A stretch of 64,000 nt of DNA from an uncultured Opitutia bacterium (GTDB taxonomy: Bacteria; Verrucomicrobiota; Verrucomicrobiia; Opitutales; Opitutaceae). Within the stretch, counting starts at the first letter, position 1; every line of letters starts with the position of its first letter. The DNA is taken from positions 1-64,000 of the forward strand of contig CAIRCN010000016.1 in NCBI GenBank assembly GCA_903877135.1, read 5' to 3'. Positions 1-64,000 of this stretch are shown here, in pieces. The position numbers were made by a program, and so were the translations under genes. The notes under the pieces are model-generated. The model was not told the DNA's origin. It ran no database searches and saw only the letters and a program-made list of their open reading frames with translations.

Positions 1-519
1 AACTCCGTTCGGTCTCGGGGGAACGGCTGAGCAAGGGCCGCCAAGTTGGCTGTCCGTTGTTTGGCCGGGGTGTGCATATCCTCGCAAGCGTCGTGACACG
101 TTCCACGCTCTGCCAGTGTCAGTCAACTGCATACCCCAAATTGTTTTATCCAGGTCGGTTTTAAACTGCGCGGATTCAGCTATGGCATCAACCGCCTGTT
201 TCTGAAACTTGGCGGAGACGGTCTTGGTCTCATTCAATTCTGCGAGCATCACCACTGCAGCGGCTTCCTGCTGGGCGGTGCGATTTTGTTTTTCCACGAT
301 GATCGTGTCCCGAGTGCTGACCTTGGTAGCGTAGACCACGACGATCACGAGAAGCACGGCGGACAACCCACCCAAAACGATGGTCCAGACAGGAATTTTC
401 GCTTGGGCTACAGCCGGAACCTCCGTCTCATCGAGATCGGATTCACGGGGCTCTTTCTTGCTCGGGCTAGAGGCCGGAACCTCGTTTTTAGCGGGTTTGG
501 AAACAGGAGCATCAGGCAT
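1..519 (-). CDS. Hypothetical single-pass membrane protein, C-terminus cut by window edge
   Basis: An open frame runs 173 codons from an ATG at 519 off the left edge without a stop. Residues 1-43 are hydrophilic and rich in Pro, Ser, Lys and Glu. One strong transmembrane segment follows (about residues 46-66), then an Ala/Glu/Gln/Lys-rich stretch that looks helical. No family is recognised. The last ~40 codons (positions 1-125) look less natural in this frame. A neighbouring frame there encodes a segment with a TCHDAC motif that looks more protein-like, so a frameshift near 95-130 is possible. The region is less GC-rich than the nuo genes beside it. Confidence 0.45.
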   Translation of the reverse strand, partial: MPDAPVSKPAKNEVPASSPSKKEPRESDLDETEVPAVAQAKIPVWTIVLGGLSAVLLVIVVVYATKVSTRDTIIVEKQNRTAQQEAAAVVMLAELNETKTVSAKFQKQAVDAIAESAQFKTDLDKTIWGMQLTDTGRAWNVSRRLRGYAHPGQTTDSQLGGPCSAVPPRPNGV

Positions 520-651
520 AGTGAGGCAAAAATACACCATACCCGATTTCGGCGATATAGGGTGAAACCCGACATAAGCCCGGACCGGGCGCGCGTTTCT
601 CACAAACCGCCGGTTTAAGCGGGAAATTGGGAACGACTGATCTCCGGCCAA

Positions 652-846
652 TCAATATGGAAAAACTTCCCTCGAGGCCGTCGTGCAGTTGAAGACCGAA
701 ATGAGAAAGCCGTGGGCGGTGAGGTTGCGGGCGAGGTTCTGACCCATCACCGCGAGGCCGCTGAGTCCGATATCAGAGCGCGATTTGGCCACAAGTGGAC
801 AAATCTTATACTTCCTCCACGACCCAATAATCACCTTGTTTTTCAA
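652..846 (-). pseudogene. Relic of 6-phosphogluconate dehydrogenase N-terminus
   Basis: The 64-codon frame contains, at about positions 676-777, a segment reading SDIGLSGLAVMGQNLARN followed by a HGF-x5-FN stretch. This is the Rossmann nucleotide-binding start of 6-phosphogluconate dehydrogenase (family motif GLAVMGxNL). The similarity begins 23 codons after the frame's start and ends in a stop after about 35 residues; the real enzyme is about 470-490 residues. No continuation was noticed in the flanking frames. It lies just downstream of the complex I cluster in the same orientation. I read it as a dead remnant of a gnd-like gene, not a functional small protein. Confidence 0.65.
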
Positions 847-886
847 GGGGCGTCATAAAACGCCGGCCGCAAAACCACCAGATCCA

Positions 887-1207
887 TCAAGGGTTTGGAC
901 TGACTTGTTTATTTTTATTGAGCGTGCCCTTCGACGGGAAAAACCCGGAGAGCTTCTCCACCACCGGAGTCGCCCACGCGGGCTCGTTGCGCTGGTAGAT
1001 CCAGTTGAACCCGACCACGCTAAGGGCAACTAGCACCACGACCGTGAGCACGACCTTGTTCATCTGGGCGAGCTTGCGCAGCACGTAAACGGCGACGATG
1101 ACCGCCAGCACAGCGATGCCCAGCTCGGCCCAGAAGGCGGGCGGAATCTGCTTCAGTTTGTCGAGTGCGGTGGGCGCTGCGGTGGCGGCAGCGAAGATGA
1201 GCTTCAC
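887..1207 (-). CDS. Small membrane protein at the end of the complex I cluster
   Basis: This 106-residue protein has a short hydrophobic N-terminus (about residues 1-12) and two close hydrophobic segments (about 27-46 and 52-69), followed by a polar C-terminus ending in a Lys/Asn-rich tail. It starts 70 bp after the nuoN stop on the same strand and is probably the last gene of the operon. No domain is recognised. It could be an accessory or assembly factor for the adjacent complex, but that rests on position alone. Confidence 0.6.
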   Translation of the reverse strand: MKLIFAAATAAPTALDKLKQIPPAFWAELGIAVLAVIVAVYVLRKLAQMNKVVLTVVVLVALSVVGFNWIYQRNEPAWATPVVEKLSGFFPSKGTLNKNKQVSPNP

Positions 1208-1277
1208 GGAAGCACCTTAACCAAATCGGCCCGCAAAACGAGCTGAAAGCGGGCCCGCCCCAGTTTTCACAATTTCT

Positions 1278-2726
1278 TCAAACCCGCGGTGCCGCGGTGG
1301 TGACCCAGGCGAGCGAGTTGGAAATCGCGTCGAGCACTGGACCGGGGGCCACGCCCAGCGCGACAATCGCAGCGATCAGCAGCAGGCAGAGCACCTGCGT
1401 CGATCGGTCGAGGACGATCGGAACCTGGCCGGCCGCGGCGTCGCCGAACACCGCCTCGCGGATGACGCGGAGGTAATAGTAAACCGCGACGGCAGCGTTG
1501 ATCATCGTGATGATGACGAGGGCGAGGTGGCCGGTGGACAGCGCGGCGGTGAGGATCGAGAGTTTACCCATGAACCCGACGAACGGCGGGAGGCCGGCGA
1601 GCCCGAAGACGCCGACGAGCAGGGTGGCGGCGAGCAGCGGAGAGCGGCGGTGCAGGCCAGCCAGTTCGCTAATGGCGACGTTGGTGCCGTCGCGCGAGAC
1701 GCGGCTGATGACGACGAAGCAGGCGAGCACCATCAGCATGTAGCCGGTGATGTAGTAGAGCGACGCCGCGAAACCCGCCGTGCCGAGGGCGACGAAGCCG
1801 ACGATCGCATAGCCGGCGTGCGCGATGCCGGAGAAGCCGAGGAGGCGTTTGAAGTCGGTCTGGACGAGCGCGATCAGGTTGCCGTAGACCATCGAGGCGA
1901 TGGCGAGGCCGGCGAGGAGGAGGGCGATGGTGTCGTTGGCCGGCGAGGCGAGGGAGACGAAACGCACGAGCACGGCTACGGCGCCGATCTTGGGCAGCGT
2001 GGCGATGTAACCCGCGGTCTCGTTCGACGCGCCCTGATAAACGTCGGGCGTCCAGAAATGGAAGGGGAAGACGGCGAGTTTGTAGTAGAAACCGCAGAAC
2101 GTCAGCGCCAAGCCCGCCAGTGCGAGCGGCGTCGAGATCACGGGCTGGAGCCGCTCAACCATGAGCGGCAACGAGGTGGTGCCGGTGAGGCCGAACAGGT
2201 AGCTCAGGCCGAAGAGCATGAGGCCGTTGGCGGCGACGCCGAACATGATGTATTTGATGGCCGATTCCATCTGACTGCGCTGGCCCTCGCGCTCGCGCCG
2301 CATCGGCACCAGCAGGTAAAGCGGGAACGACGACAGTTCGAGGGCGATCACCAGTGTGATCGCGTCGACGCAACTCACGAGCATGAGGAGGCCGGAGACG
2401 CTCAGGGCGAGAAACAGGAAATACTCGGCCTTGATTCGGTCGCGGATGTCCGGCAGTGCGCCGCTCAGCAGCAGCACCCCGACAAATCCGCTCGACAGGA
2501 TGAGTTTGAGCAGTTGCGAGAACGCATCGACGCGGTAGGCACCGCTGAAGAGGACCGTGTGCTGGCCGAGCGTCGCGAGGGAGGCCGCCACGGCGGCCAG
2601 CGCCACGACGAGCGCGGTGGTGCGGGCGAGCACCCAGCGGGATTCGCCCAACGTGATCACGAACAACACAAACGCGCCCAGCAGCAGCACCAGTTCAGGG
2701 AGAAACGCGATGAAGGAGGAGATCAT
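1278..2726 (-). CDS. nuoN: NADH-quinone oxidoreductase-type subunit N (cluster 1)
   Basis: At 482 residues it has the usual NuoN length and hydrophobicity, about 14 transmembrane helices. The proton-channel residues are visible: Glu in ALELSSFPLY (TM5), Lys in YYKLAVFPFHFW (TM7), Lys in LPKIGA (TM8) and Lys in GFMGKLSIL (TM12). It is one of four antiporter-type subunits of cluster 1 and would sit next to NuoK at the inner end of the membrane arm. It starts 6 bp after nuoM and is followed by a small membrane protein. It moves protons (or Na+) across the cytoplasmic membrane, driven by ferredoxin- or NADH-linked quinone reduction. Confidence 0.95.
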   Translation of the reverse strand: MISSFIAFLPELVLLLGAFVLFVITLGESRWVLARTTALVVALAAVAASLATLGQHTVLFSGAYRVDAFSQLLKLILSSGFVGVLLLSGALPDIRDRIKAEYFLFLALSVSGLLMLVSCVDAITLVIALELSSFPLYLLVPMRREREGQRSQMESAIKYIMFGVAANGLMLFGLSYLFGLTGTTSLPLMVERLQPVISTPLALAGLALTFCGFYYKLAVFPFHFWTPDVYQGASNETAGYIATLPKIGAVAVLVRFVSLASPANDTIALLLAGLAIASMVYGNLIALVQTDFKRLLGFSGIAHAGYAIVGFVALGTAGFAASLYYITGYMLMVLACFVVISRVSRDGTNVAISELAGLHRRSPLLAATLLVGVFGLAGLPPFVGFMGKLSILTAALSTGHLALVIITMINAAVAVYYYLRVIREAVFGDAAAGQVPIVLDRSTQVLCLLLIAAIVALGVAPGPVLDAISNSLAWVTTAAPRV

Positions 2727-2732
2727 GCGGGT

Positions 2733-4241
2733 TCAGGGTAGGGCGGCGGCCGCCGGCAGCGCGTGGCCGACCTGCCCGAGCAGGTGGACGACGGTGGCAT
2801 GCATGGCATGAACGAAGGGCTGCGGGTGCAGGCCGATCCAGAAGACGAACACGAGCAGCGGGAGGAGGGTGACGATTTCGCGGAATTCCAGATCGTGGAG
2901 CTCGTGGTGCGCGGGGTTGGCGGTGCCGCCCCAGGCGACGCGTTGCAGCACGCGGAACATGTAGGCTGCGGCGATCACCACGCCGGGCACGGCGCAGGCG
3001 ACGAGAAGCTTCGAGTGGGCGAAGCCGCCAGCGAGGACGAGGAACTCACCGATAAAGCTGTTGGTGCCGGGGAAGCCGAGCGACGAGAGGCAGAACACGC
3101 CGAAGAAGGCCATGAACACCGGCATGAACCTGCCGATGCCGGCGGCGGCGGCGAGTTCGCGCGAGTGCAGGCGTTCGTAGATGATGCCGACGCAGATGAA
3201 GAGCGCGCCGGTGGTGACGCCGTGGTTGATCATCACCATCGTGGCGCCCTCGAGGCCGTTGATGTTGAGGACGAAGATGCCGAGGGTGGCGAAGCCCATG
3301 TGGCTCACGCTGGAGTAGGCGACAAGTTTTTTGAGGTCGCTCTGGGCGAGGGCCGTGAGGCCGCCGTAGAGGATGGCGACGACGGAGAGCGCAAGAATGG
3401 CGGGCGCGAAGACGTGGGTAGCGTGGGGCGTGATCGGCAGGCAAAACCGCAGGAAACCGTAGGTGCCCATCTTCAGGAGCACGCTCGCGAGCACCACGCT
3501 GCCGGCGGTCGGCGCCTCGACGTGCGCGGCCGGCAGCCAGGTATGGAATGGGAACATCGGCACCTTGATCGCGAAGGATATGAAGAACGCCGCGAATACC
3601 CAGAGTTGGAACGTGGCGCCGTAGGGCTGGCCCATCATGCCGGGGATGCTAAAGCTGCCGGTCTGCAGGCGGAGCGCGATCAGCGCGACCAGGAGGAAGA
3701 TCGAGCCGGCCATCGTGTAGATGAAGAATTTGATCGCGGCGTAAATTTTCCGCGGGCCGCCCCAGACGCCGATCAGCAGCGCCATCGGGATCAGCATCGC
3801 CTCCCAGAACATAAAGAAGAGGATCGCGTCGAGCGCGCTGAAGACGCCGATCATCGCCGTCTCCATCACGAGGAGGCAGATCAAAAACTCCTTCACGCGG
3901 GAGGTGATGTAGCGCCACGACGCCAGCACGCAGAGCGGCGTGATCAGCGTCGTGAGCAGCACGAGGAGCAGGCTGATGCCGTCGAGGCCGAGCGAGTAAT
4001 CGATCTTCAGCCAGGGAATCCATGCGGTGTGCTCGGTGAACTGGAAGTCGGCGGTGTCGGCGTTGAAGCGCCACCAGAGCGGCAGTGAGAGGAGCGCGAT
4101 GGCGGTGGTCCACACGAGCGTCCACCAGCGCAGGGCGCGCTCGCTGCGGATCAGCGCCGCGCCGGCGGCGGCGACCAGCGGGCTGAAGATGAGCACGCTG
4201 AGCAGCGGAAGTCCCGTGGTGAAACTGGAGAGCGTCGTCAT
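2733..4241 (-). CDS. nuoM: NADH-quinone oxidoreductase-type subunit M (cluster 1)
   Basis: This 502-residue antiporter-type subunit of the membrane arm carries all expected charged channel residues: Glu in FMFWEAMLIP (TM5), Lys in FAIKVPMFPFHTW (TM7), Lys in LLKMGTYGF (TM8), and Glu in NSFIGEFLVL (TM12), which is Glu rather than Lys as usual in NuoM. It overlaps the preceding antiporter gene by 4 bp (ATGA), implying translational coupling, and is followed by nuoN after 6 bp. Long open frames on the opposite strand here are composition shadows. Confidence 0.95.
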   Translation of the reverse strand: MTTLSSFTTGLPLLSVLIFSPLVAAAGAALIRSERALRWWTLVWTTAIALLSLPLWWRFNADTADFQFTEHTAWIPWLKIDYSLGLDGISLLLVLLTTLITPLCVLASWRYITSRVKEFLICLLVMETAMIGVFSALDAILFFMFWEAMLIPMALLIGVWGGPRKIYAAIKFFIYTMAGSIFLLVALIALRLQTGSFSIPGMMGQPYGATFQLWVFAAFFISFAIKVPMFPFHTWLPAAHVEAPTAGSVVLASVLLKMGTYGFLRFCLPITPHATHVFAPAILALSVVAILYGGLTALAQSDLKKLVAYSSVSHMGFATLGIFVLNINGLEGATMVMINHGVTTGALFICVGIIYERLHSRELAAAAGIGRFMPVFMAFFGVFCLSSLGFPGTNSFIGEFLVLAGGFAHSKLLVACAVPGVVIAAAYMFRVLQRVAWGGTANPAHHELHDLEFREIVTLLPLLVFVFWIGLHPQPFVHAMHATVVHLLGQVGHALPAAAALP

Positions 4242-6031
4242 CGGGCGAAAACGTTGAGGAAGAGGACGAGGAGCAGCACGAGCACCGCGCCGAGTCCGAA
4301 GGCGACCGTGAGGCTTTCCTGGAGGGCGCCGCGCTGGGCCGAGCGCAGCCGGCCGCCGAGGCTGCGGAAGGCGTTGGCGAAGCCGTCGACCGCGCCGTCG
4401 ATCACGCTGTTGTCAAAGACCGCAGAGAGCCGCGCGGTGACCATCAGCGGGACGAGTCCGCCGACGCGGTAGATTTCGCCGACGAAGGTGTCGATGAACT
4501 GAACGGGTTTCTTCGCAAGCCAGAGGAAGGCGCGGCCGCCGATGCGGTAGGGCCAGTCGAGGTCGAGGCTGATCTTCGCCTCGGGCTCAAGTTTCTTGAT
4601 CAGGAGGAAGAAACCGACGGCGGTGAAGAGGAGGATCTGGAGCGTCTCCGACACGTGGTAGGAGGTGTAGGGCTCGTAATCGACCGGGTAGGGCAGCATC
4701 CGGTAGAGATACGGCGTGTAGCAGCCAATAAAGATGCAGAGGAACGACGTGACGGCCATCGCCGCGATCATGTTCCACGGCGGCTCGGCGGCGCGCTCCC
4801 AAGTTTCCTTCGCGCAGTGGTTTTTGCCGAACCAGATAAAATAGGGGACCTTCAGGCCGGTGTGCAGGAAGGTGCCGGCAGAGGCGAGCATGAGGAGGAA
4901 GCCGACCCAGAGCTTGTGCTCCTCGAAGCCGGCCTGGACGATCATCGACTTGCTGACGAAGCCGCTGAAGAGCGGGAATGCCGAGATGGACAGGCCACCG
5001 ATGAGGGTGAAGGCGAAGGTCCAAGGCATCTTGGCGTAGAGGCCGCCGAGATCAGTGAACTTGCTCTTGCCGGTCATAAACAGCACGGAGCCGCAGCCCA
5101 TGAAGAGCAGGCCCTTGTAGAGGATGTGGGCAAAGGCGTGGGCGACCGCGCCGTTGATGGCAAGCTCGGTGCCGAGGCCGACGGCGGCCACCATGTAACC
5201 GACCTGGCTGATGATGTGGTAGGCGAGCAGGCGGCGGCTGTCGTTTTCCAGCACGGCGTAGACGACGCCGTAGAGCGCCATGATGACGCCGAGCACAGTG
5301 AGAATTTCCAGGCCGGCGAAGCCGCGGATCAGAGCGTAGACGGCGGTCTTGGTCGTGAACGCGCACATGAACACCGAGCCGTTGAAGGTGGCCTCGCCGT
5401 AGGCGTCGGGCAGCCAGGCGTGGAGCGGGGGCACGGCGGCGTTAAGGATGAAGCCCGTCATGATCAGCCATGCGGCGAGATCGGGGTGATGGACGTCGAA
5501 GAGGTTGAAGGCGAGGCTGCCGGTCGCGTGGTAATGCAGGATGATGCCCGCAAGCAGCGCCACGCCGCCCGCCACGTGGACCAGCAGGTAGCGGTAGCCG
5601 GTGGCGAGGGATTGCTCGCGGCCGCGGAACCAGATGAGGAAGACCGAGGAGAACGCCATCAACTCCCAGAAGAGAAAGAGGGTGAGCAGGTCGCCGGCGA
5701 AGATCGCGCCCAGCGAGCCGGCCACGTAGGTCCAGGCGACGCTGTGCTCGACGGCGCGTTTCACGTGCAGCCCATAGAGCGTGCCGAGGATGCACATCAG
5801 GCCCATGATGTAGGCGAAGACGGAGCTAAGCGCGTCGACGCGGCCGAAGGTCAGCGTGAACTGGAGGAAGTGCACGACGCCGAAGGTTCCTTTCGCCAGC
5901 GCAACGATGCGGGCGAAGGTCAGAATCGGAATCAGCAGGAGCCAGCCCTTGCGCAGCCGCTCCGGCAGCAGAGGCAGGAGGAGGGCGCCGAGGAGAAGGA
6001 TCAGCGAGGGATGCAGCCAGAGGTCACTCAT
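4238..6031 (-). CDS. MrpD-like antiporter subunit of complex I with C-terminal extension (NuoL role)
   Basis: The frame extends further upstream, but the start at 6031 (MSDLWLHP, 597 residues) fits the membrane topology and the short overlap with the gene before it. The body is a proton-conducting transporter domain. TM5 Glu is present (LFWELMAFS), TM8 Lys in TTKTAVYAL and TM12 Lys in GFVSKSMIV. The TM7 Lys position is Asn/Ala (LNAAVPPLHAWLP), a form typical of the MrpD-like branch. After about residue 430 there is an extra region: a membrane helix, an LDLDWPYR stretch, a long possibly amphipathic segment and a last transmembrane helix. This resembles the lateral helix of NuoL. It probably takes the distal NuoL place in cluster 1. 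Confidence 0.85.
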   Translation of the reverse strand: MSDLWLHPSLILLLGALLLPLLPERLRKGWLLLIPILTFARIVALAKGTFGVVHFLQFTLTFGRVDALSSVFAYIMGLMCILGTLYGLHVKRAVEHSVAWTYVAGSLGAIFAGDLLTLFLFWELMAFSSVFLIWFRGREQSLATGYRYLLVHVAGGVALLAGIILHYHATGSLAFNLFDVHHPDLAAWLIMTGFILNAAVPPLHAWLPDAYGEATFNGSVFMCAFTTKTAVYALIRGFAGLEILTVLGVIMALYGVVYAVLENDSRRLLAYHIISQVGYMVAAVGLGTELAINGAVAHAFAHILYKGLLFMGCGSVLFMTGKSKFTDLGGLYAKMPWTFAFTLIGGLSISAFPLFSGFVSKSMIVQAGFEEHKLWVGFLLMLASAGTFLHTGLKVPYFIWFGKNHCAKETWERAAEPPWNMIAAMAVTSFLCIFIGCYTPYLYRMLPYPVDYEPYTSYHVSETLQILLFTAVGFFLLIKKLEPEAKISLDLDWPYRIGGRAFLWLAKKPVQFIDTFVGEIYRVGGLVPLMVTARLSAVFDNSVIDGAVDGFANAFRSLGGRLRSAQRGALQESLTVAFGLGAVLVLLLVLFLNVFAR

Positions 6032-6284
6032 CGTAGTAATCCTCCCGTTGCATGATGCCGGCGTGGCCAAACCACTTCGAAACGTAAACGATCAACACGC
6101 ACGCGACGAAACCGAACCCGGCCCAGAAGCCGGGAATGTGCTCGGGTTTGGTGTGCGCGTGATGCTTGTCGACGATGGCGGGCACGGCGTCGACAAGCAG
6201 GAGCAGCACCAGCAGAGCGAGGCAGAGGATCACCACGGTCCTGAGGTGCCGGCGCAGAAATTCGATGAGGGCGAGGAGTTTCAT
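6024..6284 (-). CDS. Small two-helix membrane protein between two antiporter subunits of complex I
   Basis: This 86-residue protein has a basic N-terminus (EFLRRHLR), a very hydrophobic helix (about residues 16-32), a His-rich polar loop (DKHHAHTKPEH, about 39-49), a second helix (about 51-69) and an acidic tail ending REDYYDE. It overlaps the antiporter gene upstream by 4 bp (ATGA) and the one downstream by 8 bp, so it is translated within the complex I message. No family is recognised. Its locked position between two MrpD-like genes suggests a dedicated accessory subunit of the cluster 1 membrane arm. Confidence 0.75.
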   Translation of the reverse strand: MKLLALIEFLRRHLRTVVILCLALLVLLLLVDAVPAIVDKHHAHTKPEHIPGFWAGFGFVACVLIVYVSKWFGHAGIMQREDYYDE

Positions 6285-7756
6285 TGCACGACAGCTTGGG
6301 CAAAGCGCATGAAGAAGTCCGGATAGAAGCCGATCAGCACGGAGATCGCGGCGGTGACGCAGAGCGGAATCACCATCGCGAGCGGCGCCTCACCCTGGTG
6401 GTGATGCGCGTCGACCTCGGACGGTATTCCGAAGAAGCCCTGATAGATCACGGGGACGAAGTAGGCGGCGTTGAGGATGGTGCTACTAATAAGCACGAGG
6501 AGGATGCCGATCGAGCCAGCGTCGAGCGCGCCGACGAGCAGGTAGAGCTTGGAGATGAACCCGCCCACGGGCGGTGCGCCAATCATGCTCAGCGCGGCGA
6601 GCGCGAAGGCGCCAAAGGTCCACGGCATGGCGCGGCCGAGGCCGCTCATCTCAGAGATGTTTTTCTTGTGCGTGGCGACGTAGATCGCACCGGCGCAGAA
6701 GAACAGCGTGATCTTGGCGAAGGCGTGGATGGCGATGTGGATGAGGCCGCCCTCGATGGCGGTGGGCGTAAGCAGCGCCACGCCGAGGATGATGTAGGAC
6801 AGCTGGCTCACGGTGGAGTAGGCGAGCCGCGCCTTGAGGTTGTCCTTGCTCAGCGCGATGACGGAGCCGACGAGGATGGTGATCGAGACGAAATAGGCCG
6901 TGGGCAGGCCGAGGTGCAGCCGGTCCATCGTGTCGACGCCGAAGACGTAGAGCATCACGCGGACGGTGGAGAACACGCCGACCTTCACGACCGCGACGGC
7001 GTGGAGCAGGGCGCTGACCGGCGTGGGCGCGACCATGGCGCTCGGCAGCCAGTTGTGCAGCGGCATGACGCCGTTCTTGGCGAAGCCGAGGATGCAGCAG
7101 ATGTAGAGGAGGGTGATGACGCCGTTGTGGACACCGACGGGGAGGATGCCGGTGTGGACGTTGGTCGCGAAGTCGAGTGTGCCGGAGAGCACGTAGATAA
7201 GCACCATGGCCGGGAGGATGAGGCCCTTGGCGGTGGTCGTCAGGTAGGTGATGTATTTCCGCGCGCCCTCGTAGCTCTCGCCGTCCTGATGGTGGGCGAC
7301 GAGCGGGTAGGTGCAGACGCTGACGATCTCGTAGAAGAGGTAGAGCGTGAGGAGATTGTCGGCGAAGGCACAGCCGATGGCGCCGAAGAGTGCAAGGGCG
7401 AAGCAGGTGTTGAAGCGCGTCTGCTCATGCTCGTGCAGACCGCGCATGTAGCCGGCGGCGTAGAACACGGTGAGCACCCAAAGGAGCGAGGCCGCCACCG
7501 CGAAGATCATCGAGAGGGCGTCGGCCCGAAGCGTGAAGCTCAGGCCCGGCAGCAACTGGAAGAGGGTGTAGCGCAGCTTGTGACCAGCGAGGACGTCGGG
7601 AATCAGCGAGACGGTCAGGCCGAAGAGTGTGATGGCGGCGACCAGCGAGCAGGCTTCGCGAAGGTTCGGACGTTTGCCGGTAGCCATCACCAAACCCGCC
7701 CCGAGGAGCGGGGCGAGAATCGCGAACAGGAGGCGGATGTCTTGGGGCGCTGCCAT
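6281..7756 (-). CDS. MrpD-like Na+/H+ antiporter-type subunit of complex I (cluster 1)
   Basis: This 491-residue proton-conducting transporter is closest in motif style to MrpD and NuoL. The channel residues are present: Glu in LYLFYEIVSV (TM5), Lys in GFAKNGVMPLHNW (TM7), Lys in VVKVGVF (TM8) and Lys in GGFISKLYLL (TM12). A His-rich loop (DAHHHQGE) precedes the last helices. It starts 3 bp after nuoK. Together with the 597-residue MrpD-like protein, NuoM and NuoN it gives cluster 1 four antiporter-type subunits, where canonical complex I has three. Whether it carries H+ or Na+ cannot be told from sequence alone. Confidence 0.88.
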   Translation of the reverse strand: MAAPQDIRLLFAILAPLLGAGLVMATGKRPNLREACSLVAAITLFGLTVSLIPDVLAGHKLRYTLFQLLPGLSFTLRADALSMIFAVAASLLWVLTVFYAAGYMRGLHEHEQTRFNTCFALALFGAIGCAFADNLLTLYLFYEIVSVCTYPLVAHHQDGESYEGARKYITYLTTTAKGLILPAMVLIYVLSGTLDFATNVHTGILPVGVHNGVITLLYICCILGFAKNGVMPLHNWLPSAMVAPTPVSALLHAVAVVKVGVFSTVRVMLYVFGVDTMDRLHLGLPTAYFVSITILVGSVIALSKDNLKARLAYSTVSQLSYIILGVALLTPTAIEGGLIHIAIHAFAKITLFFCAGAIYVATHKKNISEMSGLGRAMPWTFGAFALAALSMIGAPPVGGFISKLYLLVGALDAGSIGILLVLISSTILNAAYFVPVIYQGFFGIPSEVDAHHHQGEAPLAMVIPLCVTAAISVLIGFYPDFFMRFAQAVVQ

Positions 7757-7759
7757 AGG

Positions 7760-8086
7760 CTAGCTGTTGAGTTCCGAGATGTCCGTCGAGTGAATCGAGC
7801 GGTAGTTGCGGTAGACGGCGATGATGATGCTGAGCGCGATCGCGACCTCGGCGGCGGCGAGCCCCATGATGAAGAGAACGAAGATCTGGCCGACCGCCGG
7901 ATCGGGGGAAAAAAAGCGGTTTACAGTCATGATGTTCAGCGACGCCGCGCCAAAGATAAGTTCACCGGCGATCAGCATACCGATGAGGGTGCGGCGCCGG
8001 ATCAGGCCGTAGATGCCGACGGCGAGCAGGAAAGCGGCGACGAGGAAATAGGCCTCGGGGCGGTCGGAGAGGTGGGTGAAGTTCAT
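7760..8086 (-). CDS. nuoK: NADH-quinone oxidoreductase-type subunit K (cluster 1)
   Basis: This 108-residue, three-helix subunit has the NuoK/MrpC signature: a buried Glu in GELIFGAASLN (TM2) and another in AAAEVAIAL (TM3), both needed for ion translocation in the family. It starts with a 4-bp overlap with nuoJ (ATGA) and ends 3 bp before the MrpD-like gene. It forms the first proton half-channels beside NuoJ, NuoH and NuoA. Confidence 0.95.
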   Translation of the reverse strand: MNFTHLSDRPEAYFLVAAFLLAVGIYGLIRRRTLIGMLIAGELIFGAASLNIMTVNRFFSPDPAVGQIFVLFIMGLAAAEVAIALSIIIAVYRNYRSIHSTDISELNS

Positions 8087-8616
8087 TCCTTGGTCCTCCC
8101 AGAACGGGCGATCACTAGCGCACCCAAGATGGCGACGAGCAAGACGAGCGAGATCAACTCAAACGCCAAACTATAGGTGGTAAGCAGGGCGAGGCCGATG
8201 GCCTGCACTGAGCCGTCGTTGGCGAAGGCGGCGGGGACTTTCCACGGGCCGCCGAGGCTCAGCCGCGACACGGCGAAAAAGACGCCAAGGCCGACAAGCA
8301 CCGCGCCGAGGCCCCAGAGGGCGGCAAACGAACGTTGTTTCTCTTGGGCCGGTTCGTCGGTCTCGGAGAGCATGACGCCGAACACGATGGTCACGCAGAC
8401 GGCACCGACGTAGATCAGAATTTCCATCAGCGCGAGGAAGGGGCTGTGGAGAAACCAGTAGAGCCCAGCCAGACCGATGCAGCAGATCATCAGGCCGCAG
8501 ACGCCGCGGATGATGCGCGTGCTCAATGCGGCGATCAGCGCGCCGCCGAGGGTTGTGCCTACGGCGAGGCAGAAAATCGCACCGGTGATGTAGTCGGCAA
8601 ACGGAAAGTTGCTCAT
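8083..8616 (-). CDS. nuoJ: NADH-quinone oxidoreductase-type subunit J (cluster 1)
   Basis: This 177-residue membrane protein has five predicted helices. The TM3 motif FLALMEILIYVGAVCV carries the conserved Glu and Tyr-Val-Gly turn (the pi-bulge helix) of NuoJ. It overlaps nuoI and nuoK by 4 bp each. In complex I, NuoJ packs with NuoA, NuoH and NuoK near the quinone site and couples quinone reduction to ion pumping. Confidence 0.95.
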   Translation of the reverse strand: MSNFPFADYITGAIFCLAVGTTLGGALIAALSTRIIRGVCGLMICCIGLAGLYWFLHSPFLALMEILIYVGAVCVTIVFGVMLSETDEPAQEKQRSFAALWGLGAVLVGLGVFFAVSRLSLGGPWKVPAAFANDGSVQAIGLALLTTYSLAFELISLVLLVAILGALVIARSGRTKE

Positions 8617-9164
8617 GGCTGCTTTTGCTCAGGGGCGGGCGCTGGCGCAGCGGGGGTGGTTGGCGGCGGCGGGACGACCGGAGCCGGGGGCTGCGGGTGA
8701 GCCTTTAACCAGTCCTGTTTCTTTATTTCGGCTTTCCTAAAAAGATCCATCTTGCCGAAGTCGTCGCGGTTGAAACTGACGACGTTGTAATCTTTGGAAT
8801 ATTGAATGGCGTCGCTCGGGCATGCGTCCACACAGCAACCGCAGAGGCTGCACTGGGTGAAGTTCTGCTCGTATTTGGAGACAGATTTTCTCTTTTCACC
8901 CTCTTTTTTGAGGCCGTCGAGGTCAATGCAGTCGCTCGGGCAGGCGCGGACGCAGAGGCCGCAGGCGGTGCACTTGGTCTGCCCGGTCGCGGGGTCGATG
9001 GTGAGTTCGAGATGGCCGCGGAAGCGGTCGGGCATCTTCAGCGTCTGGTGCGGATATTGGACGGTGATAGTCGGCTTGACTGCCTGGCCAGCAGTAATGC
9101 GCATGCCCACAAGCAGGCTCTTGAAACCTTTAAACACCTCTGAAATGGACGAGAAAAGGCTCAT
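8613..9164 (-). CDS. nuoI: Complex I 2x[4Fe-4S] subunit I (cluster 1)
   Basis: The frame opens further upstream (to 9326), but the start at 9164 (MSLFSSISEVF) gives a 4-bp overlap with nuoH and the normal NuoI beginning, 183 residues. Two cluster motifs are visible: CTACGLCVRACP and CSLCGCCVDACP, which ligate the N6a and N6b iron-sulphur centres. The C-terminus ends in a long Pro/Ala-rich tail (about residues 157-183). In an enzyme without NuoEFG, this is the natural docking point for an external electron donor such as reduced ferredoxin. Confidence 0.95.
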   Translation of the reverse strand: MSLFSSISEVFKGFKSLLVGMRITAGQAVKPTITVQYPHQTLKMPDRFRGHLELTIDPATGQTKCTACGLCVRACPSDCIDLDGLKKEGEKRKSVSKYEQNFTQCSLCGCCVDACPSDAIQYSKDYNVVSFNRDDFGKMDLFRKAEIKKQDWLKAHPQPPAPVVPPPPTTPAAPAPAPEQKQP

Positions 9165-10171
9165 AGGATTTTCATCATCACGCCGGTCAGCAGCAGGGTG
9201 ACGAGCGAGACCGGAATGAGAATTTTCCAGGAAAGGTTGAGCAGGCTGTAGAATTGCGTTCGCGGAAACGTCCAGCGAATCCAGATCACGGTGAAGATGA
9301 GCGCATACAGTTTCACGAGGAACCACGCCGCGCCGAACCAGCCTCCGGAGAGCACGCCGATCGGACTTTGCCAGCCGCCGAGGAAGAGGATCGTGGCGAG
9401 GCTGCAGCCGACGACGATGTTCGCGTATTCGGCCATGAAGAAGACGCCGAAGCCCATGCCGCCGTATTCGGTGAAGGCGCCGGCGACGAGTTCGCTCTCA
9501 GCCTCCGCCATATCGAAGGGCGCGCGGTTCGTCTCGGCCAGCATGCAGATGAAAAAGATGATGAAGGTCACCGGCATGAACGGGTTGACCCAAACCTTCA
9601 GGAGATTCCAATGCCAGAAGCCGCCGGCCTGCTGGCGGACGATTTCGCCGAGGTTCATCGTGCCAGTGACCATCAGCATGGTAATCACGACGAGGAGCAT
9701 CGGTATCTCGTAGGCGACGTTCTGCGAAACGACGCGGGCGGAGGAGATGATGGCGAACTTGTTGCGCGAGGCCCAGCCGCCGAGCATGAGCGCCATGACG
9801 TTGATCGAGCCGAAGGAGAAGACGAACAGGAGGCCGATGTTGAGGTTGCAGGCGACGATGGTGTCGCCGAACGGAATCACAGCGAGGCAGAGCAGCGGTG
9901 GCGCCATCACCATGAGCGGGGCGGCGCGGAAGAGGAGCGAGTCGGTGCCGGGCGGCACCATGACCTGCTTGGCGAGGAGTTTAATACCGTCGGCCACAGG
10001 CTGGAGGATGCCGGCCCAGCCGGCCTCGTTGGGACCGGGGCGGCGCTGGATGCGGCCGGCGCCCTTGCGTTCGGCGAGGACGAGATAGGCCGCGTTGGCC
10101 GCGGTGAACGCGATGATGCCCACGAGGTAGAGCAGGACCCTGACGGGTTCGATGGTGAGGAATTTCATCAT
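9161..10171 (-). CDS. nuoH: Complex I quinone-site membrane subunit H (cluster 1)
   Basis: This 336-residue membrane subunit shows NuoH landmarks: LAERKGAGRIQRRPGPNEAG in the first loop, LQPVADGIKLLAKQ, and the acidic loop DMAEAESELVAGAFTEYGG that lines the quinone channel. It overlaps nuoD and nuoI by 4 bp each. The shorter form here (336 against 409 residues in cluster 2) shows that the two clusters are distinct paralogues, not a recent duplication. Confidence 0.95.
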   Translation of the reverse strand: MMKFLTIEPVRVLLYLVGIIAFTAANAAYLVLAERKGAGRIQRRPGPNEAGWAGILQPVADGIKLLAKQVMVPPGTDSLLFRAAPLMVMAPPLLCLAVIPFGDTIVACNLNIGLLFVFSFGSINVMALMLGGWASRNKFAIISSARVVSQNVAYEIPMLLVVITMLMVTGTMNLGEIVRQQAGGFWHWNLLKVWVNPFMPVTFIIFFICMLAETNRAPFDMAEAESELVAGAFTEYGGMGFGVFFMAEYANIVVGCSLATILFLGGWQSPIGVLSGGWFGAAWFLVKLYALIFTVIWIRWTFPRTQFYSLLNLSWKILIPVSLVTLLLTGVMMKIL

Positions 10172-11307
10172 CGGTCGATGTCGGGGATGACGAGGTCAAG
10201 GCTCCCCATCATGGCCAGAGCGTCAGGTAGGATCATGCCGCGGCTCGCCTCTTCATAGAGACTGAGGTTGGAGAACGACGGCGTGCGGAGCTTCACGCGG
10301 TAAGGAATTTCTTTTCCGTCGCTCACGATGCGCACCATGAACCGGCCGCGGGCCGCCTCGACGGCGTAACAGGTTTCGCCGACAGGTAGTTTGAGAACGC
10401 GCGGCACCTTGCCGATGAACGGACCCGCGGGAATCTGGTCGAGTGCCTGGTCAATGATACGGAGACTCTGCTCCATCTCATCCATGCGCACCATGTAGCG
10501 GGCCATCGAGTCGCACTCGTGGTAGACCGGAATCTTGAAATCGAGCTTCGGGTAGACCGAGTAGGGTTCGGCGCGGCGCACATCATAAGCGACGCCAGAG
10601 CCGCGGATGACGGGACCTGTGGCGCCGTATTTGCGGCAGAGTTCGGCGCTGATCGGGCCGATTTCTTCGAGGCGCTTGCGGAGGATGATGTTATCCGTGA
10701 CGAGGTCACGATACATCTTCAGGCGCGGCTGCATGTGCTTCACGAAGTCGCGCGTGCCCTTGAGGAACGCATCGTCGACATCGTTGTAGAGTCCGCCGAA
10801 TCGGTAGTAGCAATAGGTTAGCCGCGCGCCGCAGAGGGCCTCAAGTAGGTCGAGAATTTTTTCCCGGTCGTCGAAGGCGTAGAGGATCGGCGTGAAGCCA
10901 CCGAGGTCGAGCAACAACGCACCCCACCAGACCATGTGGCTGGAGATGCGGTTGAGTTCGGAGGTGATGACGCGGGCGTATTCGGCGCGGAGAGGAACCT
11001 CGATCTTGGCAGCGCGCTCGACGGCACCCACGAAGGCGTGGGTGTAGTGCATCGCCGAGAGGTAGTCGATGCGGCTGGTATTGGGGAGAAACTTCGCCCA
11101 GGTGCGGTTCTCACCCATTTTCTCGTGCATCCGGTGAATGTAGCCTATGATGGGTTCGGCGCGCTGAATCCACTCGCCATCCATCGTCATCAGCACGCGG
11201 AGCACGCCGTGGGCCGCAGGATGCTGCGGCCCGAGGTTGAGCACAAATGTTTCCTGCGGAGCGTCGCCGGCAGTCGCGAGGTGAAGGGTTTCCTTGGTGA
11301 CGTTCAC
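10168..11307 (-). CDS. nuoD: Complex I 49-kDa-type subunit D (cluster 1)
   Basis: This 379-residue protein of the NuoD/hydrogenase large-subunit family forms the quinone pocket with NuoB and NuoH. The quinone-site His lies in LGPQHPAAHG near residue 30. The NiFe-binding cysteines of hydrogenases are absent, as expected for NuoD. It overlaps nuoC and nuoH by 4 bp (ATGA). It is not fused to nuoC. No nuoE, nuoF or nuoG follows, where operons of the 14-subunit enzyme usually place them. Confidence 0.95.
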   Translation of the reverse strand: MNVTKETLHLATAGDAPQETFVLNLGPQHPAAHGVLRVLMTMDGEWIQRAEPIIGYIHRMHEKMGENRTWAKFLPNTSRIDYLSAMHYTHAFVGAVERAAKIEVPLRAEYARVITSELNRISSHMVWWGALLLDLGGFTPILYAFDDREKILDLLEALCGARLTYCYYRFGGLYNDVDDAFLKGTRDFVKHMQPRLKMYRDLVTDNIILRKRLEEIGPISAELCRKYGATGPVIRGSGVAYDVRRAEPYSVYPKLDFKIPVYHECDSMARYMVRMDEMEQSLRIIDQALDQIPAGPFIGKVPRVLKLPVGETCYAVEAARGRFMVRIVSDGKEIPYRVKLRTPSFSNLSLYEEASRGMILPDALAMMGSLDLVIPDIDR

Positions 11308-11747
11308 GGCTGATAATCCTTCCGGAGAGGATGAAAGGTCGCGTCCTCCGGAAGGAGGAATGGCTTCATGTTGGGATGGCCGGTGAAACAGATGCCAAAG
11401 AAATCGTGCGTCTCGCGCTCATGCCAGTTGGCGCCGGGAAATACCGCAGAGATTGTTGGCAATTCGGGCTCGGCGCGGGGAACGCGGGTGCGAACCACGA
11501 CGCGCAGCGGCGAGGTGAAATGGAAAAAATCGTAGACGACCTCCATCTCGTTTTGCGCGATCCAGTCCACGCCGGTGACGGCATCTATCGAGAACCCCGC
11601 GCGATCCGCGATCTCGGCGGCAGCCACGACCTGATTGCTCGGCACCGCGACGCTCAGGTGATAGCCCTTGAGCGCGAAGTCGCAGGTTTCGACCTGGCCG
11701 GCGAGCGCAGTGTAGTCTGCCGTGAGTTGTTCCAGCGAAGGGTTCAT
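11304..11747 (-). CDS. nuoC: Complex I 30-kDa-type subunit C (cluster 1)
   Basis: This short 147-residue NuoC has the family's C-terminal signature: [23 protein letters not shown] and then LRKDY near the end. It overlaps nuoB and nuoD by 4 bp each. The cluster 2 NuoC is 216 residues, so this is a compact version. NuoC packs against NuoD and NuoB in the peripheral arm and carries no cofactor. Confidence 0.93.
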
Positions 11748-12268
11748 TCCTGGAGTTTGGCGATTGGGAAGCGCCGCTTGCCGGTAAGTTTTTCTTCGAG
11801 TTTCAGGATGCCCTCAATCAGCGCCTCGGGACGCGGTGGGCAGCCAGGCACATAAACATCGACCGGGAAGAGCTTGTCCACGCCCTCGACGACGGCATAT
11901 TGGCCGGGGTAAACGAAGGGGCCGCCGGAGAGGGCGCAGTTGCCCATGGCGATCACCCATTTGGGCTCCAGCATCTGGTCGTAGAGGAGCTTGACGGCGG
12001 GGGCCATCTTCTTGTTCACCGTGCCGGCTACGATCATCACGTCGGCTTGGCGCGGCGACGGACGGAAGACCTCGGCACCAAAGCGCGAGAGGTCGAAGCG
12101 CGCCATGCCGGCGGCCATCATTTCGATGGCGCAGCAGGCGAGACCGAAGGTGAGGGGCCAGAGGGAGTTGGCCCGACCCAGCGCCAGCAGATCGTCGAGC
12201 ATAGCAAACCGGACGATTTGCGAGCACTCGACGGGAATCTCGGGCTTGTCGCTCAGTGGCGCTTCCAT
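11744..12268 (-). CDS. nuoB: Complex I N2 cluster subunit B (cluster 1)
   Basis: This 174-residue protein holds the four cysteines of the N2 [4Fe-4S] centre, the last carrier before quinone: C45 and C46 in LACCAIE, C111 in GNCALSGG and C143 in PGCPPRP. The start at 12268 overlaps the end of nuoA by 16 bp, and its stop overlaps nuoC by 4 bp. All ligands are intact, so the quinone-reducing end of the cluster 1 complex appears functional. Confidence 0.95.
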
Positions 12269-12639
12269 TCGAAGACTCCTTTTTTCCAGGCGTAGACGAT
12301 CACGAGAGACAGAATGCCAACGAAGATCGTCAGTTCGACGAGATCGCGGATGGCGAAATGCCGGCCATAAACCAGCGCGACTGGGATCAAAAACAAAACA
12401 TCAACCGCGAACGCCACGAAGATGAGCGCGTAGAGGTAGTAGACAGCACTGTAGCGAATCCATGCGTCGCCAATAGGATCCATACCGCACTCGATGGCCT
12501 GGCCGGTTTTGTCGAGAGTGTTACGCGTCCAGCGAGGAGACAGAAAGTAAACCAACACAAATGGTCCGAAGGCAAAGGCCAGCCCGCCCAGAAAAAAGGC
12601 GAAGAGGTAAATCAGTTCGTCGGTGCTGACGCTTTGCAC
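12253..12639 (-). CDS. nuoA: Complex I membrane subunit A (cluster 1)
   Basis: This 128-residue, three-helix protein shows the NuoA signature between TM1 and TM2: a CGMDP motif (residues about 51-55) followed by GDAWIRYS and the [17 protein letters not shown] helix with its conserved acidic residue. It is the first nuo gene of cluster 1, 48 bp after korB on the same strand, which suggests that electron donor and complex share a message. The CGMDP Cys belongs to the loop that covers the quinone site. Confidence 0.95.
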
Positions 12640-12687
12640 GGTGGGTGATTTCTACAGACAACCGGGTGTCGGTAAATTTCTCCTGCG

Positions 12688-13575
12688 TCAACCTGCAGCC
12701 GCGACTTTCGGCCGCAAAGTCGCCTGACGCTCGCGGATCTGGCTGTCGTAGGTCGGGGGCGGGTTGGGGTTGCGGTAGAAAACACCGGTATAAAGTTCCT
12801 TGCCGTAATCCTGCGCCAGTTCCATCGCGCGCAGCCAATTCGACGGGTCGTGACCTTCGGCGGCAAGTTTGCGCATTTTCGTTTTCTGAATCTTTAACTG
12901 ATCGTCGGGATCGCCAAAGGTGATGCAGGGCGACTGGACGTTGACGAAGGCAAATCCAGGGTAGCGGATCGCCTCTTCGATCATCTTCGCCAAGCCATCC
13001 ATATCAGCCGGCACGCCCTGCGCGACGAAGCCCGCGCCATAGCTGAGGACGTAGAGGAGCGGGTTCACTGGGTCTTCCATGCTGCCATAGGTGCTACTGG
13101 AAGTCTTCGCGCCACGCGGTGTCGTGGGGGACAACTGGCCCTTGGTGAGGCCGTAAATATGGTTGTCCATCACGATGTAGGTGAGATCGAGATTGCGCCG
13201 GATGGCGTGGGGCACATGGCCGCCGCCGATCGAAAAGCCGTCGCCATCGCCACCCGCCACGAGAACGAGCAGGTCGGGATTGGCCATCTTGATGCCCTGC
13301 GCCACCGGCAGCGCGCGACCGTGCACGGTGTTGAAACCGTAGGCGGTCGTATAGCCGGGGATGCGGCTTGAGCAGCCGATGCCCGAGATGAAGGCGATCT
13401 CGTGGGACGGGCGGCCGATGGCAACCAGCGCCCGGTAGAGGGCTGTGACCACGCCGTAGTCGCCGCAACCGGGGCACCAGATGGGTTTCAGGTCGCTGCG
13501 AAAATCCTTGGTGGTAAGAGGGGCTGGCGCGACAAGGGTAGACTCGCAGCCGCAATCAGTGGTGGAAGTGATCAT
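12688..13575 (-). CDS. korB: 2-oxoacid:ferredoxin oxidoreductase, beta subunit
   Basis: This 295-residue TPP-binding subunit carries CPGCGDYG (C34, C37), a third Cys in GIGCSSRIP (C68) and a fourth at C217, matching the four ligands of the single [4Fe-4S] cluster in this family. The TPP/Mg motif is GGDGDGFSIGGGH, followed by an Asn in VMDNHIYGLTKGQ. It oxidatively decarboxylates a 2-oxoacid (most likely 2-oxoglutarate) with CoA and passes electrons to ferredoxin. It starts 8 bp after korA and lies directly before nuoA of cluster 1. The substrate call is by family resemblance. Confidence 0.92.
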   Translation of the reverse strand: MITSTTDCGCESTLVAPAPLTTKDFRSDLKPIWCPGCGDYGVVTALYRALVAIGRPSHEIAFISGIGCSSRIPGYTTAYGFNTVHGRALPVAQGIKMANPDLLVLVAGGDGDGFSIGGGHVPHAIRRNLDLTYIVMDNHIYGLTKGQLSPTTPRGAKTSSSTYGSMEDPVNPLLYVLSYGAGFVAQGVPADMDGLAKMIEEAIRYPGFAFVNVQSPCITFGDPDDQLKIQKTKMRKLAAEGHDPSNWLRAMELAQDYGKELYTGVFYRNPNPPPTYDSQIRERQATLRPKVAAAG

Positions 13576-13583
13576 CGGGAAGG

Positions 13584-15344
13584 TTAGGCGGAGGCGGTTG
13601 CCCGGGTCATCGCGGAGATTCTCCGGAGGACGTCATCGGGGGTGATCGGGTTGGCGCCGCTCTTGGCGAGGGAAGTGAACTCGGCGGGCGTGTTCACCCA
13701 CATGCGGATGATGCGGTGGAGTTGGCCCTGGTGGGATTGCTCGACCACGAGGCAGCGGCGCAGCGATTTGAAGAAGTCCTGGTAAACCTCCTCGGCCACT
13801 GGATAAAGCAGCTTGGGAATAAGAAGTTTGACCGAGAGGCCCTGCGCGCGAGCGGTGCGCACTGCTTCGAGGGCCACTCCGGCAATGCTGCCCCAACTGA
13901 TCACTCCGACCTCGGCGGTGGGGTCGCCCTCGAGGAGGAAGAGGTCGCGGCGCTGCTTCAGGGGATTCAGCTTGTTGAGCCGCTTGTTGTTCATCTGTTC
14001 GTGCATCTCGCCGCTGCTGCATGGGTCGCCGTGCTCATTGTGCTCGATGCCGGCGGCGAGGTAGCTGCCACCCTTCATGCCGGGGTGACTAAGCGGGCTG
14101 ATACCAGACTCGGTCAGCCGGAAACGCGTGTAATCCACCATCTCCGCCGCGGTCGGCTCAAGCCGCTCGACAAGTTTGAAGCGTGAACGGTCGACCGGAT
14201 CGACGATGTCCTTCCGCTGCGCGATTTCCTGGTCGGAAAGCACGATGACCGGCGTCTGATACTGCTCGGCGATGTTGAACGCCTCGACGGTAATGCCGAA
14301 CATGTCTTCGACGCTGATCGGCGCCAGAATCGGGCGGACCGTGTCGCCATGGGCTGAAAAAGCGGCGGCAAAAAGATCGGCCTGCTCGGATTTCGTGGGC
14401 AGACCGGTGGAGGGACCGCCACGCTGGACGTTTACGCAGACGAGCGGCAGTTCGGCCAGGCTGGCGAGGCCCATGACTTCGGATTTCAGCGACAAGCCGG
14501 GGCCGGAGGTGGCGGTCATGGCCTTGCGGCCGGCAAACGAGGCTCCGACGACGGCGGCGATGCCGGCGATCTCATCCTCGGCCTGCAGGAGCGAGCCGCC
14601 ATGCTTCCAAATATCTCTCTGGAGGTGCTGCATGATCTCCGTGGCCGGAGTGATGGGATAACCGCCAAAAAACTTGCAACCCGCGAAGAGCGCCGCGGAG
14701 GCACAGAGCTCGTTGCCGTCGGTGATGAGGCGCTTGCCTACTCCGGCTTGCGGCGGGTTAAAATGCCAGTCACCTTCGAGCGGATTCTTATCGGCGTAGT
14801 CGAGTCCGGCAGCGTAAGCGCGCTCGTTGCCCTGTAGAATTTCGGCGCCTTTCTTGGCAAATTTTTTCCGGAGGCCTTCCAAAATACTCTGGCGGGCTAG
14901 CCCGAACCAGCCGGCGAGGAGGCCAAGCACGACGTTGTTCTTCGCCTGAAGGGTGCCAGCGGATTTCATCGCGAGTTCGGCCATCGGCACCGCGCGCACT
15001 ATCGCCGGTTTGACGGCCAAGGGGATGGCATCGGGGGCCACCTTGGTCTTCTGCTCGTAGATCACGACCGTTCCGGGACCGACGGGCAATTCACCGCCGA
15101 AGCGCAGGAAATCCTCCCAATTAAGGACGACGGCCACCGTGAGCGTGCCGCCCGGATTCAGCACCGGGGTCGAGGCCACGCGCAGCCGGCAGGATGACTC
15201 GCCCCCGCGGATTTGTGAGCCGAAGCTCTTGGTGAGGATAGCGTAATAGCCATCCTGCGCCAAGGCGGAGATCAGGGATTCACCGGCAGAGACGATTCCG
15301 TCCCCGCCTGAACCGGCCATGCCGATAATCAGGTCGTTTAACAT
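13584..15344 (-). CDS. korA: 2-oxoacid:ferredoxin oxidoreductase, fused gamma-alpha subunit
   Basis: This 586-residue protein fuses the gamma domain (about residues 1-190, starting GMAGSGGDGIVSAG) to the alpha domain (about 205-586) with GYPITPATEIM and the SGPGLSLKSE loop. The fusion is typical of the KorA type. With KorB it makes a two-subunit enzyme with no internal 2[4Fe-4S] ferredoxin domain, so it needs an external ferredoxin; one is encoded 33 bp upstream. The set ferredoxin-korA-korB sits between two complex I clusters that both lack the NADH module. It acts in the cytoplasm, in an oxidative or reverse TCA-type step. Confidence 0.92.
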   Translation of the reverse strand: MLNDLIIGMAGSGGDGIVSAGESLISALAQDGYYAILTKSFGSQIRGGESSCRLRVASTPVLNPGGTLTVAVVLNWEDFLRFGGELPVGPGTVVIYEQKTKVAPDAIPLAVKPAIVRAVPMAELAMKSAGTLQAKNNVVLGLLAGWFGLARQSILEGLRKKFAKKGAEILQGNERAYAAGLDYADKNPLEGDWHFNPPQAGVGKRLITDGNELCASAALFAGCKFFGGYPITPATEIMQHLQRDIWKHGGSLLQAEDEIAGIAAVVGASFAGRKAMTATSGPGLSLKSEVMGLASLAELPLVCVNVQRGGPSTGLPTKSEQADLFAAAFSAHGDTVRPILAPISVEDMFGITVEAFNIAEQYQTPVIVLSDQEIAQRKDIVDPVDRSRFKLVERLEPTAAEMVDYTRFRLTESGISPLSHPGMKGGSYLAAGIEHNEHGDPCSSGEMHEQMNNKRLNKLNPLKQRRDLFLLEGDPTAEVGVISWGSIAGVALEAVRTARAQGLSVKLLIPKLLYPVAEEVYQDFFKSLRRCLVVEQSHQGQLHRIIRMWVNTPAEFTSLAKSGANPITPDDVLRRISAMTRATASA

Positions 15345-15377
15345 GATGGGTGGTGGGACAGAGGAGGCTGCGCAGAC

Positions 15378-15611
15378 TTACTGACCGTCGTTGCCGATCG
15401 ACTCGGTGGCGCACGCCGCCAGAGCTTCCTCGGCTAGGGCGATTTCCTCGCCCGTGACTGGCTGCTGCTTGACGAAGGAAACCCCGGTGTCGTCGTTGCG
15501 ACCGAAAAGGTCGGGGGCAATCACCCTGCATTGATCGCAATCGATGCAGGAGGAGTCGGTATAGTAGCGCCCGGAAACATTGTCCGGGATGCGGTCGGAG
15601 AGAGTGGCCAT
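15378..15611 (-). CDS. Small single-cluster ferredoxin
   Basis: An upstream ATG at 15665 exists, but the start at 15611 gives a 77-residue protein with no odd leader. Cys 22, 25 and 28 (CIDCDQC) plus Cys 67 (ACATESIG) can bind one [4Fe-4S] cluster. The usual Pro after the fourth Cys is Ala here. Motif order and spacing fit the small ferredoxins with CIDCDxCR, not the 2x[4Fe-4S] clostridial type. It is the first gene of the ferredoxin-korA-korB set, 123 bp after nuoN of cluster 2. By position it is the likely acceptor for KorAB. Confidence 0.85.
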   Translation of the reverse strand: MATLSDRIPDNVSGRYYTDSSCIDCDQCRVIAPDLFGRNDDTGVSFVKQQPVTGEEIALAEEALAACATESIGNDGQ

Positions 15612-15734
15612 GCGCCAAGGATACCAGCCCGCACCGGAGTGCGCAGCGCGTGCATTTGCCAACACTACGCAGATTTTGCTCTGGTGCCGGTCCGCCGGGA
15701 AACTCGGCCCAAGAGTTTGTGTTTTCGCCCCGGA

Positions 15735-17201
15735 CTAGAACATGCCCAACAGCAAAGATGGGAAGATGCCAAACAACAACAACATGAGGGCTGCCGCCGC
15801 CAAAGTAATCGCCGCCGGTGCCGGCACGGCTATGCGGCTGGCGTCAGCGGCCGGGGCGGTAACCAGCGCCTGCTTGAGGATAACGAGGTAGTAATAGAGC
15901 GCCACAGCGCTAAAGGCGATGGCAAGAAACACGAGCCAGCCGACCGGACTAGCCAGTCCGCCGAGTTGCAGGGCCGCTGCGAAGACCGCGAACTTGCCGA
16001 AGAATCCCGCCAGCGGTGGCACACCCGCCAGCGACAAGATGAAGATCATCAGGCACCCCGCCAGCAGAGGCGACCGGCGGTGCAAGCCGGCGAGGTCGGT
16101 GATTTTCTGGCAGGCCCCGGCCTTGGCGACGACCCCAATCACGCCAAAGGCGCCCACGGTCGCGAGGCCGTAGGTGGCGGCGTAGTAAAACAGCGGGCCC
16201 GGGCCAGCGCGGCCGGCGACGACCACACCGAGCAGCAGCGCGCCGGCATGCGCGATGGCCGAGTAGGCGAGGAGCCGGCGGACGTTGGTCTGGGCGAGCG
16301 CGCCGAGGTTGCCGATGAAGAGCGATGATCCCGAAAGCAGCAAAACCACCGGCACCCAGCCCGCCCAGACGTGCGCGGTCGGGGCGATGCCGGCCACGAT
16401 GCCGAAGCCGGGCCACAGGAGCCGAGTGAAGAGCGTGAAGCCGGCGAGTTTCGAGGCCGACGCGATCAGCGCGGCGGACGACACCGGCGCGCCCTCATAG
16501 ACATCGGGCGCCCAGAGGTGGAACGGCGCGGCGGAGGCCTTGAAGCCAAACGCGACCAGCACCATCACGAGCGCCACGACGAGTAGCGGGCTCATGCCCT
16601 GATGGGCGAGTTGTGCCGCGATCTGCGGCAGTTCGATCGAGCCCGTGAGGCCATAGATCAGGCTGAAGCCGAAGAGCAGGAATGCCGCTGCCATGCCGCC
16701 GAACAGGAAGTATTTCAGCCCGGCCTCGGCGGAGGCTGGGCGCGACTTGTCGAAGCCGGCCAACACGTAGAGCGAGAGGCTGGCGAGCTCCAGCGCGAGG
16801 AAGGCGAGGAGGAGTTGCTGCGCGGCGGCCATCAGCGTGAACCCAACCGTGGCAAAAAGGATGACGGCGACATATTCCGCCCCGTGGCGGGCGTGGGCGG
16901 TGCCCGCCGAGAGCAAGAGCGTGAGCAGCGCCAGCACGAGCACGCCGCCCCGCGCGGCCACGGCAAGATGATCAAAATTGAGCACGCCGCCGAACGCCGG
17001 GCCAAAGGCACCCGCGCGGACCGTGTGCCACAGCGCGGCGACGATCGACAGCGCGCCGATGGTCACAGAGGAGTTCATGCGCTCCTCGAGAGTGTCGCGC
17101 TTCGCCACCACGAGGTCGAAGCCGAGCACCACGAGAGCGCCGATGACGAGCGCGGCCTCGGGCATGAGGGCGTGGAGGAGTTCCAGATAGTCGGGACTCA
17201 T
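15735..17201 (-). CDS. nuoN: NADH-quinone oxidoreductase subunit N (cluster 2)
   Basis: This 488-residue NuoN keeps its channel residues: Glu in LALELASLSLY (TM5), Lys in GFKASAAPFHLW (TM7), Lys in SASKLAGF (TM8) and Lys in GFFGKFAVF (TM12). It overlaps the preceding NuoM-like gene by 4 bp and is the last gene of cluster 2. It is clearly diverged from the cluster 1 NuoN, though both share the PFHxWxPDVYxGA block. The 123 bp after it, before the ferredoxin gene, is the widest gap between 1.3 and 27.7 kb and could hold a promoter or processing site. Confidence 0.95.
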   Translation of the reverse strand: MSPDYLELLHALMPEAALVIGALVVLGFDLVVAKRDTLEERMNSSVTIGALSIVAALWHTVRAGAFGPAFGGVLNFDHLAVAARGGVLVLALLTLLLSAGTAHARHGAEYVAVILFATVGFTLMAAAQQLLLAFLALELASLSLYVLAGFDKSRPASAEAGLKYFLFGGMAAAFLLFGFSLIYGLTGSIELPQIAAQLAHQGMSPLLVVALVMVLVAFGFKASAAPFHLWAPDVYEGAPVSSAALIASASKLAGFTLFTRLLWPGFGIVAGIAPTAHVWAGWVPVVLLLSGSSLFIGNLGALAQTNVRRLLAYSAIAHAGALLLGVVVAGRAGPGPLFYYAATYGLATVGAFGVIGVVAKAGACQKITDLAGLHRRSPLLAGCLMIFILSLAGVPPLAGFFGKFAVFAAALQLGGLASPVGWLVFLAIAFSAVALYYYLVILKQALVTAPAADASRIAVPAPAAITLAAAALMLLLFGIFPSLLLGMF

Positions 17202-18700
17202 GGCGTGCCTCCTTTAAACATCGCCTGGAAGAGGGGCGATTGCAGCGCGGGATTGATCCAGTCGAAGAGCAGGTCAGGTTTCAGGCCGACGAGGAGGGTG
17301 GCGCCGAGGAGGAGGAGCGCGCCGGTTTTTTCAGCGAGGGTGATAGGCGGCAGCGGGTGCACGGCGGTGGCGGGCACCGCTTTCGCCTCGGTTGAACCAA
17401 AGAAGGAAACCTGGATAACCCGCAGCGTGAAGGCGGCAGCAACAGGCACACCGACCGCGGCGGCCAGCGCCCACATGGGCGCCGTTTTCCAGGTGCCGAT
17501 GAGGATGGTGAGCTCCGCCGGGAAGCCGCTGAAGCCGGGCATGCCCATCGACGCCAGGCCGGCGAGGACGAAGGTCGCGGCGGCGAAAGGCATCAGACGG
17601 TGCAGCGGCATTTTCCGCAGGTCCTCGAGCTGGCGGGTGTGGGTGCGTTCATAGACCATGCGGCCGACGACGGCGAAGAGCAGGCCGGCGATCACGCCGT
17701 GGGAGAACATCTGGAGCACCGCGCCGCTCACGGCCTGGGCGTTGGCGGCGGCGAGGCCGAGGAGCACGAAGCCCATGTGGCTCACACTCGAGTAGCCGAT
17801 GACGAACTTGAAGTCGTCCTGCACCAGCGCGACGAGGCCGGCGTAGAGGATGCCTACGATGGCGAGCCCGGCGATGGCGGGCTGCCAGAAGGCGAGGCCG
17901 AGCGGGAACAGTGGCATCGCGACGCGCAGGCAGCCGTAGGCGCCGAGCTTCATCACGACGCCGGCGAGCAGCATCGAGGCGGCCGTCGGCGCGGCCACGT
18001 GGCCGGTCGGCGCCCAGGTATGGAAGGGGAACAGGCCCGCGAGCACCGCGAAGCCAAGGAAGACGAGGGCGAACATGCCGGTCTGCAACGCCGGCGAAAA
18101 GTGGCGCGCGGCGGCGGCGAGGTCGCCAATCCCGAAGCTGTGCGCGCCTCCCGCGGCGTAAGCCCAGAGCAGTCCGGCAAGCACGAGCGCGCTGCCCGCG
18201 AACGAGTAGAGCACGAGCTTCATCGCGCCGTATTCACGGTTGGTGGAGCCCCAGTTCGCGATGAGGAAATATTTCGGCACAATCGCGATCTCGTAGAAAA
18301 CGAAGAGTGTGAACGCGTCCGCGCTCAGGAAAACCCCGTAAACACCGCCGATCAGCGTGAGGAAAAACGCGAAGAACTCGCCGGCGCGTTCCTCGATGTT
18401 CCAGGAGAAAAGAATGCCGGCCACCGCGGCAATACCAGTGAGCACGATCAGCGTCATGCTGATGCCGTCGGCCGCGAGGTGGTAGCGGATGCCGAGTTGG
18501 GGAATCCACGGGTGATTTATGAGCGTCTGCAGCCCGGGACCGGGGACAAAATCCATCGCGGCCATCAGCGTCACGCCGAAGCTGGTGAGCGCAGTGAGCA
18601 GCGCGACCACGCGGGCTGTTGCCGCTGAACGGATGCCCGCCACCAGTGCGAGGAGCGCGCCAGTGAACGAAATGTAGATCGTGCAGGGTAGCGCGTTCAT
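17198..18700 (-). CDS. Second NuoM-like antiporter subunit (NuoM') of cluster 2, lacking the TM7 lysine
   Basis: The start at 18700 (MNALPCTIYIS, 500 residues) replaces the longer frame from 18751, because it restores the 4-bp ATGA overlap with the NuoM gene before it. TM5 Glu is present (FVFYEIAIVPKYF), TM8 Lys in VMKLGAYGC, and TM12 Glu in FPAELTIL as in NuoM. At TM7 the Lys found in NuoM (AVKVPLFPFHTW) is replaced: the same place reads AVLAGLFPFHTW. An extra NuoM in tandem is known from so-called 2M complex I variants, which are thought to pump more protons per electron pair. The lysine loss may alter one half-channel. Confidence 0.88.
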   Translation of the reverse strand: MNALPCTIYISFTGALLALVAGIRSAATARVVALLTALTSFGVTLMAAMDFVPGPGLQTLINHPWIPQLGIRYHLAADGISMTLIVLTGIAAVAGILFSWNIEERAGEFFAFFLTLIGGVYGVFLSADAFTLFVFYEIAIVPKYFLIANWGSTNREYGAMKLVLYSFAGSALVLAGLLWAYAAGGAHSFGIGDLAAAARHFSPALQTGMFALVFLGFAVLAGLFPFHTWAPTGHVAAPTAASMLLAGVVMKLGAYGCLRVAMPLFPLGLAFWQPAIAGLAIVGILYAGLVALVQDDFKFVIGYSSVSHMGFVLLGLAAANAQAVSGAVLQMFSHGVIAGLLFAVVGRMVYERTHTRQLEDLRKMPLHRLMPFAAATFVLAGLASMGMPGFSGFPAELTILIGTWKTAPMWALAAAVGVPVAAAFTLRVIQVSFFGSTEAKAVPATAVHPLPPITLAEKTGALLLLGATLLVGLKPDLLFDWINPALQSPLFQAMFKGGTP

Positions 18701-20265
18701 GGCAGCGGAAGCTGGGCCGTGGTGACGACCGGATTGATGTGGCTGACCCACGATGTAACCAACGGGTTGAAGAGGTTGGTCAGCAGGTGCGGAAGCACAC
18801 CAAACAGGAACATCAGTGCCACCAGCGGCACGAGCGCGACAAGTTCGATGCCGGCGACATCGCGGAATTCACGGGAGGCGGCGCCAGCACGCGGACCATG
18901 AAAGACGCGTTGCCAGAACGTGAGGAGAAACAGCGCGGTGGCGAGCAGCCCGAGCGTTGCTATGGTCGCTGTGCAGGGAGCGAGGCCGAACACGCCGCGG
19001 AAGATCAGGAACTCGCCGACGAAGCCGTTGAGCCCGGGGAGCCCAAGCGACGAGAACATCGTGATACCGCAGAGGCCCGCAAAGACCGGGGCGGCAGTGC
19101 GCACACCGCCGAAGTCACCGAGCCCGCGCCGGCCGCCGGAGCGCGATTCAAGGATGCCGACACAGAGGAAGAGTGCGGCGGCGGAGAGGCCGTGGTTGAA
19201 CATCTGGAGCAGCGTGCCGGCAAAGGCGGCAATGCTTGCTGGAACGGTGAAACCGATCCGGCCCGTCGAGTAAGAAACAGCGAAGAGCGCGAGGAGGCAG
19301 TAGCTGAGGTGGTTGACGGACGAGTAGGCGACCATGCGTTTGAGGTCGGTCTGGCGCATGGCGGCAAACGCGCCGAAGACCACGCCACCGAGCGCGAGAC
19401 AGAGCAGCCAGCCGGAAGCAGCGTGCAGGTGCGCCGGGAAGAGCGGCCAGAGAATCCGCAGGAAACCATAGACGCCCATCTTAGACATGACGCCGGTAAG
19501 GAACATCGAGACGCCGACGGGCGCCTCGGCATAGGCCGGGGGCAGCCAGGTGTGGAACGGGAACAGCGGCACTTTTACGGCGAGCCCGAGCAGCACGCCA
19601 AGGAACACCGCCTGCGGCCAGAAGCCGCTGACCGCGGCGAGTTTTTCCACCAACAGGCCGTCTGCGGCGAGACGGGCGAGCTGCGTGAAGTCGAGCGTGC
19701 CGGTGGCGGCAAAGATCGCCGCGAAGCCTAAGAGCATGAAAGCGCTGCCGGCGAGGGTGTAGATGAAGAATTGGTAGGCCGCGCGCGCCGCTCCGGGTCC
19801 GCCCCAGAGTTTGATGAGGAAGAAGGCGGGAACAAGACTCAGTTCCCAGAAGATGAACCAGTGGAAGAAATCGAGCGCGAGGAAGACGCCGAGCGCCGCG
19901 CCTTGGAGCGCTAGGAAGAGTAGGCCGAAGTAACGCGGTGAGCGCGCCTGTTTCCACGAGGCGAGTAGCGCCGCGGGCGACACGATACCGGTGAGGAGGA
20001 CAAGCAGCAGGCTCATGCCGTCGAGACCGAGGTGATAGTGGACGTTGAGCGAACGGATCCAATCGTGCTGCTCGACGAACTGGAAACCTGGCGCGGCAGG
20101 ATGGAAAGAGGCCAGTGCAACCAGGCCGAGGGCGAGCGTCGAAAGGCTCGCGATGAGCGTCAGCACACGGGCAGCGCCGTCGCCGATCCGGGGCAGCGCC
20201 GCGAGCAGCAGCGCGCCGACCCATGGCACAAAGATGATTAGCGAGAGGAGCGGCATGGTATTCAC
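18697..20265 (-). CDS. nuoM: NADH-quinone oxidoreductase subunit M (cluster 2)
   Basis: This 522-residue protein is the canonical NuoM of cluster 2. It has Glu in FIFWELSLVP (TM5), Lys in LAVKVPLFPFHTW (TM7), Lys in VMSKMGVYGF (TM8) and Glu in FVGEFLIF (TM12). It is coupled to nuoL and to the NuoM' gene by 4-bp overlaps on both sides. It differs from NuoM' mainly by keeping the TM7 lysine and by a longer N-terminus. The pair looks like an old duplication, since motif wording differs widely. Confidence 0.94.
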   Translation of the reverse strand: MNTMPLLSLIIFVPWVGALLLAALPRIGDGAARVLTLIASLSTLALGLVALASFHPAAPGFQFVEQHDWIRSLNVHYHLGLDGMSLLLVLLTGIVSPAALLASWKQARSPRYFGLLFLALQGAALGVFLALDFFHWFIFWELSLVPAFFLIKLWGGPGAARAAYQFFIYTLAGSAFMLLGFAAIFAATGTLDFTQLARLAADGLLVEKLAAVSGFWPQAVFLGVLLGLAVKVPLFPFHTWLPPAYAEAPVGVSMFLTGVMSKMGVYGFLRILWPLFPAHLHAASGWLLCLALGGVVFGAFAAMRQTDLKRMVAYSSVNHLSYCLLALFAVSYSTGRIGFTVPASIAAFAGTLLQMFNHGLSAAALFLCVGILESRSGGRRGLGDFGGVRTAAPVFAGLCGITMFSSLGLPGLNGFVGEFLIFRGVFGLAPCTATIATLGLLATALFLLTFWQRVFHGPRAGAASREFRDVAGIELVALVPLVALMFLFGVLPHLLTNLFNPLVTSWVSHINPVVTTAQLPLP

Positions 20266-22274
20266 CGGACACCTCCCAACATTACGAGCAGCACCAGCAC
20301 CACGAAGCCGAGAGCGATAACACGCAGGTAGCCGTGGGTTTCGCCGGTCTGGGCACGGGAGTAAATCTGGCCGACGCTGCGGACTTTCCTGCTAACTGCA
20401 TCGAAGCCGGCGTTGAGACCGTCTTCGTCGGCTTCGCGGTTCACGAGCCCGCCGAATTGCCCAAGCCGCGCGACGAGATTGACGAGACCGCCCCAGACAT
20501 AGCGGTCGAGGCCGTCGGCGAGCGCAGCAAGACCATTGCTCAGGCGGCCAAAGGTGGCGGCGTAGAGTTCGTCGAACATCATACGGGCGGCGAGGAAGGC
20601 GTGGAGCCGCGGCAGAGCGGCGGCGAGCGGGTCGGGTGCGGAGGCGTTGGTGCGAAGGAGGCGACCGTAGAGCGCCCAGCCGGCGCCGAGGCCGAGGGCG
20701 ACGAGGACGATGGAGAGCATCATCAGGCTGAGGCCGCCGGGCTCGGTGTGCGCCTGCGGGTCGAGCTGGTGTTGCAGCCACGGCGTGGGCCAGGCGAGGA
20801 GGCTGAGCAGGATGGCACATGCCGCGAGAATGACGAGCGGCACAGTCATGACGGCGGGGTTTTCGTGCGCTAGACCGGCGGCGTGCGAGCGGGGTTTGCC
20901 GAAGAAAGTCTCGGCGACGAGGCGCGTCATGTAGAACGCGGTGAGCACGACGGCGGTGAGGCCGAAGTAGAGGGGAATGTGCGAGACGTCCCAGGCATGC
21001 GCGGCGTGGAGAATGGCTTCCTTGCTCCAGAAACCGGAGAAAAGGAAGGGCACGCCGGCAAGCGCCATCATGCCGACGGCGAAAGTGAGGAAGGTTACGC
21101 GCATCGGGCCGGAGAGACCGCCTAGTTTGCGCATGTCCTGTTCGTGGTGCGCGGCGTGGATGACCGAGCCAGCGCCAAGGAAGAGGAGGGCCTTGAAGAA
21201 GGCGTGGGTAAGCAGGTGAAAGATCGCCGCGACCCAGGAGCCGACGCCGATGGCGAGCATCATGAAGCCGAGTTGGGAGACGGTGGAGAAGGCGAGGACA
21301 CGCTTGATGTCGTTTTGCGCGACGGCGATGAGTGCGCCCATGAGCGCCGTGATGGCGCCGATGAAGGCGACGACGGTAAGAGCGTGTATAGGAAGGTTGT
21401 GGTGATGATAGTCCGCCTCCATCAGCGGGTAGATACGGGCGATAAGGAAAACGCCTGCGGCGACCATCGTGGCGGCGTGGATGAGGGCGGAGACGGGCGT
21501 CGGGCCCTCCATCGCGTCGGGCAGCCAGACGTGGAGAGGGAACTGGCCGGACTTGCCGACTGCGCCGCAGAAAATTAGCAGACTGATGGCAGTCGAGACG
21601 GCGAGACCGCAGGAGAGCGTTGAAACCATGAGGGCCGTGAGCGAGGCGGGTTCGAGGACTCCCGCGCCGCCGTCGAAGAAGAGCAGCGTGCCGCGGGCGT
21701 GGTAGAGCCAGACCATGCCGAGCAGCAGACCGAGGTCGCCGATGCGGGTGGTGATGAAGGCTTTTTTCGCAGCGGCGGCGGCCTCGGGTTTCTGAAACCA
21801 GAAACCGATGAGGAGATACGAGGCAAGGCCGACGAGTTCCCAACTGACGAAGAGAAACAGGAGCGAGTTGGAGACGACGATACCGAGCATCGCGGCAGCG
21901 AAGAGGCTCAGGAAGCAGAAGAAGCGCGTGAAGTTTTCGTCGTCGTGCATGTAGCCGAGGCTGAAAACGAAGATCAGTGTGCCGACGAAGGTGACCATCA
22001 CGCACATGAACGCCGTGAGCGGGTTGAGCAGCCAGCCGAGGCGCACGGCGCCAGTGCCGAGGTCGAACCAAGTGAAATTGTAAGTTAGGTTGGCGGTGGG
22101 ATCGGCGAGCGCAGCTACGAGGGCGCAACAGGAGAGGACAAATGCAGCTACCATCGCGGCAATGGCTGCGCTGGCGGCGAGCGTGCGTCCGCCGCTGGGT
22201 GTGAGCGCGCCGATGGCCGCAGCGAGGAGCGGGAGCGCTGGGATGAGCCAGAGATGTTGGACGGAGAGCGTCAT
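20262..22274 (-). CDS. nuoL: NADH-quinone oxidoreductase subunit L (cluster 2), long form
   Basis: At 670 residues it is about 55 longer than the E. coli subunit. Channel residues are intact: Glu in FVSWELVGLASY (TM5), Lys in GAVGKSGQFPLHVW (TM7), His in LIHAATMVAAG (TM8 region) and Lys in FWSKEAILHAA (TM12). The C-terminal part (about residue 530 on) includes a helical segment that should form the lateral helix, then a final transmembrane helix. The extra length is what would be needed to reach past one additional antiporter subunit, which fits the NuoM/NuoM' pair downstream. It starts 3 bp after nuoK. Confidence 0.94.
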   Translation of the reverse strand: MTLSVQHLWLIPALPLLAAAIGALTPSGGRTLAASAAIAAMVAAFVLSCCALVAALADPTANLTYNFTWFDLGTGAVRLGWLLNPLTAFMCVMVTFVGTLIFVFSLGYMHDDENFTRFFCFLSLFAAAMLGIVVSNSLLFLFVSWELVGLASYLLIGFWFQKPEAAAAAKKAFITTRIGDLGLLLGMVWLYHARGTLLFFDGGAGVLEPASLTALMVSTLSCGLAVSTAISLLIFCGAVGKSGQFPLHVWLPDAMEGPTPVSALIHAATMVAAGVFLIARIYPLMEADYHHHNLPIHALTVVAFIGAITALMGALIAVAQNDIKRVLAFSTVSQLGFMMLAIGVGSWVAAIFHLLTHAFFKALLFLGAGSVIHAAHHEQDMRKLGGLSGPMRVTFLTFAVGMMALAGVPFLFSGFWSKEAILHAAHAWDVSHIPLYFGLTAVVLTAFYMTRLVAETFFGKPRSHAAGLAHENPAVMTVPLVILAACAILLSLLAWPTPWLQHQLDPQAHTEPGGLSLMMLSIVLVALGLGAGWALYGRLLRTNASAPDPLAAALPRLHAFLAARMMFDELYAATFGRLSNGLAALADGLDRYVWGGLVNLVARLGQFGGLVNREADEDGLNAGFDAVSRKVRSVGQIYSRAQTGETHGYLRVIALGFVVLVLLVMLGGVR

Positions 22275-22277
22275 AGT

Positions 22278-22589
22278 TCAGCCCTTCAGCCGCGTCGCGT
22301 CCTGCAGCCGGATGTTTTGCTGGTGGCGGTAGATTGCGATGACCAGCGCGAGGCCGACGGCTGCCTCGGCAGCGGCGACCGCGATGGCGAAAATCACGAA
22401 GATCACGCCGGTGGCGGGCAATGGCGCGGGGTTGAAGCGCCAGAAGGCAATGAAGTTGAGGTTGGCGGCGTTGAGCATCAGCTCGATGCCAAGCAGCACG
22501 AGGATGGTGTTGGTGCGGGAGAGCGCACCAGCGAGACCGATGCAGAACAGGGCGCTCGAGATCAGCAGGCAGAGCTGGAGGGTGTTCAT
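22278..22589 (-). CDS. nuoK: NADH-quinone oxidoreductase subunit K (cluster 2)
   Basis: This 103-residue, three-helix subunit has the conserved Glu in LGIELMLNAANLNF (TM2) and in AAAEAAVGLAL (TM3). It overlaps nuoJ by 4 bp and ends 3 bp before nuoL. Sequence wording is closer to typical proteobacterial NuoK than the cluster 1 copy is. Confidence 0.95.
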   Translation of the reverse strand: MNTLQLCLLISSALFCIGLAGALSRTNTILVLLGIELMLNAANLNFIAFWRFNPAPLPATGVIFVIFAIAVAAAEAAVGLALVIAIYRHQQNIRLQDATRLKG

Positions 22590-23101
22590 GGCGCGTCCTC
22601 CTTTCCGTCATTACGGTCAGACGCTGCGAGGACGACGGCGCCGAGCAGGGCGACGGTGAGAATCACGCCCACAACCAGCACGGACGCCACCTGCGGCCCT
22701 ATTAGTTCAAGGCCGAGTTGCTGGACAGTCACCGTCGGCGCGGCGGAGGGCGCGATTTGAAGATTGGTGCGCAACACAGCAAGCGTGAGCACGCCAGCGG
22801 TGGCGCCACCGGCAAGCACACCGGCGACGGCGCGGCGAAGTGAAGCGGGGGCGATGGAGAGATCGGCGCGTGATCGGCGCGTCAGCAACACCGCGAAGAG
22901 CACAATCATCGAGACAGCACCGGCGTAGACCAGCACCTGCGCAAACGCCACGAACTCGGCTCCCGCCCAGAGGTAAAAAGCCGCGATTCCCATCCAACTC
23001 AGCACCAGCAGCAACGCGCTGTGGATGAGGTTGCGCAGGCTCATCGCCACGGCGGTGGAGCCGAGGATCAGGAGGGCGATGAGGATGAGGGCGGCGGTCA
23101 T
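22586..23101 (-). CDS. nuoJ: NADH-quinone oxidoreductase subunit J (cluster 2)
   Basis: This 171-residue membrane protein has the NuoJ TM3 motif (AEFVAFAQVLVYAGAVSMIV), although the Glu of cluster 1 NuoJ (ALMEILIYVGAV) is Gln here (FAQVLVYAGAV). It overlaps nuoH and nuoK by 4 bp each. The short polar C-terminus (SDRNDGKEDAP) is cytoplasmic or periplasmic tail. Confidence 0.94.
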   Translation of the reverse strand: MTAALILIALLILGSTAVAMSLRNLIHSALLLVLSWMGIAAFYLWAGAEFVAFAQVLVYAGAVSMIVLFAVLLTRRSRADLSIAPASLRRAVAGVLAGGATAGVLTLAVLRTNLQIAPSAAPTVTVQQLGLELIGPQVASVLVVGVILTVALLGAVVLAASDRNDGKEDAP

Positions 23102-24327
23102 GTGGCGTAACGGTAAGTGCGCGGGGCGAGCCCGGCGGTGAGTCGGCGACCGATCACGACAAACGGGACGACGATCAGCGCGAGCGCGATGGCCCAGCGG
23201 ACGAATTGCAGCGGGCCGGACCAGCTGTCGGTGCGCGACCAGAACGCCGCAGTGCCGAGGTTGATGAGCGCGAGCGGCACGAGGAATTTCCAGGCGAGGC
23301 GGGTGAGCTGGTCAATGCGCAGCCGCAGCAGCGTGGCGCGAATCCACATCATGAAAAGGATCAGCGAAAGCATCTTTACGCCGAACCAGAGGTAGGACGG
23401 GATGAATTCGAGGAACGCGCACGGCGCCTGCCAACCGCCGAGGAAGAGCGTAGCGCCCATGCCGGTGAGCCCGATCATGCCAAAATATTCCGCCATGAAG
23501 AAGAGCGCGTATTTGAAGCCGCTGTATTCGGTGAGGTGTCCGGCGACGAGTTCGCTCTCGCCCTCGGGCAGGTCGAAGGGCGAACGGTTGGCCTCCGCCA
23601 GCGCTGCCACCATAAAGATCGCAAAACCCACCGCGCCCCACGGTGTGAAAACGTGCCAGTGCGGAATCAACCCGCCGGGCACGTTCGCCTGCGCCTCCAC
23701 AATTTTGGTCGGCGACAGCGTGCCTGCGAGCATGACGACCGGCACGACCGACAGCAGTAACGGCAGTTCATAGCTGATCAACTGGGCGAGGGCGCGCATC
23801 GCACCGATGAGCGAATATTTGTTATGGCTCGCCCAGCCGGCCATGAAGATGGCGAGTTCGGTGGCGGCACCAGCGGCAAAGAAATAGAGGACGCCGGCAT
23901 CGATATCGACTGCCACGAGTTGCCGTCCGTAGGGAATGACCGCGAACGTCATCAGTGCAAACGCCACCACCAAGACGGGCGCGAGAAAATGGAGCAGATG
24001 GTCGGCGGCGCGCGGGACGATATCCTCCTTCGTGAGCATCTTGACCGCGTCGGCGAACGGCTGGGTTAGGCCGAAAAGTTTCGTGCCGCGGAAAAAGGGT
24101 AGGCCGCTGCGGTTGGGGCCGGGGCGGTTTTGCGCGCGGCCGAGGAGTTTGCGTTCGGCGAGTGTGAGGAAGGCAAAAACGAGGCCGAAGACCGCGAGCA
24201 TCGCGGCGATCGCGAGCAGGGCGCCGACGGGCCAGCGCAGCGATTCCGGGAAAAATCCGATAATCCAGTCGCGGATCATCACAGGAGCGCGCTCCAGCAG
24301 GGAATTGGTGTTGGCGGGCGCGTTCAT
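23098..24327 (-). CDS. nuoH: Complex I quinone-site membrane subunit H (cluster 2)
   Basis: This long NuoH (409 residues) has the LAERKLLGRAQNRPGPNR loop, a TQPFADAVKMLTKEDIVP segment and the acidic quinone-channel loop with PFDLPEGESELVAGHLTEYSG. The C-terminus has two extra hydrophobic helices not present in the 336-residue cluster 1 version. It overlaps nuoI and nuoJ by 4 bp. The order nuoI before nuoH is the reverse of cluster 1 (H before I), further evidence that the clusters have different histories. Confidence 0.95.
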   Translation of the reverse strand: MNAPANTNSLLERAPVMIRDWIIGFFPESLRWPVGALLAIAAMLAVFGLVFAFLTLAERKLLGRAQNRPGPNRSGLPFFRGTKLFGLTQPFADAVKMLTKEDIVPRAADHLLHFLAPVLVVAFALMTFAVIPYGRQLVAVDIDAGVLYFFAAGAATELAIFMAGWASHNKYSLIGAMRALAQLISYELPLLLSVVPVVMLAGTLSPTKIVEAQANVPGGLIPHWHVFTPWGAVGFAIFMVAALAEANRSPFDLPEGESELVAGHLTEYSGFKYALFFMAEYFGMIGLTGMGATLFLGGWQAPCAFLEFIPSYLWFGVKMLSLILFMMWIRATLLRLRIDQLTRLAWKFLVPLALINLGTAAFWSRTDSWSGPLQFVRWAIALALIVVPFVVIGRRLTAGLAPRTYRYAT

Positions 24328-24902
24328 GCGGCGGGAGGCGGAGTTTGCGTCGCAGGCGCGGGTTTGGCCTTGGCGGATTTTTCCGCGGCCTGTCGGGCTT
24401 TCATTGCCGTCAGCATCGCGTCCACCTCGGCGGCCTCGGTCGGGTGGATTTTTTGGTAGTAGGAGTTGGGCTTGGCGAGCTGCTCACGGTGCAGCAGGAG
24501 TCCTTCAAAGCGGTTGCCGGCGGCGATTTCGAAATGCTGGTCCATCTTGATCGCGTCGAAGGGGCAGACCTCCACGCAAATTTGGCAGCTCATGCAGACG
24601 GCGATGTCGATGTCGAAGATCTTGGGTTTCTTCAGGACCTTTCCCTTCTCGTCGCGCTCGGCGACGATGTAGATGCACTGCGGCGGACACTCATTCTCGC
24701 AGATTTTGCAGGCAACGCAGCGGAGCGTGGCGATCGGATCGTCGCCCTCGTGCACGAGGAAAGGGAAATTCCGGTAGTTCTCGGGGATCGGGATCTGCTT
24801 CTCGGGGTATTCCACCGTCACGAGCCGCGCGGGATCGTAGAAACTCCCGACGAAGTTTTTCGCCGTGACCGCCAGTCCTTTGATGATGCCGGTGCCGAGC
24901 AT
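24324..24902 (-). CDS. nuoI: Complex I 2x[4Fe-4S] subunit I (cluster 2)
   Basis: The start at 24902 (MLGTGIIKGLA) is chosen over the frame's upstream ATG at 24992, which would overlap nuoD by about 80 bp. It has 192 residues. Cluster motifs are CVACKICENECPP and CMSCQICVEVCP. A conserved block before them reads YPEKQIPIPENYRNFP. The C-terminus is a Lys/Ala/Pro tail. It begins 11 bp after the nuoD stop. The usual nuoE-nuoF-nuoG genes are missing between D and I. Confidence 0.95.
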   Translation of the reverse strand: MLGTGIIKGLAVTAKNFVGSFYDPARLVTVEYPEKQIPIPENYRNFPFLVHEGDDPIATLRCVACKICENECPPQCIYIVAERDEKGKVLKKPKIFDIDIAVCMSCQICVEVCPFDAIKMDQHFEIAAGNRFEGLLLHREQLAKPNSYYQKIHPTEAAEVDAMLTAMKARQAAEKSAKAKPAPATQTPPPAA

Positions 24903-24913
24903 GGTGGGTGGGG

Positions 24914-26113
24914 TCAGCGGTCGACTTCGCCGAGGACGATATCGACGCTGCCGAGGATGACGACGGAGTCGGCCACCGTGCGGCCGAGGCACATGTCCTC
25001 GATCACGGTGAGATTGACGAACGATGGGGCGCGCACGCGGTAACGCAGCGGGTTGGGGCTGCCGTCGCTGATGAGATAAAAACCAATTTCTCCCTTCGGA
25101 CCCTCGATGCGGCCGTAGGCTTCGCCTGGTTTCGGGCGGAAATTGCGGAGCCGGGACTTCGGGTCCATGACCGGGCCAGCCGGGATGTCGCGCAGCGCCT
25201 GCTGGAGGATTTTCACCGATTCACGCATTTCGAGGATGCGCATCATGTAGCGGTCGTAGGTGTCACCGTGGGCACCGATCGGCACGCGGAAATCAAAGCG
25301 CGGGTAGATGCCGTAGCCGTCGGCCTTGCGAATGTCGTAGCCTACGCCGCTGGCGCGGAGCATCGGACCAGTGATGCCGGCCTGCACGGCGAGTTCCGGC
25401 GACAAGCAGCCGACGCCCTGCGTGCGGGCAAGCAAGATTTCGTTGCCCGTGAGCAACTGCTCATACTCGTCGAGGAACTTAGGAAACCCGTCCACCAGTT
25501 TGCTCACGGCGCCGAGCCATTCGGGGCTCGGATTCGCGCGGCAGCCGCCGAACCGCTGGAAGTTACACATCATGCGCGAACCGCTGAGCGATTCGAACAG
25601 GTCGATAAATTTTTCGCGCTCGCGGAAGGCGTAGAGCAGGGGAGTGAACGACGTGCCGAGGTCGTTGAAAAGGAAACCGACGAGGCACATGTGGTTCACC
25701 AGGCGCGTCATCTCAGCGAGGATGACGCGGACATATTCGGCGCGCTCGGGCACTGGCTGACCGGCGAGCTTTTCGACCGCCAGGGCGTAGGCCCAGTTGT
25801 TGGTCATTGAGCACAGGTAATCGAGCCGGTCGGTATACGGCATCGAGCCGAGATAGGTGGTGTTTTCGCCGAGCTTCTCGTGATTGCGGTGTAAGTAGCC
25901 GAAAACGGGCTTGAGTTTGACGATCACCTCGCCGTCGAGGGTTACGACCATGCGGAATACGCCGTGCGTTGACGGGTGCTGCGGCCCCATCGAGACCTCC
26001 AGCAGATCGCCATGAAATTCGTCGTGCACCGGGCGCACGGTGGCGGCGCTGTGGGTCGCCAGCACCGATGGCTCTGGGAAGGCGGACGGGGAGGCTATTT
26101 CCGGGTCGGTCAT
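24914..26113 (-). CDS. nuoD: Complex I 49-kDa-type subunit D (cluster 2)
   Basis: A start at 26191 is possible but overlaps nuoC by 82 bp. The ATG at 26113 ([10 protein letters not shown]) gives a 4-bp overlap and 399 residues. The quinone-site His is in [10 protein letters not shown]. The family's central ELARVLVNH-like block reads EMTRLVNHM, and the end is GEVDR. It is not fused to nuoC and not followed by NADH-module genes. Confidence 0.94.
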
Positions 26114-26760
26114 GGGACGGTTGCCGGCGGTGGCGCGGGATAGTGCGCCTTTGCTTTTTCCAACACCGCCCCGTGCGGCGTGGGTTCCCACTCGTAATCG
26201 TCAGGTGCGACGTAGTCCTTGCGCATCGGGTGGTCCTTGAATCCGTCCCACATCAAGATGCGGCGGAGGTCGTGGTGTCCCTCGAAGTTGACGCCATACA
26301 AGTCGAAAATCTCCCGCTCCTGAAAATCGCACGACCGCCAGACAGGTGTGAGGGAAGGCACGGTGACCTGATCGGTGCGGTTGCCGGTGCGCAGGCGGAT
26401 GACGACCGGCCCGTGCTTCTTTTCCATCGAATAAAGGTGGTAAACGACCTCCAGAAAACCGGGGGTCACGCGCTTGGTTTTCTCTTCGAGGATGCGCAGG
26501 GTGGCGCCAGCGGCGTCCTTCACCGGGGTTCGGACAACGTCGGTAAATTCCTTCGCGGGCCAGTCGATGCCAGTGGCGTTGGAGCAGTAGTCGAGCCGGA
26601 GCGCGGGATCGTCGCGCAGGAAAAGCGCTATTTCCCGGGCCTGCGCCAGCCCGAGGAGCAGCGAGTGCTGGGCGGACGGACCGGGGTTGTTAATCAGTGT
26701 GACCTCGGCCCCGGGGAAGCGGGCCAGTAGGCGGTCGCGGATTTGCTCAAGGTTTTCCAT
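26110..26760 (-). CDS. nuoC: Complex I 30-kDa-type subunit C (cluster 2)
   Basis: The start at 26760 ([12 protein letters not shown]) is preferred to 26817 because it clears the nuoB stop by 10 bp. It has 216 residues. The signature is near the C-terminus: [24 protein letters not shown], then HPMRKDY. It overlaps nuoD by 4 bp. It packs against NuoD in the peripheral arm. Confidence 0.94.
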
Positions 26761-26770
26761 GGGACGGCGC

Positions 26771-27409
26771 TCAGGTCTTCCGGGGGAGGGACGGCGCCTG
26801 CCAGACCTCGGGGTCATGGGGAGGATTCAGGTCGTGTTCGCCAAACTCCGGCACGAGCCGCTCGCCGGGGCCGTCGGGGCGGAGATGGCGGGCGGCATTG
26901 GGGCCGGTGAGCTTCTCGCCGCGGATTTTCTTCTGGAGCTCGATCAGCCCGTTCAGGAGCGCCTCGGGGCGCGGCGGGCAGCCAGGAATGTAAATGTCCA
27001 CCGGGATGAAACGGTCGATGCCCTTGAGAACGTTGTAGCCTTGCTTGAACGGCCCGCCGGAGATGGCACAGGCGCCCATGGCGATGCAGTATTTCGGCTC
27101 GGGCATCTGGTTCCAGAGGCGGATGACCTGCGGGGCCATTTTTTTCGTCACCGTGCCGGACACAATCATCAGGTCCGCCTGGCGGGGTGAGGGTCGGAAG
27201 ACCTCGGCGCCGAACCGGGCGATGTCGAAGCGCGCCGTGGCGGTGGCGATCATCTCGATCGCGCAGCAGGCGAGGCCGAACTGCAGCGGCCAGACGGAAT
27301 TGCTGCGGCCCCAGTTGTAGATCTCCTGCAGGCTCGTCAGCATGATGCCCTGCCGGCGCAGTTCCTCACGCTCGTTGTCGGTGATGGGGGCCTCGGGAGT
27401 CATTGCCAT
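26771..27409 (-). CDS. nuoB: Complex I N2 cluster subunit B (cluster 2)
   Basis: This 212-residue NuoB has all four N2 ligands: C48 and C49 (LACCAIE), C114 (GACAISGG) and C144 (PGCPPRP). It carries a C-terminal extension of about 40 residues rich in Pro and charged residues that is absent from the cluster 1 copy. It overlaps the end of nuoA by 10 bp. The block [14 protein letters not shown] aligns well with [12 protein letters not shown] of cluster 1. Confidence 0.95.
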
Positions 27410-27771
27410 TCAAGGTGGCCGCGATGCCAGGCCCAGACTAGGCCTTCGACCAGCAACAAGACAAATACCAGCATGGCCACCAACGCCCCGGTTGGCAGCC
27501 CGGTAAACGCGACAGCAAAGGGGAGAAGGAACAACAACTCCACGTCAAAAATAAGGAAGAGGATCGCGTAGAGGTAGTAATGTGCCTTGAACTGGATCCA
27601 CGAGTCGCCGGTCGATTCCAGGCCACACTCGTAGGTGGCGTTTTTCATCGGCCCCGGCCGCTGAGGCTGAAAGCACACGACCCAAAGCCGGGCAACACCT
27701 AGCATGATGACCGGAAACGCGACCGCGACTGCCAGAAACAGTGCAAGGAAAGCGTAAGGATGAGGATGCAT
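27400..27771 (-). CDS. nuoA: Complex I membrane subunit A (cluster 2)
   Basis: This 123-residue, three-helix NuoA has the loop motif [34 protein letters not shown], with the Cys and the acidic residues of the family. It is the first gene of cluster 2, 108 bp after moaE on the same strand. The start codon lies inside a short inverted repeat (27770-27790) that could mask it. A GAGAGC stretch just before the ATG is the only Shine-Dalgarno-like sequence. Confidence 0.93.
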
Positions 27772-27790
27772 GCTCTCGGAAAAAGAGCAT
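27770..27790 (-). promoter_or_regulatory. Small hairpin overlapping the nuoA (cluster 2) start codon
   Basis: A perfect 7-bp inverted repeat (atgctct and agagcat, arms 27770-27776 and 27784-27790) with a 7-base loop includes two bases of the nuoA start codon and its purine-rich ribosome site. It could limit translation of the whole coupled cluster. A stem this short may be chance. Confidence 0.25.
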
Positions 27791-27879
27791 TAGCTTGGGT
27801 CTACTTGCTGGCTCCTCAACGTTAAACAGAGCCTCTTTTTTGTCCTTTGCTGCGCGGGGGTTGCAGCGGGCTCAGCCTG

Positions 27880-28308
27880 TCAGGCGACCGGTGACTGTGT
27901 GGCGCAATTGATCCACGCGGTCTCGCCGTCGGCATAGTGCTCTTTCTTCCACACCGGCACGCGCGCCTTCACCTCGTCGATAATGTAGCGGCAAGCTTCG
28001 AACGCCGCCGCGCGGTGCGCCGCCGTCACGCCCACCCACACAGCGGATTCGCCGAGTTGCAGGTGGCCGGTGCGATGGACCGCCGCGGCTCCGATCACCG
28101 CGAATTTGGCCCGCGCCTCATCGAGGATGCTCCCGCCCTCCTTTTCGGCCAGCGGAGCAAAGGCTTCATATTCGAGCGAGAAGATGTTCCGGCCATCGTT
28201 GGAGTCGCGCACCCAGCCGGTGAACGTCACGCAGGCTCCGGCCCGTAGGTCTTTCAGGCCGGCCTCTAGCGCAACGGGGTCGAGCGGTTCGGCGGAAATA
28301 CGGAACAT
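27880..28308 (-). CDS. moaE: Molybdopterin synthase large subunit
   Basis: The start at 28308 (MFRISAEPLDP) gives 142 residues, the normal MoaE length; the upstream extension to 28419 would overlap moaD. Family signatures are visible: CVTFTGWVRDSNDG near the N-terminus, LEYEAF, HRTGHLQLGESAVWVGVTAAHR, and the active-site Lys region PVWKKE. MoaE with MoaD transfers two sulphurs to cyclic pyranopterin monophosphate to make molybdopterin in the cytoplasm. It is the last gene of the moeA-moaC-moaD-moaE run and is followed by nuoA. Confidence 0.95.
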   Translation of the reverse strand: MFRISAEPLDPVALEAGLKDLRAGACVTFTGWVRDSNDGRNIFSLEYEAFAPLAEKEGGSILDEARAKFAVIGAAAVHRTGHLQLGESAVWVGVTAAHRAAAFEACRYIIDEVKARVPVWKKEHYADGETAWINCATQSPVA

Positions 28309-28321
28309 GGCGCGTCGTTTC

Positions 28322-28567
28322 TTAGCCACCTGCCACGGGCGGGATGAACACCACCGTGTCGCCATCGCGCAGCTCGGCGTCGGACGGAGCGAACTCGCCG
28401 TTGATCGCGGCACGCACACGGTTTGCCGGCAGCGTGAACGCGTGGCGGGTGCGGAGTTCCTCGTAAAGCGCGGTTGGTGTCGCGGTCACGGTGACGAGGT
28501 TTTCCGACGAGAGGCCGCGCTGCTCGCGGAGAATGGCAAAATATTGGACCGCGAGCGTCTTCGTCAT
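28322..28567 (-). CDS. moaD: Molybdopterin synthase sulphur-carrier subunit
   Basis: The start at 28567 (MTKTLAVQYFA) gives 81 residues; the longer frame upstream is moaC read out of phase. It has the ubiquitin-like fold wording (DTVVFIPPVAGG) and ends in Gly-Gly, the residues that are adenylated and turned into thiocarboxylate. It lies 4 bp after moaC and 13 bp before moaE. Confidence 0.93.
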   Translation of the reverse strand: MTKTLAVQYFAILREQRGLSSENLVTVTATPTALYEELRTRHAFTLPANRVRAAINGEFAPSDAELRDGDTVVFIPPVAGG

Positions 28568-28571
28568 ACGC

Positions 28572-29060
28572 TCAGTAATCGGCGGTGTCGGCGGCGTTGT
28601 AGTCGGTCTTGCCGCCAGTTTTTTCCATGAGCCGGATCTCGTGGATGACGATGCCGGGCGACACGGATTTGCCCATATCGTAGAGCGCGAGCGCCGCCAC
28701 GGTGGCGCCGGTGAGCGCCTCCATCTCAACACCAGTCTTGGCGTGGGTTTGCACGCGGCAGTGGATGGTCACCTCGCGGTGGGTGAGGTCGGGCTTGATC
28801 TCGATCTGGCAGTCTTCGAGCGGGAGCGGGTGGCAGAGGGGGATGAGTTCGCTGGTGCGTTTTACGCCCATCACCCCGGCGAGGACCGCAGTGTGGAAGA
28901 CTGGGCCCTTCTTGGTGTTGATCTCGCCGTCTTTCAGCAGCGCCGCGAGCTCGGCAGGCAGCATGACGACCGCCACGGCGTGGGCGGTGCGTTTGGTCAC
29001 CGGTTTCTCACCGACATTGACCATCGCGGGCTGACCTTTGGCATCAACGTGGGATAGCAT
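28572..29060 (-). CDS. moaC: Cyclic pyranopterin monophosphate synthase
   Basis: This 162-residue protein completes the GTP to cPMP conversion started by MoaA. Conserved MoaC blocks are present: KKGPVFHTAVLAGVMGVKRT, LCHPLPL with the active-site His, and GVEMEALTGATVAALALYDMGK, ending with KTGGK. It follows moeA by 41 bp and runs into moaD with 4 bp between. The radical SAM partner MoaA is encoded divergently, beyond moeA. Confidence 0.95.
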   Translation of the reverse strand: MLSHVDAKGQPAMVNVGEKPVTKRTAHAVAVVMLPAELAALLKDGEINTKKGPVFHTAVLAGVMGVKRTSELIPLCHPLPLEDCQIEIKPDLTHREVTIHCRVQTHAKTGVEMEALTGATVAALALYDMGKSVSPGIVIHEIRLMEKTGGKTDYNAADTADY

Positions 29061-29101
29061 GGCCGCATCCTCTCACGCGCCACGATGATGTGCAAAGATT
29101 T

Positions 29102-30307
29102 TCAGACCCACGCGTAAAATTGCGCAAGGTGGCCGGCGCCAAACTCCGTCTGGTCGGCGGTAAGCTCGACAAATCCGTCAGTGCTGACGAGGCCGGCGAA
29201 ATCGCCGGAGGAATTGCTCGGTTCTGGTGTAGCGAGCAGCTCGGCGCGCGGTCCGCTGGAGAGTTTCACAGGGAGAAAATAGGCCAGCCGCGGCTTAAAC
29301 GTCACCGGGGTTGCTAACGCGACGGTTCGGGGCACGACGTGTTTGAGGCCGGCTGCGTGAGCCAGCGCGGGCAGCACGTAACGGTGCAGGCAGGTGCAGG
29401 CGGAGACGGGGTTGCCCGGCAGCGCGAAGACGGGCGTGCGGCGCGTGGTCACGCCAAACCAAAACGGTTTTCCTGGGCGTTGGGCGACACCGTGGAAGAT
29501 CTTTCTCACACCCTGGCGATCAAGCTCGGCGGGGAGGAAATCGAATTTTCCCTTCGAAACGCCGCCGGTGATCAGGACCACGTCGAACTCTGCGAAGATG
29601 CGCCTTAACTCCCATTCAATTTCATGGCGGACATCACGCAGGTGGAACCGCTCGACACGCGGAAATCCTGCCGCGATGAGGGTGGCGCGCAGAGCGTGGT
29701 CGTTGCTGCGGCGGATCTGGTGCGGCGCCACCGCGGCATCGACCTCAACCAGTTCGTCGCCGGTCGCCACCACGGCAATCTTCGGACTCGCCGAAACTGT
29801 GAGCACAGACGCCCCGACCGAGGCCGCGACGGCGATTTCGCGGCCGGTGATGCGGGTGTCGGGCGGCACAATCACGTCACCCTGGTGGTGGTCGCTCCCG
29901 CGAAGGTGCAGGGAGTGGCCCGCTGGAAAAACTGCGTCGCCCACAACGGTGACGGTGGCGCCGTCGCGTTTGGTCTCCTCATAGGGCACGACGCAGTTGG
30001 CTCCTTCGGGTAGCATGGCGCCGGTCATGATTTCGATGCAAGCGTCGGTCTCCGGGCCGAGCTGGCGGGGTTTCATACCAGCAGCCTGCACACCCTCGAC
30101 GCGAAAGATCCGGCCGCCAGCGGCAAGCACCCCAGCCCGCAGCGCGTAACCATCCATCGTCACGCGGTCGAACGGTGGCAGATCGCGATCAGCGCGAATT
30201 TCCGTGCGCAGCACACGACCGTGGGCCGACGCCAGCGGGCAGTCCTCGCGCGGAAAGAGCGGGGTGTTAGCAAGGATGAGATGTTCTGCTTCGGCGGGAG
30301 TAAGCAT
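29102..30307 (-). CDS. moeA: Molybdopterin molybdenumtransferase
   Basis: This 401-residue MoeA inserts molybdate into adenylylated molybdopterin. Landmarks are DRVTMDGYALR near residue 50, IMTGAMLPEGANCVVPYE, ATGDELV, ITGGVSKGKFDF and FALPGNPVSAC. It is the first gene of the minus-strand moeA-moaC-moaD-moaE group. Only 79 bp separate it from the divergent moaA, and that space is mostly filled by a REP-like inverted pair. Confidence 0.95.
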   Translation of the reverse strand: MLTPAEAEHLILANTPLFPREDCPLASAHGRVLRTEIRADRDLPPFDRVTMDGYALRAGVLAAGGRIFRVEGVQAAGMKPRQLGPETDACIEIMTGAMLPEGANCVVPYEETKRDGATVTVVGDAVFPAGHSLHLRGSDHHQGDVIVPPDTRITGREIAVAASVGASVLTVSASPKIAVVATGDELVEVDAAVAPHQIRRSNDHALRATLIAAGFPRVERFHLRDVRHEIEWELRRIFAEFDVVLITGGVSKGKFDFLPAELDRQGVRKIFHGVAQRPGKPFWFGVTTRRTPVFALPGNPVSACTCLHRYVLPALAHAAGLKHVVPRTVALATPVTFKPRLAYFLPVKLSSGPRAELLATPEPSNSSGDFAGLVSTDGFVELTADQTEFGAGHLAQFYAWV

Positions 30308-30314
30308 CGAAAAT

Positions 30315-30388
30315 ATGTAGGAGCGGCTTTACGTTGCGATGAACACAGCTTCATCTTCAAACGTCGCGGCGTAAAGCCGCTCCTACAT
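30315..30388. repeat. REP-like inverted pair (family A) between moeA and moaA
   Basis: Two elements face each other. The left arm (30315-30333) and right arm (30370-30388) are a perfect 19-bp inverted repeat separated by 36 bp; a weaker match continues inward for about 6 bp. Each element begins with GTAG and then folds on itself. In the right element GCGGC (30366-30370) pairs with GCCGC (30376-30380). In the left element GCGGC pairs with GTTGC through two G-T wobbles. The GTAG head plus small hairpin is the hallmark of REP elements mobilised by RAYT transposases. The right arm runs into the moaA start codon. Confidence 0.7.
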
Positions 30389-31403
30389 GGATATTCCTGC
30401 CGACCAATTAAACCGTCCGTTGCGCGACCTGCGTATCTCGGTCACCGACCGCTGCAATTTTCGCTGCCCCTATTGCATGCCGAAAGAGGTGTTCGGCGCA
30501 GACCATGCCTTCCTGAAGGATCCGCAGTTGATGACGCTTGGCGAGCTCACCCGAATCGTGCGGGCCTTCCGAGCGCTCGGCGTCGAGAAGGTGCGCCTAA
30601 CGGGTGGCGAGCCCCTGCTGCGCGCCGATGTGCCGGAGTTGGTGAGCGCTTTGAAAAAAGAACTGGGCGTGCCCGACATCGCGCTCACAACCAATGGCTG
30701 GCTGTTGGAAAAGATGGCTCCCGCGCTGCGCGCTGCCGGCCTTGACCGCGTGAACGTTTCCGTGGACTCGCTCGACGAAGAGACGGCTGGGCGAATGAAC
30801 GGGCTTGGCTTCAAGGTGGAGCGCGTTCTGCGCGCCATCGATGCGGCCAGCGCCGCCGGGCTGCCGGTGAAGATCAACTGCGTGGTGCAGCGCGGCGTGA
30901 ACGACGGTGAGCTGCTGGCGCTGTGTGCGTATTTCCGCAGCCGCGGCCACACACTGCGGTTCATTGAGTTCATGGATGTGGGCACCACGAACCACTGGAC
31001 ACCCGAGCGCGTGGTCCCGGCCCGCGAAATCGTCGTCCGGATCGCGGCAAAGTGGCCGCTGGAACCTGTCGGCCCCGCCTATCGTGGCGAGGTGGCGGCA
31101 CGCTATCGCTACAGCGACGGGCGCGGCGAGATCGGGCTGATCAGCTCGGTGACAGAGCCTTTCTGCAAGGACTGCCACCGCGCGCGGCTGTCAGCGGACG
31201 GGAAATTCTTCACCTGCCTGTTTGCCTCGCAAGGGCGCGACGTGCTCGGGCGGCTGCGCGCTGGCGCAAGCGATAAGGAGCTGGCGCAGTTTCTGTCCGC
31301 CATTTGGTCGGGCCGAACCGATCGCTACAGCGACGAGCGCGCAGAGTTGCTCGCCCGCCACGAATCCCGCCCGAAGGTCGAGATGAGCTATATCGGAGGC
31401 TGA
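30387..31403 (+). CDS. moaA: GTP 3',8-cyclase (radical SAM)
   Basis: This 338-residue protein catalyses the first step of molybdenum cofactor synthesis. The radical SAM motif is TDRCNFRCPYC (C23, C27, C30). The second [4Fe-4S] cluster is held by FCKDC and a later Cys in FFTCLF. The chain ends in Gly-Gly, as MoaA requires. No Shine-Dalgarno sequence is visible, because the bases before the ATG belong to the REP-like repeat; translation may be leaderless or weak. Its 3' end is 3 bp from the convergent next gene. Confidence 0.95.
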   Translation: MDIPADQLNRPLRDLRISVTDRCNFRCPYCMPKEVFGADHAFLKDPQLMTLGELTRIVRAFRALGVEKVRLTGGEPLLRADVPELVSALKKELGVPDIALTTNGWLLEKMAPALRAAGLDRVNVSVDSLDEETAGRMNGLGFKVERVLRAIDAASAAGLPVKINCVVQRGVNDGELLALCAYFRSRGHTLRFIEFMDVGTTNHWTPERVVPAREIVVRIAAKWPLEPVGPAYRGEVAARYRYSDGRGEIGLISSVTEPFCKDCHRARLSADGKFFTCLFASQGRDVLGRLRAGASDKELAQFLSAIWSGRTDRYSDERAELLARHESRPKVEMSYIGG

Positions 31404-31406
31404 ACC

Positions 31407-32306
31407 TCAGTCATACCGCATGGCGCGGCCGAGATAGTTGAGCATCCAAAATTCCTTCCATACGCGGTAGCGGCCCTCGTGGGTGATCTTGCCGAGATCC
31501 TCGCGCTCGGGCTGTGGGTGCAGAAAACCTAGCTCGGTGTTGAGCCGGTCGAGCTCCGCCTGGCTGGTATTGAAATCTGTCAGTGGATCGAGCGTGAAGG
31601 GCACTGGTTGCGCCCTAGCCAGGGCAAGCCTTGCCTGATGGCGGGCCAGCAGCCGCGCCAGTGAACGCCGCCAAGGCGTGCGCTCGACGAACCAGTTCTC
31701 GGGATAGAATCCGGCGAACGGCACATAGAGGTTGTCGGTGATGTAGCGGGTGCCATCGGCGGTAACCGAGGCCAGCGTTTGGCACACCGTGATGGTGCCG
31801 TTCGACTGCGGGATAAACGTCACCTGCACGCGCACCGTGGCGTCGGCGCTTTGGTAAACCGACACGCGCAGGTAAATGCCGCCGCCGACCTCGGCCTTGA
31901 GCGCCTGCACCTGCTTAAAACCCTGTTGCCGCAGCCAGTCGCGGATCTTCAGGAGGCGAGGCTGGATCGGCCACTCATCGCCGCCCTGATTCAGCACATA
32001 GCGCGGAAACAGTGGCAACGGGCTCACGCTGAGCGCGTGGATGCGGAGCCAGTTGAACAGCGTTTCGCCTAGAAACCACACGAGGCAAAACACCACTGCC
32101 AGCACCCAGTAGGGACGATCGATCAGCTGGAATTGGATGCAGGCCTGCGCCGCACCGAAGGTAAAAACGATCCAGCGCAGCCAGCGGTCGACGATCGATA
32201 GCAGCGGCGAGGCCAGGCGTTGGTTAATTTGCATCAACGCCAGCGAGAGCACCATCGAGGCGAGAACGAAGTAAGGAATGTCCACGGAGGAAACGAGCCA
32301 AAGCAA
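31407..32306 (-). CDS. Conserved hypothetical membrane protein
   Basis: This 299-residue protein has about three or four N-terminal transmembrane helices (within residues 1-90), then a soluble domain of about 200 residues with alternating beta-type segments and a basic patch (RRSLARLLARHQAR, about 220-235). It is not a recognised enzyme, and it lacks the MscS channel pattern. It starts 45 bp after dnaN on the same strand and may be co-transcribed with it. Confidence 0.7.
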   Translation of the reverse strand: MLWLVSSVDIPYFVLASMVLSLALMQINQRLASPLLSIVDRWLRWIVFTFGAAQACIQFQLIDRPYWVLAVVFCLVWFLGETLFNWLRIHALSVSPLPLFPRYVLNQGGDEWPIQPRLLKIRDWLRQQGFKQVQALKAEVGGGIYLRVSVYQSADATVRVQVTFIPQSNGTITVCQTLASVTADGTRYITDNLYVPFAGFYPENWFVERTPWRRSLARLLARHQARLALARAQPVPFTLDPLTDFNTSQAELDRLNTELGFLHPQPEREDLGKITHEGRYRVWKEFWMLNYLGRAMRYD

Positions 32307-32351
32307 TAGACAGACAATGCTGCCGATGGCGAATTGGCTCGGTGGAAAAAC

Positions 32352-33476
32352 TCAACTCAGCCGCACGGGCATGATGACGCAGATGAAGCTATCGAGTGTC
32401 TTGAACACGCCCGGACTCACCTCGTCCTTCACCTCGAAGAACACCTCGTCCTTGGTCAGCGCACGGAGCGGGTCCATGATGAAGGCGGGGTTGAACGCCA
32501 CCTGGAGGTCTGGGCCGCTGTAACCGATCGCCATCGACTCATGCGCCTCGCCGAAGTCGGGGCTCTGCGCGGTGATTTCGAGGAGGTTGCTCGTGAGCTT
32601 GATCTTCACCGAGTTCGATTTTTCGGAGCACACGAGCGCGGCGCGGTGCACACACTGGAGGAACAGCTCGCGCTCGAGCTTGATGCGCTGGTGCGTCTCT
32701 TTTGGGATGACTTGCTGGTAATTCGGGTAGTTTCCCTCAACGACCTTCGAGTAGAGGTAAACGCTGTCAACGAGGCCGCTGCTGTCCTTATCGGTTGCGA
32801 TTTGGAAGGCGGCGCGGCGCTCGTTGAAGTTGATCTTCAGCTTGGCGCCCTTGTCGAGGAGCCGGGTGAGTTCGGCCACCGTCTTGGCCGGCAAAATGAT
32901 CGCGCCAGAGTTGGCGGCGGGCACTTCCATCTCCTTCGAGGTGAGCGCGAGGCGGCGGCCGTCGGTGGCAACGAGTGTGAGTTTGCCATCCTTGAAGTTG
33001 AAATAGACGCCGTTGAGGATGTAACGCGTCTCGTCGGTCGATTGCGCATAGGCGACACTCTTGAGCATTGCGGTGAGTTCTTCCTGCTCCAAGTCGTAGG
33101 CTTTTTCATCACCAAACTCGGGCAGCGGCGGAAACTCCTCCTTGCCGATCCCCATGATGCGGAAATTGGAACCTCCTGACGCAATCTTCACTTGGTGATT
33201 CGGCGAGGCGTCAACACTGACATCGATATTAGGCAGCTCGCGGACGATCGTGGCGAGACGCTTGACGGGCAGCGTAACCGCGCCGGTTTCCTTCACCTCG
33301 GCCTTGATGTGGCAGCGAATACCGAGGTCGAGATTGGTGGTTGTCAGCGAAATCTGGTCCTTCTCGGCTTCGATGAGCACGTTGCTGAGGATCGGCATCG
33401 TGGCCTTGGAGCCAACGACGTTGAGCACTTGGGCAAGGCCGTTGGCGAAATGGTCGCGATTGATTTTGAATTTCAT
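32352..33476 (-). CDS. dnaN: DNA polymerase III beta sliding clamp
   Basis: This 374-residue protein has the normal clamp length with three repeated domains. It starts [20 protein letters not shown] and has YVFEA/EVSPG-type blocks and the closing IMPVRLS, matching the family's C-terminal LMPxRL motif that lines the protein-binding pocket. It forms a ring dimer around DNA as polymerase processivity factor. dnaA, recF and gyrB, the usual neighbours, are not here. The 227 bp upstream is unusually AT-rich and holds a perfect TATAAT and two TTGTTCACA nonamers. Confidence 0.95.
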
Positions 33477-33543
33477 GGGATCAGTGCAGCATTGAACTTT
33501 GGAGAAACTAACAAAGGCTAAAAGAATAGGTGTTCAATAAGTA

Positions 33544-33549
33544 ATTATA
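33544..33549 (-). promoter_or_regulatory. Candidate -10 box upstream of dnaN
   Basis: A perfect TATAAT on the minus strand lies about 70 bp before the dnaN start in an AT-rich stretch (about 33500-33600). No good -35 hexamer is found at 16-18 bp. The call is therefore provisional. Confidence 0.35.
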
Positions 33550-33659
33550 TCCGTATTCATATAGGCTGCGAGCAAACACAGTAAGTCGCCTTTTTCCCTC
33601 GTAGATTTGGCCTCATTTGCTGGTGAGGAACTTTCAAGTGCGGTCGAATAACTCAAGGG

Positions 33660-33708
33660 TTGTTCACACCGTCAAAGTTACTGGCTACAAACTGGCGGCT
33701 TGTTCACA
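33660..33708 (+). promoter_or_regulatory. Two TTGTTCACA nonamers (DnaA-box-like) between pssA and dnaN
   Basis: Identical nonamers occur at 33660-33668 and 33700-33708, 40 bp apart in the same orientation. They differ from the DnaA box consensus TTATCCACA at two positions. The second overlaps the pssA stop codon and lies in CTTGT-TC-ACAAG, a short palindrome. They could be weak DnaA sites controlling dnaN, but chance cannot be excluded. Confidence 0.25.
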
Positions 33709-34573
33709 AGGAAGGCTCAACCGCTTTGGTCCGCTTGGGCCGCCGCCAGTGTCGGAACAGACCGAAGAATATATATCCGAGACAGATACAGAGCAGGCCG
33801 ATCTCCTTGAACGCCACCACCAGCCCCGCAATGCCGAGGAAGATAACGAAGTTCTGGAGGCGGGTCTTGGTCTGCAGGTCCACATTCTTTCCACTCGGGT
33901 AGCGCACCGTGCTGACCATGAGAAACGCGATGAGCAGCATGAGAAAGGGCAGCGCCAACGCCCAGGACTTGAGCGCTTTGTCTCCCTCCTCCAGTTTGAG
34001 GAGCAGAAGGACCAGCGAGGCCACGGTCGCCGCCGCAGCGGGCACTGGCAAGCCGACGAAGTCGCGGCTCAACTCTTTCTTGCCGCTGTGCAGCAGTGGG
34101 TTGGTGATGACATTGAAACGGGCGAGGCGCATCGCCGCGCAGAGCAGAAACGCAAAGCCGACAAACCAGCCGACATTCCGGAACCAGGGTATGCCCTGAC
34201 TCGGGGAGAGGATGAAAAAGAACATCATCAGTGTCGGCGCGAAACCAAAGGAGACGACGTCGGCCAGCGAATCGAACTCCGCGCCAAAGAGAGACTCGCG
34301 CCCGCCCATCCGCGCCAGCCGGCCATCCAGCGTGTCAAACGCCGCAGCCCCCATGATGAACCAGACGGCGTAACGATAGTGATCAGCCGGCGTTGCGCCA
34401 AGGTATTCGCCGCTTGCGGCGGTTTCAGCCAGCCGCGCGTGGATGCAGTTCACAACGGCCATGAAACCGCAGAAGAGATTTCCCGCTGTCATCAGGTTGG
34501 GCAGAAAGAAAATCCGGCTCGCCTGCGTGACGTTGTAGGGGTCTTCGCGTCGTTCGAGGTCTTCGGTGTTCAT
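33704..34573 (-). CDS. pssA: CDP-diacylglycerol-serine O-phosphatidyltransferase
   Basis: This 289-residue membrane enzyme makes phosphatidylserine for phosphatidylethanolamine. The CDP-alcohol phosphotransferase motif DGx2ARx8Gx3Dx3D is complete: D83, G84, A87, R88, G97, D101, D105. Several transmembrane helices follow. The start overlaps the stop of the RelE-like gene by 4 bp, so the two are translationally coupled. No psd gene is in the window. Confidence 0.93.
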   Translation of the reverse strand: MNTEDLERREDPYNVTQASRIFFLPNLMTAGNLFCGFMAVVNCIHARLAETAASGEYLGATPADHYRYAVWFIMGAAAFDTLDGRLARMGGRESLFGAEFDSLADVVSFGFAPTLMMFFFILSPSQGIPWFRNVGWFVGFAFLLCAAMRLARFNVITNPLLHSGKKELSRDFVGLPVPAAAATVASLVLLLLKLEEGDKALKSWALALPFLMLLIAFLMVSTVRYPSGKNVDLQTKTRLQNFVIFLGIAGLVVAFKEIGLLCICLGYIFFGLFRHWRRPKRTKAVEPSL

Positions 34574-34920
34574 TTCGTGAGGCTCTCGAGGTATTTCCAG
34601 AATTTGGAGTGTTGCTCAACCAGTTGCTGTTCGGACACCGGCAGCTTGTTGCGCAGGAGAAAGTCCTCCAGCGAATTTTTGTGGAGAATATAAAGGATGT
34701 GCAACGTGTCGCCCTGCACCTTGAAATAGAAGCGGTGATCGCTGGCCCGCAGCCGGTAAAACTCGTCCTTGCCCCGGTGAAAGCGGCCGAGCGGCTCACG
34801 GGGGTGAGCGAGATCCTCCGCCGTCAGGTTGGAAATCGGGTCGAGGGCGTCGAGCTGGGCGAGCTTGTCGAGCTTGTTCAGCTCGCTCATGCTTTGTTCG
34901 GAAAAGGTGACCTGAAACAT
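34570..34920 (-). CDS. RelE/ParE-fold-like small protein coupled to pssA
   Basis: The start at 34920 (MFQVTFSEQSM) gives 116 residues; the longer frame to 35121 overlaps the divergent ilvA start region. The order of strands and the blocks GRFHRGKDEFYRLRAS, HRFYFKVQGDTLHILYILHK resemble the RelE/ParE toxin fold, in which a basic and aromatic surface cuts ribosome-bound mRNA. No antitoxin gene is adjacent. The sequence continues to a C-terminal helix (LVEQHSKFWKYLESL). It may be a domesticated fold with a housekeeping job; function is not known. Confidence 0.6.
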   Translation of the reverse strand: MFQVTFSEQSMSELNKLDKLAQLDALDPISNLTAEDLAHPREPLGRFHRGKDEFYRLRASDHRFYFKVQGDTLHILYILHKNSLEDFLLRNKLPVSEQQLVEQHSKFWKYLESLTK

Positions 34921-35121
34921 GGTCGGGAAATCAGGCGGCACCGCACGCGGCGGTCCCGGCCAGTGTAGCCACTGGAGTCGGTGCGACGTTGGTAAATATG
35001 CTCTGGTTGCCCATCGGACCGACCGTTTTACCCACGCCCATCCCGTCGGCAACGCTATTCCATGCTGCCGCGCCGCATCTTTCTGATTCCCACTGCCCGC
35101 CCAGTCGGCAACACTCCGCAC

Positions 35122-36336
35122 ATGCCTGTCACCCTCACGGACATTCGCGCCGCCCGCCGCCGGATCGCGGACGGAATCATCGTCACGCCCTGCCCCGCCT
35201 CGATTCCGCTTTCCGAAATCACCGGCGCGCGCATCGCCTGCAAACTCGACAACTTCCAGCGCACCGGCTCATTCAAGGAACGCGGCGCGCGCAATGCGCT
35301 CCTGCAGCTTTCACCCGAGGCCCGCCGGCTCGGCGTCGTCGCGGCCAGCGCCGGCAACCACGCCCTCGGTCTCGCCTACCACGGCAAACTGCTCGGCGTC
35401 CCCGTCACCGTCGTGATGCCCGACTATGCGCCGCTCATCAAAATCACCACCTGCCAGCGGCTCGGCGCCAACGTCGTCATGCACGGCAAAGATTTTGCCG
35501 AAGCCCGCTCCCAAGCCGACCGGCTCGCTGCGCAGCACGGTTACACCTACATCCACGGATTCGACGCCCCTGAGATTATCGCCGGGCAGGGCACGATGGG
35601 CCTGGAAATCCTCGAGCAGGTGCCCGACGTGGACGCCATCGTGTGCCCCATCGGCGGCGGCGGCCTGATCGCCGGCCTCTCGCTCGCGGTCAAATCGGTC
35701 CGGAAAAAAGTCCATGTGATCGGCGTCGAGAGCCGCGCCACGGAAAACTACGCCGCGGCTCTGCGCGCCGGCCGGCCGGTCCTGCAACCCCGCCGGCCCA
35801 CGCTCGCCGACGGCCTCGCCACGCTCACCGTGGGCACCAACGCCTTTGCGCTTGCCCGCCGGCACGTGGACAAGGTTGTCAGCGTGAGCGAGGACTGGAT
35901 CGCGCTCGCCATCTTGCGCATGCTCGAACTTGAAAAAACCGTCGTCGAAGGCGCCGCCGCCACGCCGCTCGCCGCCATAATGGCCGGCTGCCTGCCGGAG
36001 TTGCACGGCAAGAAGGTTGTGCTCGTGGTCTGTGGCGGCAACATCGACCCTACCGTGCTCAGCCGCGTGATCGAGAAAGGCCTCGTCAACGACCACCGCC
36101 TCACGCGCTTCACCGTCGAGATCAGCGACCGCCCCGGCGGACTGGCGGCGCTGGCGCGCGTCATCGCCGAAAGCGGTGCGAGCATCAAGGACATCGAGCA
36201 CGACCGCGCTTTTAGCGGCCCCGACGTGAGCGCCGTCCACGCCGTGTGTACCGTTGAGACGCGCGACCGCGCGCACATCACGGCCCTGCACCGCGCGCTC
36301 AAGAAAAACGGTTTCCCGCTCGTGGTGACAAAATGA
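35122..36336 (+). CDS. ilvA: Threonine ammonia-lyase with ACT domain
   Basis: The start at 35122 (MPVTLTDIRAARR) gives 404 residues; the frame also opens 20 codons earlier. The PLP lysine is K52 in RTGSFKERGARN, and the phosphate loop is PIGGGGLIAGL. Residues about 325-404 form an ACT regulatory domain (VEISDRPGGLAALARVIAE). This is the shorter type with one ACT domain, seen in both biosynthetic and catabolic enzymes. It deaminates threonine to 2-oxobutanoate for isoleucine or propionate formation. A UroD-family gene follows 10 bp later. Confidence 0.93.
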   Translation: MPVTLTDIRAARRRIADGIIVTPCPASIPLSEITGARIACKLDNFQRTGSFKERGARNALLQLSPEARRLGVVAASAGNHALGLAYHGKLLGVPVTVVMPDYAPLIKITTCQRLGANVVMHGKDFAEARSQADRLAAQHGYTYIHGFDAPEIIAGQGTMGLEILEQVPDVDAIVCPIGGGGLIAGLSLAVKSVRKKVHVIGVESRATENYAAALRAGRPVLQPRRPTLADGLATLTVGTNAFALARRHVDKVVSVSEDWIALAILRMLELEKTVVEGAAATPLAAIMAGCLPELHGKKVVLVVCGGNIDPTVLSRVIEKGLVNDHRLTRFTVEISDRPGGLAALARVIAESGASIKDIEHDRAFSGPDVSAVHAVCTVETRDRAHITALHRALKKNGFPLVVTK

Positions 36337-36346
36337 CGTCCAACCC

Positions 36347-37435
36347 ATGACCCACCGCGAACGTTTCCTCGCCACCGCCCTCGGCCGGCCCTGCGACCGG
36401 GTGCCTTACTGGCTTTATTGGTGGATCTGGGGCGGCACCTGGGAACGCTGGAAACACGAGGGCCTGCCGGCGGAGTTTCAGTCGTTCGCCGATGTGCGTG
36501 CCCACTTCGGCGCCGACGAGGTTCCCAAGGCGATTCCCGTGCGGCTCGGGCCGCTGCCGGATTTCACCGCCACCGTCAGCGAGGACGCCGACTCGGTCAC
36601 CTCCATCGACAGTTGGGGCATCACGCGCCGCAACCTCAAAGCGGTGGAAAGCATGTCGGAGTTCATCGATTTCCCGATCAAAACCCGTGCCGACTGGCTC
36701 CGCTACCGCGACGAGCGCCTCGATCCCGCCGACCCGCGCCGCCTCGAAACCGACTGGCTCGCGCAAAGCCGCGCCTGGGTCGCTGCCGGCATCCCGCTAC
36801 AACTCGGCTCCTTTCCCGACTGCGGCATCTTTGGCTCGCTGCGCTGGCTGCTCGGTGACGAGGAATGCCTGCTGGCGTTCTGCGACGAACCCGGCCTTGT
36901 GCACGAGATCATGGACCACATGACCAGCCTCTATCTGGAGGTTTTCGGCCATGTGGTGCGCGAGGTGCGGGTCGACCTGATTCACCTGTGGGAGGACATG
37001 TGCGGCCGGCAGGGCCCGCTGATTTCGCCGGCGCACTGGCGCGAGTTCATGGCGCCGTGCTACCGGCGCGTCCACGCCTTCGCCCAGGCGCATGGCATCC
37101 CCGTCATCTCGGTCGATACCGACGGCCAGCCCGACCTCATCGTGCTGCCGATGTTGGAGGCCGGCGTCAACTTTCTCTTTCCGATGGAAGTCGCCGCCGG
37201 AGCCGACGTGAACCTCTACCGGCAAAAATATCCCGGGCTCGCCCTGATGGGCGGCATCGACAAACGCGCCCTCGCCCTCGGCTCCGCCGCGATCGACGCC
37301 GAGCTGGCGCGCATCCGCCCGGCGCTGGAGAGCGGCCGCTACTTCCCTGACCTCGACCACCACGTGCCCTCCGACGTCTCGTGGCCCAACTTCTGCCACT
37401 ACGCCACACGGCTGCGAGAAATGGTTGTGGGCTGA
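36347..37435 (+). CDS. Uroporphyrinogen decarboxylase (URO-D) family protein
   Basis: This 362-residue TIM-barrel protein of the UroD/methyltransferase superfamily has LIHLWEDMCGRQGPLISPAHWREF, PVISVDTDGQ and LMGGIDKRAL, which place it among the UroD-like proteins abundant in Verrucomicrobia and Planctomycetes rather than true HemE. The active-site Asp and Arg pattern of HemE is not evident. It may be a corrinoid- or sugar-metabolism-linked methyltransferase, but no corrinoid protein is adjacent. A second family member lies at 43.3 kb, and a broken copy of a 3' end like this one lies 330 bp downstream. Confidence 0.8.
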   Translation: MTHRERFLATALGRPCDRVPYWLYWWIWGGTWERWKHEGLPAEFQSFADVRAHFGADEVPKAIPVRLGPLPDFTATVSEDADSVTSIDSWGITRRNLKAVESMSEFIDFPIKTRADWLRYRDERLDPADPRRLETDWLAQSRAWVAAGIPLQLGSFPDCGIFGSLRWLLGDEECLLAFCDEPGLVHEIMDHMTSLYLEVFGHVVREVRVDLIHLWEDMCGRQGPLISPAHWREFMAPCYRRVHAFAQAHGIPVISVDTDGQPDLIVLPMLEAGVNFLFPMEVAAGADVNLYRQKYPGLALMGGIDKRALALGSAAIDAELARIRPALESGRYFPDLDHHVPSDVSWPNFCHYATRLREMVVG

Positions 37436-37692
37436 GGGCCACCGCCTGCAGCTCTATGCGGGTGCCGCAACAGCCGGAAAAAGCAGCAACAAACAGAGAA
37501 CCTTCCCATCACCGAACGACTTCCAACTCTCACCGCCGATTTCACAATTGTTGCACCAACCGCAGCCGAATAGCTGTTGGCAAAACACGATGATAGAGAT
37601 TGCAAAGATCAGTTCTGACGAAGGAGCGGCGGCCGTAAACCTGATTGTTTCGCGGTGTTAGAGAAGGTGTCAGGTCTCTACTGATTTCATTT
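37436..37692. other. Intergenic stretch between the UroD-family gene and the mosaic relic
   Basis: No convincing gene is seen. The sequence is less GC-rich than its neighbours. Near its right end, positions about 37668-37682 (GTGTCAGGTCTCTACT) match a similar block before 40176 (GCGTCAGGCCTCTACT), so the repeat described next has weak homology on its left side too. Confidence 0.4.
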
Positions 37693-37770
37693 CTACGGCT
37701 GCGCGTTGAAGCGGTCTTTCTCCTCGTCGCGGTCGAGGTAGGGGATGCCTTTTTCCAGCCACTCCGGTGC
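37693..37770 (-). repeat. Copy of the S9 peptidase gene's 3' end (direct repeat of 40213-40290)
   Basis: These 78 bases align without gaps to 40213-40290, the last codons and stop of the S9 peptidase gene, with about 6 mismatches (roughly 92 percent identity). Both copies have the same orientation, 2,520 bp apart, and flank the chemoreceptor gene. The copy breaks off at a CCGG-GCTGG-type point where UroD-like sequence begins. It is a fragment only, with no promoter or upstream coding part. Confidence 0.8.
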
Positions 37771-37878
37771 TGGAGAAAGGCCGCTACAGCCCTGACCTCG
37801 ACCATCACGTCTCGCGATGTCTCAGGGTCTAATTTTTGCCAATACGCCACGCAACTTCAAGAGCTGATCGCAGGCTGA
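37766..37878 (+). pseudogene. Relic of a URO-D family gene 3' end
   Basis: This stretch matches the final 115 bases of the UroD-family gene at 36347-37435. In one frame it reads LEKGRYSPDLDHHV, in the next NFCQYATQLQELIAG before a stop, against LESGRYFPDLDHHV and NFCHYATRLREMVVG in the intact gene. A net two-base loss breaks the frame between these parts. It joins directly to the S9 peptidase relic. It may be the tail of a lost third UroD-like gene. Confidence 0.75.
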
Positions 37879-37955
37879 AAGATAGCGCGCTGGCGCCTCC
37901 TTCCTTGAGCGAAACAGGAAGAGATTGTCTCGTTAAATTGGAGGCAGGGATCGGA

Positions 37956-39968
37956 CTACCCAACGAGAGGCACTGTGTGGTCTGCACCAGACTGGCTTTG
38001 TTTTGCCTTCCAGCTCAACATGTGCGTCGTGAGTTTATCTGAAGCAGCGCCGAATGACTGGTTGACCGCGAGACACTTCCGCGCCTGGTCTTTTTTTCCG
38101 CCCAGCGCAAGGCGTAGAACCTTACCAGCTTCGCGGTGAAAGCAGGCATGGAGTGCCGCGGCATGCCTACATTCTTCAGTTCGCTGGTCAGTGTTCGGCA
38201 GGCTATAGAGCCATTTCCCAAACTCGCACTGGTTATCAGCGGAAGCTTTCTCTAGCGTGATATCCGATGTTCCTGTCTCGATAGCTTGGATCAAGCGATC
38301 TTTCCATTTTCCATGTGCGCCGATGGCCTTGATGATTTGTTCGATATGAGCTGTCGAATCAGTGCCACTTTTCACCAATGAAGGAGCAGTTTGACGAATC
38401 GGTCCAACTACCCCGAGTTGATTGTTACGGTGGGCAGTTGGAGCTGAAGTGCCGAGCGCCGGTGCCATGACCGAACGTGCCTCACCGAGAGGACCCGTGT
38501 TTTTGGAGGGAGATTGGGCATCATTTGCCCCAACAAGTCTCTGGAGGTTCTCAACGACTTCCCTAAGAGCGATCGATTGAGCGTTGAGTTCTTGCGCGGC
38601 GGCAGCGGATTCCTCGGCTCGACCGGCGTTGGACTGGGTGACTTTGTCCATCTCCGAAACGGCGGAGTTAACCTGGCTGATACCATGCTGCTGTTCGTGC
38701 GAGGCGGTGGCGATCTCGGCGACAAGTTTGTCAACCCGGTGGGCCTTCTCCATAATCTCCGCAAGCGATCCGGAGACCTTCTGTGAGATGCTGACGCCGT
38801 GTTCGCTCTTCTTCACCGAATCCTCGATTTTCGTGGCCGTCTCCCGGGCCGCTTGCGCAGCGCGCTGCGCAAGGTTGCGCACCTCGTCGGCGACGACGGC
38901 AAACCCCAAACCAGCTTCACCGGCCCGTGCAGCCTCGACCGCGGCGTTAAGCGCGAGAATATTTGTCTGAAATGCGATATCGTCGATCGTTTTGATGATT
39001 TTGGAGATTTCATCGGAGGAACCCTTGATGGCGTCCATCGCCCATTTCATTTCCTCCATATCAGCGACCCCGGTATCCGCCGCCGTGCGGGTCTGCGCCG
39101 CGAGGTCCTTTGCCTGCATGGCGCTGTCGGTGTTGCGCTTGGTCATCGACGTCATTTGTTCGAGCGAGGCCGACGTCTCCTCGAGCGATGAGGCTTGTTC
39201 GCTTGAACCCTCAGCCAGACTTTGGCTGGACGATTCGACGGCGGCGGCGGTATCTGCCAGTTGCCCGCCTTGCACGGCAAGGCTGCCGGCGAGACGCCTC
39301 ACGGGCAAGCTCACCAGATAGTGGATGGACAAACTCACGAGCAGGCCCGCCGTGAGCAAAAGTCCAAATGCCGACAACCCCGCGGTGATAAGGTTGGAGC
39401 GTTTCATATCAGCGGCAAAGCCGACCCACGACTGCTCGGCGTGCTTGAGCGCTTCCGCCGAAAAGCGCAGGCTAATCACGCCGTGAATCTGCCCCAGCTT
39501 TAGATTCGTGTGGCATTCGATACACCTTTGCTGAATGGCGAGGGGTTGGTAGATTTCAAACGAATCGTCAGTGCGGCGCTTGAATACCGCGGGTGAGGCA
39601 TAGAGCGATTGCTTCAAATCCGCGGGGAGTTCCTTTTTCACTCGCGTCGGATCGGAAGAATGGAGCACCCGCCCGTATTGATTGAACAGCGAGAGCTCCT
39701 GCAGCCCTGGCACCCCGCGGAGCGTGACGAGGAGATTGGCGAACTTCTCCATCTCCCCATCAGCCATCGCATCCATCAACGGCGCCGAGGCCGCGAAATG
39801 CAGGCGATCGACCCATTCCCACTGGCGGGCCAATTCCCCTCCGCGGCTGATCGTGGAAAAGCTCTCCACGGCTTTCGAGCTGCGGGATTGCTGAAAAAGA
39901 AAAGAAACAGAGTAAACGACCAGCAGGCCGCCTATCAACGCGAACAGGAGTTTGGTTTGGAGTTTCAC
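37956..39968 (-). CDS. Methyl-accepting chemotaxis protein with c-haem sensor motif and CZB zinc domain
   Basis: This 670-residue protein starts with GTG. TM1 is residues about 8-25, a periplasmic domain follows to about 190, and TM2 is about 193-222. The periplasmic part holds CIECH (C149, C152, H153), a covalent haem c attachment motif. No clear HAMP domain follows. The signalling hairpin tip is at about 341-370 ([28 protein letters not shown]). The C-terminus (about 545-650) is a CZB domain with H552, C581 in CEFGKWL, H607 and H611 as likely zinc ligands. It should sense redox or a haem ligand outside and zinc or oxidant inside. No other che gene is nearby. Confidence 0.92.
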
Positions 39969-40125
39969 CCTAATATACGACGGTTGCCGTTACAACGGCA
40001 CGGACCCAACCCCACTTTACTCATAAACGCCCTGGGGATTAAGGAAACTGACTGCTAGAAGCGCCGTTGAGTTGGCGTGATATTAGGCGAGACACTTGCT
40101 GAAAAAGTGTTTACATGTGAATATC

Positions 40126-40143
40126 AAAAAGGTGCCGCGCACC
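40126..40143 (-). terminator. Probable Rho-independent terminator of the S9 peptidase gene
   Basis: On the minus strand, GGTGC-GCG-GCACC followed by TTTTT lies 70 bp after the peptidase stop codon. The stem is only 5 bp, all but one G-C, with a 3-base loop, so strength is moderate. It would stop transcription before the chemoreceptor promoter. Confidence 0.45.
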
Positions 40144-40212
40144 GTCTGCAAAGGAGTCAGCAGATGGCGTCAGGCCTCTACTTAATGCATTTTTATCGCG
40201 TTCGCTTGATTA

Positions 40213-43131
40213 CTACGGCTGCGCGTCGAAGCGCTCCTTCTCCTCGTCGCGGTCGAGGTAGGGGATGCCTTTTTCCAGCCATTCGGGCGCCGGCGCGCCT
40301 TTGAGATAGTGGTCGAAGAACTGTCGCAGGCGTTGTGCGTAATCCTTCTGGTCGGCGCGGCGTTTCAGGCCGTGGAGTTCACTATTGTAGTTGAAGAGCC
40401 AGGCCTGCTTGCCGTGACGGCGCAACGCGAGGAACAGCTCGATGCCCTGATACCACGGCACCGCGTCGTCGTGGTCGTTGGCGAGGATCAGGAGCGGGGT
40501 GTGCACATTCTGCACGTGAAACACCGCCGAGTTCTCCAGATAAAGCTCGGGTGCATCAGTGAGCTTTTGGCCGATGCGGCTCTGCGTCTGCTCATACTGG
40601 AACAATCGCGGCTGGCCGGGGCCCCAACGGATGCCTGCGTAGGCGCTGGTCATGTTGCCGACGGGCGCACCAGCCTCGGCGGCGCGGAAACGGTCAGTCT
40701 GCGTGACCATGTAGGCAATCTGGTAGCCGCCCCACGAGTGGCCCTGAATGCCGACGGCGTGCTCGTCCACGAAACCGCGGGTAATGGCAGCGTCGAGCGC
40801 CGGCAGCACGCATTTGAGCGCGCTCTGGCCGGGATGGCTGACGCTGTAAACGATGTCGGGCGTGAGGACGAGGTAGCCGTTGCTGGTGTAAACGGAGGGA
40901 TTGATGTTGTGGCCCGGCGCGGGCGCGGTGAATGTGTGCACGTTCTGCGAGAGGCGCTCGTAGATGTAGACGATGAGCGGGTATTTTTTCTTTGGGTCGA
41001 AATTCGGCGGCTTGTAGAGCGCGGCCTGGAGCGGCAGCCCGTCGGCGTTGCGGAACGACATCAGCTTGGCGCTGCCCCACAGGAATGGCGCGAGCTGCGC
41101 GCCACCGTCGGTGACTTTCTTCGGGGCGGCGAACGACGCGTTGGTCGTCCACACGTCGGGAAACTCGTCGAAACGCGACGCCGTGAGGAGCAGCACATCG
41201 GCGGCGAGGGCGCGGCCGGCGTAGCGAAAATTCTTGTCGGCCCACAAAACGCGCCGCGGCGGCTGCGTGGAGTCAAAAGTTGTGAGGTAGAAGCCAGTGG
41301 CGCGCGTCTCCTCGCTCTCGCCGCGCAGGCAGAGCGGCTTGGCGGGGTCGAGTCCGCGCTCTTCGTCGCCCTCCTTCACGGGCTCGATTTTCTGCACGCG
41401 CCACTGGATTTTGGCGGCGCGGCCGGCGCCGAGGGTGAGATTTTTTGCCGGGCGTCTATCGGGGAAAACCAGCCAAACATCGTAGCGATCGTAAACCAGC
41501 AGCGAGGCGCTGTCCTTCGTCCAGCCCGCGGTGCCGTAGGCGGGAGCAGGCTCCGGCATGTCGTGTTCCTCATTATAAAATGCGACTGGCAACGCCCCGG
41601 TGAGATCGTGCGTGGAACCGTCGGCGGTGTTTAGCACACGCCACTGGCGGTCATGGTAGTAGGCGGCCCAACAGCCATCAGGGGACCATTGTAGCGACGG
41701 CCCGCCGAAATCGCCCGAACTGCCGCGAAGTTTCGGCAGCACCAAGCGGCGCGCACCAGTGGCAGGGTCGACGAGGTAGACATCGCTGTAACGACCGTCG
41801 TAATCGCCCATCGGCCGGTAGGCGCGGTCGTCGTAACCGAGCACTCGCGTGCCATCGTCGCTCAGGGTGACCGTGGGCAGCGACGCATCGGCGAGCTGGA
41901 TGTAGCGCTGCGTGGCGAGGTCGAGCGCGCCGCGGAAGCTGCGGTTGCGCTCCTGGGTGGCACGGATTTTCTGCATCGGCTGTACGAAACCGTCGTTCCA
42001 ACTCCACAAGTCGGCAGTGACGGTGTCCTCGCTGTCGATGGGCGCGTCTGGGTCCTTCTGAGGCTTTGGCGCGGGGGCTACGCCGACGTAGAGTTTCTTG
42101 CCGTCGCGCGAAAACGCGGGCGCGGCCTTGTCGCTTACCGTCATGCCCGCGGGCACGCCCGGCGTGGCGGCGGAAACGGCCTCGGTCGCCGCCGTCGCCC
42201 CGCGCGCGCAGAGATAGGCTTTGAAGCGGGGAGACTTCGCTGCCGCGTCGTCGCGGTCGCTGACGAAGGCCGCCTGACTCTGCGCGCGGTCCCACGTGAG
42301 GTTAAGGTATTTACCCTTGCCGGTGAGAAGGGCGACAGGCGGAGCAGAGTCGCCGGGCGTGATGGCGTAGACACCGTTCTCCTTTTCATCCTTCGCCGAC
42401 ACGGTGAAAAGCAGCGTGCGGGCGTCGCGGGCGAGCGAGTATTCGAGCACGTTGGCAAACACCCGCTCGGTACTTTGCGCGAGATCGCGCAGCACGAGGT
42501 CGGTGCCGAATTCCTTTTTGGCGTCCTTCTTCCCGGCGGACTTTTCCGTGCCAGATTTTTCCGCCGCCTCCTTTTTTAGCTCGGGTTTGGCTTCCAGCAG
42601 GTAGGCGAGCCACGCGCCGCTACGCGCCGGCACCTGCATGGATTTCACGCGCGCGATCCGGACGGTCCCGCCGGTCGCGAGGTTGAGGATGAGCAGACCG
42701 CCTTTCGGTGCTTCCTCGGGTTTCAGTTTCTTTTTCCGCGCTGCCACCTGCTTCGCCTTGGTCGGATAAGTGGTGGCGACGAGAAAACTGCTGTCGCTGG
42801 TCAGCTTGATCAGAATTTCGTGCGCAGGTGTCGGGGTGTCCGGGTTATTCTGCTCTGGTGGCGGAAACGGTGGCGGCGGCAGCGCGCCGACAGGCTCGCG
42901 GAATTCGTTGCTGGTGGCGAGATCGCGGACGATCAGGTCGCCGTCGTCGCTCTGCGGCATGTAGGAATACGCCAGCCAGCGCCCGTCGCGCGAGAGGACC
43001 GGCGTGGCGATGCTTCGCCAGGCGTCGAAGTCCCCTGCGCCCAGCGGCCGGCGGGCGGCCTCGGCGCCGAACAGGCTGGCGATTGAAAACAGGAACAGCG
43101 CGAGCACGCGCCGGAGGTTGGAAAAACTCAT
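40213..43131 (-). CDS. S9-family (prolyl oligopeptidase-type) serine peptidase, secreted
   Basis: The start at 43131 (MSFSNLRRVLALFLFS) gives 972 residues with a signal peptide ending near AEA; the frame opens 58 codons earlier without a signal. The N-terminal two thirds is a beta-propeller-like region with several lysine-rich low-complexity stretches (KKEAAEKSGTEKSAGKKDAKKE region). The C-terminal alpha/beta hydrolase has nucleophile Ser in GHSWGGYQ, Asp in LANDHDDAVPW and His in SELHGLKR. It probably degrades peptides in the periplasm or outside. A fragment of its 3' end is repeated at 37693. It diverges from the second UroD-family gene. Confidence 0.9.
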   Translation of the reverse strand: MSFSNLRRVLALFLFSIASLFGAEAARRPLGAGDFDAWRSIATPVLSRDGRWLAYSYMPQSDDGDLIVRDLATSNEFREPVGALPPPPFPPPEQNNPDTPTPAHEILIKLTSDSSFLVATTYPTKAKQVAARKKKLKPEEAPKGGLLILNLATGGTVRIARVKSMQVPARSGAWLAYLLEAKPELKKEAAEKSGTEKSAGKKDAKKEFGTDLVLRDLAQSTERVFANVLEYSLARDARTLLFTVSAKDEKENGVYAITPGDSAPPVALLTGKGKYLNLTWDRAQSQAAFVSDRDDAAAKSPRFKAYLCARGATAATEAVSAATPGVPAGMTVSDKAAPAFSRDGKKLYVGVAPAPKPQKDPDAPIDSEDTVTADLWSWNDGFVQPMQKIRATQERNRSFRGALDLATQRYIQLADASLPTVTLSDDGTRVLGYDDRAYRPMGDYDGRYSDVYLVDPATGARRLVLPKLRGSSGDFGGPSLQWSPDGCWAAYYHDRQWRVLNTADGSTHDLTGALPVAFYNEEHDMPEPAPAYGTAGWTKDSASLLVYDRYDVWLVFPDRRPAKNLTLGAGRAAKIQWRVQKIEPVKEGDEERGLDPAKPLCLRGESEETRATGFYLTTFDSTQPPRRVLWADKNFRYAGRALAADVLLLTASRFDEFPDVWTTNASFAAPKKVTDGGAQLAPFLWGSAKLMSFRNADGLPLQAALYKPPNFDPKKKYPLIVYIYERLSQNVHTFTAPAPGHNINPSVYTSNGYLVLTPDIVYSVSHPGQSALKCVLPALDAAITRGFVDEHAVGIQGHSWGGYQIAYMVTQTDRFRAAEAGAPVGNMTSAYAGIRWGPGQPRLFQYEQTQSRIGQKLTDAPELYLENSAVFHVQNVHTPLLILANDHDDAVPWYQGIELFLALRRHGKQAWLFNYNSELHGLKRRADQKDYAQRLRQFFDHYLKGAPAPEWLEKGIPYLDRDEEKERFDAQP

Positions 43132-43261
43132 GGCGACATTGAAATCCGTTTGAGGTCTGCGGGCCAAGGCAGAATCTGATCTCTCCGAGGTGTGCAAAAT
43201 GTCACCTCCGACAGCGATTGATTCGTCGCGTCGGTTCTGGTGGGATGTCTGGCGAAAACCC

Positions 43262-44278
43262 ATGACTAAGCGCGAAATCATCCGACTGGTGCTCGATGCC
43301 GGCACGCCGCCCTACGTGCCATGGCAGTTCAGCTTCACCCTAGAGGCACTGGAGAAACTCCAGACTCACTTCGGCGCCACCGACGTTGAGCCCATGCTGC
43401 AAAACCACCTACTCTCCCTTGGCTCCGGCGGCAGTCTGTTCGAGGACGTGGGCGAGGGCTGTGTGCGCGATGCGTTCGGCGTCGTCTGGGACCGCAGCGT
43501 CGACCGCGATATCGGCGTCGTGAAGGGCTGCCAGCTCCCCGAGCCCACGTTGCGCGACTACGCGTTTCCCAATCCGCGCGACCCGCGCGTCTTCGACGGC
43601 ATCCCGGAGAAAATCGCGCGCCATGCCGACTGCTGGCGGACCTTCGACGTAGGTTTCTCGCTCTACGAACGCGCCTGGACGCTCCGCGGCATGGAAAACC
43701 TGATGGTCGATTTCTACGAGAACCCGGACTTCGTCCACGAGTTGCTCAACGCCATCGCCGACTTCAACCTCGCCCAGATCACCGAGGCGCTGAAATACGA
43801 CATCGACGCCATCACCTTCGGCGACGACTGGGGCCAGCAGCGCGGACTGCAGATGTCGCCGGCGCACTGGCACGAATTCATCTATCCCGTGCTGCAGCGC
43901 ATATATGGCTTCTGCCACGCGCATGGCAAAAAGGTGATGATCCACTCCTGCGGCGATGTAGACGAGCTGTTCGACGACCTCGTGGCGGCGGGCGTCAACT
44001 GCTTCAATCCCTTCCAGCCGGAGGTGATGGACGTCTTCGCGCTGATGCAGCGCTACCGCGGGCGGCTGACGTTTCTCGGCGGGCTCTCGACACAACGCAC
44101 GCTGCCGTTCGGCACCACCGACGACGTGCGACGTGCGTCGCAACGGCTGATCGAGGCCGGCCGCGACGGCAGCTACATCTTTGCGCCAGCCCACGCCGTC
44201 GAAGGCGACGTGCCGTTGGAAAACATGCTGGCCTTCATCGAGGAAGTCCAAAGCCAGAACGCGTTCGTGCGGGCCTGA
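43262..44278 (+). CDS. Second uroporphyrinogen decarboxylase (URO-D) family protein
   Basis: The start at 43262 (MTKREIIRLVLDAGTPPYVP) gives 338 residues; the frame opens 24 codons earlier. The barrel motifs are ITFGDDWGQQRGLQMSPAHWHEF, VMIHSCGDVDELFDDLVAAGVNCFNPFQPE and LTFLGGLSTQRTLPFG, a form common in UroD-like methyltransferases of Verrucomicrobia. It is paralogous to, but clearly different from, the gene at 36347. Substrate is unknown. It ends just before a REP-like pair. Confidence 0.82.
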   Translation: MTKREIIRLVLDAGTPPYVPWQFSFTLEALEKLQTHFGATDVEPMLQNHLLSLGSGGSLFEDVGEGCVRDAFGVVWDRSVDRDIGVVKGCQLPEPTLRDYAFPNPRDPRVFDGIPEKIARHADCWRTFDVGFSLYERAWTLRGMENLMVDFYENPDFVHELLNAIADFNLAQITEALKYDIDAITFGDDWGQQRGLQMSPAHWHEFIYPVLQRIYGFCHAHGKKVMIHSCGDVDELFDDLVAAGVNCFNPFQPEVMDVFALMQRYRGRLTFLGGLSTQRTLPFGTTDDVRRASQRLIEAGRDGSYIFAPAHAVEGDVPLENMLAFIEEVQSQNAFVRA

Positions 44279-44308
44279 GAACGGTAGGCTGCCCGCTTGC
44301 TGGAGAGG

Positions 44309-44363
44309 GTAGGGACGTTTCTCCGAAACGTCCGCTCGGACGCCTGCGGAGAGGCGTCCCTAC
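44309..44363. repeat. REP-like inverted pair (family B) in a convergent intergenic gap
   Basis: Two GTAG-headed hairpins face each other. Left: stem GGACGTTT / AAACGTCC (44313-44320, 44326-44333), loop ctccg. Right: stem GGACGCCT / AGGCGTCC (44338-44345, 44352-44359), loop gcggag, which read in reverse is ctccgc. Stem differences between the two copies are compensated on both sides, while the loop and the GTAG ends are kept. This is the pattern of REP/BIME elements and their RAYT transposases. The pair separates convergent genes and may also act as a transcription stop in both directions. Confidence 0.75.
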
Positions 44364-44364
44364 C

Positions 44365-44574
44365 TCAAGTCGGCTGCTTCTGCGCGAGAACGGCGCGCGC
44401 CGCCTCGGCATCCTCGTCCTCGACCTGCACCTTGACGCCGGAACTCAGCATCATGGGCAGCAGATTCTGGGAGGTGAACTCGTCGGGCAGGTATGCTTTG
44501 ATGCCGTTGCTCTCGAGGAGCGACTTGAAGAAGAGGGCTTCCTGGACGTTGTCGGGCTGGGCGATGGTGGTCAT
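44365..44574 (-). CDS. DUF2007-type small protein
   Basis: This 69-residue protein has the DUF2007 layout: an N-terminal helix with EALFFKSLLESNGIKAYL, then a strand pair with SSGVKVQVEDEDAEAARAVL. The family resembles a small signal-transduction fold of unknown role and is widespread in bacteria. It stands alone, ending one base from the REP-like pair. About 120 bp separate it from the acetyltransferase gene upstream on the same strand. Confidence 0.75.
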   Translation of the reverse strand: MTTIAQPDNVQEALFFKSLLESNGIKAYLPDEFTSQNLLPMMLSSGVKVQVEDEDAEAARAVLAQKQPT

Positions 44575-44693
44575 GGGGAATCCTCGGGTTTGAGTTTAGC
44601 GGCAGATTGTCTGTCTCCTCGCCAACAGCATATCCAGCCGCCACTGTTTTGAAAGCGGTATCTCGCTTGCTGTGCCGCCTGCCGGAACAAAGC

Positions 44694-45257
44694 TCACTTC
44701 ACATTCGAGTAGAAGATGCAGTCGCGGGGCTCGGGGCCGAGGTTGGGAAAGACCTGCCAGCGGTGGAGCACGCCTTCGCGGGTCATGCCGGCGCGTTTCA
44801 TCACCCGGGCCGACGAGGGATTCTCCGCCGCGCAATACGCCCACCCGCGCCGGATTTTTGGCTGCACCATCGTCCAATCGAGCAGGTGCTGGAGCGCCTC
44901 GGTCATCAGCCCGCGCCCCCAGTGCGGCTGGCCGAGCACAAAGCCGAACATCGCCTTGTGGCCCTCGATCAACACGCCGATGGAGCCAATCGGCGTGTCA
45001 GTGCCGCGCAGGCAGAGCAGGTAGACATAGTCCCCATCGCCGTTTTTCCAGCCATCGGCGCGGGCGTGCAAGAATTCGGCGAGCGGCACCACGCTCTTGT
45101 AGGGCCGCCAGCTTAGGTAACGCGTGGCCAACTCGTCGCCCGCGTAGGCTGCGAACACCGCCGGGGCATCGTCGGGGCGCGGCTTGCGGGCGAACAGTCG
45201 CTCCGTCTCGAACGTCTCGGGCGGACGCAGTGGCGGAGTTGGTTTCTGGTCGCTCAT
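44694..45257 (-). CDS. GNAT-family N-acetyltransferase (RimJ/RimL type)
   Basis: The start at 45257 (MSDQKPTPPLRPPETF) gives 187 residues and a 4-bp overlap with the oxidoreductase before it. The fold shows FETERLFARKPRPDD at the N-terminus, GSIGVLIEG, the acetyl-CoA loop PHWGRGLMTEALQHLL, and CAAENPSSARVMKRAGM. This is the RimJ/RimL-like subfamily that acetylates protein N-termini or small amines. The acceptor cannot be told. Confidence 0.85.
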   Translation of the reverse strand: MSDQKPTPPLRPPETFETERLFARKPRPDDAPAVFAAYAGDELATRYLSWRPYKSVVPLAEFLHARADGWKNGDGDYVYLLCLRGTDTPIGSIGVLIEGHKAMFGFVLGQPHWGRGLMTEALQHLLDWTMVQPKIRRGWAYCAAENPSSARVMKRAGMTREGVLHRWQVFPNLGPEPRDCIFYSNVK

Positions 45258-46327
45258 GCGAGGGTTTGCCAGGCGCCAGTTTTCATGGAGTCGAGGATGG
45301 CGCCAAGCACGCGTTGGGCGCGCAGACCGTCGGCGAACGTTGGAAAATCCACCTGACGGCCGCGGATGGCGTGGACGATGGCGCCAGGCGTCGTGGGGCC
45401 GCCCGTGGCAGCAAATTCGGTTGGAATCTTCTGGAGAGGAATGTCGGTCTTCCACGTCGCGTGGTGCGTGGCGAGTCCGCCGATGCGCAGCCAAAGTTCG
45501 TCGTTGTGGTCGGAGTGCACGGCGAGCGTGCCGCGCTCGCCGGAGAGCTCGATGCGGAAGAAATTGCCATAGCCGGGCGCAACCTGCGTGGTCTCGAACG
45601 TCGCCACCACACCGCCGGTGAGTTCGGCGAGGAAGGCCGCGTTAGTGTCGGTCGTGACTGGATGGGCGATGCCGGCGGCGTCGGTTTTTTCCGGCAGGAG
45701 CGTCTGCGCGATGCCGACGACTCGGCGGTAATCAAGCCCGGTGACGAAGCGCACGCCGTCGATCATGTGCACGCCGAGGTCGCCCAGTGCACCGAAGCCG
45801 GCAATGGCGACGTCGTTGCGCCAAGAGTAGCGTGTGGCAGGCGCGCCGAGGAAACTCTGGAGGTAAACGGTGTTCACGCGCAGCAGCCGGCCAAGTTCGC
45901 CTCGGGCGATGAGTTCGCGGGCGAAGCGGAAAGCGGTGACGTTACGGTAGGAGAAATTAATGCCGCCGAGCCGGTCCGCGGCGGCGCGCGCGACCTCCAT
46001 TTCCTCAGCTTCGGCGACATTCATCGCCATCGGTTTCTCGCAGGCGACGTGCGCGCCGTGACGCAGGGCGAGCAGGGTGAGCGGTTGGTGAAATTTGTTT
46101 GGCGTGCAAATCGACACGAGGTCGGGCCGGGTGGCATGCAGCATTTTTTCCGCATCCTGAAACCGCGGCACAGCGGCGTAGTCGGCTGCAACGCGCCAAG
46201 TCGCCGGGTCAGCCGGATCGGAGATACCGACGATCTCAACACTGGGCTGGCTGCCGATGTCGCGCAGGTGATAAGTGGCGATGCCGCCGGCGCCGATGAC
46301 GGCGTAGCGAAGCGGGGAATTTTTCAT
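45254..46327 (-). CDS. Gfo/Idh/MocA-family oxidoreductase
   Basis: The start at 46327 (MKNSPLRYAVIGAGGIA) gives 357 residues with the dinucleotide motif GAGGIA at the N-terminus. The catalytic Lys region reads HVACEKPMAMN (EKP motif). The C-terminal domain is the usual beta sheet. It should be an NAD(P)-dependent sugar or cyclitol dehydrogenase. It overlaps the acetyltransferase gene by 4 bp, so the two are coupled. The substrate is unknown. Confidence 0.9.
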   Translation of the reverse strand: MKNSPLRYAVIGAGGIATYHLRDIGSQPSVEIVGISDPADPATWRVAADYAAVPRFQDAEKMLHATRPDLVSICTPNKFHQPLTLLALRHGAHVACEKPMAMNVAEAEEMEVARAAADRLGGINFSYRNVTAFRFARELIARGELGRLLRVNTVYLQSFLGAPATRYSWRNDVAIAGFGALGDLGVHMIDGVRFVTGLDYRRVVGIAQTLLPEKTDAAGIAHPVTTDTNAAFLAELTGGVVATFETTQVAPGYGNFFRIELSGERGTLAVHSDHNDELWLRIGGLATHHATWKTDIPLQKIPTEFAATGGPTTPGAIVHAIRGRQVDFPTFADGLRAQRVLGAILDSMKTGAWQTLA

Positions 46328-46393
46328 GACGCCGGTAGATTGGCCCAAATTGCGGGTTTTTGTAACGTGCAAAACGGCCTGCCCGGCGCGGTG

Positions 46394-46852
46394 TTATTTC
46401 GTCGCCGTGCTCTGCTGAATCGACCTTACCCAGTCGGCGAGTGCCTTGACGTCAGCGTCGGTCAGCTTCGCATCTCGGTGGATCAGCGTGTAGGAAGTAA
46501 GCGGCATGCCGCCCTCGCGCGTCTCGTCGATAATCCCCTCCAGTTTCTTTTTGGATCGCTTTGCGGGGTATTTTCCGAACTGCGAGAAATTGAGATGGCG
46601 CTTGCCGTCAACGATATGGCGGTTGAGCCACCAGGCGACGGGCTGGATGTCAGCATACCATGGGTAGCGGGTGGTGTCGGAGTGGCAGTCATTGCAGGCG
46701 CGGGCGAGGATGGCTGTCACCGCCTGCGATGGAGGGTGCAGCACGGTGAGGTCGTTGGGCGTGGGGCCGGGCGCCGCGATGTTCCGCACGGGCCGGATGA
46801 ACTGAATCCCGACGAAAATGACAACGATGCTGTAAACGAGGATACGCTTCAT
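46394..46852 (-). CDS. Haem-binding domain protein (single CxxCH), membrane-anchored
   Basis: This 152-residue protein has an N-terminal hydrophobic helix (residues 4-20) that is either an uncleaved anchor or a signal, and a CNDCH haem c motif (C53, C56, H57) followed by TTRYPWYADIQPVAWWL. This is the Haem_bd type of small cytochrome common in Bacteroidetes and Verrucomicrobia. The tail (LTDADVKALADWVRSI) is the helix that often closes such folds. It lies 23 bp after the DUF4202-like gene on the same strand. Confidence 0.85.
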   Translation of the reverse strand: MKRILVYSIVVIFVGIQFIRPVRNIAAPGPTPNDLTVLHPPSQAVTAILARACNDCHSDTTRYPWYADIQPVAWWLNRHIVDGKRHLNFSQFGKYPAKRSKKKLEGIIDETREGGMPLTSYTLIHRDAKLTDADVKALADWVRSIQQSTATK

Positions 46853-46875
46853 AAATGAAAAACAGTGGTGGTGGG

Positions 46876-47463
46876 TTAGTGGGCGGGACCGAGGGCGTCC
46901 CGCACGAGAGCGGCGATTGCGGGCGGCAGGTCAAGCGCAAGGGCCAGTTTCTGAGCGCGCGGGCTCATTTTTCGCCACGTTTTGCGGAGTATCTCGATGA
47001 ATTTTTCACGCGGATAAGAGGCGTGTTGCGCGGCAAATGAACCGATCTCGTTCTCCAAAAACACGAGGCAGGCGGCATCCTCCAGCGCCTGCGTGCCGGG
47101 GTTGGTCTTTAAGCCAGTCTTGGAAACCCACGTGGTCGCTTCGGCGGAGTCCGCGGCGGAAACGCCCGCGTCGAGCAGCAGGGCGCGGGCGCGCTCAGCC
47201 TGCTTTGTGTAGAGCGAGCGGCGCCAGTTGAGATAACCAGCCTTGCCGTCGGGATAGCTCGTGCGCGGCACCAACCAGCGTTCGAGGTGCTGGCAGCGGG
47301 CGGCGAGGCGCAGGAGCGGCGTCGGCTCGGCCGCCACACGCACGGTCCAGGCCTCCATGCGGTCGGCATAGACCAACTCGGCGGGACGTCCGTCGGGGGT
47401 GAGCTGAGGATCGTCGACGTGGGCAGCGTCGATGAGGGCACGGGCGCGAAGGTGGGCATCCAT
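46876..47463 (-). CDS. DUF4202-family protein
   Basis: The start at 47463 (MDAHLRARALIDAAHVDDP) is preferred because the frame's earlier ATG at 47520 would nearly touch the divergent ykgJ-like gene; it gives 195 residues. Typical blocks of the family are present: AARCQHLERWLVPR, YPDGKAGYLNWRR, EDAACLVFLENE and KTWRKMSPRAQKLA. Metal-binding His/Asp residues in an HD-like arrangement are suggested by CQHLERW and LEDAACLVFLE. The function of the family is not known. Confidence 0.72.
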   Translation of the reverse strand: MDAHLRARALIDAAHVDDPQLTPDGRPAELVYADRMEAWTVRVAAEPTPLLRLAARCQHLERWLVPRTSYPDGKAGYLNWRRSLYTKQAERARALLLDAGVSAADSAEATTWVSKTGLKTNPGTQALEDAACLVFLENEIGSFAAQHASYPREKFIEILRKTWRKMSPRAQKLALALDLPPAIAALVRDALGPAH

Positions 47464-47528
47464 CTGCGCAGTCGAAACCGTTGCCTTGGGCGCGGCAAGC
47501 TGCAGATTCGCGCCAACCAATCCGCCCC

Positions 47529-47855
47529 ATGTCCCTGCCTGGTGACTGCCTCCGTTGTGGTGTCTGCTGTCATTCCGATTCGTCGGAATATGTCTGGGTG
47601 ACGGGCTACGACTGGACGCGGCTGGGTGGCGACGCGACCCGGCTGGCGCATTTCATCGGCAGCCGCGCATTCATGCGGATGAAAAACGGCCACTGCGCGG
47701 CGCTGGAGGTGCGCCGCCCGACGGTGGGGCCGCCGGTTTATTTCTGCACGATTTACGAACAACGCCCGGAAATCTGCCGGGTGCTCGCCCGCGGTTCGCC
47801 GGAATGTCTCAGTGAATTCGAGACCAAGGCCGTCCATGTTGCGCGTGCCGGTTGA
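47529..47855 (+). CDS. YkgJ-family cysteine-cluster protein
   Basis: The start at 47529 (MSLPGDCLRCGVCC) gives 108 residues. The N-terminal CLRCGVCC (C7, C10, C13, C14) and the later YFCTIYEQRPEICRVL match the YkgJ/UPF0153 Fe-S or zinc-binding family. The frame's earlier start has no family likeness. It lies 55 bp before pyruvate carboxylase on the same strand. Function is unknown; many relatives bind a metal cluster. Confidence 0.85.
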   Translation: MSLPGDCLRCGVCCHSDSSEYVWVTGYDWTRLGGDATRLAHFIGSRAFMRMKNGHCAALEVRRPTVGPPVYFCTIYEQRPEICRVLARGSPECLSEFETKAVHVARAG

Positions 47856-47910
47856 CGGAGTCTGCCGTTGCGTTCGCTCCCGGCGTTTCTAATAACCGCG
47901 CGTTCCTCTC

Positions 47911-50900
47911 ATGCCCGCCACCACCTCCGCTCCCACCACGCCCACGGTCATCCGCCCCCTGCGCAAGCTCATGGCCGCCAACCGCAGCGAGATCGCCGTG
48001 CGCATCTTCCGCGCCGGTACCGAGCTCGGCCTACGCACCGTGGCCGTCTTTGCGCAAGAGGACCGGCTGAGCATCCACCGTTACAAGGCAGACGAGGCCT
48101 ACCAGGTCGGCCAGGGTTTAGGCCCGGTCGCCGCCTATCTCGACATCGCGAGCATCGTCGGCACCGCGAAGGAAAAGGGCGTTGATGCGATCCACCCCGG
48201 CTACGGCTTCCTCTCGGAAAATGCCGGGTTCGCGCGCGCCTGCCAGGAGGCCGGGATCATCTTCGTCGGCCCGCGGCCCGAGTTGCTCGGCATGATGGGC
48301 GACAAAACTGCTGCCCGCGCGCTCGCGAAGCGCATCAACGTCCCCGTCCTCCCTGGCACAGAGGAACCCGTGACCGACCGCGAGGAGGCGCTGAAAATCG
48401 CGAAGTCCATCGGTTTCCCCCTCATCATCAAGGCGGCCTTCGGCGGCGGCGGCCGCGGCATGCGCGTCGTCCACAAGGCCGCCGACCTCGCGACATTGCT
48501 CGACGAGGCACAGGGCGAGGCTGGGCGCTCGTTTGGCAACCCGGCGGTTTTCCTCGAGAAATACATTTCGCGAGCGAAACACATCGAGGTGCAGATCCTC
48601 GGCGACCAGCACGGCAACGTCATCCATCTCCACGAGCGCGACTGCTCCGTGCAGCGCCGCCACCAGAAGGTCGTCGAGGTCGCGCCAAGTTTTGGCCTGC
48701 CACCCCACATCGTCACTGAACTCTGCGAGGCCGCGGCGAAGATGGCGCGTGAGATCCGCTACGACAACGCCGGCACCATCGAATTTCTCTACGACCTCGA
48801 CCAGCACGAGTGGTTCTTCATCGAGATGAACCCGCGCATCCAGGTCGAGCACACCGTCACCGAGGTCATTACCGGCCTCGATCTCGTGCGGGCGCAGATT
48901 CTCGTCGCGCAGGGCCACGCGCTGCACTCGCCCGAGGTGGGCATGCCGCTACAGACCGCGGTGGCGCGCAACGGCTACGCCATCCAGTGCCGCATCACGA
49001 CCGAGGATCCCGAGAATAAATTCATCCCCGACTATGGCCGGCTGCTCGCCTACCGCTCGCCCGGCGGCTTCGGTGTGCGGCTCGACGGCGGCATGGGCTA
49101 CGCCGGCGCCGTCATCACGCCGTTCTACGACTCGCTGCTCGTGAAGTGCATCACGAGTGCACAGACCTATGAAATCGCGCTGAACCGCGCGCGCCGCACG
49201 CTCTCCGAGTTTCGCATCCGCGGCGTCAAAACCAACATTCCGTTTCTCGAAAACGTCATCGCCCACCCAGCGTTTCGCTCGGGGCAGGCGACCACCGCGC
49301 TGATCGACACCACGCCCGAGCTCTTTGCCTTCAAACCCCGCCGCGACCGCGCGACCAAACTCCTTAACTTCCTCGGCAACGTCGTCGTCAACGGCAACCC
49401 GCACGCCAAGGGCTACCGGCCCGAGAAACCCCTGCTGGCCGCCGTGCCGCCCGCGCACGAGCATCGCGAGCCGCCCGCCGGCACGCGCCAGCTCCTCCTC
49501 GACCTCGGGCCGAAGAAATTCGCAGCGTGGACACTTAAGCAAAAGCGCCTGCTCATCACCGACACGACGTTCCGCGATGCGCACCAGTCGCTCATGGCCA
49601 CGCGAGTGCGCACTTACGACATGCTCGCCTGCGCCGGCGCGGTGGCACACCACGCGTCCGAACTCTACTCGCTTGAGCTGTGGGGCGGCGCGACGTTCGA
49701 CACCGCGATGCGGTTCCTTAACGAGGATCCGTGGGAGCGGCTGCGCCAGCTCCGCGCCCGCGTGCCAAATATCTGTTTTCAGATGCTGTTTCGCGGTGCC
49801 AACGCCGTCGGCTATACAAACTACCCCGATCACGTCGTTGCTGGCTTTGTGCGTCACGCCGCCGCGAGCGGCATGGATATTTTTCGAATTTTCGACTCAC
49901 TGAACTACCTGCCCAACCTCCGCGTCGGCATGGAGGCGGTGCAGGACACGCACGCCGTCTGCGAGGCGGCGCTCTGCTACACGGGCGACATCCTCGACAG
50001 CCGCCGCGACAAATTCAGCCTGACCTACTACGTGAAGCTAGCGAAGGAACTTGAGCGGATGGGCGCGCACGTGATCGCGATCAAGGACATGGCGGGCCTC
50101 TGCCGCCCCTATGCCGCGCACAAGCTCGTGAAGGCGCTGAAAGACGAGATCGGACTGCCGGTGCATTTTCACACGCACGACACCAGCGGCATCGCCTCCG
50201 CCTCTGTGCTTCGCGCGGCCGACGCCGGCGTGGATGTCGTGGACCTGGCGCTCGCCGCGATGAGCGGCAGCACTTCGCAGCCCAACCTCAACTCCATCGT
50301 CGCCGCGCTCCAGCACACGCCGCGCGACACACAGCTCGATATCGACCAGCTCAACGCGCTCTCCGACTACTGGGAGCACGCGCGCGAATATTACCGGCCG
50401 TTCGACACCGCGCCGAAAACCGGCAGTGCCGAGGTCTATCTGCACGAGATGCCCGGCGGCCAATACACCAACCTCAAGGAGCAGGCCGCCTCGATGGGCG
50501 TCTCGCACCGCTGGCCCGAGATCGCGCGCACCTACGCCGAGGTCAACCAGCTCTTCGGCGACATCGTGAAGGTCACGCCGAGCAGCAAGGTCGTCGGCGA
50601 CATGACGCTCTTCCTCTTCAGTAAGGGCATCCACCCCGCCGACGTGGTCAACCTCGAGCCCGGCGCCACGCCGTTTCCCGAGAGCGTGCTCGACATGCTC
50701 AGCGGCGGCCTCGGCTGGCCCGAGGGCGGTTGGCCGGAAACGGTGTCGCGTGCGGTGCTCGGCGAGAAGCGGCACAACGAGGCGACGGCGAAATATCTGG
50801 CCGCGACGAAGCCGAAGAAGGCAGGGCGCGTTGTCCCCAACACGCCTACCGTCGCCGTCAGCGAGATGGCCAAGCTACGCAAAGATCTCGCCGAAAAACT

Positions 50901-51453
50901 CAAGCACGAGCCGACCGACGACGAACTCTACTCACACCTGATGTATCCCGCGGTGTTCGCGGACTTCGCGAAGCACCAGCGCGAGTTTGGCGACGTGAGC
51001 GTGCTGCCCACGCCGGCGTTTTTCTACGGGCTACGGCCCGGCGAGGAAATTTCCGTCGAGATCGAGGAGGGCAAGGTGCTGATCATCCGCCTTGTCACCG
51101 TGGGCGCGCACGACAAGGACGGCCGCTGCACACTCAACTACGAACTCAACGGCATCGCCCGCGAGGCGGTCATCACCGACCGCAGCGTGGCGCCGACGGC
51201 GAAGGCTCGCGCCAAGGCCGATCTCGCCGACGCGCTCCAGGTGGCCGCACCGATCCCGGGGCTCATCGTGGTGATGTCGACCTCGGTGGGCGCGAAGGTG
51301 GCGAAGGGCGACAAACTTTTCATGATGGAGGCGATGAAAATGCAGACGACAGTTTATGCGCAGGCCGACGGCATTATTGCCGAAGTCCACGCCGCCGTGG
51401 GCGACACCGTCGAGAGCAAGGACCTGATCGTGAAGCTTCGGCCGGCGGGGTGA
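47911..51453 (+). CDS. pyc: Pyruvate carboxylase
   Basis: This 1180-residue multifunctional enzyme carries biotin carboxylase (about residues 15-470: KLMAANRSEIAVRI, GGGGRGMRVV, EMNPRIQVEHTVTE), carboxyltransferase (about 540-830: LITDTTFRDAHQSLMATRVRT, KDMAGLCRPYAA, HFHTHDTSG) and a biotinyl domain with K1143 in MEAMKMQT. It makes oxaloacetate from pyruvate, bicarbonate and ATP in the cytoplasm. The full single-chain form is intact. It would feed a TCA-type cycle in which 2-oxoglutarate:ferredoxin oxidoreductase acts. Confidence 0.97.
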   Translation: MPATTSAPTTPTVIRPLRKLMAANRSEIAVRIFRAGTELGLRTVAVFAQEDRLSIHRYKADEAYQVGQGLGPVAAYLDIASIVGTAKEKGVDAIHPGYGFLSENAGFARACQEAGIIFVGPRPELLGMMGDKTAARALAKRINVPVLPGTEEPVTDREEALKIAKSIGFPLIIKAAFGGGGRGMRVVHKAADLATLLDEAQGEAGRSFGNPAVFLEKYISRAKHIEVQILGDQHGNVIHLHERDCSVQRRHQKVVEVAPSFGLPPHIVTELCEAAAKMAREIRYDNAGTIEFLYDLDQHEWFFIEMNPRIQVEHTVTEVITGLDLVRAQILVAQGHALHSPEVGMPLQTAVARNGYAIQCRITTEDPENKFIPDYGRLLAYRSPGGFGVRLDGGMGYAGAVITPFYDSLLVKCITSAQTYEIALNRARRTLSEFRIRGVKTNIPFLENVIAHPAFRSGQATTALIDTTPELFAFKPRRDRATKLLNFLGNVVVNGNPHAKGYRPEKPLLAAVPPAHEHREPPAGTRQLLLDLGPKKFAAWTLKQKRLLITDTTFRDAHQSLMATRVRTYDMLACAGAVAHHASELYSLELWGGATFDTAMRFLNEDPWERLRQLRARVPNICFQMLFRGANAVGYTNYPDHVVAGFVRHAAASGMDIFRIFDSLNYLPNLRVGMEAVQDTHAVCEAALCYTGDILDSRRDKFSLTYYVKLAKELERMGAHVIAIKDMAGLCRPYAAHKLVKALKDEIGLPVHFHTHDTSGIASASVLRAADAGVDVVDLALAAMSGSTSQPNLNSIVAALQHTPRDTQLDIDQLNALSDYWEHAREYYRPFDTAPKTGSAEVYLHEMPGGQYTNLKEQAASMGVSHRWPEIARTYAEVNQLFGDIVKVTPSSKVVGDMTLFLFSKGIHPADVVNLEPGATPFPESVLDMLSGGLGWPEGGWPETVSRAVLGEKRHNEATAKYLAATKPKKAGRVVPNTPTVAVSEMAKLRKDLAEKLKHEPTDDELYSHLMYPAVFADFAKHQREFGDVSVLPTPAFFYGLRPGEEISVEIEEGKVLIIRLVTVGAHDKDGRCTLNYELNGIAREAVITDRSVAPTAKARAKADLADALQVAAPIPGLIVVMSTSVGAKVAKGDKLFMMEAMKMQTTVYAQADGIIAEVHAAVGDTVESKDLIVKLRPAG

Positions 51454-51528
51454 AACAGGACGCCTGCGGCCGGTTTCGCGCTAGATGCCGGTTGACATCG
51501 GACAGGTAGGACGACCAATAGGAAAGCC

Positions 51529-51807
51529 ATGATGCGCACCTTCCGAACTCTGGCCTTGGGGTTAATTGTCGGCACCTTGCTGACCTCTTGCGCCAGTAAC
51601 CGGGTAAAGGCGGAGGCTAAGAAGGCAGAAGCGAAAAAGGCGACAGAGGACAGTAATGATTACGTCTATGTTTACCCTATCGGAAGCCATATTCCCGTGA
51701 AGGTGAAAAAGCAGAATACGCACGCTACCGAAAACGATACGGCGCGGGCTCAAGAAGCGCTGAGGAATGTCCAGCAATCGGCCAACGTCAGTCCCGCGGG
51801 GAATTAA
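51529..51807 (+). CDS. Small lipoprotein, unknown function
   Basis: This 92-residue protein has a signal peptide with lipobox LLTSC (Cys 21), then a Lys/Ala/Glu repeat (KAEAKKAEAKKATE, about 27-40) that is probably helical, and YVYVYPIGSHIPVKVKK. A GGAAAG ribosome site lies 8 bases before the first of two ATGs. A TTGACA hexamer at 51492-51497 might be a -35 box, without a clear -10 partner. It should sit in the outer or inner membrane. Confidence 0.75.
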   Translation: MMRTFRTLALGLIVGTLLTSCASNRVKAEAKKAEAKKATEDSNDYVYVYPIGSHIPVKVKKQNTHATENDTARAQEALRNVQQSANVSPAGN

Positions 51808-51823
51808 CGCATGTGAGGCGGTA

Positions 51824-52741
51824 TCACGGCGCGTTGCCGGCTGATCGCACGCAGTTGCGGCCGTGTCCCTTGGCGGCATAGAGCGCGGTGTCGGCGGCGG
51901 AAACGAGCTCGGCCAGCTCCATGGAGTCTTTTGGTCCAGTTGCCACGCCGATACTGACTTCGATGCCGATGGCCAAGTTTTTTTCTGGAACCAAGCACGG
52001 CGTTGAACCGAGTTGGGTGTGCAGGCGGACCGCGATGGCGTGAGCGCTATCGTGGTCGGTTTCGACCAAGATCAGAGCAAATTCATCGCCGCCGTAGCGC
52101 GCCAGGCAATCCTCCTTGCGAATCTGCCCGGAAAGCTGGTCAGCCACATGACGTAGCACTTTGTCGCCCACCTGATGGCCGTGGGTGTCGTTGATCTCCT
52201 TGAAGCGGTCCAAATCCACCATCAGCAATGCCAAAGGGCGCTGAAAACGCAGGCTGCGCTGCCACTCCTCCTCGAGACGGCGGTCAAACTCGCGGCGGTT
52301 CACTATGTTGGTCAGTTTATCGCAGTTGGACGCCTCGCGCAACTGGGTCAAGGCGCCGGCTGTTTCCAGCGCGTAACAGACGGCACGCTCAAGTCCACGC
52401 AAGGTAAGTTCCGTTTTCTCCATAAAATCGATCGCGCCGCATTCCATTGCCGCAAGATCGGTCTCTTCCCGGGCGCTGCCGGTGAGCAGAATGACCGGGG
52501 TGGTGCAGTGCTGTGCTTTTGCCTCGCGTAGCAATTCTAGGCCGTCGCGGGTGCCGAGTTGGTAATCTAGCAGGCACAGGGCGTAGGCGCCACTCAACAA
52601 GCAGCGGAGCCCGCCCGCGTAGTCAGAGGCATATTCCAAAACAAAGGGCCCGCGGCGAAATGCCGCCACCAGCTGGCTGACCAAATCAGCCATCACCGGG
52701 TCGTCGTCGATTAGGAGGATTTTTTTCGCAGGGTTAGTCAT
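51824..52741 (-). CDS. Response regulator with GGDEF diguanylate cyclase domain
   Basis: This 305-residue protein starts with a receiver domain (LLIDDDP near residue 10, phospho-Asp D59 in LLDYQLGT, LLTGSA, MEKTE), followed by a short linker and a GGDEF domain. The catalytic motif is intact (GGDEF, 217-221) and the inhibitory RxxD site (RKED, 208-211) sits five residues before it. It should make cyclic di-GMP when phosphorylated, with product feedback. No histidine kinase is adjacent, so it is an orphan. Confidence 0.93.
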   Translation of the reverse strand: MTNPAKKILLIDDDPVMADLVSQLVAAFRRGPFVLEYASDYAGGLRCLLSGAYALCLLDYQLGTRDGLELLREAKAQHCTTPVILLTGSAREETDLAAMECGAIDFMEKTELTLRGLERAVCYALETAGALTQLREASNCDKLTNIVNRREFDRRLEEEWQRSLRFQRPLALLMVDLDRFKEINDTHGHQVGDKVLRHVADQLSGQIRKEDCLARYGGDEFALILVETDHDSAHAIAVRLHTQLGSTPCLVPEKNLAIGIEVSIGVATGPKDSMELAELVSAADTALYAAKGHGRNCVRSAGNAP

Positions 52742-52765
52742 GAAACGGTGATCTGAGAATGCTTT

Positions 52766-53812
52766 TTAGATGTAGTGACCACCGCAGCCAAGGGCCAAGT
52801 TGCGCTTGCGGGAAATAGGCACGTCTGTGACCTCAGTCCGCGGCCGTTTGCGCAACAATTCCGCCAACCGGGTGAACGTTTCCGCGGGAAAACCTAGCGC
52901 GCGTTTGAGCTGGGCGTCGCGCTCGATCGGGTTGGTTATCTGCGCGATCGACCGCCAGTCGCGCCACTTCATCAACCCAAACGCCCAGGCCAGCACACCT
53001 GACACGGGCACCGGCACATCGCTACCGTGGACGATCCGTCCGACGAGTTCCGCGCTGAGCATCCGGCGCAGCGCAGCGGGCCGTAGGCGGAAGGTAGGCC
53101 CTGCGAGTGAGCTGTTGTCGCCGTAGAGTCGCGGGAAGCGCCGGGTCATCTCCACAAACACGTCGAAGTAGTCCCGGTCGAGCAGCATTGTGCCGGTGCC
53201 GCAGTGTGCCGCGATGCACGTTACGCCGATTTCAAGCGCGCGGGTGAGCACGCGGGGGTCGGCAAGCCGCGGTGCAAGCACGGGCAGGGTGTGCTCGCTG
53301 CCGGTGTGCGCGAGCAGGATGAGCCCGCTCTCCGCCATGCGTTCGAGGAAGCGGGTGTAGCGCGGATTATTCCAGTCGATGTTTTGGCAGTTCGGCAGAC
53401 ACTTGAGCATGACGGCACCGCCGGCGAGGCCGCGCTCGAGTTCGACGAGCGCATCACAACGCGCGGGGTGGATCGAGATCGCCGGCAGAAACTCGCGATG
53501 TTCGCGGGCGAGCCGTAGCACAAACTCGTTCGGCACATGAAACGAGCCTACGTCCGCGATTTTCGTGCCGTCGTCACGATAAGGCTCGTCCTGCGCGAGG
53601 ATCACCGCTGCATCGAGCGACGATTTGCGCACAAAGCGCAGTATCTGCTCAACGTAGAGCCGGTCGAGATCACCAGTGAGCGCCGTGGCCGGCAGCCCCA
53701 CGGTGCGCAGCAGAAAGGGTGCGCCGAGGCGTGTGAAGCCGCGCGGTCGATACCAGCAGCCCGTGCCGCCGGTGCCGTTGCCAACGACATGAACATGACA
53801 GTCTATTTTCAT
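52766..53812 (-). CDS. Amidohydrolase-family (amidohydrolase_2) metal-dependent hydrolase
   Basis: The start at 53812 (MKIDCHVHVVG) gives 348 residues; the frame opens 15 codons earlier. It carries the metal-binding HxH at the start (CHVHV), a second His in LLAHTGSEH, a third in CIAAHCGTG and an Asp in VHGSDVPVP. This is the TIM-barrel fold that contains decarboxylases and hydrolases acting on ring or lactone substrates. The substrate is unknown. It lies 24 bp upstream of the GGDEF regulator on the same strand. Confidence 0.85.
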   Translation of the reverse strand: MKIDCHVHVVGNGTGGTGCWYRPRGFTRLGAPFLLRTVGLPATALTGDLDRLYVEQILRFVRKSSLDAAVILAQDEPYRDDGTKIADVGSFHVPNEFVLRLAREHREFLPAISIHPARCDALVELERGLAGGAVMLKCLPNCQNIDWNNPRYTRFLERMAESGLILLAHTGSEHTLPVLAPRLADPRVLTRALEIGVTCIAAHCGTGTMLLDRDYFDVFVEMTRRFPRLYGDNSSLAGPTFRLRPAALRRMLSAELVGRIVHGSDVPVPVSGVLAWAFGLMKWRDWRSIAQITNPIERDAQLKRALGFPAETFTRLAELLRKRPRTEVTDVPISRKRNLALGCGGHYI

Positions 53813-54020
53813 TGATCCAAAGCCGCCGCCAGCAAACGCCGGCAGTGGCTTTCCCATCTCACAACTTGTCTCCGGCAGCGCAAGGGTTTCCCCGGCGCCT
53901 CTCTGCCGAAAAGGTTTCTTTAGGGCAAACTAGGCGCCGCGACGCATATTAGAGAGGGGTTTCAACACCGCGCTTCAATTGGAAGAAAAAGGGACGATCT
54001 AGCGGTAGATATTCAGACCC

Positions 54021-54275
54021 ATGGCCCAGATTGACCCCATCATTGTCAGGGAACTTCCGGTGATCCAAAAAGTCATCCAGGATGAGATGTGGTATGAGGG
54101 CGAGCGGCGGGGTTGCTATGTGCCGCCGGACGACCCGGTGGTGCGCGAGCATGCGTGCGAGGTCATTCTCCGCATTGGCCGGGAACTGCGCGAGACGCGC
54201 AAGGTGCAACTCGCCGCGACTGCCGGCCCGACATTGATGACAGCACACGGACACAGGCATGACGAGGCGGCGTGA
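54021..54275 (+). CDS. Small conserved hypothetical protein
   Basis: This 84-residue soluble protein contains EMWYEGERRGCYVPPDDPVV, a composition that looks like a conserved small protein in many bacteria. Its Arg/Glu-rich C-terminus ends AHGHRHDEAA. It has no signal peptide. No domain is assigned. It stands at the left end of the less GC-rich patch with the decayed cytochrome. Confidence 0.6.
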   Translation: MAQIDPIIVRELPVIQKVIQDEMWYEGERRGCYVPPDDPVVREHACEVILRIGRELRETRKVQLAATAGPTLMTAHGHRHDEAA

Positions 54276-54391
54276 GTGGCGAGCCCAGCCTGCACGGTTG
54301 TCCGCCGCTCAACGCTTCGACTGTGTTCACGTCTGCCACGGATGTGGCTTGGAACAACCCTACCCGGTGGGTCTCTAATACAACGGTTTAA
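54272..54391 (+). CDS. Possible very small ORF (39 residues)
   Basis: A GTG at 54272 overlaps the stop of the preceding gene and opens 39 codons ending in TAA at 54391. The end reads ATDVAWNNPTRWVSNTT, which looks protein-like. It has no ribosome site of its own beyond the coupling overlap and no known relatives that I recognise. It may be a relic of an outer-membrane protein C-terminus. Confidence 0.25.
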   Translation: MSGEPSLHGCPPLNASTVFTSATDVAWNNPTRWVSNTTV

Positions 54392-54467
54392 ACCAGCGGA
54401 AAATTCATTAACATAATACATCTGTGCCACCACTAGCCAAATGCGCGAATTCTGATATCCATGCCGC

Positions 54468-55903
54468 GTGTCCGCCCAAACAAAGCACGGTTTTCCGCTC
54501 AGATTCGACAAGAGAAAGTTAAACAGTTTTTGCGGTTTCCAGCTTTTGAAGTGGTTGGTGGCAATAGCCACGACGATTTTTATCCAGCGCGATTGTTACG
54601 CGCTTCCCAGCTTTGCGCGGCAGCTAAACATGCAGTGCATCGCCTGCCATACCGAGTTTCATCTTCTCACCGACATGGGCCGCCAATTTAAGTTGAGCGG
54701 TTTCACGATGAGCGCTGACGAAACGGACCTCCCGCCCCTCGCATTCATGTTCGAGCCATCGTTCACCAGGACGCAATCTGGACACGACGGCGGCGCCGCG
54801 CCTGGTTTCGGGAACAACAACAATTACGCGATGGATCAGATCAGCATCTTCTACGCTGGCCGGCTCTTTGGTCCCTATGCCTCGAAGTGGTTTGGCGCCG
54901 ACACCTCTGCCTTCTTGAACAAAATTGGGATATTTTCGCAAACGACCTATGATGGCGTCGCTAAAACCTGGTCTTGGGACAACACCGAACTGCGTTATGC
55001 CGACGTCGGCACGATCACAGACCACGCTGCCACGTATGGATTTTACCTGAATAACAATCCCACCCTCCAAGATCCTTGGAACAGCACGCCGGCATGGGGT
55101 TTTCCGTTTTCCGGTTCCAAACTCGCCCCGACGCCGGCCGCGTCAACGTTGATTGATGGCACTTTGGCCGGGCAAGTCGGCGAGCTGGGTGTCTATGCCA
55201 TGATCGACAGCAGTTTCTATGTTGATGTGGGAGGATACCGAACGCTTGGCACCCGCTTTCAGCGAGCCGTGGGGGTGGATCCATCGGGCGAGACGCAAAT
55301 CGCCGGACTGGCTCCCTACTGGCGGATTGCCTATACGAAACCGGTTGGTGACGCGACGTGGGAGTTGGGCGCATTCGGCCTCGCAGCCTAGACCTATCCG
55401 GGACGGGATTCGAGCAGCGGACAGGACAAGATCACAGATTTTGGCATCGATTCCCAGTTCCAGAAATCTTTCGAAAACAGTGATCTCACCGCCCTTTCCA
55501 GCGTGATTCATGAACACGCAAGATGGGATGCGGCCAGCCTCTCGGCAACACGGCCAACGCGTCGGGTTCGCTGACCGAATACAAGGTCACGATCGACTAT
55601 CTCTGGGACAAAACCTACGGCTTCGCGGCGCAATACTTCGCCACGAGCGGGACGAGCGATGCCCTCGCCTACCCGAGCAGCCAGATCGACTCACCCAATA
55701 GCGCCGGCTACATTTTGCAGGCCAACTATCTCCCGCTCAACAAGGGAACCGGTCCCTCCTTCTGGCCGAGGAGCAATGTCAAATTTTCCCTCCAATACGT
55801 GATTTACAACCGGTTCGACGGGTCGACGACGAATATCGACGGTGCCGGCCGCAACGCCAAGGACAACAACACCCTTTATCTAGAGGCGTGGGTCATGTTC
55901 TAA
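54468..55903 (+). pseudogene. Disrupted c-type cytochrome / outer-membrane beta-barrel protein
   Basis: The frame starts at GTG 54468 with a signal-like helix (about residues 28-45) and then CIACH (C57, C60, H61) followed by GRQFKLSGF. The rest resembles a porin-like protein with Tyr/Trp/Asn-rich strands. It stops at TAG 55389-55391 within an otherwise continuous protein, then continues in the same frame to about 55530. There a frameshift moves it into the frame that ends at 55903 (LYLEAWVMF, a terminal aromatic as in barrel proteins). A single CAG to TAG change and one indel explain both breaks. It could be a sequencing error or real decay. Confidence 0.78.
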
Positions 55904-55944
55904 AATGACTTCACTGCTTAACCCGCTTTCTATCCTCAAACACC

Positions 55945-56428
55945 ATGGAAAAAACTCCTCCCCGTATCTGTATCGCTTCTTCCGACTGCCCTCCTATTTG
56001 CTCTGACTGCGTTGGTGACCCAACCGGCGGCGCGAGCGGCTGAGGCGGAAAAGATGGTCGTGATCGTTGGCAATAACAACCTGAAGTTCAACGTCACCAA
56101 GATTGAAGTCACCCCGGGGCAAAAGATCCATGTGCAACTGAGAAACGAGGGCACAATGCCCAAGGACGGCATGGGGCACAATTGGATTCTCCTCGATGGC
56201 GACAACGAGGCCATGCCCTATGCCATGGCGTCCGTTTCAGCGCGTGACGTTGCCTACATGCCGAAAGCTTTGGCTTCGCATGTTCTAGCCTTCATCCCGC
56301 TGCTTGGGCCCAAGGAAGTCGGCGATGTTACCTTCAACGCCCCGACCAAGCCAGGGAAATATCCGTTTATCTGCTCCTGTTCCGGACACTCGATGGCCGG
56401 GATGCGCGGTGAGTTGATCGTGAAGTAA
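55945..56428 (+). pseudogene. Azurin-like cupredoxin with a start-region frameshift
   Basis: The mature domain (from about 56012) is a copper protein with GHNW, CSCSGHSMAGM ending and the order His, Cys, His, Met of type-1 copper ligands. Upstream in the same frame a signal peptide (LLPTALLFALTALVTQPAARA) is visible, but no start codon is in frame. An ATG at 55945 would fit if one A were removed from the six-A run at 55949-55954. A shorter form starting at 56012 has no signal. It follows the disrupted cytochrome by 41 bp and may once have been its electron partner. Confidence 0.7.
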
Positions 56429-56468
56429 GGGACCGTGTAGACGCCCGATAATCTCGGCCAAAAATCGA

Positions 56469-58448
56469 CTAAACTGGGTTTTTCGCCGGCACCGCCGAAT
56501 GCTCCCAGCGACGGTCGAGCCGGTAGAGCGGGGCGTCCTCAAACAGCCGCGTCATCGGCAGGCGGCCTAGGAAGGCGAAATGCAGGCCGTCAATGCCCTC
56601 TTCGCTGCACAGCGCCGCGAACTCTTGGGTGACGTGGACTTGGTTGAGTGGCAGGACCGGCCCGACCTGAGCCCCGCGCAAGACGTGGGCGCCAATGAAG
56701 GTCTGGCGCCGCAGGACGGGATCAACAAACGAGAACACCGGTCCGGCGTGCAGCACTATGCGCACCCCCAGATCTGCGGGAAGCCCGCGCTCCACCCACG
56801 GGGTGCCGGCCATCAAGTCGCGCAGGTCGAGCGCGAACCGTGCGGCGTCGGCGAGCCCGTCGTAATAAAAATAGTGGGTGCCGTTCCAGCATTCGGCAGC
56901 CATGGGGGCAGCGCCGGCGTTCGCCATCAGCTTCGCGACCGCTCCCTTAAACTCATGGATGTAAGCCGACATCTGCGCTTCGGTGATCTTTTTATAGTTC
57001 GCGATTTCGGTGAACACCATGGCCTTGATCTCCTGCGGCACCACCGGGTGTTTTGAAGGTAGCGCCTCGCGGCGCGGCGCGGGCGATGCAACGGGCGGAC
57101 CGGAGCCAATGGAAATCACGCGGGGCGTGATTTTTCGACGTTCCCATTCGGCGACAACGCTGCTCGTGCCGCCGGTGCCATCACCGGGGCGCCCATCCCA
57201 GAGTGCCAGAGCGTGCAACTCCACATCGAGCGCCTGCGCCTGCAGGGTCGCGAGACCCGTGACGATGCGATTGGCATACATGAGGGCCAGCGAAGAGGCC
57301 GCATCGGTGTCAGTCGTGGCGTAGGAAGAGGCATTGGCAATGAGCAGAGTGTTAGCGCTGCCCACGACCCGATGAAAACGGCGTTCCCACTCCGGGCCCG
57401 CGAAGCTTACGCTCTGGCGCTTGAACGCATCCACCGGGCACGGCAGCACAAGATTCACTTTCGCACCCATTTCCAGCAGGCATTCGCAAAAAATAAGGTC
57501 GCCGCCACACGCCGCCGATGAATAGCCGAAACCCACGCGGAGTTGCTCAAGCTCGTCACGGATCCGCCCCCGGATTTCTACTTCTTGTTCTACTGGAAAC
57601 CGCGGCACGGGCCGCCCAGCGGCATCCACCATGTGACCGGAGAAAACCACCACCGATGGAAATTCAAAGCACCGCTCCAGCCACGCGCCCGGGGCATCGG
57701 ACTGGTTGCGCTTAAACGACAACAGCCCGCGCCATCCGGCATTGGATGTGCCACGCGTCTCCGGGTTGAACGCGATGATCTCCCGTGCCTGCCGTCGCAT
57801 CGAGGCCAGGTCGCGCCAGCGTCCGGGAAAATGTTGCACAGCCTCCTTGTAGTATTTCTCCGCCTCGGCGGTCGCACCCTGATGGGTGAGCGCCTCAGCG
57901 AGCGTGGAGAAGAGCCAGCCGTTGGCTTTGTCGCCAGCTTTGGATATTTCCGTCTTGCACTGCTTGGCGACTTTGCGCGCGCACTCGTCGGCTTTTTCCC
58001 GCTCGCCCAGCGCGGCCAACGTGTGGGCGAGGTTGATGCCGGGATAATAGGACTCATCTTTCGCGAAGGCCTCGCTGTAAACCGCGCACGCCTGGTGCAA
58101 CGCTGCCAACCCCTCGGCTGGCGAGGGCGCGTGCCGCCACAGTTCCTTGTGCACACGACCGAGCAGACAGAGCGTCTCCACGTCGCCGACGGAGTCCCGA
58201 CGCAGGCCGTCGAGAACTTCACGGGCTGCGGCGAGAGCGCCGGTTTGCGCGAGGGCAAGGGCGAGCTGCTGCCGGAGCGTCACACTGTCGCCAAAGCGTC
58301 GCAGTCCATCGCGAGCAATGTCGATTGCGGTGAGCAATTGCCCGGAGGAAACCGCCTCGCGGGCTGCGGTTTCGTAGTCAACCAGATCCTGCGAAAGTGG
58401 CGGCGGAGAGCGCAGCACTTCGCTCTCATCGGTGGGCAGGGAACTCAT
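56469..58448 (-). CDS. TPR-domain protein with degenerate class III cyclase-like domain
   Basis: The start at 58448 (MSSLPTDESEVLRSPP) gives 659 residues; the frame opens 9 codons earlier. Residues about 20-230 hold tetratricopeptide-type helices (RLGxL, LGxALxxxG-like). The middle (about 240-430) resembles the TRAFs-binding-like region of such proteins. The C-terminal domain (about 480-659) aligns in order with guanylate cyclases (VFTEIANYKK, FALDLRDLM, LHAGPVFSF, FIGAHVLRGAQV), but the usual metal Asp and base-specificity residues (WGDG) read WNGTH. It may be a sensor or pseudo-enzyme rather than an active cyclase. Confidence 0.75.
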   Translation of the reverse strand: MSSLPTDESEVLRSPPPLSQDLVDYETAAREAVSSGQLLTAIDIARDGLRRFGDSVTLRQQLALALAQTGALAAAREVLDGLRRDSVGDVETLCLLGRVHKELWRHAPSPAEGLAALHQACAVYSEAFAKDESYYPGINLAHTLAALGEREKADECARKVAKQCKTEISKAGDKANGWLFSTLAEALTHQGATAEAEKYYKEAVQHFPGRWRDLASMRRQAREIIAFNPETRGTSNAGWRGLLSFKRNQSDAPGAWLERCFEFPSVVVFSGHMVDAAGRPVPRFPVEQEVEIRGRIRDELEQLRVGFGYSSAACGGDLIFCECLLEMGAKVNLVLPCPVDAFKRQSVSFAGPEWERRFHRVVGSANTLLIANASSYATTDTDAASSLALMYANRIVTGLATLQAQALDVELHALALWDGRPGDGTGGTSSVVAEWERRKITPRVISIGSGPPVASPAPRREALPSKHPVVPQEIKAMVFTEIANYKKITEAQMSAYIHEFKGAVAKLMANAGAAPMAAECWNGTHYFYYDGLADAARFALDLRDLMAGTPWVERGLPADLGVRIVLHAGPVFSFVDPVLRRQTFIGAHVLRGAQVGPVLPLNQVHVTQEFAALCSEEGIDGLHFAFLGRLPMTRLFEDAPLYRLDRRWEHSAVPAKNPV

Positions 58449-58560
58449 GGGCGCAAGGTTGGGTGCTGGCGGCACTACGGCAATTCCGGGGTGGGGCGAG
58501 GGCGGTCGGTGCGCGTCAACGCGCCGGCACCAGACTCACACGGATGCTGCGGGCTGGGGT

Positions 58561-58830
58561 TCAACCCTTGGTGTCGAAGAAAATGCCGCGCATGCCATCC
58601 TTGGTCGGAGCGGCAGCCCACACAAACTGGGTCTCACTGAGTTCGCCGATGGCGAACGGCTGGCCATCGGTGTGTCCATCGCCGATGCGGTCGCGCCAGA
58701 AAAGCACGGCGCGTTTGGCTCCAGCCTTGGTCAGTGCGGCGGCGAGTTCCTTGGCGTCGGCGACTTCGACGAACTTGGTGACGCTGCGGCCAAGGGTTGG
58801 GTTGGAGACGAGTCCGATGCGAGTTTTCAT
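58561..58830 (-). CDS. Small hypothetical protein
   Basis: This 89-residue soluble protein shows VEVADAKELAAALTKAGAKRAVLFWRDR, a small alpha/beta pattern, and ends FFDTKG. No signal peptide or known domain. It lies 113 bp upstream of the TPR/cyclase-like gene, on the same strand. Confidence 0.55.
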   Translation of the reverse strand: MKTRIGLVSNPTLGRSVTKFVEVADAKELAAALTKAGAKRAVLFWRDRIGDGHTDGQPFAIGELSETQFVWAAAPTKDGMRGIFFDTKG

Positions 58831-59162
58831 GGGGCGTTGAACAGTGGTAAGCGTGTTGCTGGCGGCACGGCGGAAAAGAGCATCAATCGACCTGAAAAGA
58901 CAAGTGGTTAGGCGACTTTGACGATTTCAGGTGACCGCATGATGCGCCCAGCTGCCGCTTGCACTCCAGCGGCACCCGGGCGCCCGAGGACCGAGTCGTT
59001 TATTACGCTTCACCAGGGTGTCTGCCCCACTATTTGCGGATTTTTCCACAGTTTGGCTCTGACGTGCCGATAAAAACCGTGGGCAGTTCAGGATATTCCA
59101 TCAACACGTGGAGTGTATCCTTTGCTGTGAACCACCATAAAGCATGGTGTCTCCCGGGCGGC
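58831..59162. other. Intergenic stretch with no supported gene
   Basis: About 330 bp separate the divergent genes at 58830 and 59163. No clear promoter pair, hairpin with T-run, or ORF with protein-like composition is visible. It should hold the two divergent promoters. Confidence 0.4.
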
Positions 59163-59681
59163 ATGCGCCAAGCGCTGCATTGCCTCGCCTTCCTGCTCCT
59201 CCCCGGGCTGTCGCCTGAAGCCACGCAGGCCCGCACCCGGCCGCGCCCGGGTGTCCCAATCATGAACGATTGGCGCGCACAGGAAGCCGCCCCCTATTTA
59301 CCCGTCCTTGGGTCGCTAGGGTTGCGTTTCCGGGAGCCGGAGTTTGTCCCGGAACCGGCCGTGCGCACGGTGGCGGTCGGCCCTCCAGTCCCTGGACTCA
59401 GCGCGAAAGAGGCCGTGGTATCCGTGGCTAATGCCGTCGCACTCCAAGCCACGATCGCCGGCCCGGCACCGAAGGCACCACTCGCAACTCCCGGTCAGAC
59501 GACCACCCCGAAAGGCGAGCCTGCCCCCGCGGTTCCTGCGCCACCATCCGCCGTCCTGCCGGACGACAGCCAACCGCAGGTTCGCGCCGAGGATTTTTTG
59601 CCGTATTTCCAACTGCCCGGCGCGCCCCGGCCGGCCCCACTGCCGCCAAGTTCCGCCACCTACACGCAAACGCCAAAATAG
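59163..59681 (+). CDS. Secreted Pro/Ala-rich hypothetical protein
   Basis: The start at 59163 (MRQALHCLAFLLLPG) gives 172 residues and a signal peptide of about 23 residues ending near TQA. The frame opens 68 codons earlier without protein-like composition. Mature protein is proline- and alanine-rich (PAPAVPAPPSAVLP) and ends in a PPSSATYTQTPK tail. No domain. It is probably periplasmic or cell-wall linked. Confidence 0.5.
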   Translation: MRQALHCLAFLLLPGLSPEATQARTRPRPGVPIMNDWRAQEAAPYLPVLGSLGLRFREPEFVPEPAVRTVAVGPPVPGLSAKEAVVSVANAVALQATIAGPAPKAPLATPGQTTTPKGEPAPAVPAPPSAVLPDDSQPQVRAEDFLPYFQLPGAPRPAPLPPSSATYTQTPK

Positions 59682-59730
59682 ACGCTGACTTTCCTTAAAC
59701 TCCGCCCTGACCGCTTCGCATCCAAATTCC

Positions 59731-59970
59731 ATGCTCGCATCCACAACGTCCTCTACTGACCTCCACCTGCGGACCGTCTTCATCTGCGCTCCGAAAAAAA
59801 ACGAATGGCCAAGGGCAGGCCGGCTCCGCGCCGCCGTCTGTCGGGGCCAAATGCTCGCGGCAGACCCGGATTATCCCTCGGCGACGGTGATGAGGCAATT
59901 GATGGGCCAAATTATTGCCGCCATGATGCTCGCCGGCCCCGATGGCGATCCGCGCCATCGGAGAAACTGA
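59731..59970 (+). CDS. Possible small hypothetical protein
   Basis: A 79-codon frame opens 49 bp after the preceding stop. It contains a run of A bases (59795-59803 region) and a hydrophobic helix QLMGQIIAAMMLAG at residues about 56-69. Its end overlaps the alternative upstream start of the glycosidase. No relatives recognised; it may not be a gene. Confidence 0.3.
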   Translation: MLASTTSSTDLHLRTVFICAPKKNEWPRAGRLRAAVCRGQMLAADPDYPSATVMRQLMGQIIAAMMLAGPDGDPRHRRN

Positions 59971-60073
59971 ATTTTTCCGCGATCGACCCGGCTCGCGCGC
60001 GGGAGGGGAGCTGAGCGTGCGGGTTAAGCGGTTTACACGCGCGTCCGCTTCGCCTTCTGTCGCGGACCCCGCG

Positions 60074-62971
60074 ATGTCCACCCAACCGCCCTGCGCCCCA
60101 ACCGATCTGCCCCTGTCCGCCGTGGCCGTGCCGGCCCTGAGCGCGCGACCGCTGACGGTGGCCGGGCTCCCGGCGACGCCGCAGGATTTGAGCGGCACCT
60201 GGAAGTTTAACCCCGTCATGCCCGCCGAGGGCGCGGCCCTCTCGGCGGAACGCGCGCAGGCGTGGAGCGACATTCAGGTGCCGGGCGAATGGGTGATGCA
60301 GGGCTTCACCGTTACTCCCGACACACCGGCCGCTTATTTTCGCACCTTCACCACACCGGAAAAGTCCGCAGGACTGCGCTGGAAACTGCGTTTCTCGGCG
60401 GTGTATAGCCTCTGTCAGGTGCGGGTGAACGGCGTCGCCGTCGGCGGGCACGAAGGCGGCTTCGTGCCCTTTGAGTGCGACCTCACCGCCGCCGTCTGCC
60501 CCGGCGAAAATACCCTGCTGGTAAGCGTGCAGTCGGAATCTCAGCTCGATCGCCTCTCCTGCGGCTCGCAATATGCCGGCCATCCGCTCGGCGGTATCAG
60601 CCGGAAGGTGCAGTTATTCAGCGTGCCTGAGGTCCATGTCGCCAATCTCAAAATCGACACCGTTTTCGATCCCTCCTTCCGCGACGCCGTGGTGACCGCG
60701 CGCTTCCTCGTGCGTAACCAATCCGTGCGCCCCTCCTCCGGCACGGCGACCTGCGCCCTCGCCTCGCTGGTGGCGAGCGTGTCGTGGCAAAACGTGCCGC
60801 CGGGCGGCGAGTGCGCGCTGGCTGTGGCGCTGCCAGTGCCCAACCCGGCGAAGTGGGACTGCGAGCATCCTCATCTCCACACGCTCACGCTCACGGCCCA
60901 AGATTCCGCTGGCCCGAAAGAAACCGTCAAAGAAATCTTCGGCTTCCGCCAGGTCGAGGTCCGGGGCACGCGCGTTTTTGTCAACGGCACCCCGGTCAAA
61001 CTTTTCGGCGTCTGCCGGCACGAGGTGTATCCGCTGCTCGGCCGCGCACTGACGCCGCCGTGGTGGCAGCTCGACGCGGAGCTGTTTCGCGCGGCCAACT
61101 GCAACTTCATCCGCACGTCGCACTACCCGCCCGCGGAGGAATTTCTCGCGCAGTGTGACCGGCTGGGGATTTTCGTCGAACTGGAGGCGCCTCTCTGCTG
61201 GGTCGGGCAGGCCGCGTCGCAGGACGAGGACAATTTTCGGCGGCTCGCGCAGGCCAACCTCGAAACCGTCCACGGCTACCCGAACCACCCCTCGGTCATC
61301 CTCCGGTCTTTGGCCAACGAGTCGGCGTGGAGCCCGCTGTTCTCCCGCGTCCACGCGCTCGTCCGCGCCACCGACCCCGGCCGCCCGGCCACGTTTCACG
61401 ACCAGTGCTGGGGCACGGCCAACAATTTTGGGTCCACCGAAATGCCCGTCGCCGTCAACCATTACCCCGGGCCCGATGGTCCGACGGATGCGCTCCGGGA
61501 AAAACGCCCCGTGCTCTTTGGCGAATTCTGCCACCTCAACTGCTACAACCGGCGCGAACTGTGGAGTGACCCCTCGCTGCGGGATTTGTGGGGCGCCGGC
61601 CTCGCGGCATCGCGGGAACGGATGAGCGTCGCCGAACCTGTCCTCGGCGGTGCAATCTGGGCCGCCTTGGACGACACGTTCTTTCTCCCCAACTGCGACA
61701 TCGTGGGCTACGGCACTTGGGGGCCGCTCGACGGCTGGCGCCGGCCCAAGCCGGAATACTGGCACATGAAAAAAGCCTATTCCCCGCTGCGCCTGCGCGC
61801 CACCAGCGTGCCCATCCCGGCTCCTGGCGAACCACTCGTTATCACCGTCGAAAACCGGCATCTGTTCAGCGATCTCAGCGAACTGCGCTTCGGCTGGACG
61901 TTAGCCGGGCAGACGGGCACCGCGACTGCGAGTGCCGCGCCCGGCGGCTCGGGCCGCTTGGAGATCCCAGTCGCCGGTGCGGCGTTGGAGGGAGAAATTC
62001 TGACGATCGAGGCCCTCAGCCCGCGCGGTTTCACGGTGGACACCTGGCAGATCGCCCTCGGTCACGACCCGCGCACAGCCCCACCGGTGCCCGCGGAAAA
62101 ATCCGGTCCGCTGCGCCTCGAACGCACAGCGGCAGCGTTCGTCATTCGCGGCGCCGGTTTTTCTCTCACCATTGATGCCGCAACAGGGATGATGCAGGCG
62201 ACGGGCCGTCAGGGCCAGACGGCTTTGACCGCGGGGCCCGATCTATTCCTGCTACCCCTCAACGCCGACAACGGCGGCAGCATCCAGATGCCGGGCAAGG
62301 AGCAGGTGATCGCGCTGGATTCCGACGCTTGCCAGGACTGGCGGGCAACATTCGTCGCAGCGCACGAGACGCCGGACGGCGTCGAAGTGCGGATTGACGG
62401 AGCCTATACCGAGGCCAGCGGAGCCTTCACACTCATGGTGACCAGAAATGGAGGTGTCGCGGTGAACTACCGGTTTGTCCTCACGGAAAAAAAGGAGATC
62501 GATCCGCGCCAGATCGGCGTGGCGTTCAGTCTACCGGCGGATTGTCAGACGTTGACCTGGCGGCGCCAAACGCTGTGGAGTGCATACCCAAAAGATCACA
62601 TAGGCCGCCCGTCCGGCACCGCCACTGCCTTTGTCAAAGGCGTGCCGTTGGTGGGACTGACCGGCCCGCAGGTTCAGCCGGTGTGGGGTTGGAGTCACGA
62701 CAGCACGCCGCACGGCACCAACGATTTTCGCTCCACCAAGATGAATGTCCTCGAGGCGGCGCTGGTGTCGGACGCCGGTCACGGCGTGCGGGTGCTCTCC
62801 GACGGCACCCAACATGTGCGCAGCTGGGTGGCAGGCGAAAGCGTGCGCCTGCTCGTGGCCGATTACGCCAACGAAGGCGCTGAGAGCTATTTCACCGAGC
62901 GCGTCATCCCGCGCCGACCGCTCAAGGGCGGCTCCGTCGTGGAGGGAACGCTGCGGTTCGAGTTTCGTTAA
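60074..62971 (+). CDS. Glycoside hydrolase family 2 (beta-galactosidase-like)
   Basis: The start at 60074 (MSTQPPCAPTDLPL) gives 965 residues; the longer frame from 59942 adds 44 residues with no signal. It has the GH2 layout: sugar-binding jelly roll (LSGTWKFNP, about residues 45-60), immunoglobulin-like domain, TIM barrel (FGVCRHEVYPLLG, NFIRTSHYPP), then C-terminal sandwich. The acid/base Glu is E416 in SLANESAW and the nucleophile is E484 in LFGEFCHL, both in the expected places. It should cleave beta-linked sugars. No signal peptide is evident, so it may be cytoplasmic or use an unrecognised export route. Confidence 0.9.
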   Translation: MSTQPPCAPTDLPLSAVAVPALSARPLTVAGLPATPQDLSGTWKFNPVMPAEGAALSAERAQAWSDIQVPGEWVMQGFTVTPDTPAAYFRTFTTPEKSAGLRWKLRFSAVYSLCQVRVNGVAVGGHEGGFVPFECDLTAAVCPGENTLLVSVQSESQLDRLSCGSQYAGHPLGGISRKVQLFSVPEVHVANLKIDTVFDPSFRDAVVTARFLVRNQSVRPSSGTATCALASLVASVSWQNVPPGGECALAVALPVPNPAKWDCEHPHLHTLTLTAQDSAGPKETVKEIFGFRQVEVRGTRVFVNGTPVKLFGVCRHEVYPLLGRALTPPWWQLDAELFRAANCNFIRTSHYPPAEEFLAQCDRLGIFVELEAPLCWVGQAASQDEDNFRRLAQANLETVHGYPNHPSVILRSLANESAWSPLFSRVHALVRATDPGRPATFHDQCWGTANNFGSTEMPVAVNHYPGPDGPTDALREKRPVLFGEFCHLNCYNRRELWSDPSLRDLWGAGLAASRERMSVAEPVLGGAIWAALDDTFFLPNCDIVGYGTWGPLDGWRRPKPEYWHMKKAYSPLRLRATSVPIPAPGEPLVITVENRHLFSDLSELRFGWTLAGQTGTATASAAPGGSGRLEIPVAGAALEGEILTIEALSPRGFTVDTWQIALGHDPRTAPPVPAEKSGPLRLERTAAAFVIRGAGFSLTIDAATGMMQATGRQGQTALTAGPDLFLLPLNADNGGSIQMPGKEQVIALDSDACQDWRATFVAAHETPDGVEVRIDGAYTEASGAFTLMVTRNGGVAVNYRFVLTEKKEIDPRQIGVAFSLPADCQTLTWRRQTLWSAYPKDHIGRPSGTATAFVKGVPLVGLTGPQVQPVWGWSHDSTPHGTNDFRSTKMNVLEAALVSDAGHGVRVLSDGTQHVRSWVAGESVRLLVADYANEGAESYFTERVIPRRPLKGGSVVEGTLRFEFR

Positions 62972-63022
62972 TTTGTTACCGGCTCCGCCGCAGGCTTGTC
63001 ATTCCGCACTGGCTGGTTGCTG

Positions 63023-64000
63023 ATGACGGAGCTTTTTCCGCGCATGCAGACGATCGATCCCGACGCCCTGACCCGGCACTTGCGACACCTGACCGAGGTG
63101 ATCGGAGTGCGTTTAACCGGCCAACCCGGTGAGGCGGTGGCGGCGGACTACGTGGCGGCCGAATTCGAGAAGACGGGCGCTCGAGTGCATCGGGAAAAAT
63201 TTCCCGTGCAGACGCGCGAAGTCCGCGAGCAGCAGTTGCAGGTATTCCACGACGGCGCGTGGCATGACGCGGGTTGCTCGCTCTTCGCCAACACGCCGGG
63301 CACAGCTGGCGCGTGGGTCGAGGCGCCGCTGGTGTTCTTCGAGGGACCGACGGGTTACCAGCAGGCGGACCTCGCGCCGCCGCTGCGCGGTAACATCGTG
63401 GTGCATCTCGGCTGCCACATCGAATCGCGCGGGCATTACCGGCGGCTAGTGGCGGCCGGGCCGGTGGGTGTGCTAATGGTCGATGTGCGCTACCCGGGCG
63501 CGGTGCCGCTAGCGGACGCTATTTTTCCCGCCTATGTGATGGCGTGCGGCGCTGTGCCAACGCTCAACGTTGCTTTTCTCGATGCGTGGCGCTGGCGCGA
63601 ACGCGGGGCGGCGTGTGCGCGGTTCCGTGTCGTAGGCGGACCGCGTCCGGCGGAGTCGGCGAACGTCATTGCCGAGCTACCAGGCACTGACCCGGCGGCA
63701 GGAATTCTTTTTCTTGGTGGGCACCACGACACGCAGGCAGACTCAGTTGGCGCGGACGACAACGGCTCGGCGACGGCCGGCCTGCTCGAGCTGGCGCGCG
63801 TGCTGGCGCCACGACCGCGCCGCCGCACGATCCGGTTGATTTCGTTCGGTGCGGAGGAACAGCTTTCGGTGGGCGGCGCGGCTTACGTGCGCCGCCACCG
63901 CGCTGAACTGGCGCGCGACGGGCGGTGCATGTTCAACCTCGACAGCTTCGGCTCGCTACTCGGCTGGAACACGCTTTCGGGAAACTGCCCTCCCGAACTC
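63023..64000 (+). CDS. M28-family metallopeptidase, C-terminus cut by window edge
   Basis: The open frame runs 326 codons from ATG 63023 to the window end. Family metal-binding residues appear in order: GGHHDTQ, GADDNGSA and FGAEEQ, which ligate two zinc ions in M28 aminopeptidases. The N-terminal ~220 residues resemble the PA-type insert region found in some members (ARFRVVGGPR and nearby). There is no clear signal peptide. The second half of the catalytic domain lies outside the window. Confidence 0.85.
   Translation, partial: MTELFPRMQTIDPDALTRHLRHLTEVIGVRLTGQPGEAVAADYVAAEFEKTGARVHREKFPVQTREVREQQLQVFHDGAWHDAGCSLFANTPGTAGAWVEAPLVFFEGPTGYQQADLAPPLRGNIVVHLGCHIESRGHYRRLVAAGPVGVLMVDVRYPGAVPLADAIFPAYVMACGAVPTLNVAFLDAWRWRERGAACARFRVVGGPRPAESANVIAELPGTDPAAGILFLGGHHDTQADSVGADDNGSATAGLLELARVLAPRPRRRTIRLISFGAEEQLSVGGAAYVRRHRAELARDGRCMFNLDSFGSLLGWNTLSGNCPPEL

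Follow-up and report, generated by a model that had tools for sequence, protein, structure and literature searches.

Which proteins take the place of NuoL in a complex I operon that has no gene for it? The question is raised by cluster 1, located on the minus strand at 887-12639 of the window (the whole 64,000-nt stretch of DNA that was analysed). Its product is a complex I that lacks both NuoE/F/G and NuoL; a 491-aa protein (MrpD1), an 86-aa protein (s86) and a 597-aa protein (MrpD2) lie between NuoK and NuoM (Table 1). Pfam and NCBIfam searches showed that the core A, B, C, D, H, I, J, K plus NuoM and NuoN is complete. The original prediction counted four antiporter-type subunits, and the gene order agreed: the genes of NuoM and NuoN follow those of MrpD1 and MrpD2. 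The operon is tightly packed, and the end of s86 and the start of MrpD2 share 8 bases.

Table 1. Genes of cluster 1, its upstream neighbours and cluster 2 (window coordinates)
Feature	Coordinates	Strand	Evidence or remark
NuoA	12253..12639	-	PF00507
NuoB	11744..12268	-	PF01058
NuoC	11304..11747	-	PF00329
NuoD	10168..11307	-	PF00346
NuoH	9161..10171	-	PF00146
NuoI, two 4Fe-4S motifs	8613..9164	-	Fer4 families; cysteines read in sequence
NuoJ	8083..8616	-	PF00499
NuoK	7760..8086	-	PF00420
MrpD1, 491 aa, without C-terminal extension	6281..7756	-	NF006236, 822 bits (cut-off 663)
s86, 86 aa	6024..6284	-	between MrpD1 and MrpD2; without known family
MrpD2, 597 aa from ATG	4238..6031	-	NF009310, 758 bits (cut-off 564)
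NuoM	2733..4241	-	TIGR01972, 594 bits (cut-off 263.8)
NuoN	1278..2726	-	TIGR01770, 330.6 bits, slightly below cut-off 332.6; with NuoN in tree, 100/100
106-aa protein, end of cluster 1	887..1207	-	candidate member; no Pfam/NCBIfam match
2-oxoacid:ferredoxin oxidoreductase, beta subunit	12688..13575	-	PF02775, PF12367
2-oxoacid:ferredoxin oxidoreductase, fused alpha/gamma subunit	13584..15344	-	PF01855, PF01558
Small ferredoxin	15378..15665	-	PF13370; adjoins Kor in relatives having Kor
Cluster 2, 2M-type complex I: N, M2, M1, L (670 aa), K, J, H, I, D, C, B, A	15735..27771	-	

tblastn revealed no NuoF/G match anywhere in the 64,000-nt window. Cluster 1 is not an NADH:quinone oxidoreductase operon, which would contain NuoE/F/G, nor a 2M complex I, as it has a single NuoM and no NuoL. 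NuoF and a NuoG-like protein are encoded on another contig of the genome (C14), in a canonical complex I cluster, and could in principle be shared with the cluster 1 enzyme.

Both MrpD-like proteins scored above the cut-offs for antiporter subunit D and far below that for NuoL: the NuoL model gave 210.8 bits for MrpD1 and 154.6 bits for MrpD2 (cut-off 407.5). In the tree, MrpD1 sequences grouped by themselves (100/100), outside NuoL/MrpA, M and N. MrpD2 formed a second clade (100/100), which included Mrp and haloarchaeal members and was separate from NuoL, MrpA and HyfD. The original prediction, which had proposed a phylogeny as a check, was right in its claim of two different MrpD-like proteins of 597 and 491 aa. 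The other proposed check, a structural model, bore on the claim of a NuoL-like C-terminal extension in the longer protein. AlphaFold2 predicted one long helix of lateral type at 492-595 (numbering without the first Met), so that the MrpD2 C-terminus would consist of a lateral helix and the last TM. The model had pLDDT 88.4 and pTM 0.83 with an input of 94 sequences; a 14-sequence input gave pLDDT of only 58.8. Residues 2-513 of the model aligned with E. coli NuoL 1-561 at Z 44.9 and rmsd 3.3 (VIA), and the model aligned with MrpD (7qru_D) at Z 45.1 and rmsd 2.2 (VIA).

The gene for s86 had been overlooked in the original prediction. s86 has two hydrophobic stretches (read by eye) and the conserved motifs PGFW..FGF..C and EDYY. 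A homologue was found in the MrpD1-MrpD2 gap at 92 of 95 loci by tblastn and at two more by reading the gap, where a different query gave a match as well. s86 had no Pfam or NCBIfam match, and its alignment gave no credible relative in PDB (top row a light-harvesting protein, E 0.0077) or in NCBIfam (top rows spread over unrelated families).

Of 61 genomes sampled from the host family, 15 encoded a close MrpD2. In the family relatives that have one (14), the order A-B-C-D-H-I-J-K-MrpD1-s86-MrpD2-M-N was constant wherever the contigs were long enough to show it. Cultured hosts of the complex include Desulfogranum marinum and Desulfobulbus elongatus (L119, L135). A contig scan with MrpD2 yielded at least 581 stretches and at least 573 relatives. 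Among the 80 relatives most like this MrpD2 (best 80 of at least 573), a sample that gives a lower bound and is biased to close relatives, 70 named loci had a complex I setting, 44 had all 13 genes in order, and one had a NuoF/G-like match. We found no report of the variant in Verrucomicrobiota or Desulfobacterota in the open-licence literature; earlier reports elsewhere are quite possible.

We propose, with a probability of about 0.72, that cluster 1 encodes one complex I without an NADH module, with a four-subunit arm in which the three-gene cassette MrpD1-s86-MrpD2 fills the distal place of NuoL. We infer the single assembled complex, its direction, ion species and stoichiometry. Reduced ferredoxin would be the probable electron source, the 2-oxoacid:ferredoxin oxidoreductase genes lying directly upstream. 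However, Kor/ferredoxin genes adjoin the operon in only 4 of 10 family loci with more than 3 kb visible upstream of NuoA, so the argument for a ferredoxin donor comes mainly from the absence of NuoE/F/G. Electrons would pass to quinone, and ions would be pumped via the membrane arm with its four antiporter-like subunits. The membrane order is likely K, N, M, MrpD1, MrpD2; MrpD2 would form the tip, with the lateral helix at its C-terminus running back across MrpD1 and M. MrpD1 retains the expected charged residues. At two loci, M-MrpD1-s86-MrpD2 of the cluster 1 type was found on another core with dissimilar N, which fits M, MrpD1 and MrpD2 as a distal block.

Helix length is among the points against the one-enzyme reading. 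The gene order MrpD1-s86-MrpD2 of cluster 1 recurs in Mrp operons with three D-like subunits, and the helix segment of MrpD2 (77-78 residues) is no longer than in these operons; PMC7684303 gives the rule that helix length tracks antiporter-subunit number. The comparison ruled out, for green versus Mrp, a helix lengthened for the fourth subunit (green complex I is defined in the description of PMC9040806 by two MrpD-like subunits in place of NuoL). The three-D Mrp operons were L050, L051, L053, L054, L109, L110, L111, L120, L136 and the haloarchaeal L154, the only one from which s86 is missing. Their order is E-F-G-MbhD-MbhE/MnhB-C-D0-D1-s86-D2 (L053 by Pfam; others by tblastn), with the E, F, G, MbhD/E, B and C genes where cluster 1 has the redox arm. 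D0 grouped with NuoN (93/97). By the account in PMC7784846, the Nitrospira Mrp operon is perhaps also of this type.

Mrp and complex I members were interspersed in the MrpD2 body tree, whereas the lateral helix sorted by complex type, with a break near residue 500; the lateral helix of Mrp-operon MrpD2 is unlike the complex I version. Whole-cassette traffic, our first reading of the MrpD2 tree, was rejected because MrpD1 follows complex type better, and exchange is therefore best supported for the MrpD2 body. We tentatively suggest, at somewhat under even odds, that the lateral helix acts as an address label in a modular membrane arm: Mrp antiporters and complex I would have swapped MrpD2 bodies on more than one occasion, and the lateral helix plus last TM would either have remained in the host complex or have been refashioned to suit it, the junction lying just after DLDWFYR. 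No report of lateral-helix exchange was found in the open-licence literature, although one may quite possibly have appeared elsewhere.

The odds are close to even that the contrast instead arose because helices in Mrp complexes evolved rapidly, with no domain exchange. The helices of Mrp groups are mutually unlike (L111 vs L136, 30%; vs L110, 26%), the L111 helix reaches 34% with the best green helix and other Mrp groups are no closer, and branches in the helix-only tree are long. However, among members of a single Mrp group the helix diverges roughly in step with the body, in a way similar to the green ones (93% and 84% for L109-L110; 74% and 54% for L109-L120), and identity between Mrp and green MrpD2 drops at about residue 500. 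The 83 "green" rows in this comparison include two variants and four of undetermined setting. The trees were made from hand-picked loci (58, 52, 45 and 46 MrpD2 or MrpD1 rows, outgroups not counted), excluding sequences shorter than 500 aa (MrpD1, 390 aa). AU tests were run after the first tree was known, with L113 (cut contig, resembling L109) excluded from their Mrp set. L052, whose contig begins at D0, was classed as Mrp by this neighbour alone. If exchange of MrpD2 bodies is the correct explanation, a redox-driven enzyme and a secondary antiporter would share interchangeable tips, and a four-subunit arm was made without the longer helix used by the 2M complex.

Cluster 2 provides that comparison. 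Its NuoL, two NuoM and NuoN exceeded the NCBIfam cut-offs; H, I-like and D were assigned by Pfam, and the remaining genes were read from translations. The TM15-TM16 gap of its NuoL is ~105, vs ~80 in canonical NuoL. Two NuoM and a NuoL with a lengthened lateral helix place cluster 2 in the 2M type. The two clusters arrived at four antiporter-type subunits by different routes, as had been predicted: two MrpD-like subunits plus M and N, vs NuoL plus two NuoM and N.

The TM7 site of MrpD2 was Asn in 96 of 97 sequences and Ser in one, in agreement with the predicted replacement of the TM7 Lys by Asn in the longer protein, which was confirmed. TM7 Lys was present in 89/89 MrpD1 sequences. MrpD2 from Mrp antiporter operons also had TM7 Asn, and the substitution is therefore not specific to complex I. 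Pumping subunits are generally expected to require TM7 Lys. The occurrence of Asn in both operon kinds suggests, from sequence, that the first half-channel of MrpD2 may work differently or be closed. A reading that we hold at somewhat less than even odds is that the Asn does not keep MrpD2 from conducting protons as the other subunits do, with a different residue, for example TM8 Lys, substituting for TM7 Lys. In its favour, TM5 Glu, TM8 Lys and TM12 Lys were each retained in 97/97 MrpD2 sequences. The NuoF/G-bearing canonical complex I of the same genome has NuoM with Leu at the TM7 site, and this was fixed in the host family (20/20 NuoM of canonical complex I type examined, own copy included); a missing Lys alone thus need not mean a dead channel. 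Fixation of the Asn in MrpD2 and the expected general requirement for TM7 Lys argue against it. A subunit without TM7 Lys had been predicted in each cluster, and this part held, with Asn in MrpD2 and Leu in the cluster 2 subunit at 17198-18751. The loss does not mark four-pump complexes, however; that idea was ruled out by canonical NuoM, with Leu in 20/20.

It is improbable that the cassette proteins MrpD1, s86 and MrpD2 act as a Na+/H+ antiporter in their own right, encoded in the same operon as an 11-subunit complex I lacking NuoL; the original prediction had named a separate antiporter formed by one of the MrpD-like genes as the finding that would refute it. True Mrp operons contain the same three genes, and NCBIfam names both proteins antiporter subunit D. 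However, MrpE (MNHE) and MrpG (PhaG) had no family match in the genome (97% complete, 87 contigs), although each was positive in 6 of 14 control genomes; given this completeness, an Mrp operon might sit in a missing piece. The 15 PF00361 matches in the genome fell in the two window clusters, the canonical complex I on C14 and a hydrogenase-4-like cluster on C65, with no further cluster of Mrp type. The position between NuoK and NuoM is constant in relatives, the rhizobial operon keeps K-D1-small-D2-M-N intact while otherwise reshuffled, and MrpD2 retains a lateral-helix-like segment of fixed length. Least probable of all is that MrpD2 is a NuoL diverged past recognition and MrpD1 the sole added subunit: TM15, the lateral helix and TM16 of MrpD2 resemble those of NuoL, to which MrpD2 aligns over most of its length, but its separate clade, its low NuoL score, and its TM7 Asn and TM8 Lys are unlike NuoL.

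It has long been asked how electron transfer powers the distal end of complex I and what role the lateral helix has. Closely related distal subunits in redox pump and antiporter operons form a natural series in which it is the helix that differs from one complex to the other, and four antiporter subunits are encoded with a helix no longer than in three-subunit operons; chimera experiments and H+/e- measurements are thereby well defined. Two points are new: the unlengthened helix, and the apparent mixing of MrpD2 bodies between Mrp and complex I with helices sorted by complex.

The four-subunit arm has several known counterparts. Like green complex I as described in PMC9040806, cluster 1 has NuoL replaced by two MrpD-like subunits. 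The rhizobial form, known from the accounts in PMC9040806 and PMC7415380, also has MrpD1-small-MrpD2 between NuoK and NuoM, and TM7 Asn in an MrpD2 ~53% identical to that of cluster 1 (S. meliloti). However, S. meliloti encodes NuoE/F/G in this operon and its genes are rearranged, whereas cluster 1 has the canonical order without NuoE/F/G, and S. meliloti NuoN branches apart from NuoN of the cluster 1 type. Because its order is canonical and NuoF/G are absent from the window, cluster 1 is a variant and not a strict rhizobial green complex I. Complex_I_3 of Ca. Manganitrophaceae, proposed in PMC9040806 to reduce ferredoxin by reverse electron flow, likewise has two MrpD-like subunits replacing NuoL; by the description there, it has five antiporter subunits (two NuoM), vs four in cluster 1, and a 26-aa lateral-helix insert in MrpD2, vs the 77-78-residue segment. 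2M complex I shares the number of four antiporter subunits in the accounts of PMC9040806 and PMC7784846, but keeps NuoL with a longer TM15-TM16 segment and adds a second NuoM, which cluster 1 does not. MBS of Pyrococcus (PMC7684303; 6u8y), whose 6u8y_X was the top PDB sequence match of the MrpD2 profile, resembles cluster 1 in that its MrpD-like subunits are duplicated and one of them carries a lateral helix; by the account there, it differs in having two antiporter subunits, sulfane sulfur chemistry and the redox arm at the opposite end of the membrane arm. The basic plan is thus already published, in the accounts cited, as rhizobial "green complex I". The cluster 1 variant is collinear and lacks NuoE/F/G, and its neighbours are a 2M complex I and a 2-oxoacid:ferredoxin oxidoreductase. 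A design of rhizobia and Manganitrophaceae is now seen without the NADH module in Verrucomicrobiota and sulfate-reducer lineages, and what was less to be expected is this version, how widely it is spread and its sharing of parts with antiporters.

Cluster 1, a complex I operon on the minus strand, contained in order the genes for a ferredoxin, a 2-oxoacid:ferredoxin oxidoreductase, NuoA-B-C-D-H-I-J-K, MrpD1, an 86-aa protein (s86), MrpD2, NuoM, NuoN and a 106-aa protein. The last 8 bases of s86 were also the first 8 of MrpD2, counted from its ATG; MrpD2 residues are numbered as in the structure model, in which the first Met is absent. tblastn with the genome's own NuoF and NuoG found neither anywhere in the window. 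MrpD1 and MrpD2 each matched a different NCBIfam 'antiporter subunit D' model above its curated cut-off, and both scored well below the cut-off for NuoL. With NuoM and NuoN, they give the four antiporter-type subunits originally noted in cluster 1.

Coordinates of cluster 1 genes and of neighboring features in the window
Feature	Position	Strand	Remark
Ferredoxin + 2-oxoacid:ferredoxin oxidoreductase	15665-12688	-	start of cluster 1
MrpD1	7756-6281	-	after NuoK in cluster 1
s86, 86-aa protein	6284-6024	-	between MrpD1 and MrpD2
MrpD2, 597 aa from its ATG	6031-4238	-	before NuoM
106-aa protein	887-1207		closes cluster 1; matches no known family
Second NuoM of cluster 2	17198-18751		TM7 Leu
Molybdenum cofactor synthesis genes	27880-31403		after cluster 2; MoaE- and MoeA-like genes by eye
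MoaC	28572-29060		by Pfam
MoaA	30387-31403		by Pfam

Phylogenetic analysis was performed on 36 antiporter-type proteins (NuoL, NuoM, NuoN, MrpA, HyfB/D/F and the D0, D1 and D2 subunits of Mrp operons). MrpD1 and MrpD2 each formed a clade (both 100/100), separate from the NuoL/MrpA/HyfD clade, from NuoM and from NuoN. Thus, NuoL is absent from cluster 1, not hidden there. D0, the third D-like subunit of Mrp operons, grouped with NuoN (93/97).

The MrpD-like genes might alternatively form a separate antiporter. The MNHE and PhaG families gave no match in the host genome (97% complete, 87 contigs), each search being positive in 6 of 14 control genomes. Its 15 PF00361 matches lay in the two window clusters, in a complex I on contig C14 that carries NuoF and NuoG, and in a hydrogenase-4-like cluster on contig C65. 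MrpD2 was present at ≥60% identity in 15 of 61 sampled host-family genomes, the host included, and the order A-B-C-D-H-I-J-K-MrpD1-s86-MrpD2-M-N was kept in the 14 relatives among these as far as their contigs extend. A scan of named genomes took the best 80 of at least 573 relatives, a sample biased to close relatives, so that the true spread is at least as wide as the counts show; 44 of these 80 loci had all 13 genes in the window's order. The setting was complex I in 70, an Mrp operon in 5 and a variant in 2; 3 loci were too short to classify. Judged by record title, the 80 comprised Thermodesulfobacteriota (37), Verrucomicrobiota (18), Myxococcota (11, an uncertain assignment of loci labelled only 'Deltaproteobacteria') and Pseudomonadota (2), with 12 unassigned. 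The closest among the matches listed was an Opitutaceae MAG (85%), and this puts the window within or close to the Opitutaceae. The S. meliloti operon was reshuffled and included NuoE/F/G; K-MrpD1-small protein-MrpD2-M-N was still intact. At the sequence level, the missing MNHE/PhaG matches and the conserved order argue against a separate antiporter, the refuting condition originally set, and suggest that both proteins are part of complex I.

Encoded in the C65 cluster (L068:5746-15736, hydrogenase-4 or formate-hydrogenlyase-like) were a pair of similar HyfB-like proteins, of 653 and 651 aa, and a 30/49 kDa-type fusion subunit. At locus L118, a NuoM/NuoN pair (L118:3-2075), perhaps a tandem second copy, lay immediately upstream of a complete operon for complex I with two MrpD-like subunits in place of NuoL (green complex I).

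Two loci, L097 (Desulfobia) and L098 (Desulfocapsa), showed the order K-M-MrpD1-s86-MrpD2-N. Their M, MrpD1 and MrpD2 were of the window type (64-71% identity to the window). For NuoD, H and N of L098 the nearest match was rhizobial (45, 51 and 46%), versus 34-40% for cluster 1, and its NuoD was as near to the canonical C14 NuoD as to the rhizobial one; NuoM and NuoN trees agreed with this comparison. Different cores can therefore carry the distal block, with N remaining part of the core. This arrangement supports, short of proof, a predicted membrane order K-N-M-MrpD1-MrpD2. The L098 MAG (RB_MAG_00021) also held a normal green operon, L133.

The TM7 position of MrpD2 was Asn in 96 of 97 sequences, L118 being the sole one with Ser; TM5 Glu, TM8 Lys and TM12 Lys were each kept in all 97, and MrpD1 had TM7 Lys in 89/89. 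The Asn was also found in MrpD2 of Mrp operons, of S. meliloti and of a haloarchaeal Mrp operon. It is therefore a trait of the family that probably predates recruitment to complex I. Cluster 2, the 2M-type complex I of the window, did contain a subunit without TM7 Lys, as originally implied: its second NuoM had Leu, as did all 5 sequences of that type (own included). However, this absence is not a shared mark of four-subunit complexes, because canonical NuoM of the C14 type also had Leu in 20/20 sequences (own included). In the tree, the second NuoM of the 2M cluster and the C14-type NuoM (L066:17726-19249, L160-L178) branched together (100/97).

s86 was detected by tblastn in 92 of 95 MrpD1-MrpD2 gaps, and two further copies were found by reading the gap. 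The D1 and D2 genes annotated at the haloarchaeal locus overlap each other, so that there is no space for s86; this plasmid-borne Mrp operon (L154:1087-9650) has three D-like subunits and an MrpD2 with TM7 Asn. Neither the window copy nor that of L053 (an Mrp locus) matched Pfam or NCBIfam, twelve members searched against NCBIfam gave only scattered, weak matches, and a PDB search gave no credible match. s86 is a candidate undescribed subunit at the MrpD1-MrpD2 interface.

The MrpD2 structure model (94 sequences; pLDDT 88.4, pTM 0.83) predicted a single helix at residues 492-595 following a TM at 456-475, in line with the suggested lateral helix; confidence was low at 551-580, and the model did not resolve how the helix bends before the last TM. 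VIA aligned residues 2-513 of the model with NuoL 7z84_L (Z 44.9, rmsd 3.3, 483 aligned), and the model with MrpD 7qru_D (Z 45.1, rmsd 2.2, 439 aligned). Helix segment length was counted between conserved D491 and G567. Among 78 green sequences it was 77 residues in 67 and 78 in 11; the two variants had 77, nine Mrp sequences 74, 80, 82 (four) and 84 (three), and five loci without assigned class 77 (three), 78 and 84 (L113). Thus, the four-subunit complex has no longer helix segment than three-subunit Mrp operons. By hydropathy, the TM15-TM16 gap was ~70 in E. coli NuoL, ~80 in canonical NuoL here, ~105 in 2M NuoL here, ~87 in window MrpD2 and ~88 in MrpD2 of the L053 Mrp operon. According to the MBS paper, helix length tracks the number of antiporter subunits (PMC7684303). 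The green complex seems to depart from this rule, or its helix stops short of NuoN.

In the full-length MrpD2 tree, Mrp sequences of deltaproteobacterial lineages were nested among green ones. Grouping all Mrp sequences together was rejected by AU tests for full-length MrpD2 (p 0.0076; 8 vs 37 sequences) and for the body to residue 481 (p 0.0029; 8 vs 38), p values weakened by the choice of groups after the first tree was seen. With the helix and last TM only, a single branch separated the 8 Mrp sequences from all others (SH-aLRT 99). Such mixing was weaker in the MrpD1 tree. Identity to window MrpD2 for body and helix was 78% and 24% in L111, 74% and 25-28% in L109/L110/L113, 67% and 32% in L120, and 67% and 23% in L136, dropping at about residue 500, directly after the DLDWFYR motif. 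These six lay 3.5 to 6.4 residual SD under a line fitted to 83 other sequences, which themselves span -1.8 to +2.5; distant host-family Mrp sequences (L050, L052, L053, L054) lay 2.3 to 2.7 under it. Body and helix may be of different descent in Mrp operons through domain exchange, as favored by their changing in step within the L109-L110-L120 group. However, Mrp helices were mutually unlike (26-30% for L111 vs its three best Mrp matches), and the L111 helix was 34% identical to the best green one, Mrp ones being no closer.

The ferredoxin oxidoreductase was the upstream neighbor in 4 of 10 family loci with >3 kb visible upstream of NuoA, and in 3 of those 4 (own, G006, G043) it was followed by a 2M-type complex. 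We infer from gene content that the cluster 1 enzyme is a putative ferredoxin:quinone oxidoreductase. Overall, the original observation held; its interpretation held in part, and was in part already published. Two papers (PMC9040806; PMC7415380) describe two MrpD-like subunits replacing NuoL as the 'green complex I' of rhizobia, and in Ca. Manganitrophaceae a hybrid of five subunits in which the lateral helix of MrpD2 carries a 26-aa insert. Unlike rhizobial green complex I, the window operon lacks NuoE/F/G and is collinear in gene order. Four points seem to be new: the variant lacking NuoE/F/G, with its distribution; a cassette with s86 that complex I and Mrp operons have in common; a helix of constant length; and the body-helix contrast in MrpD2.
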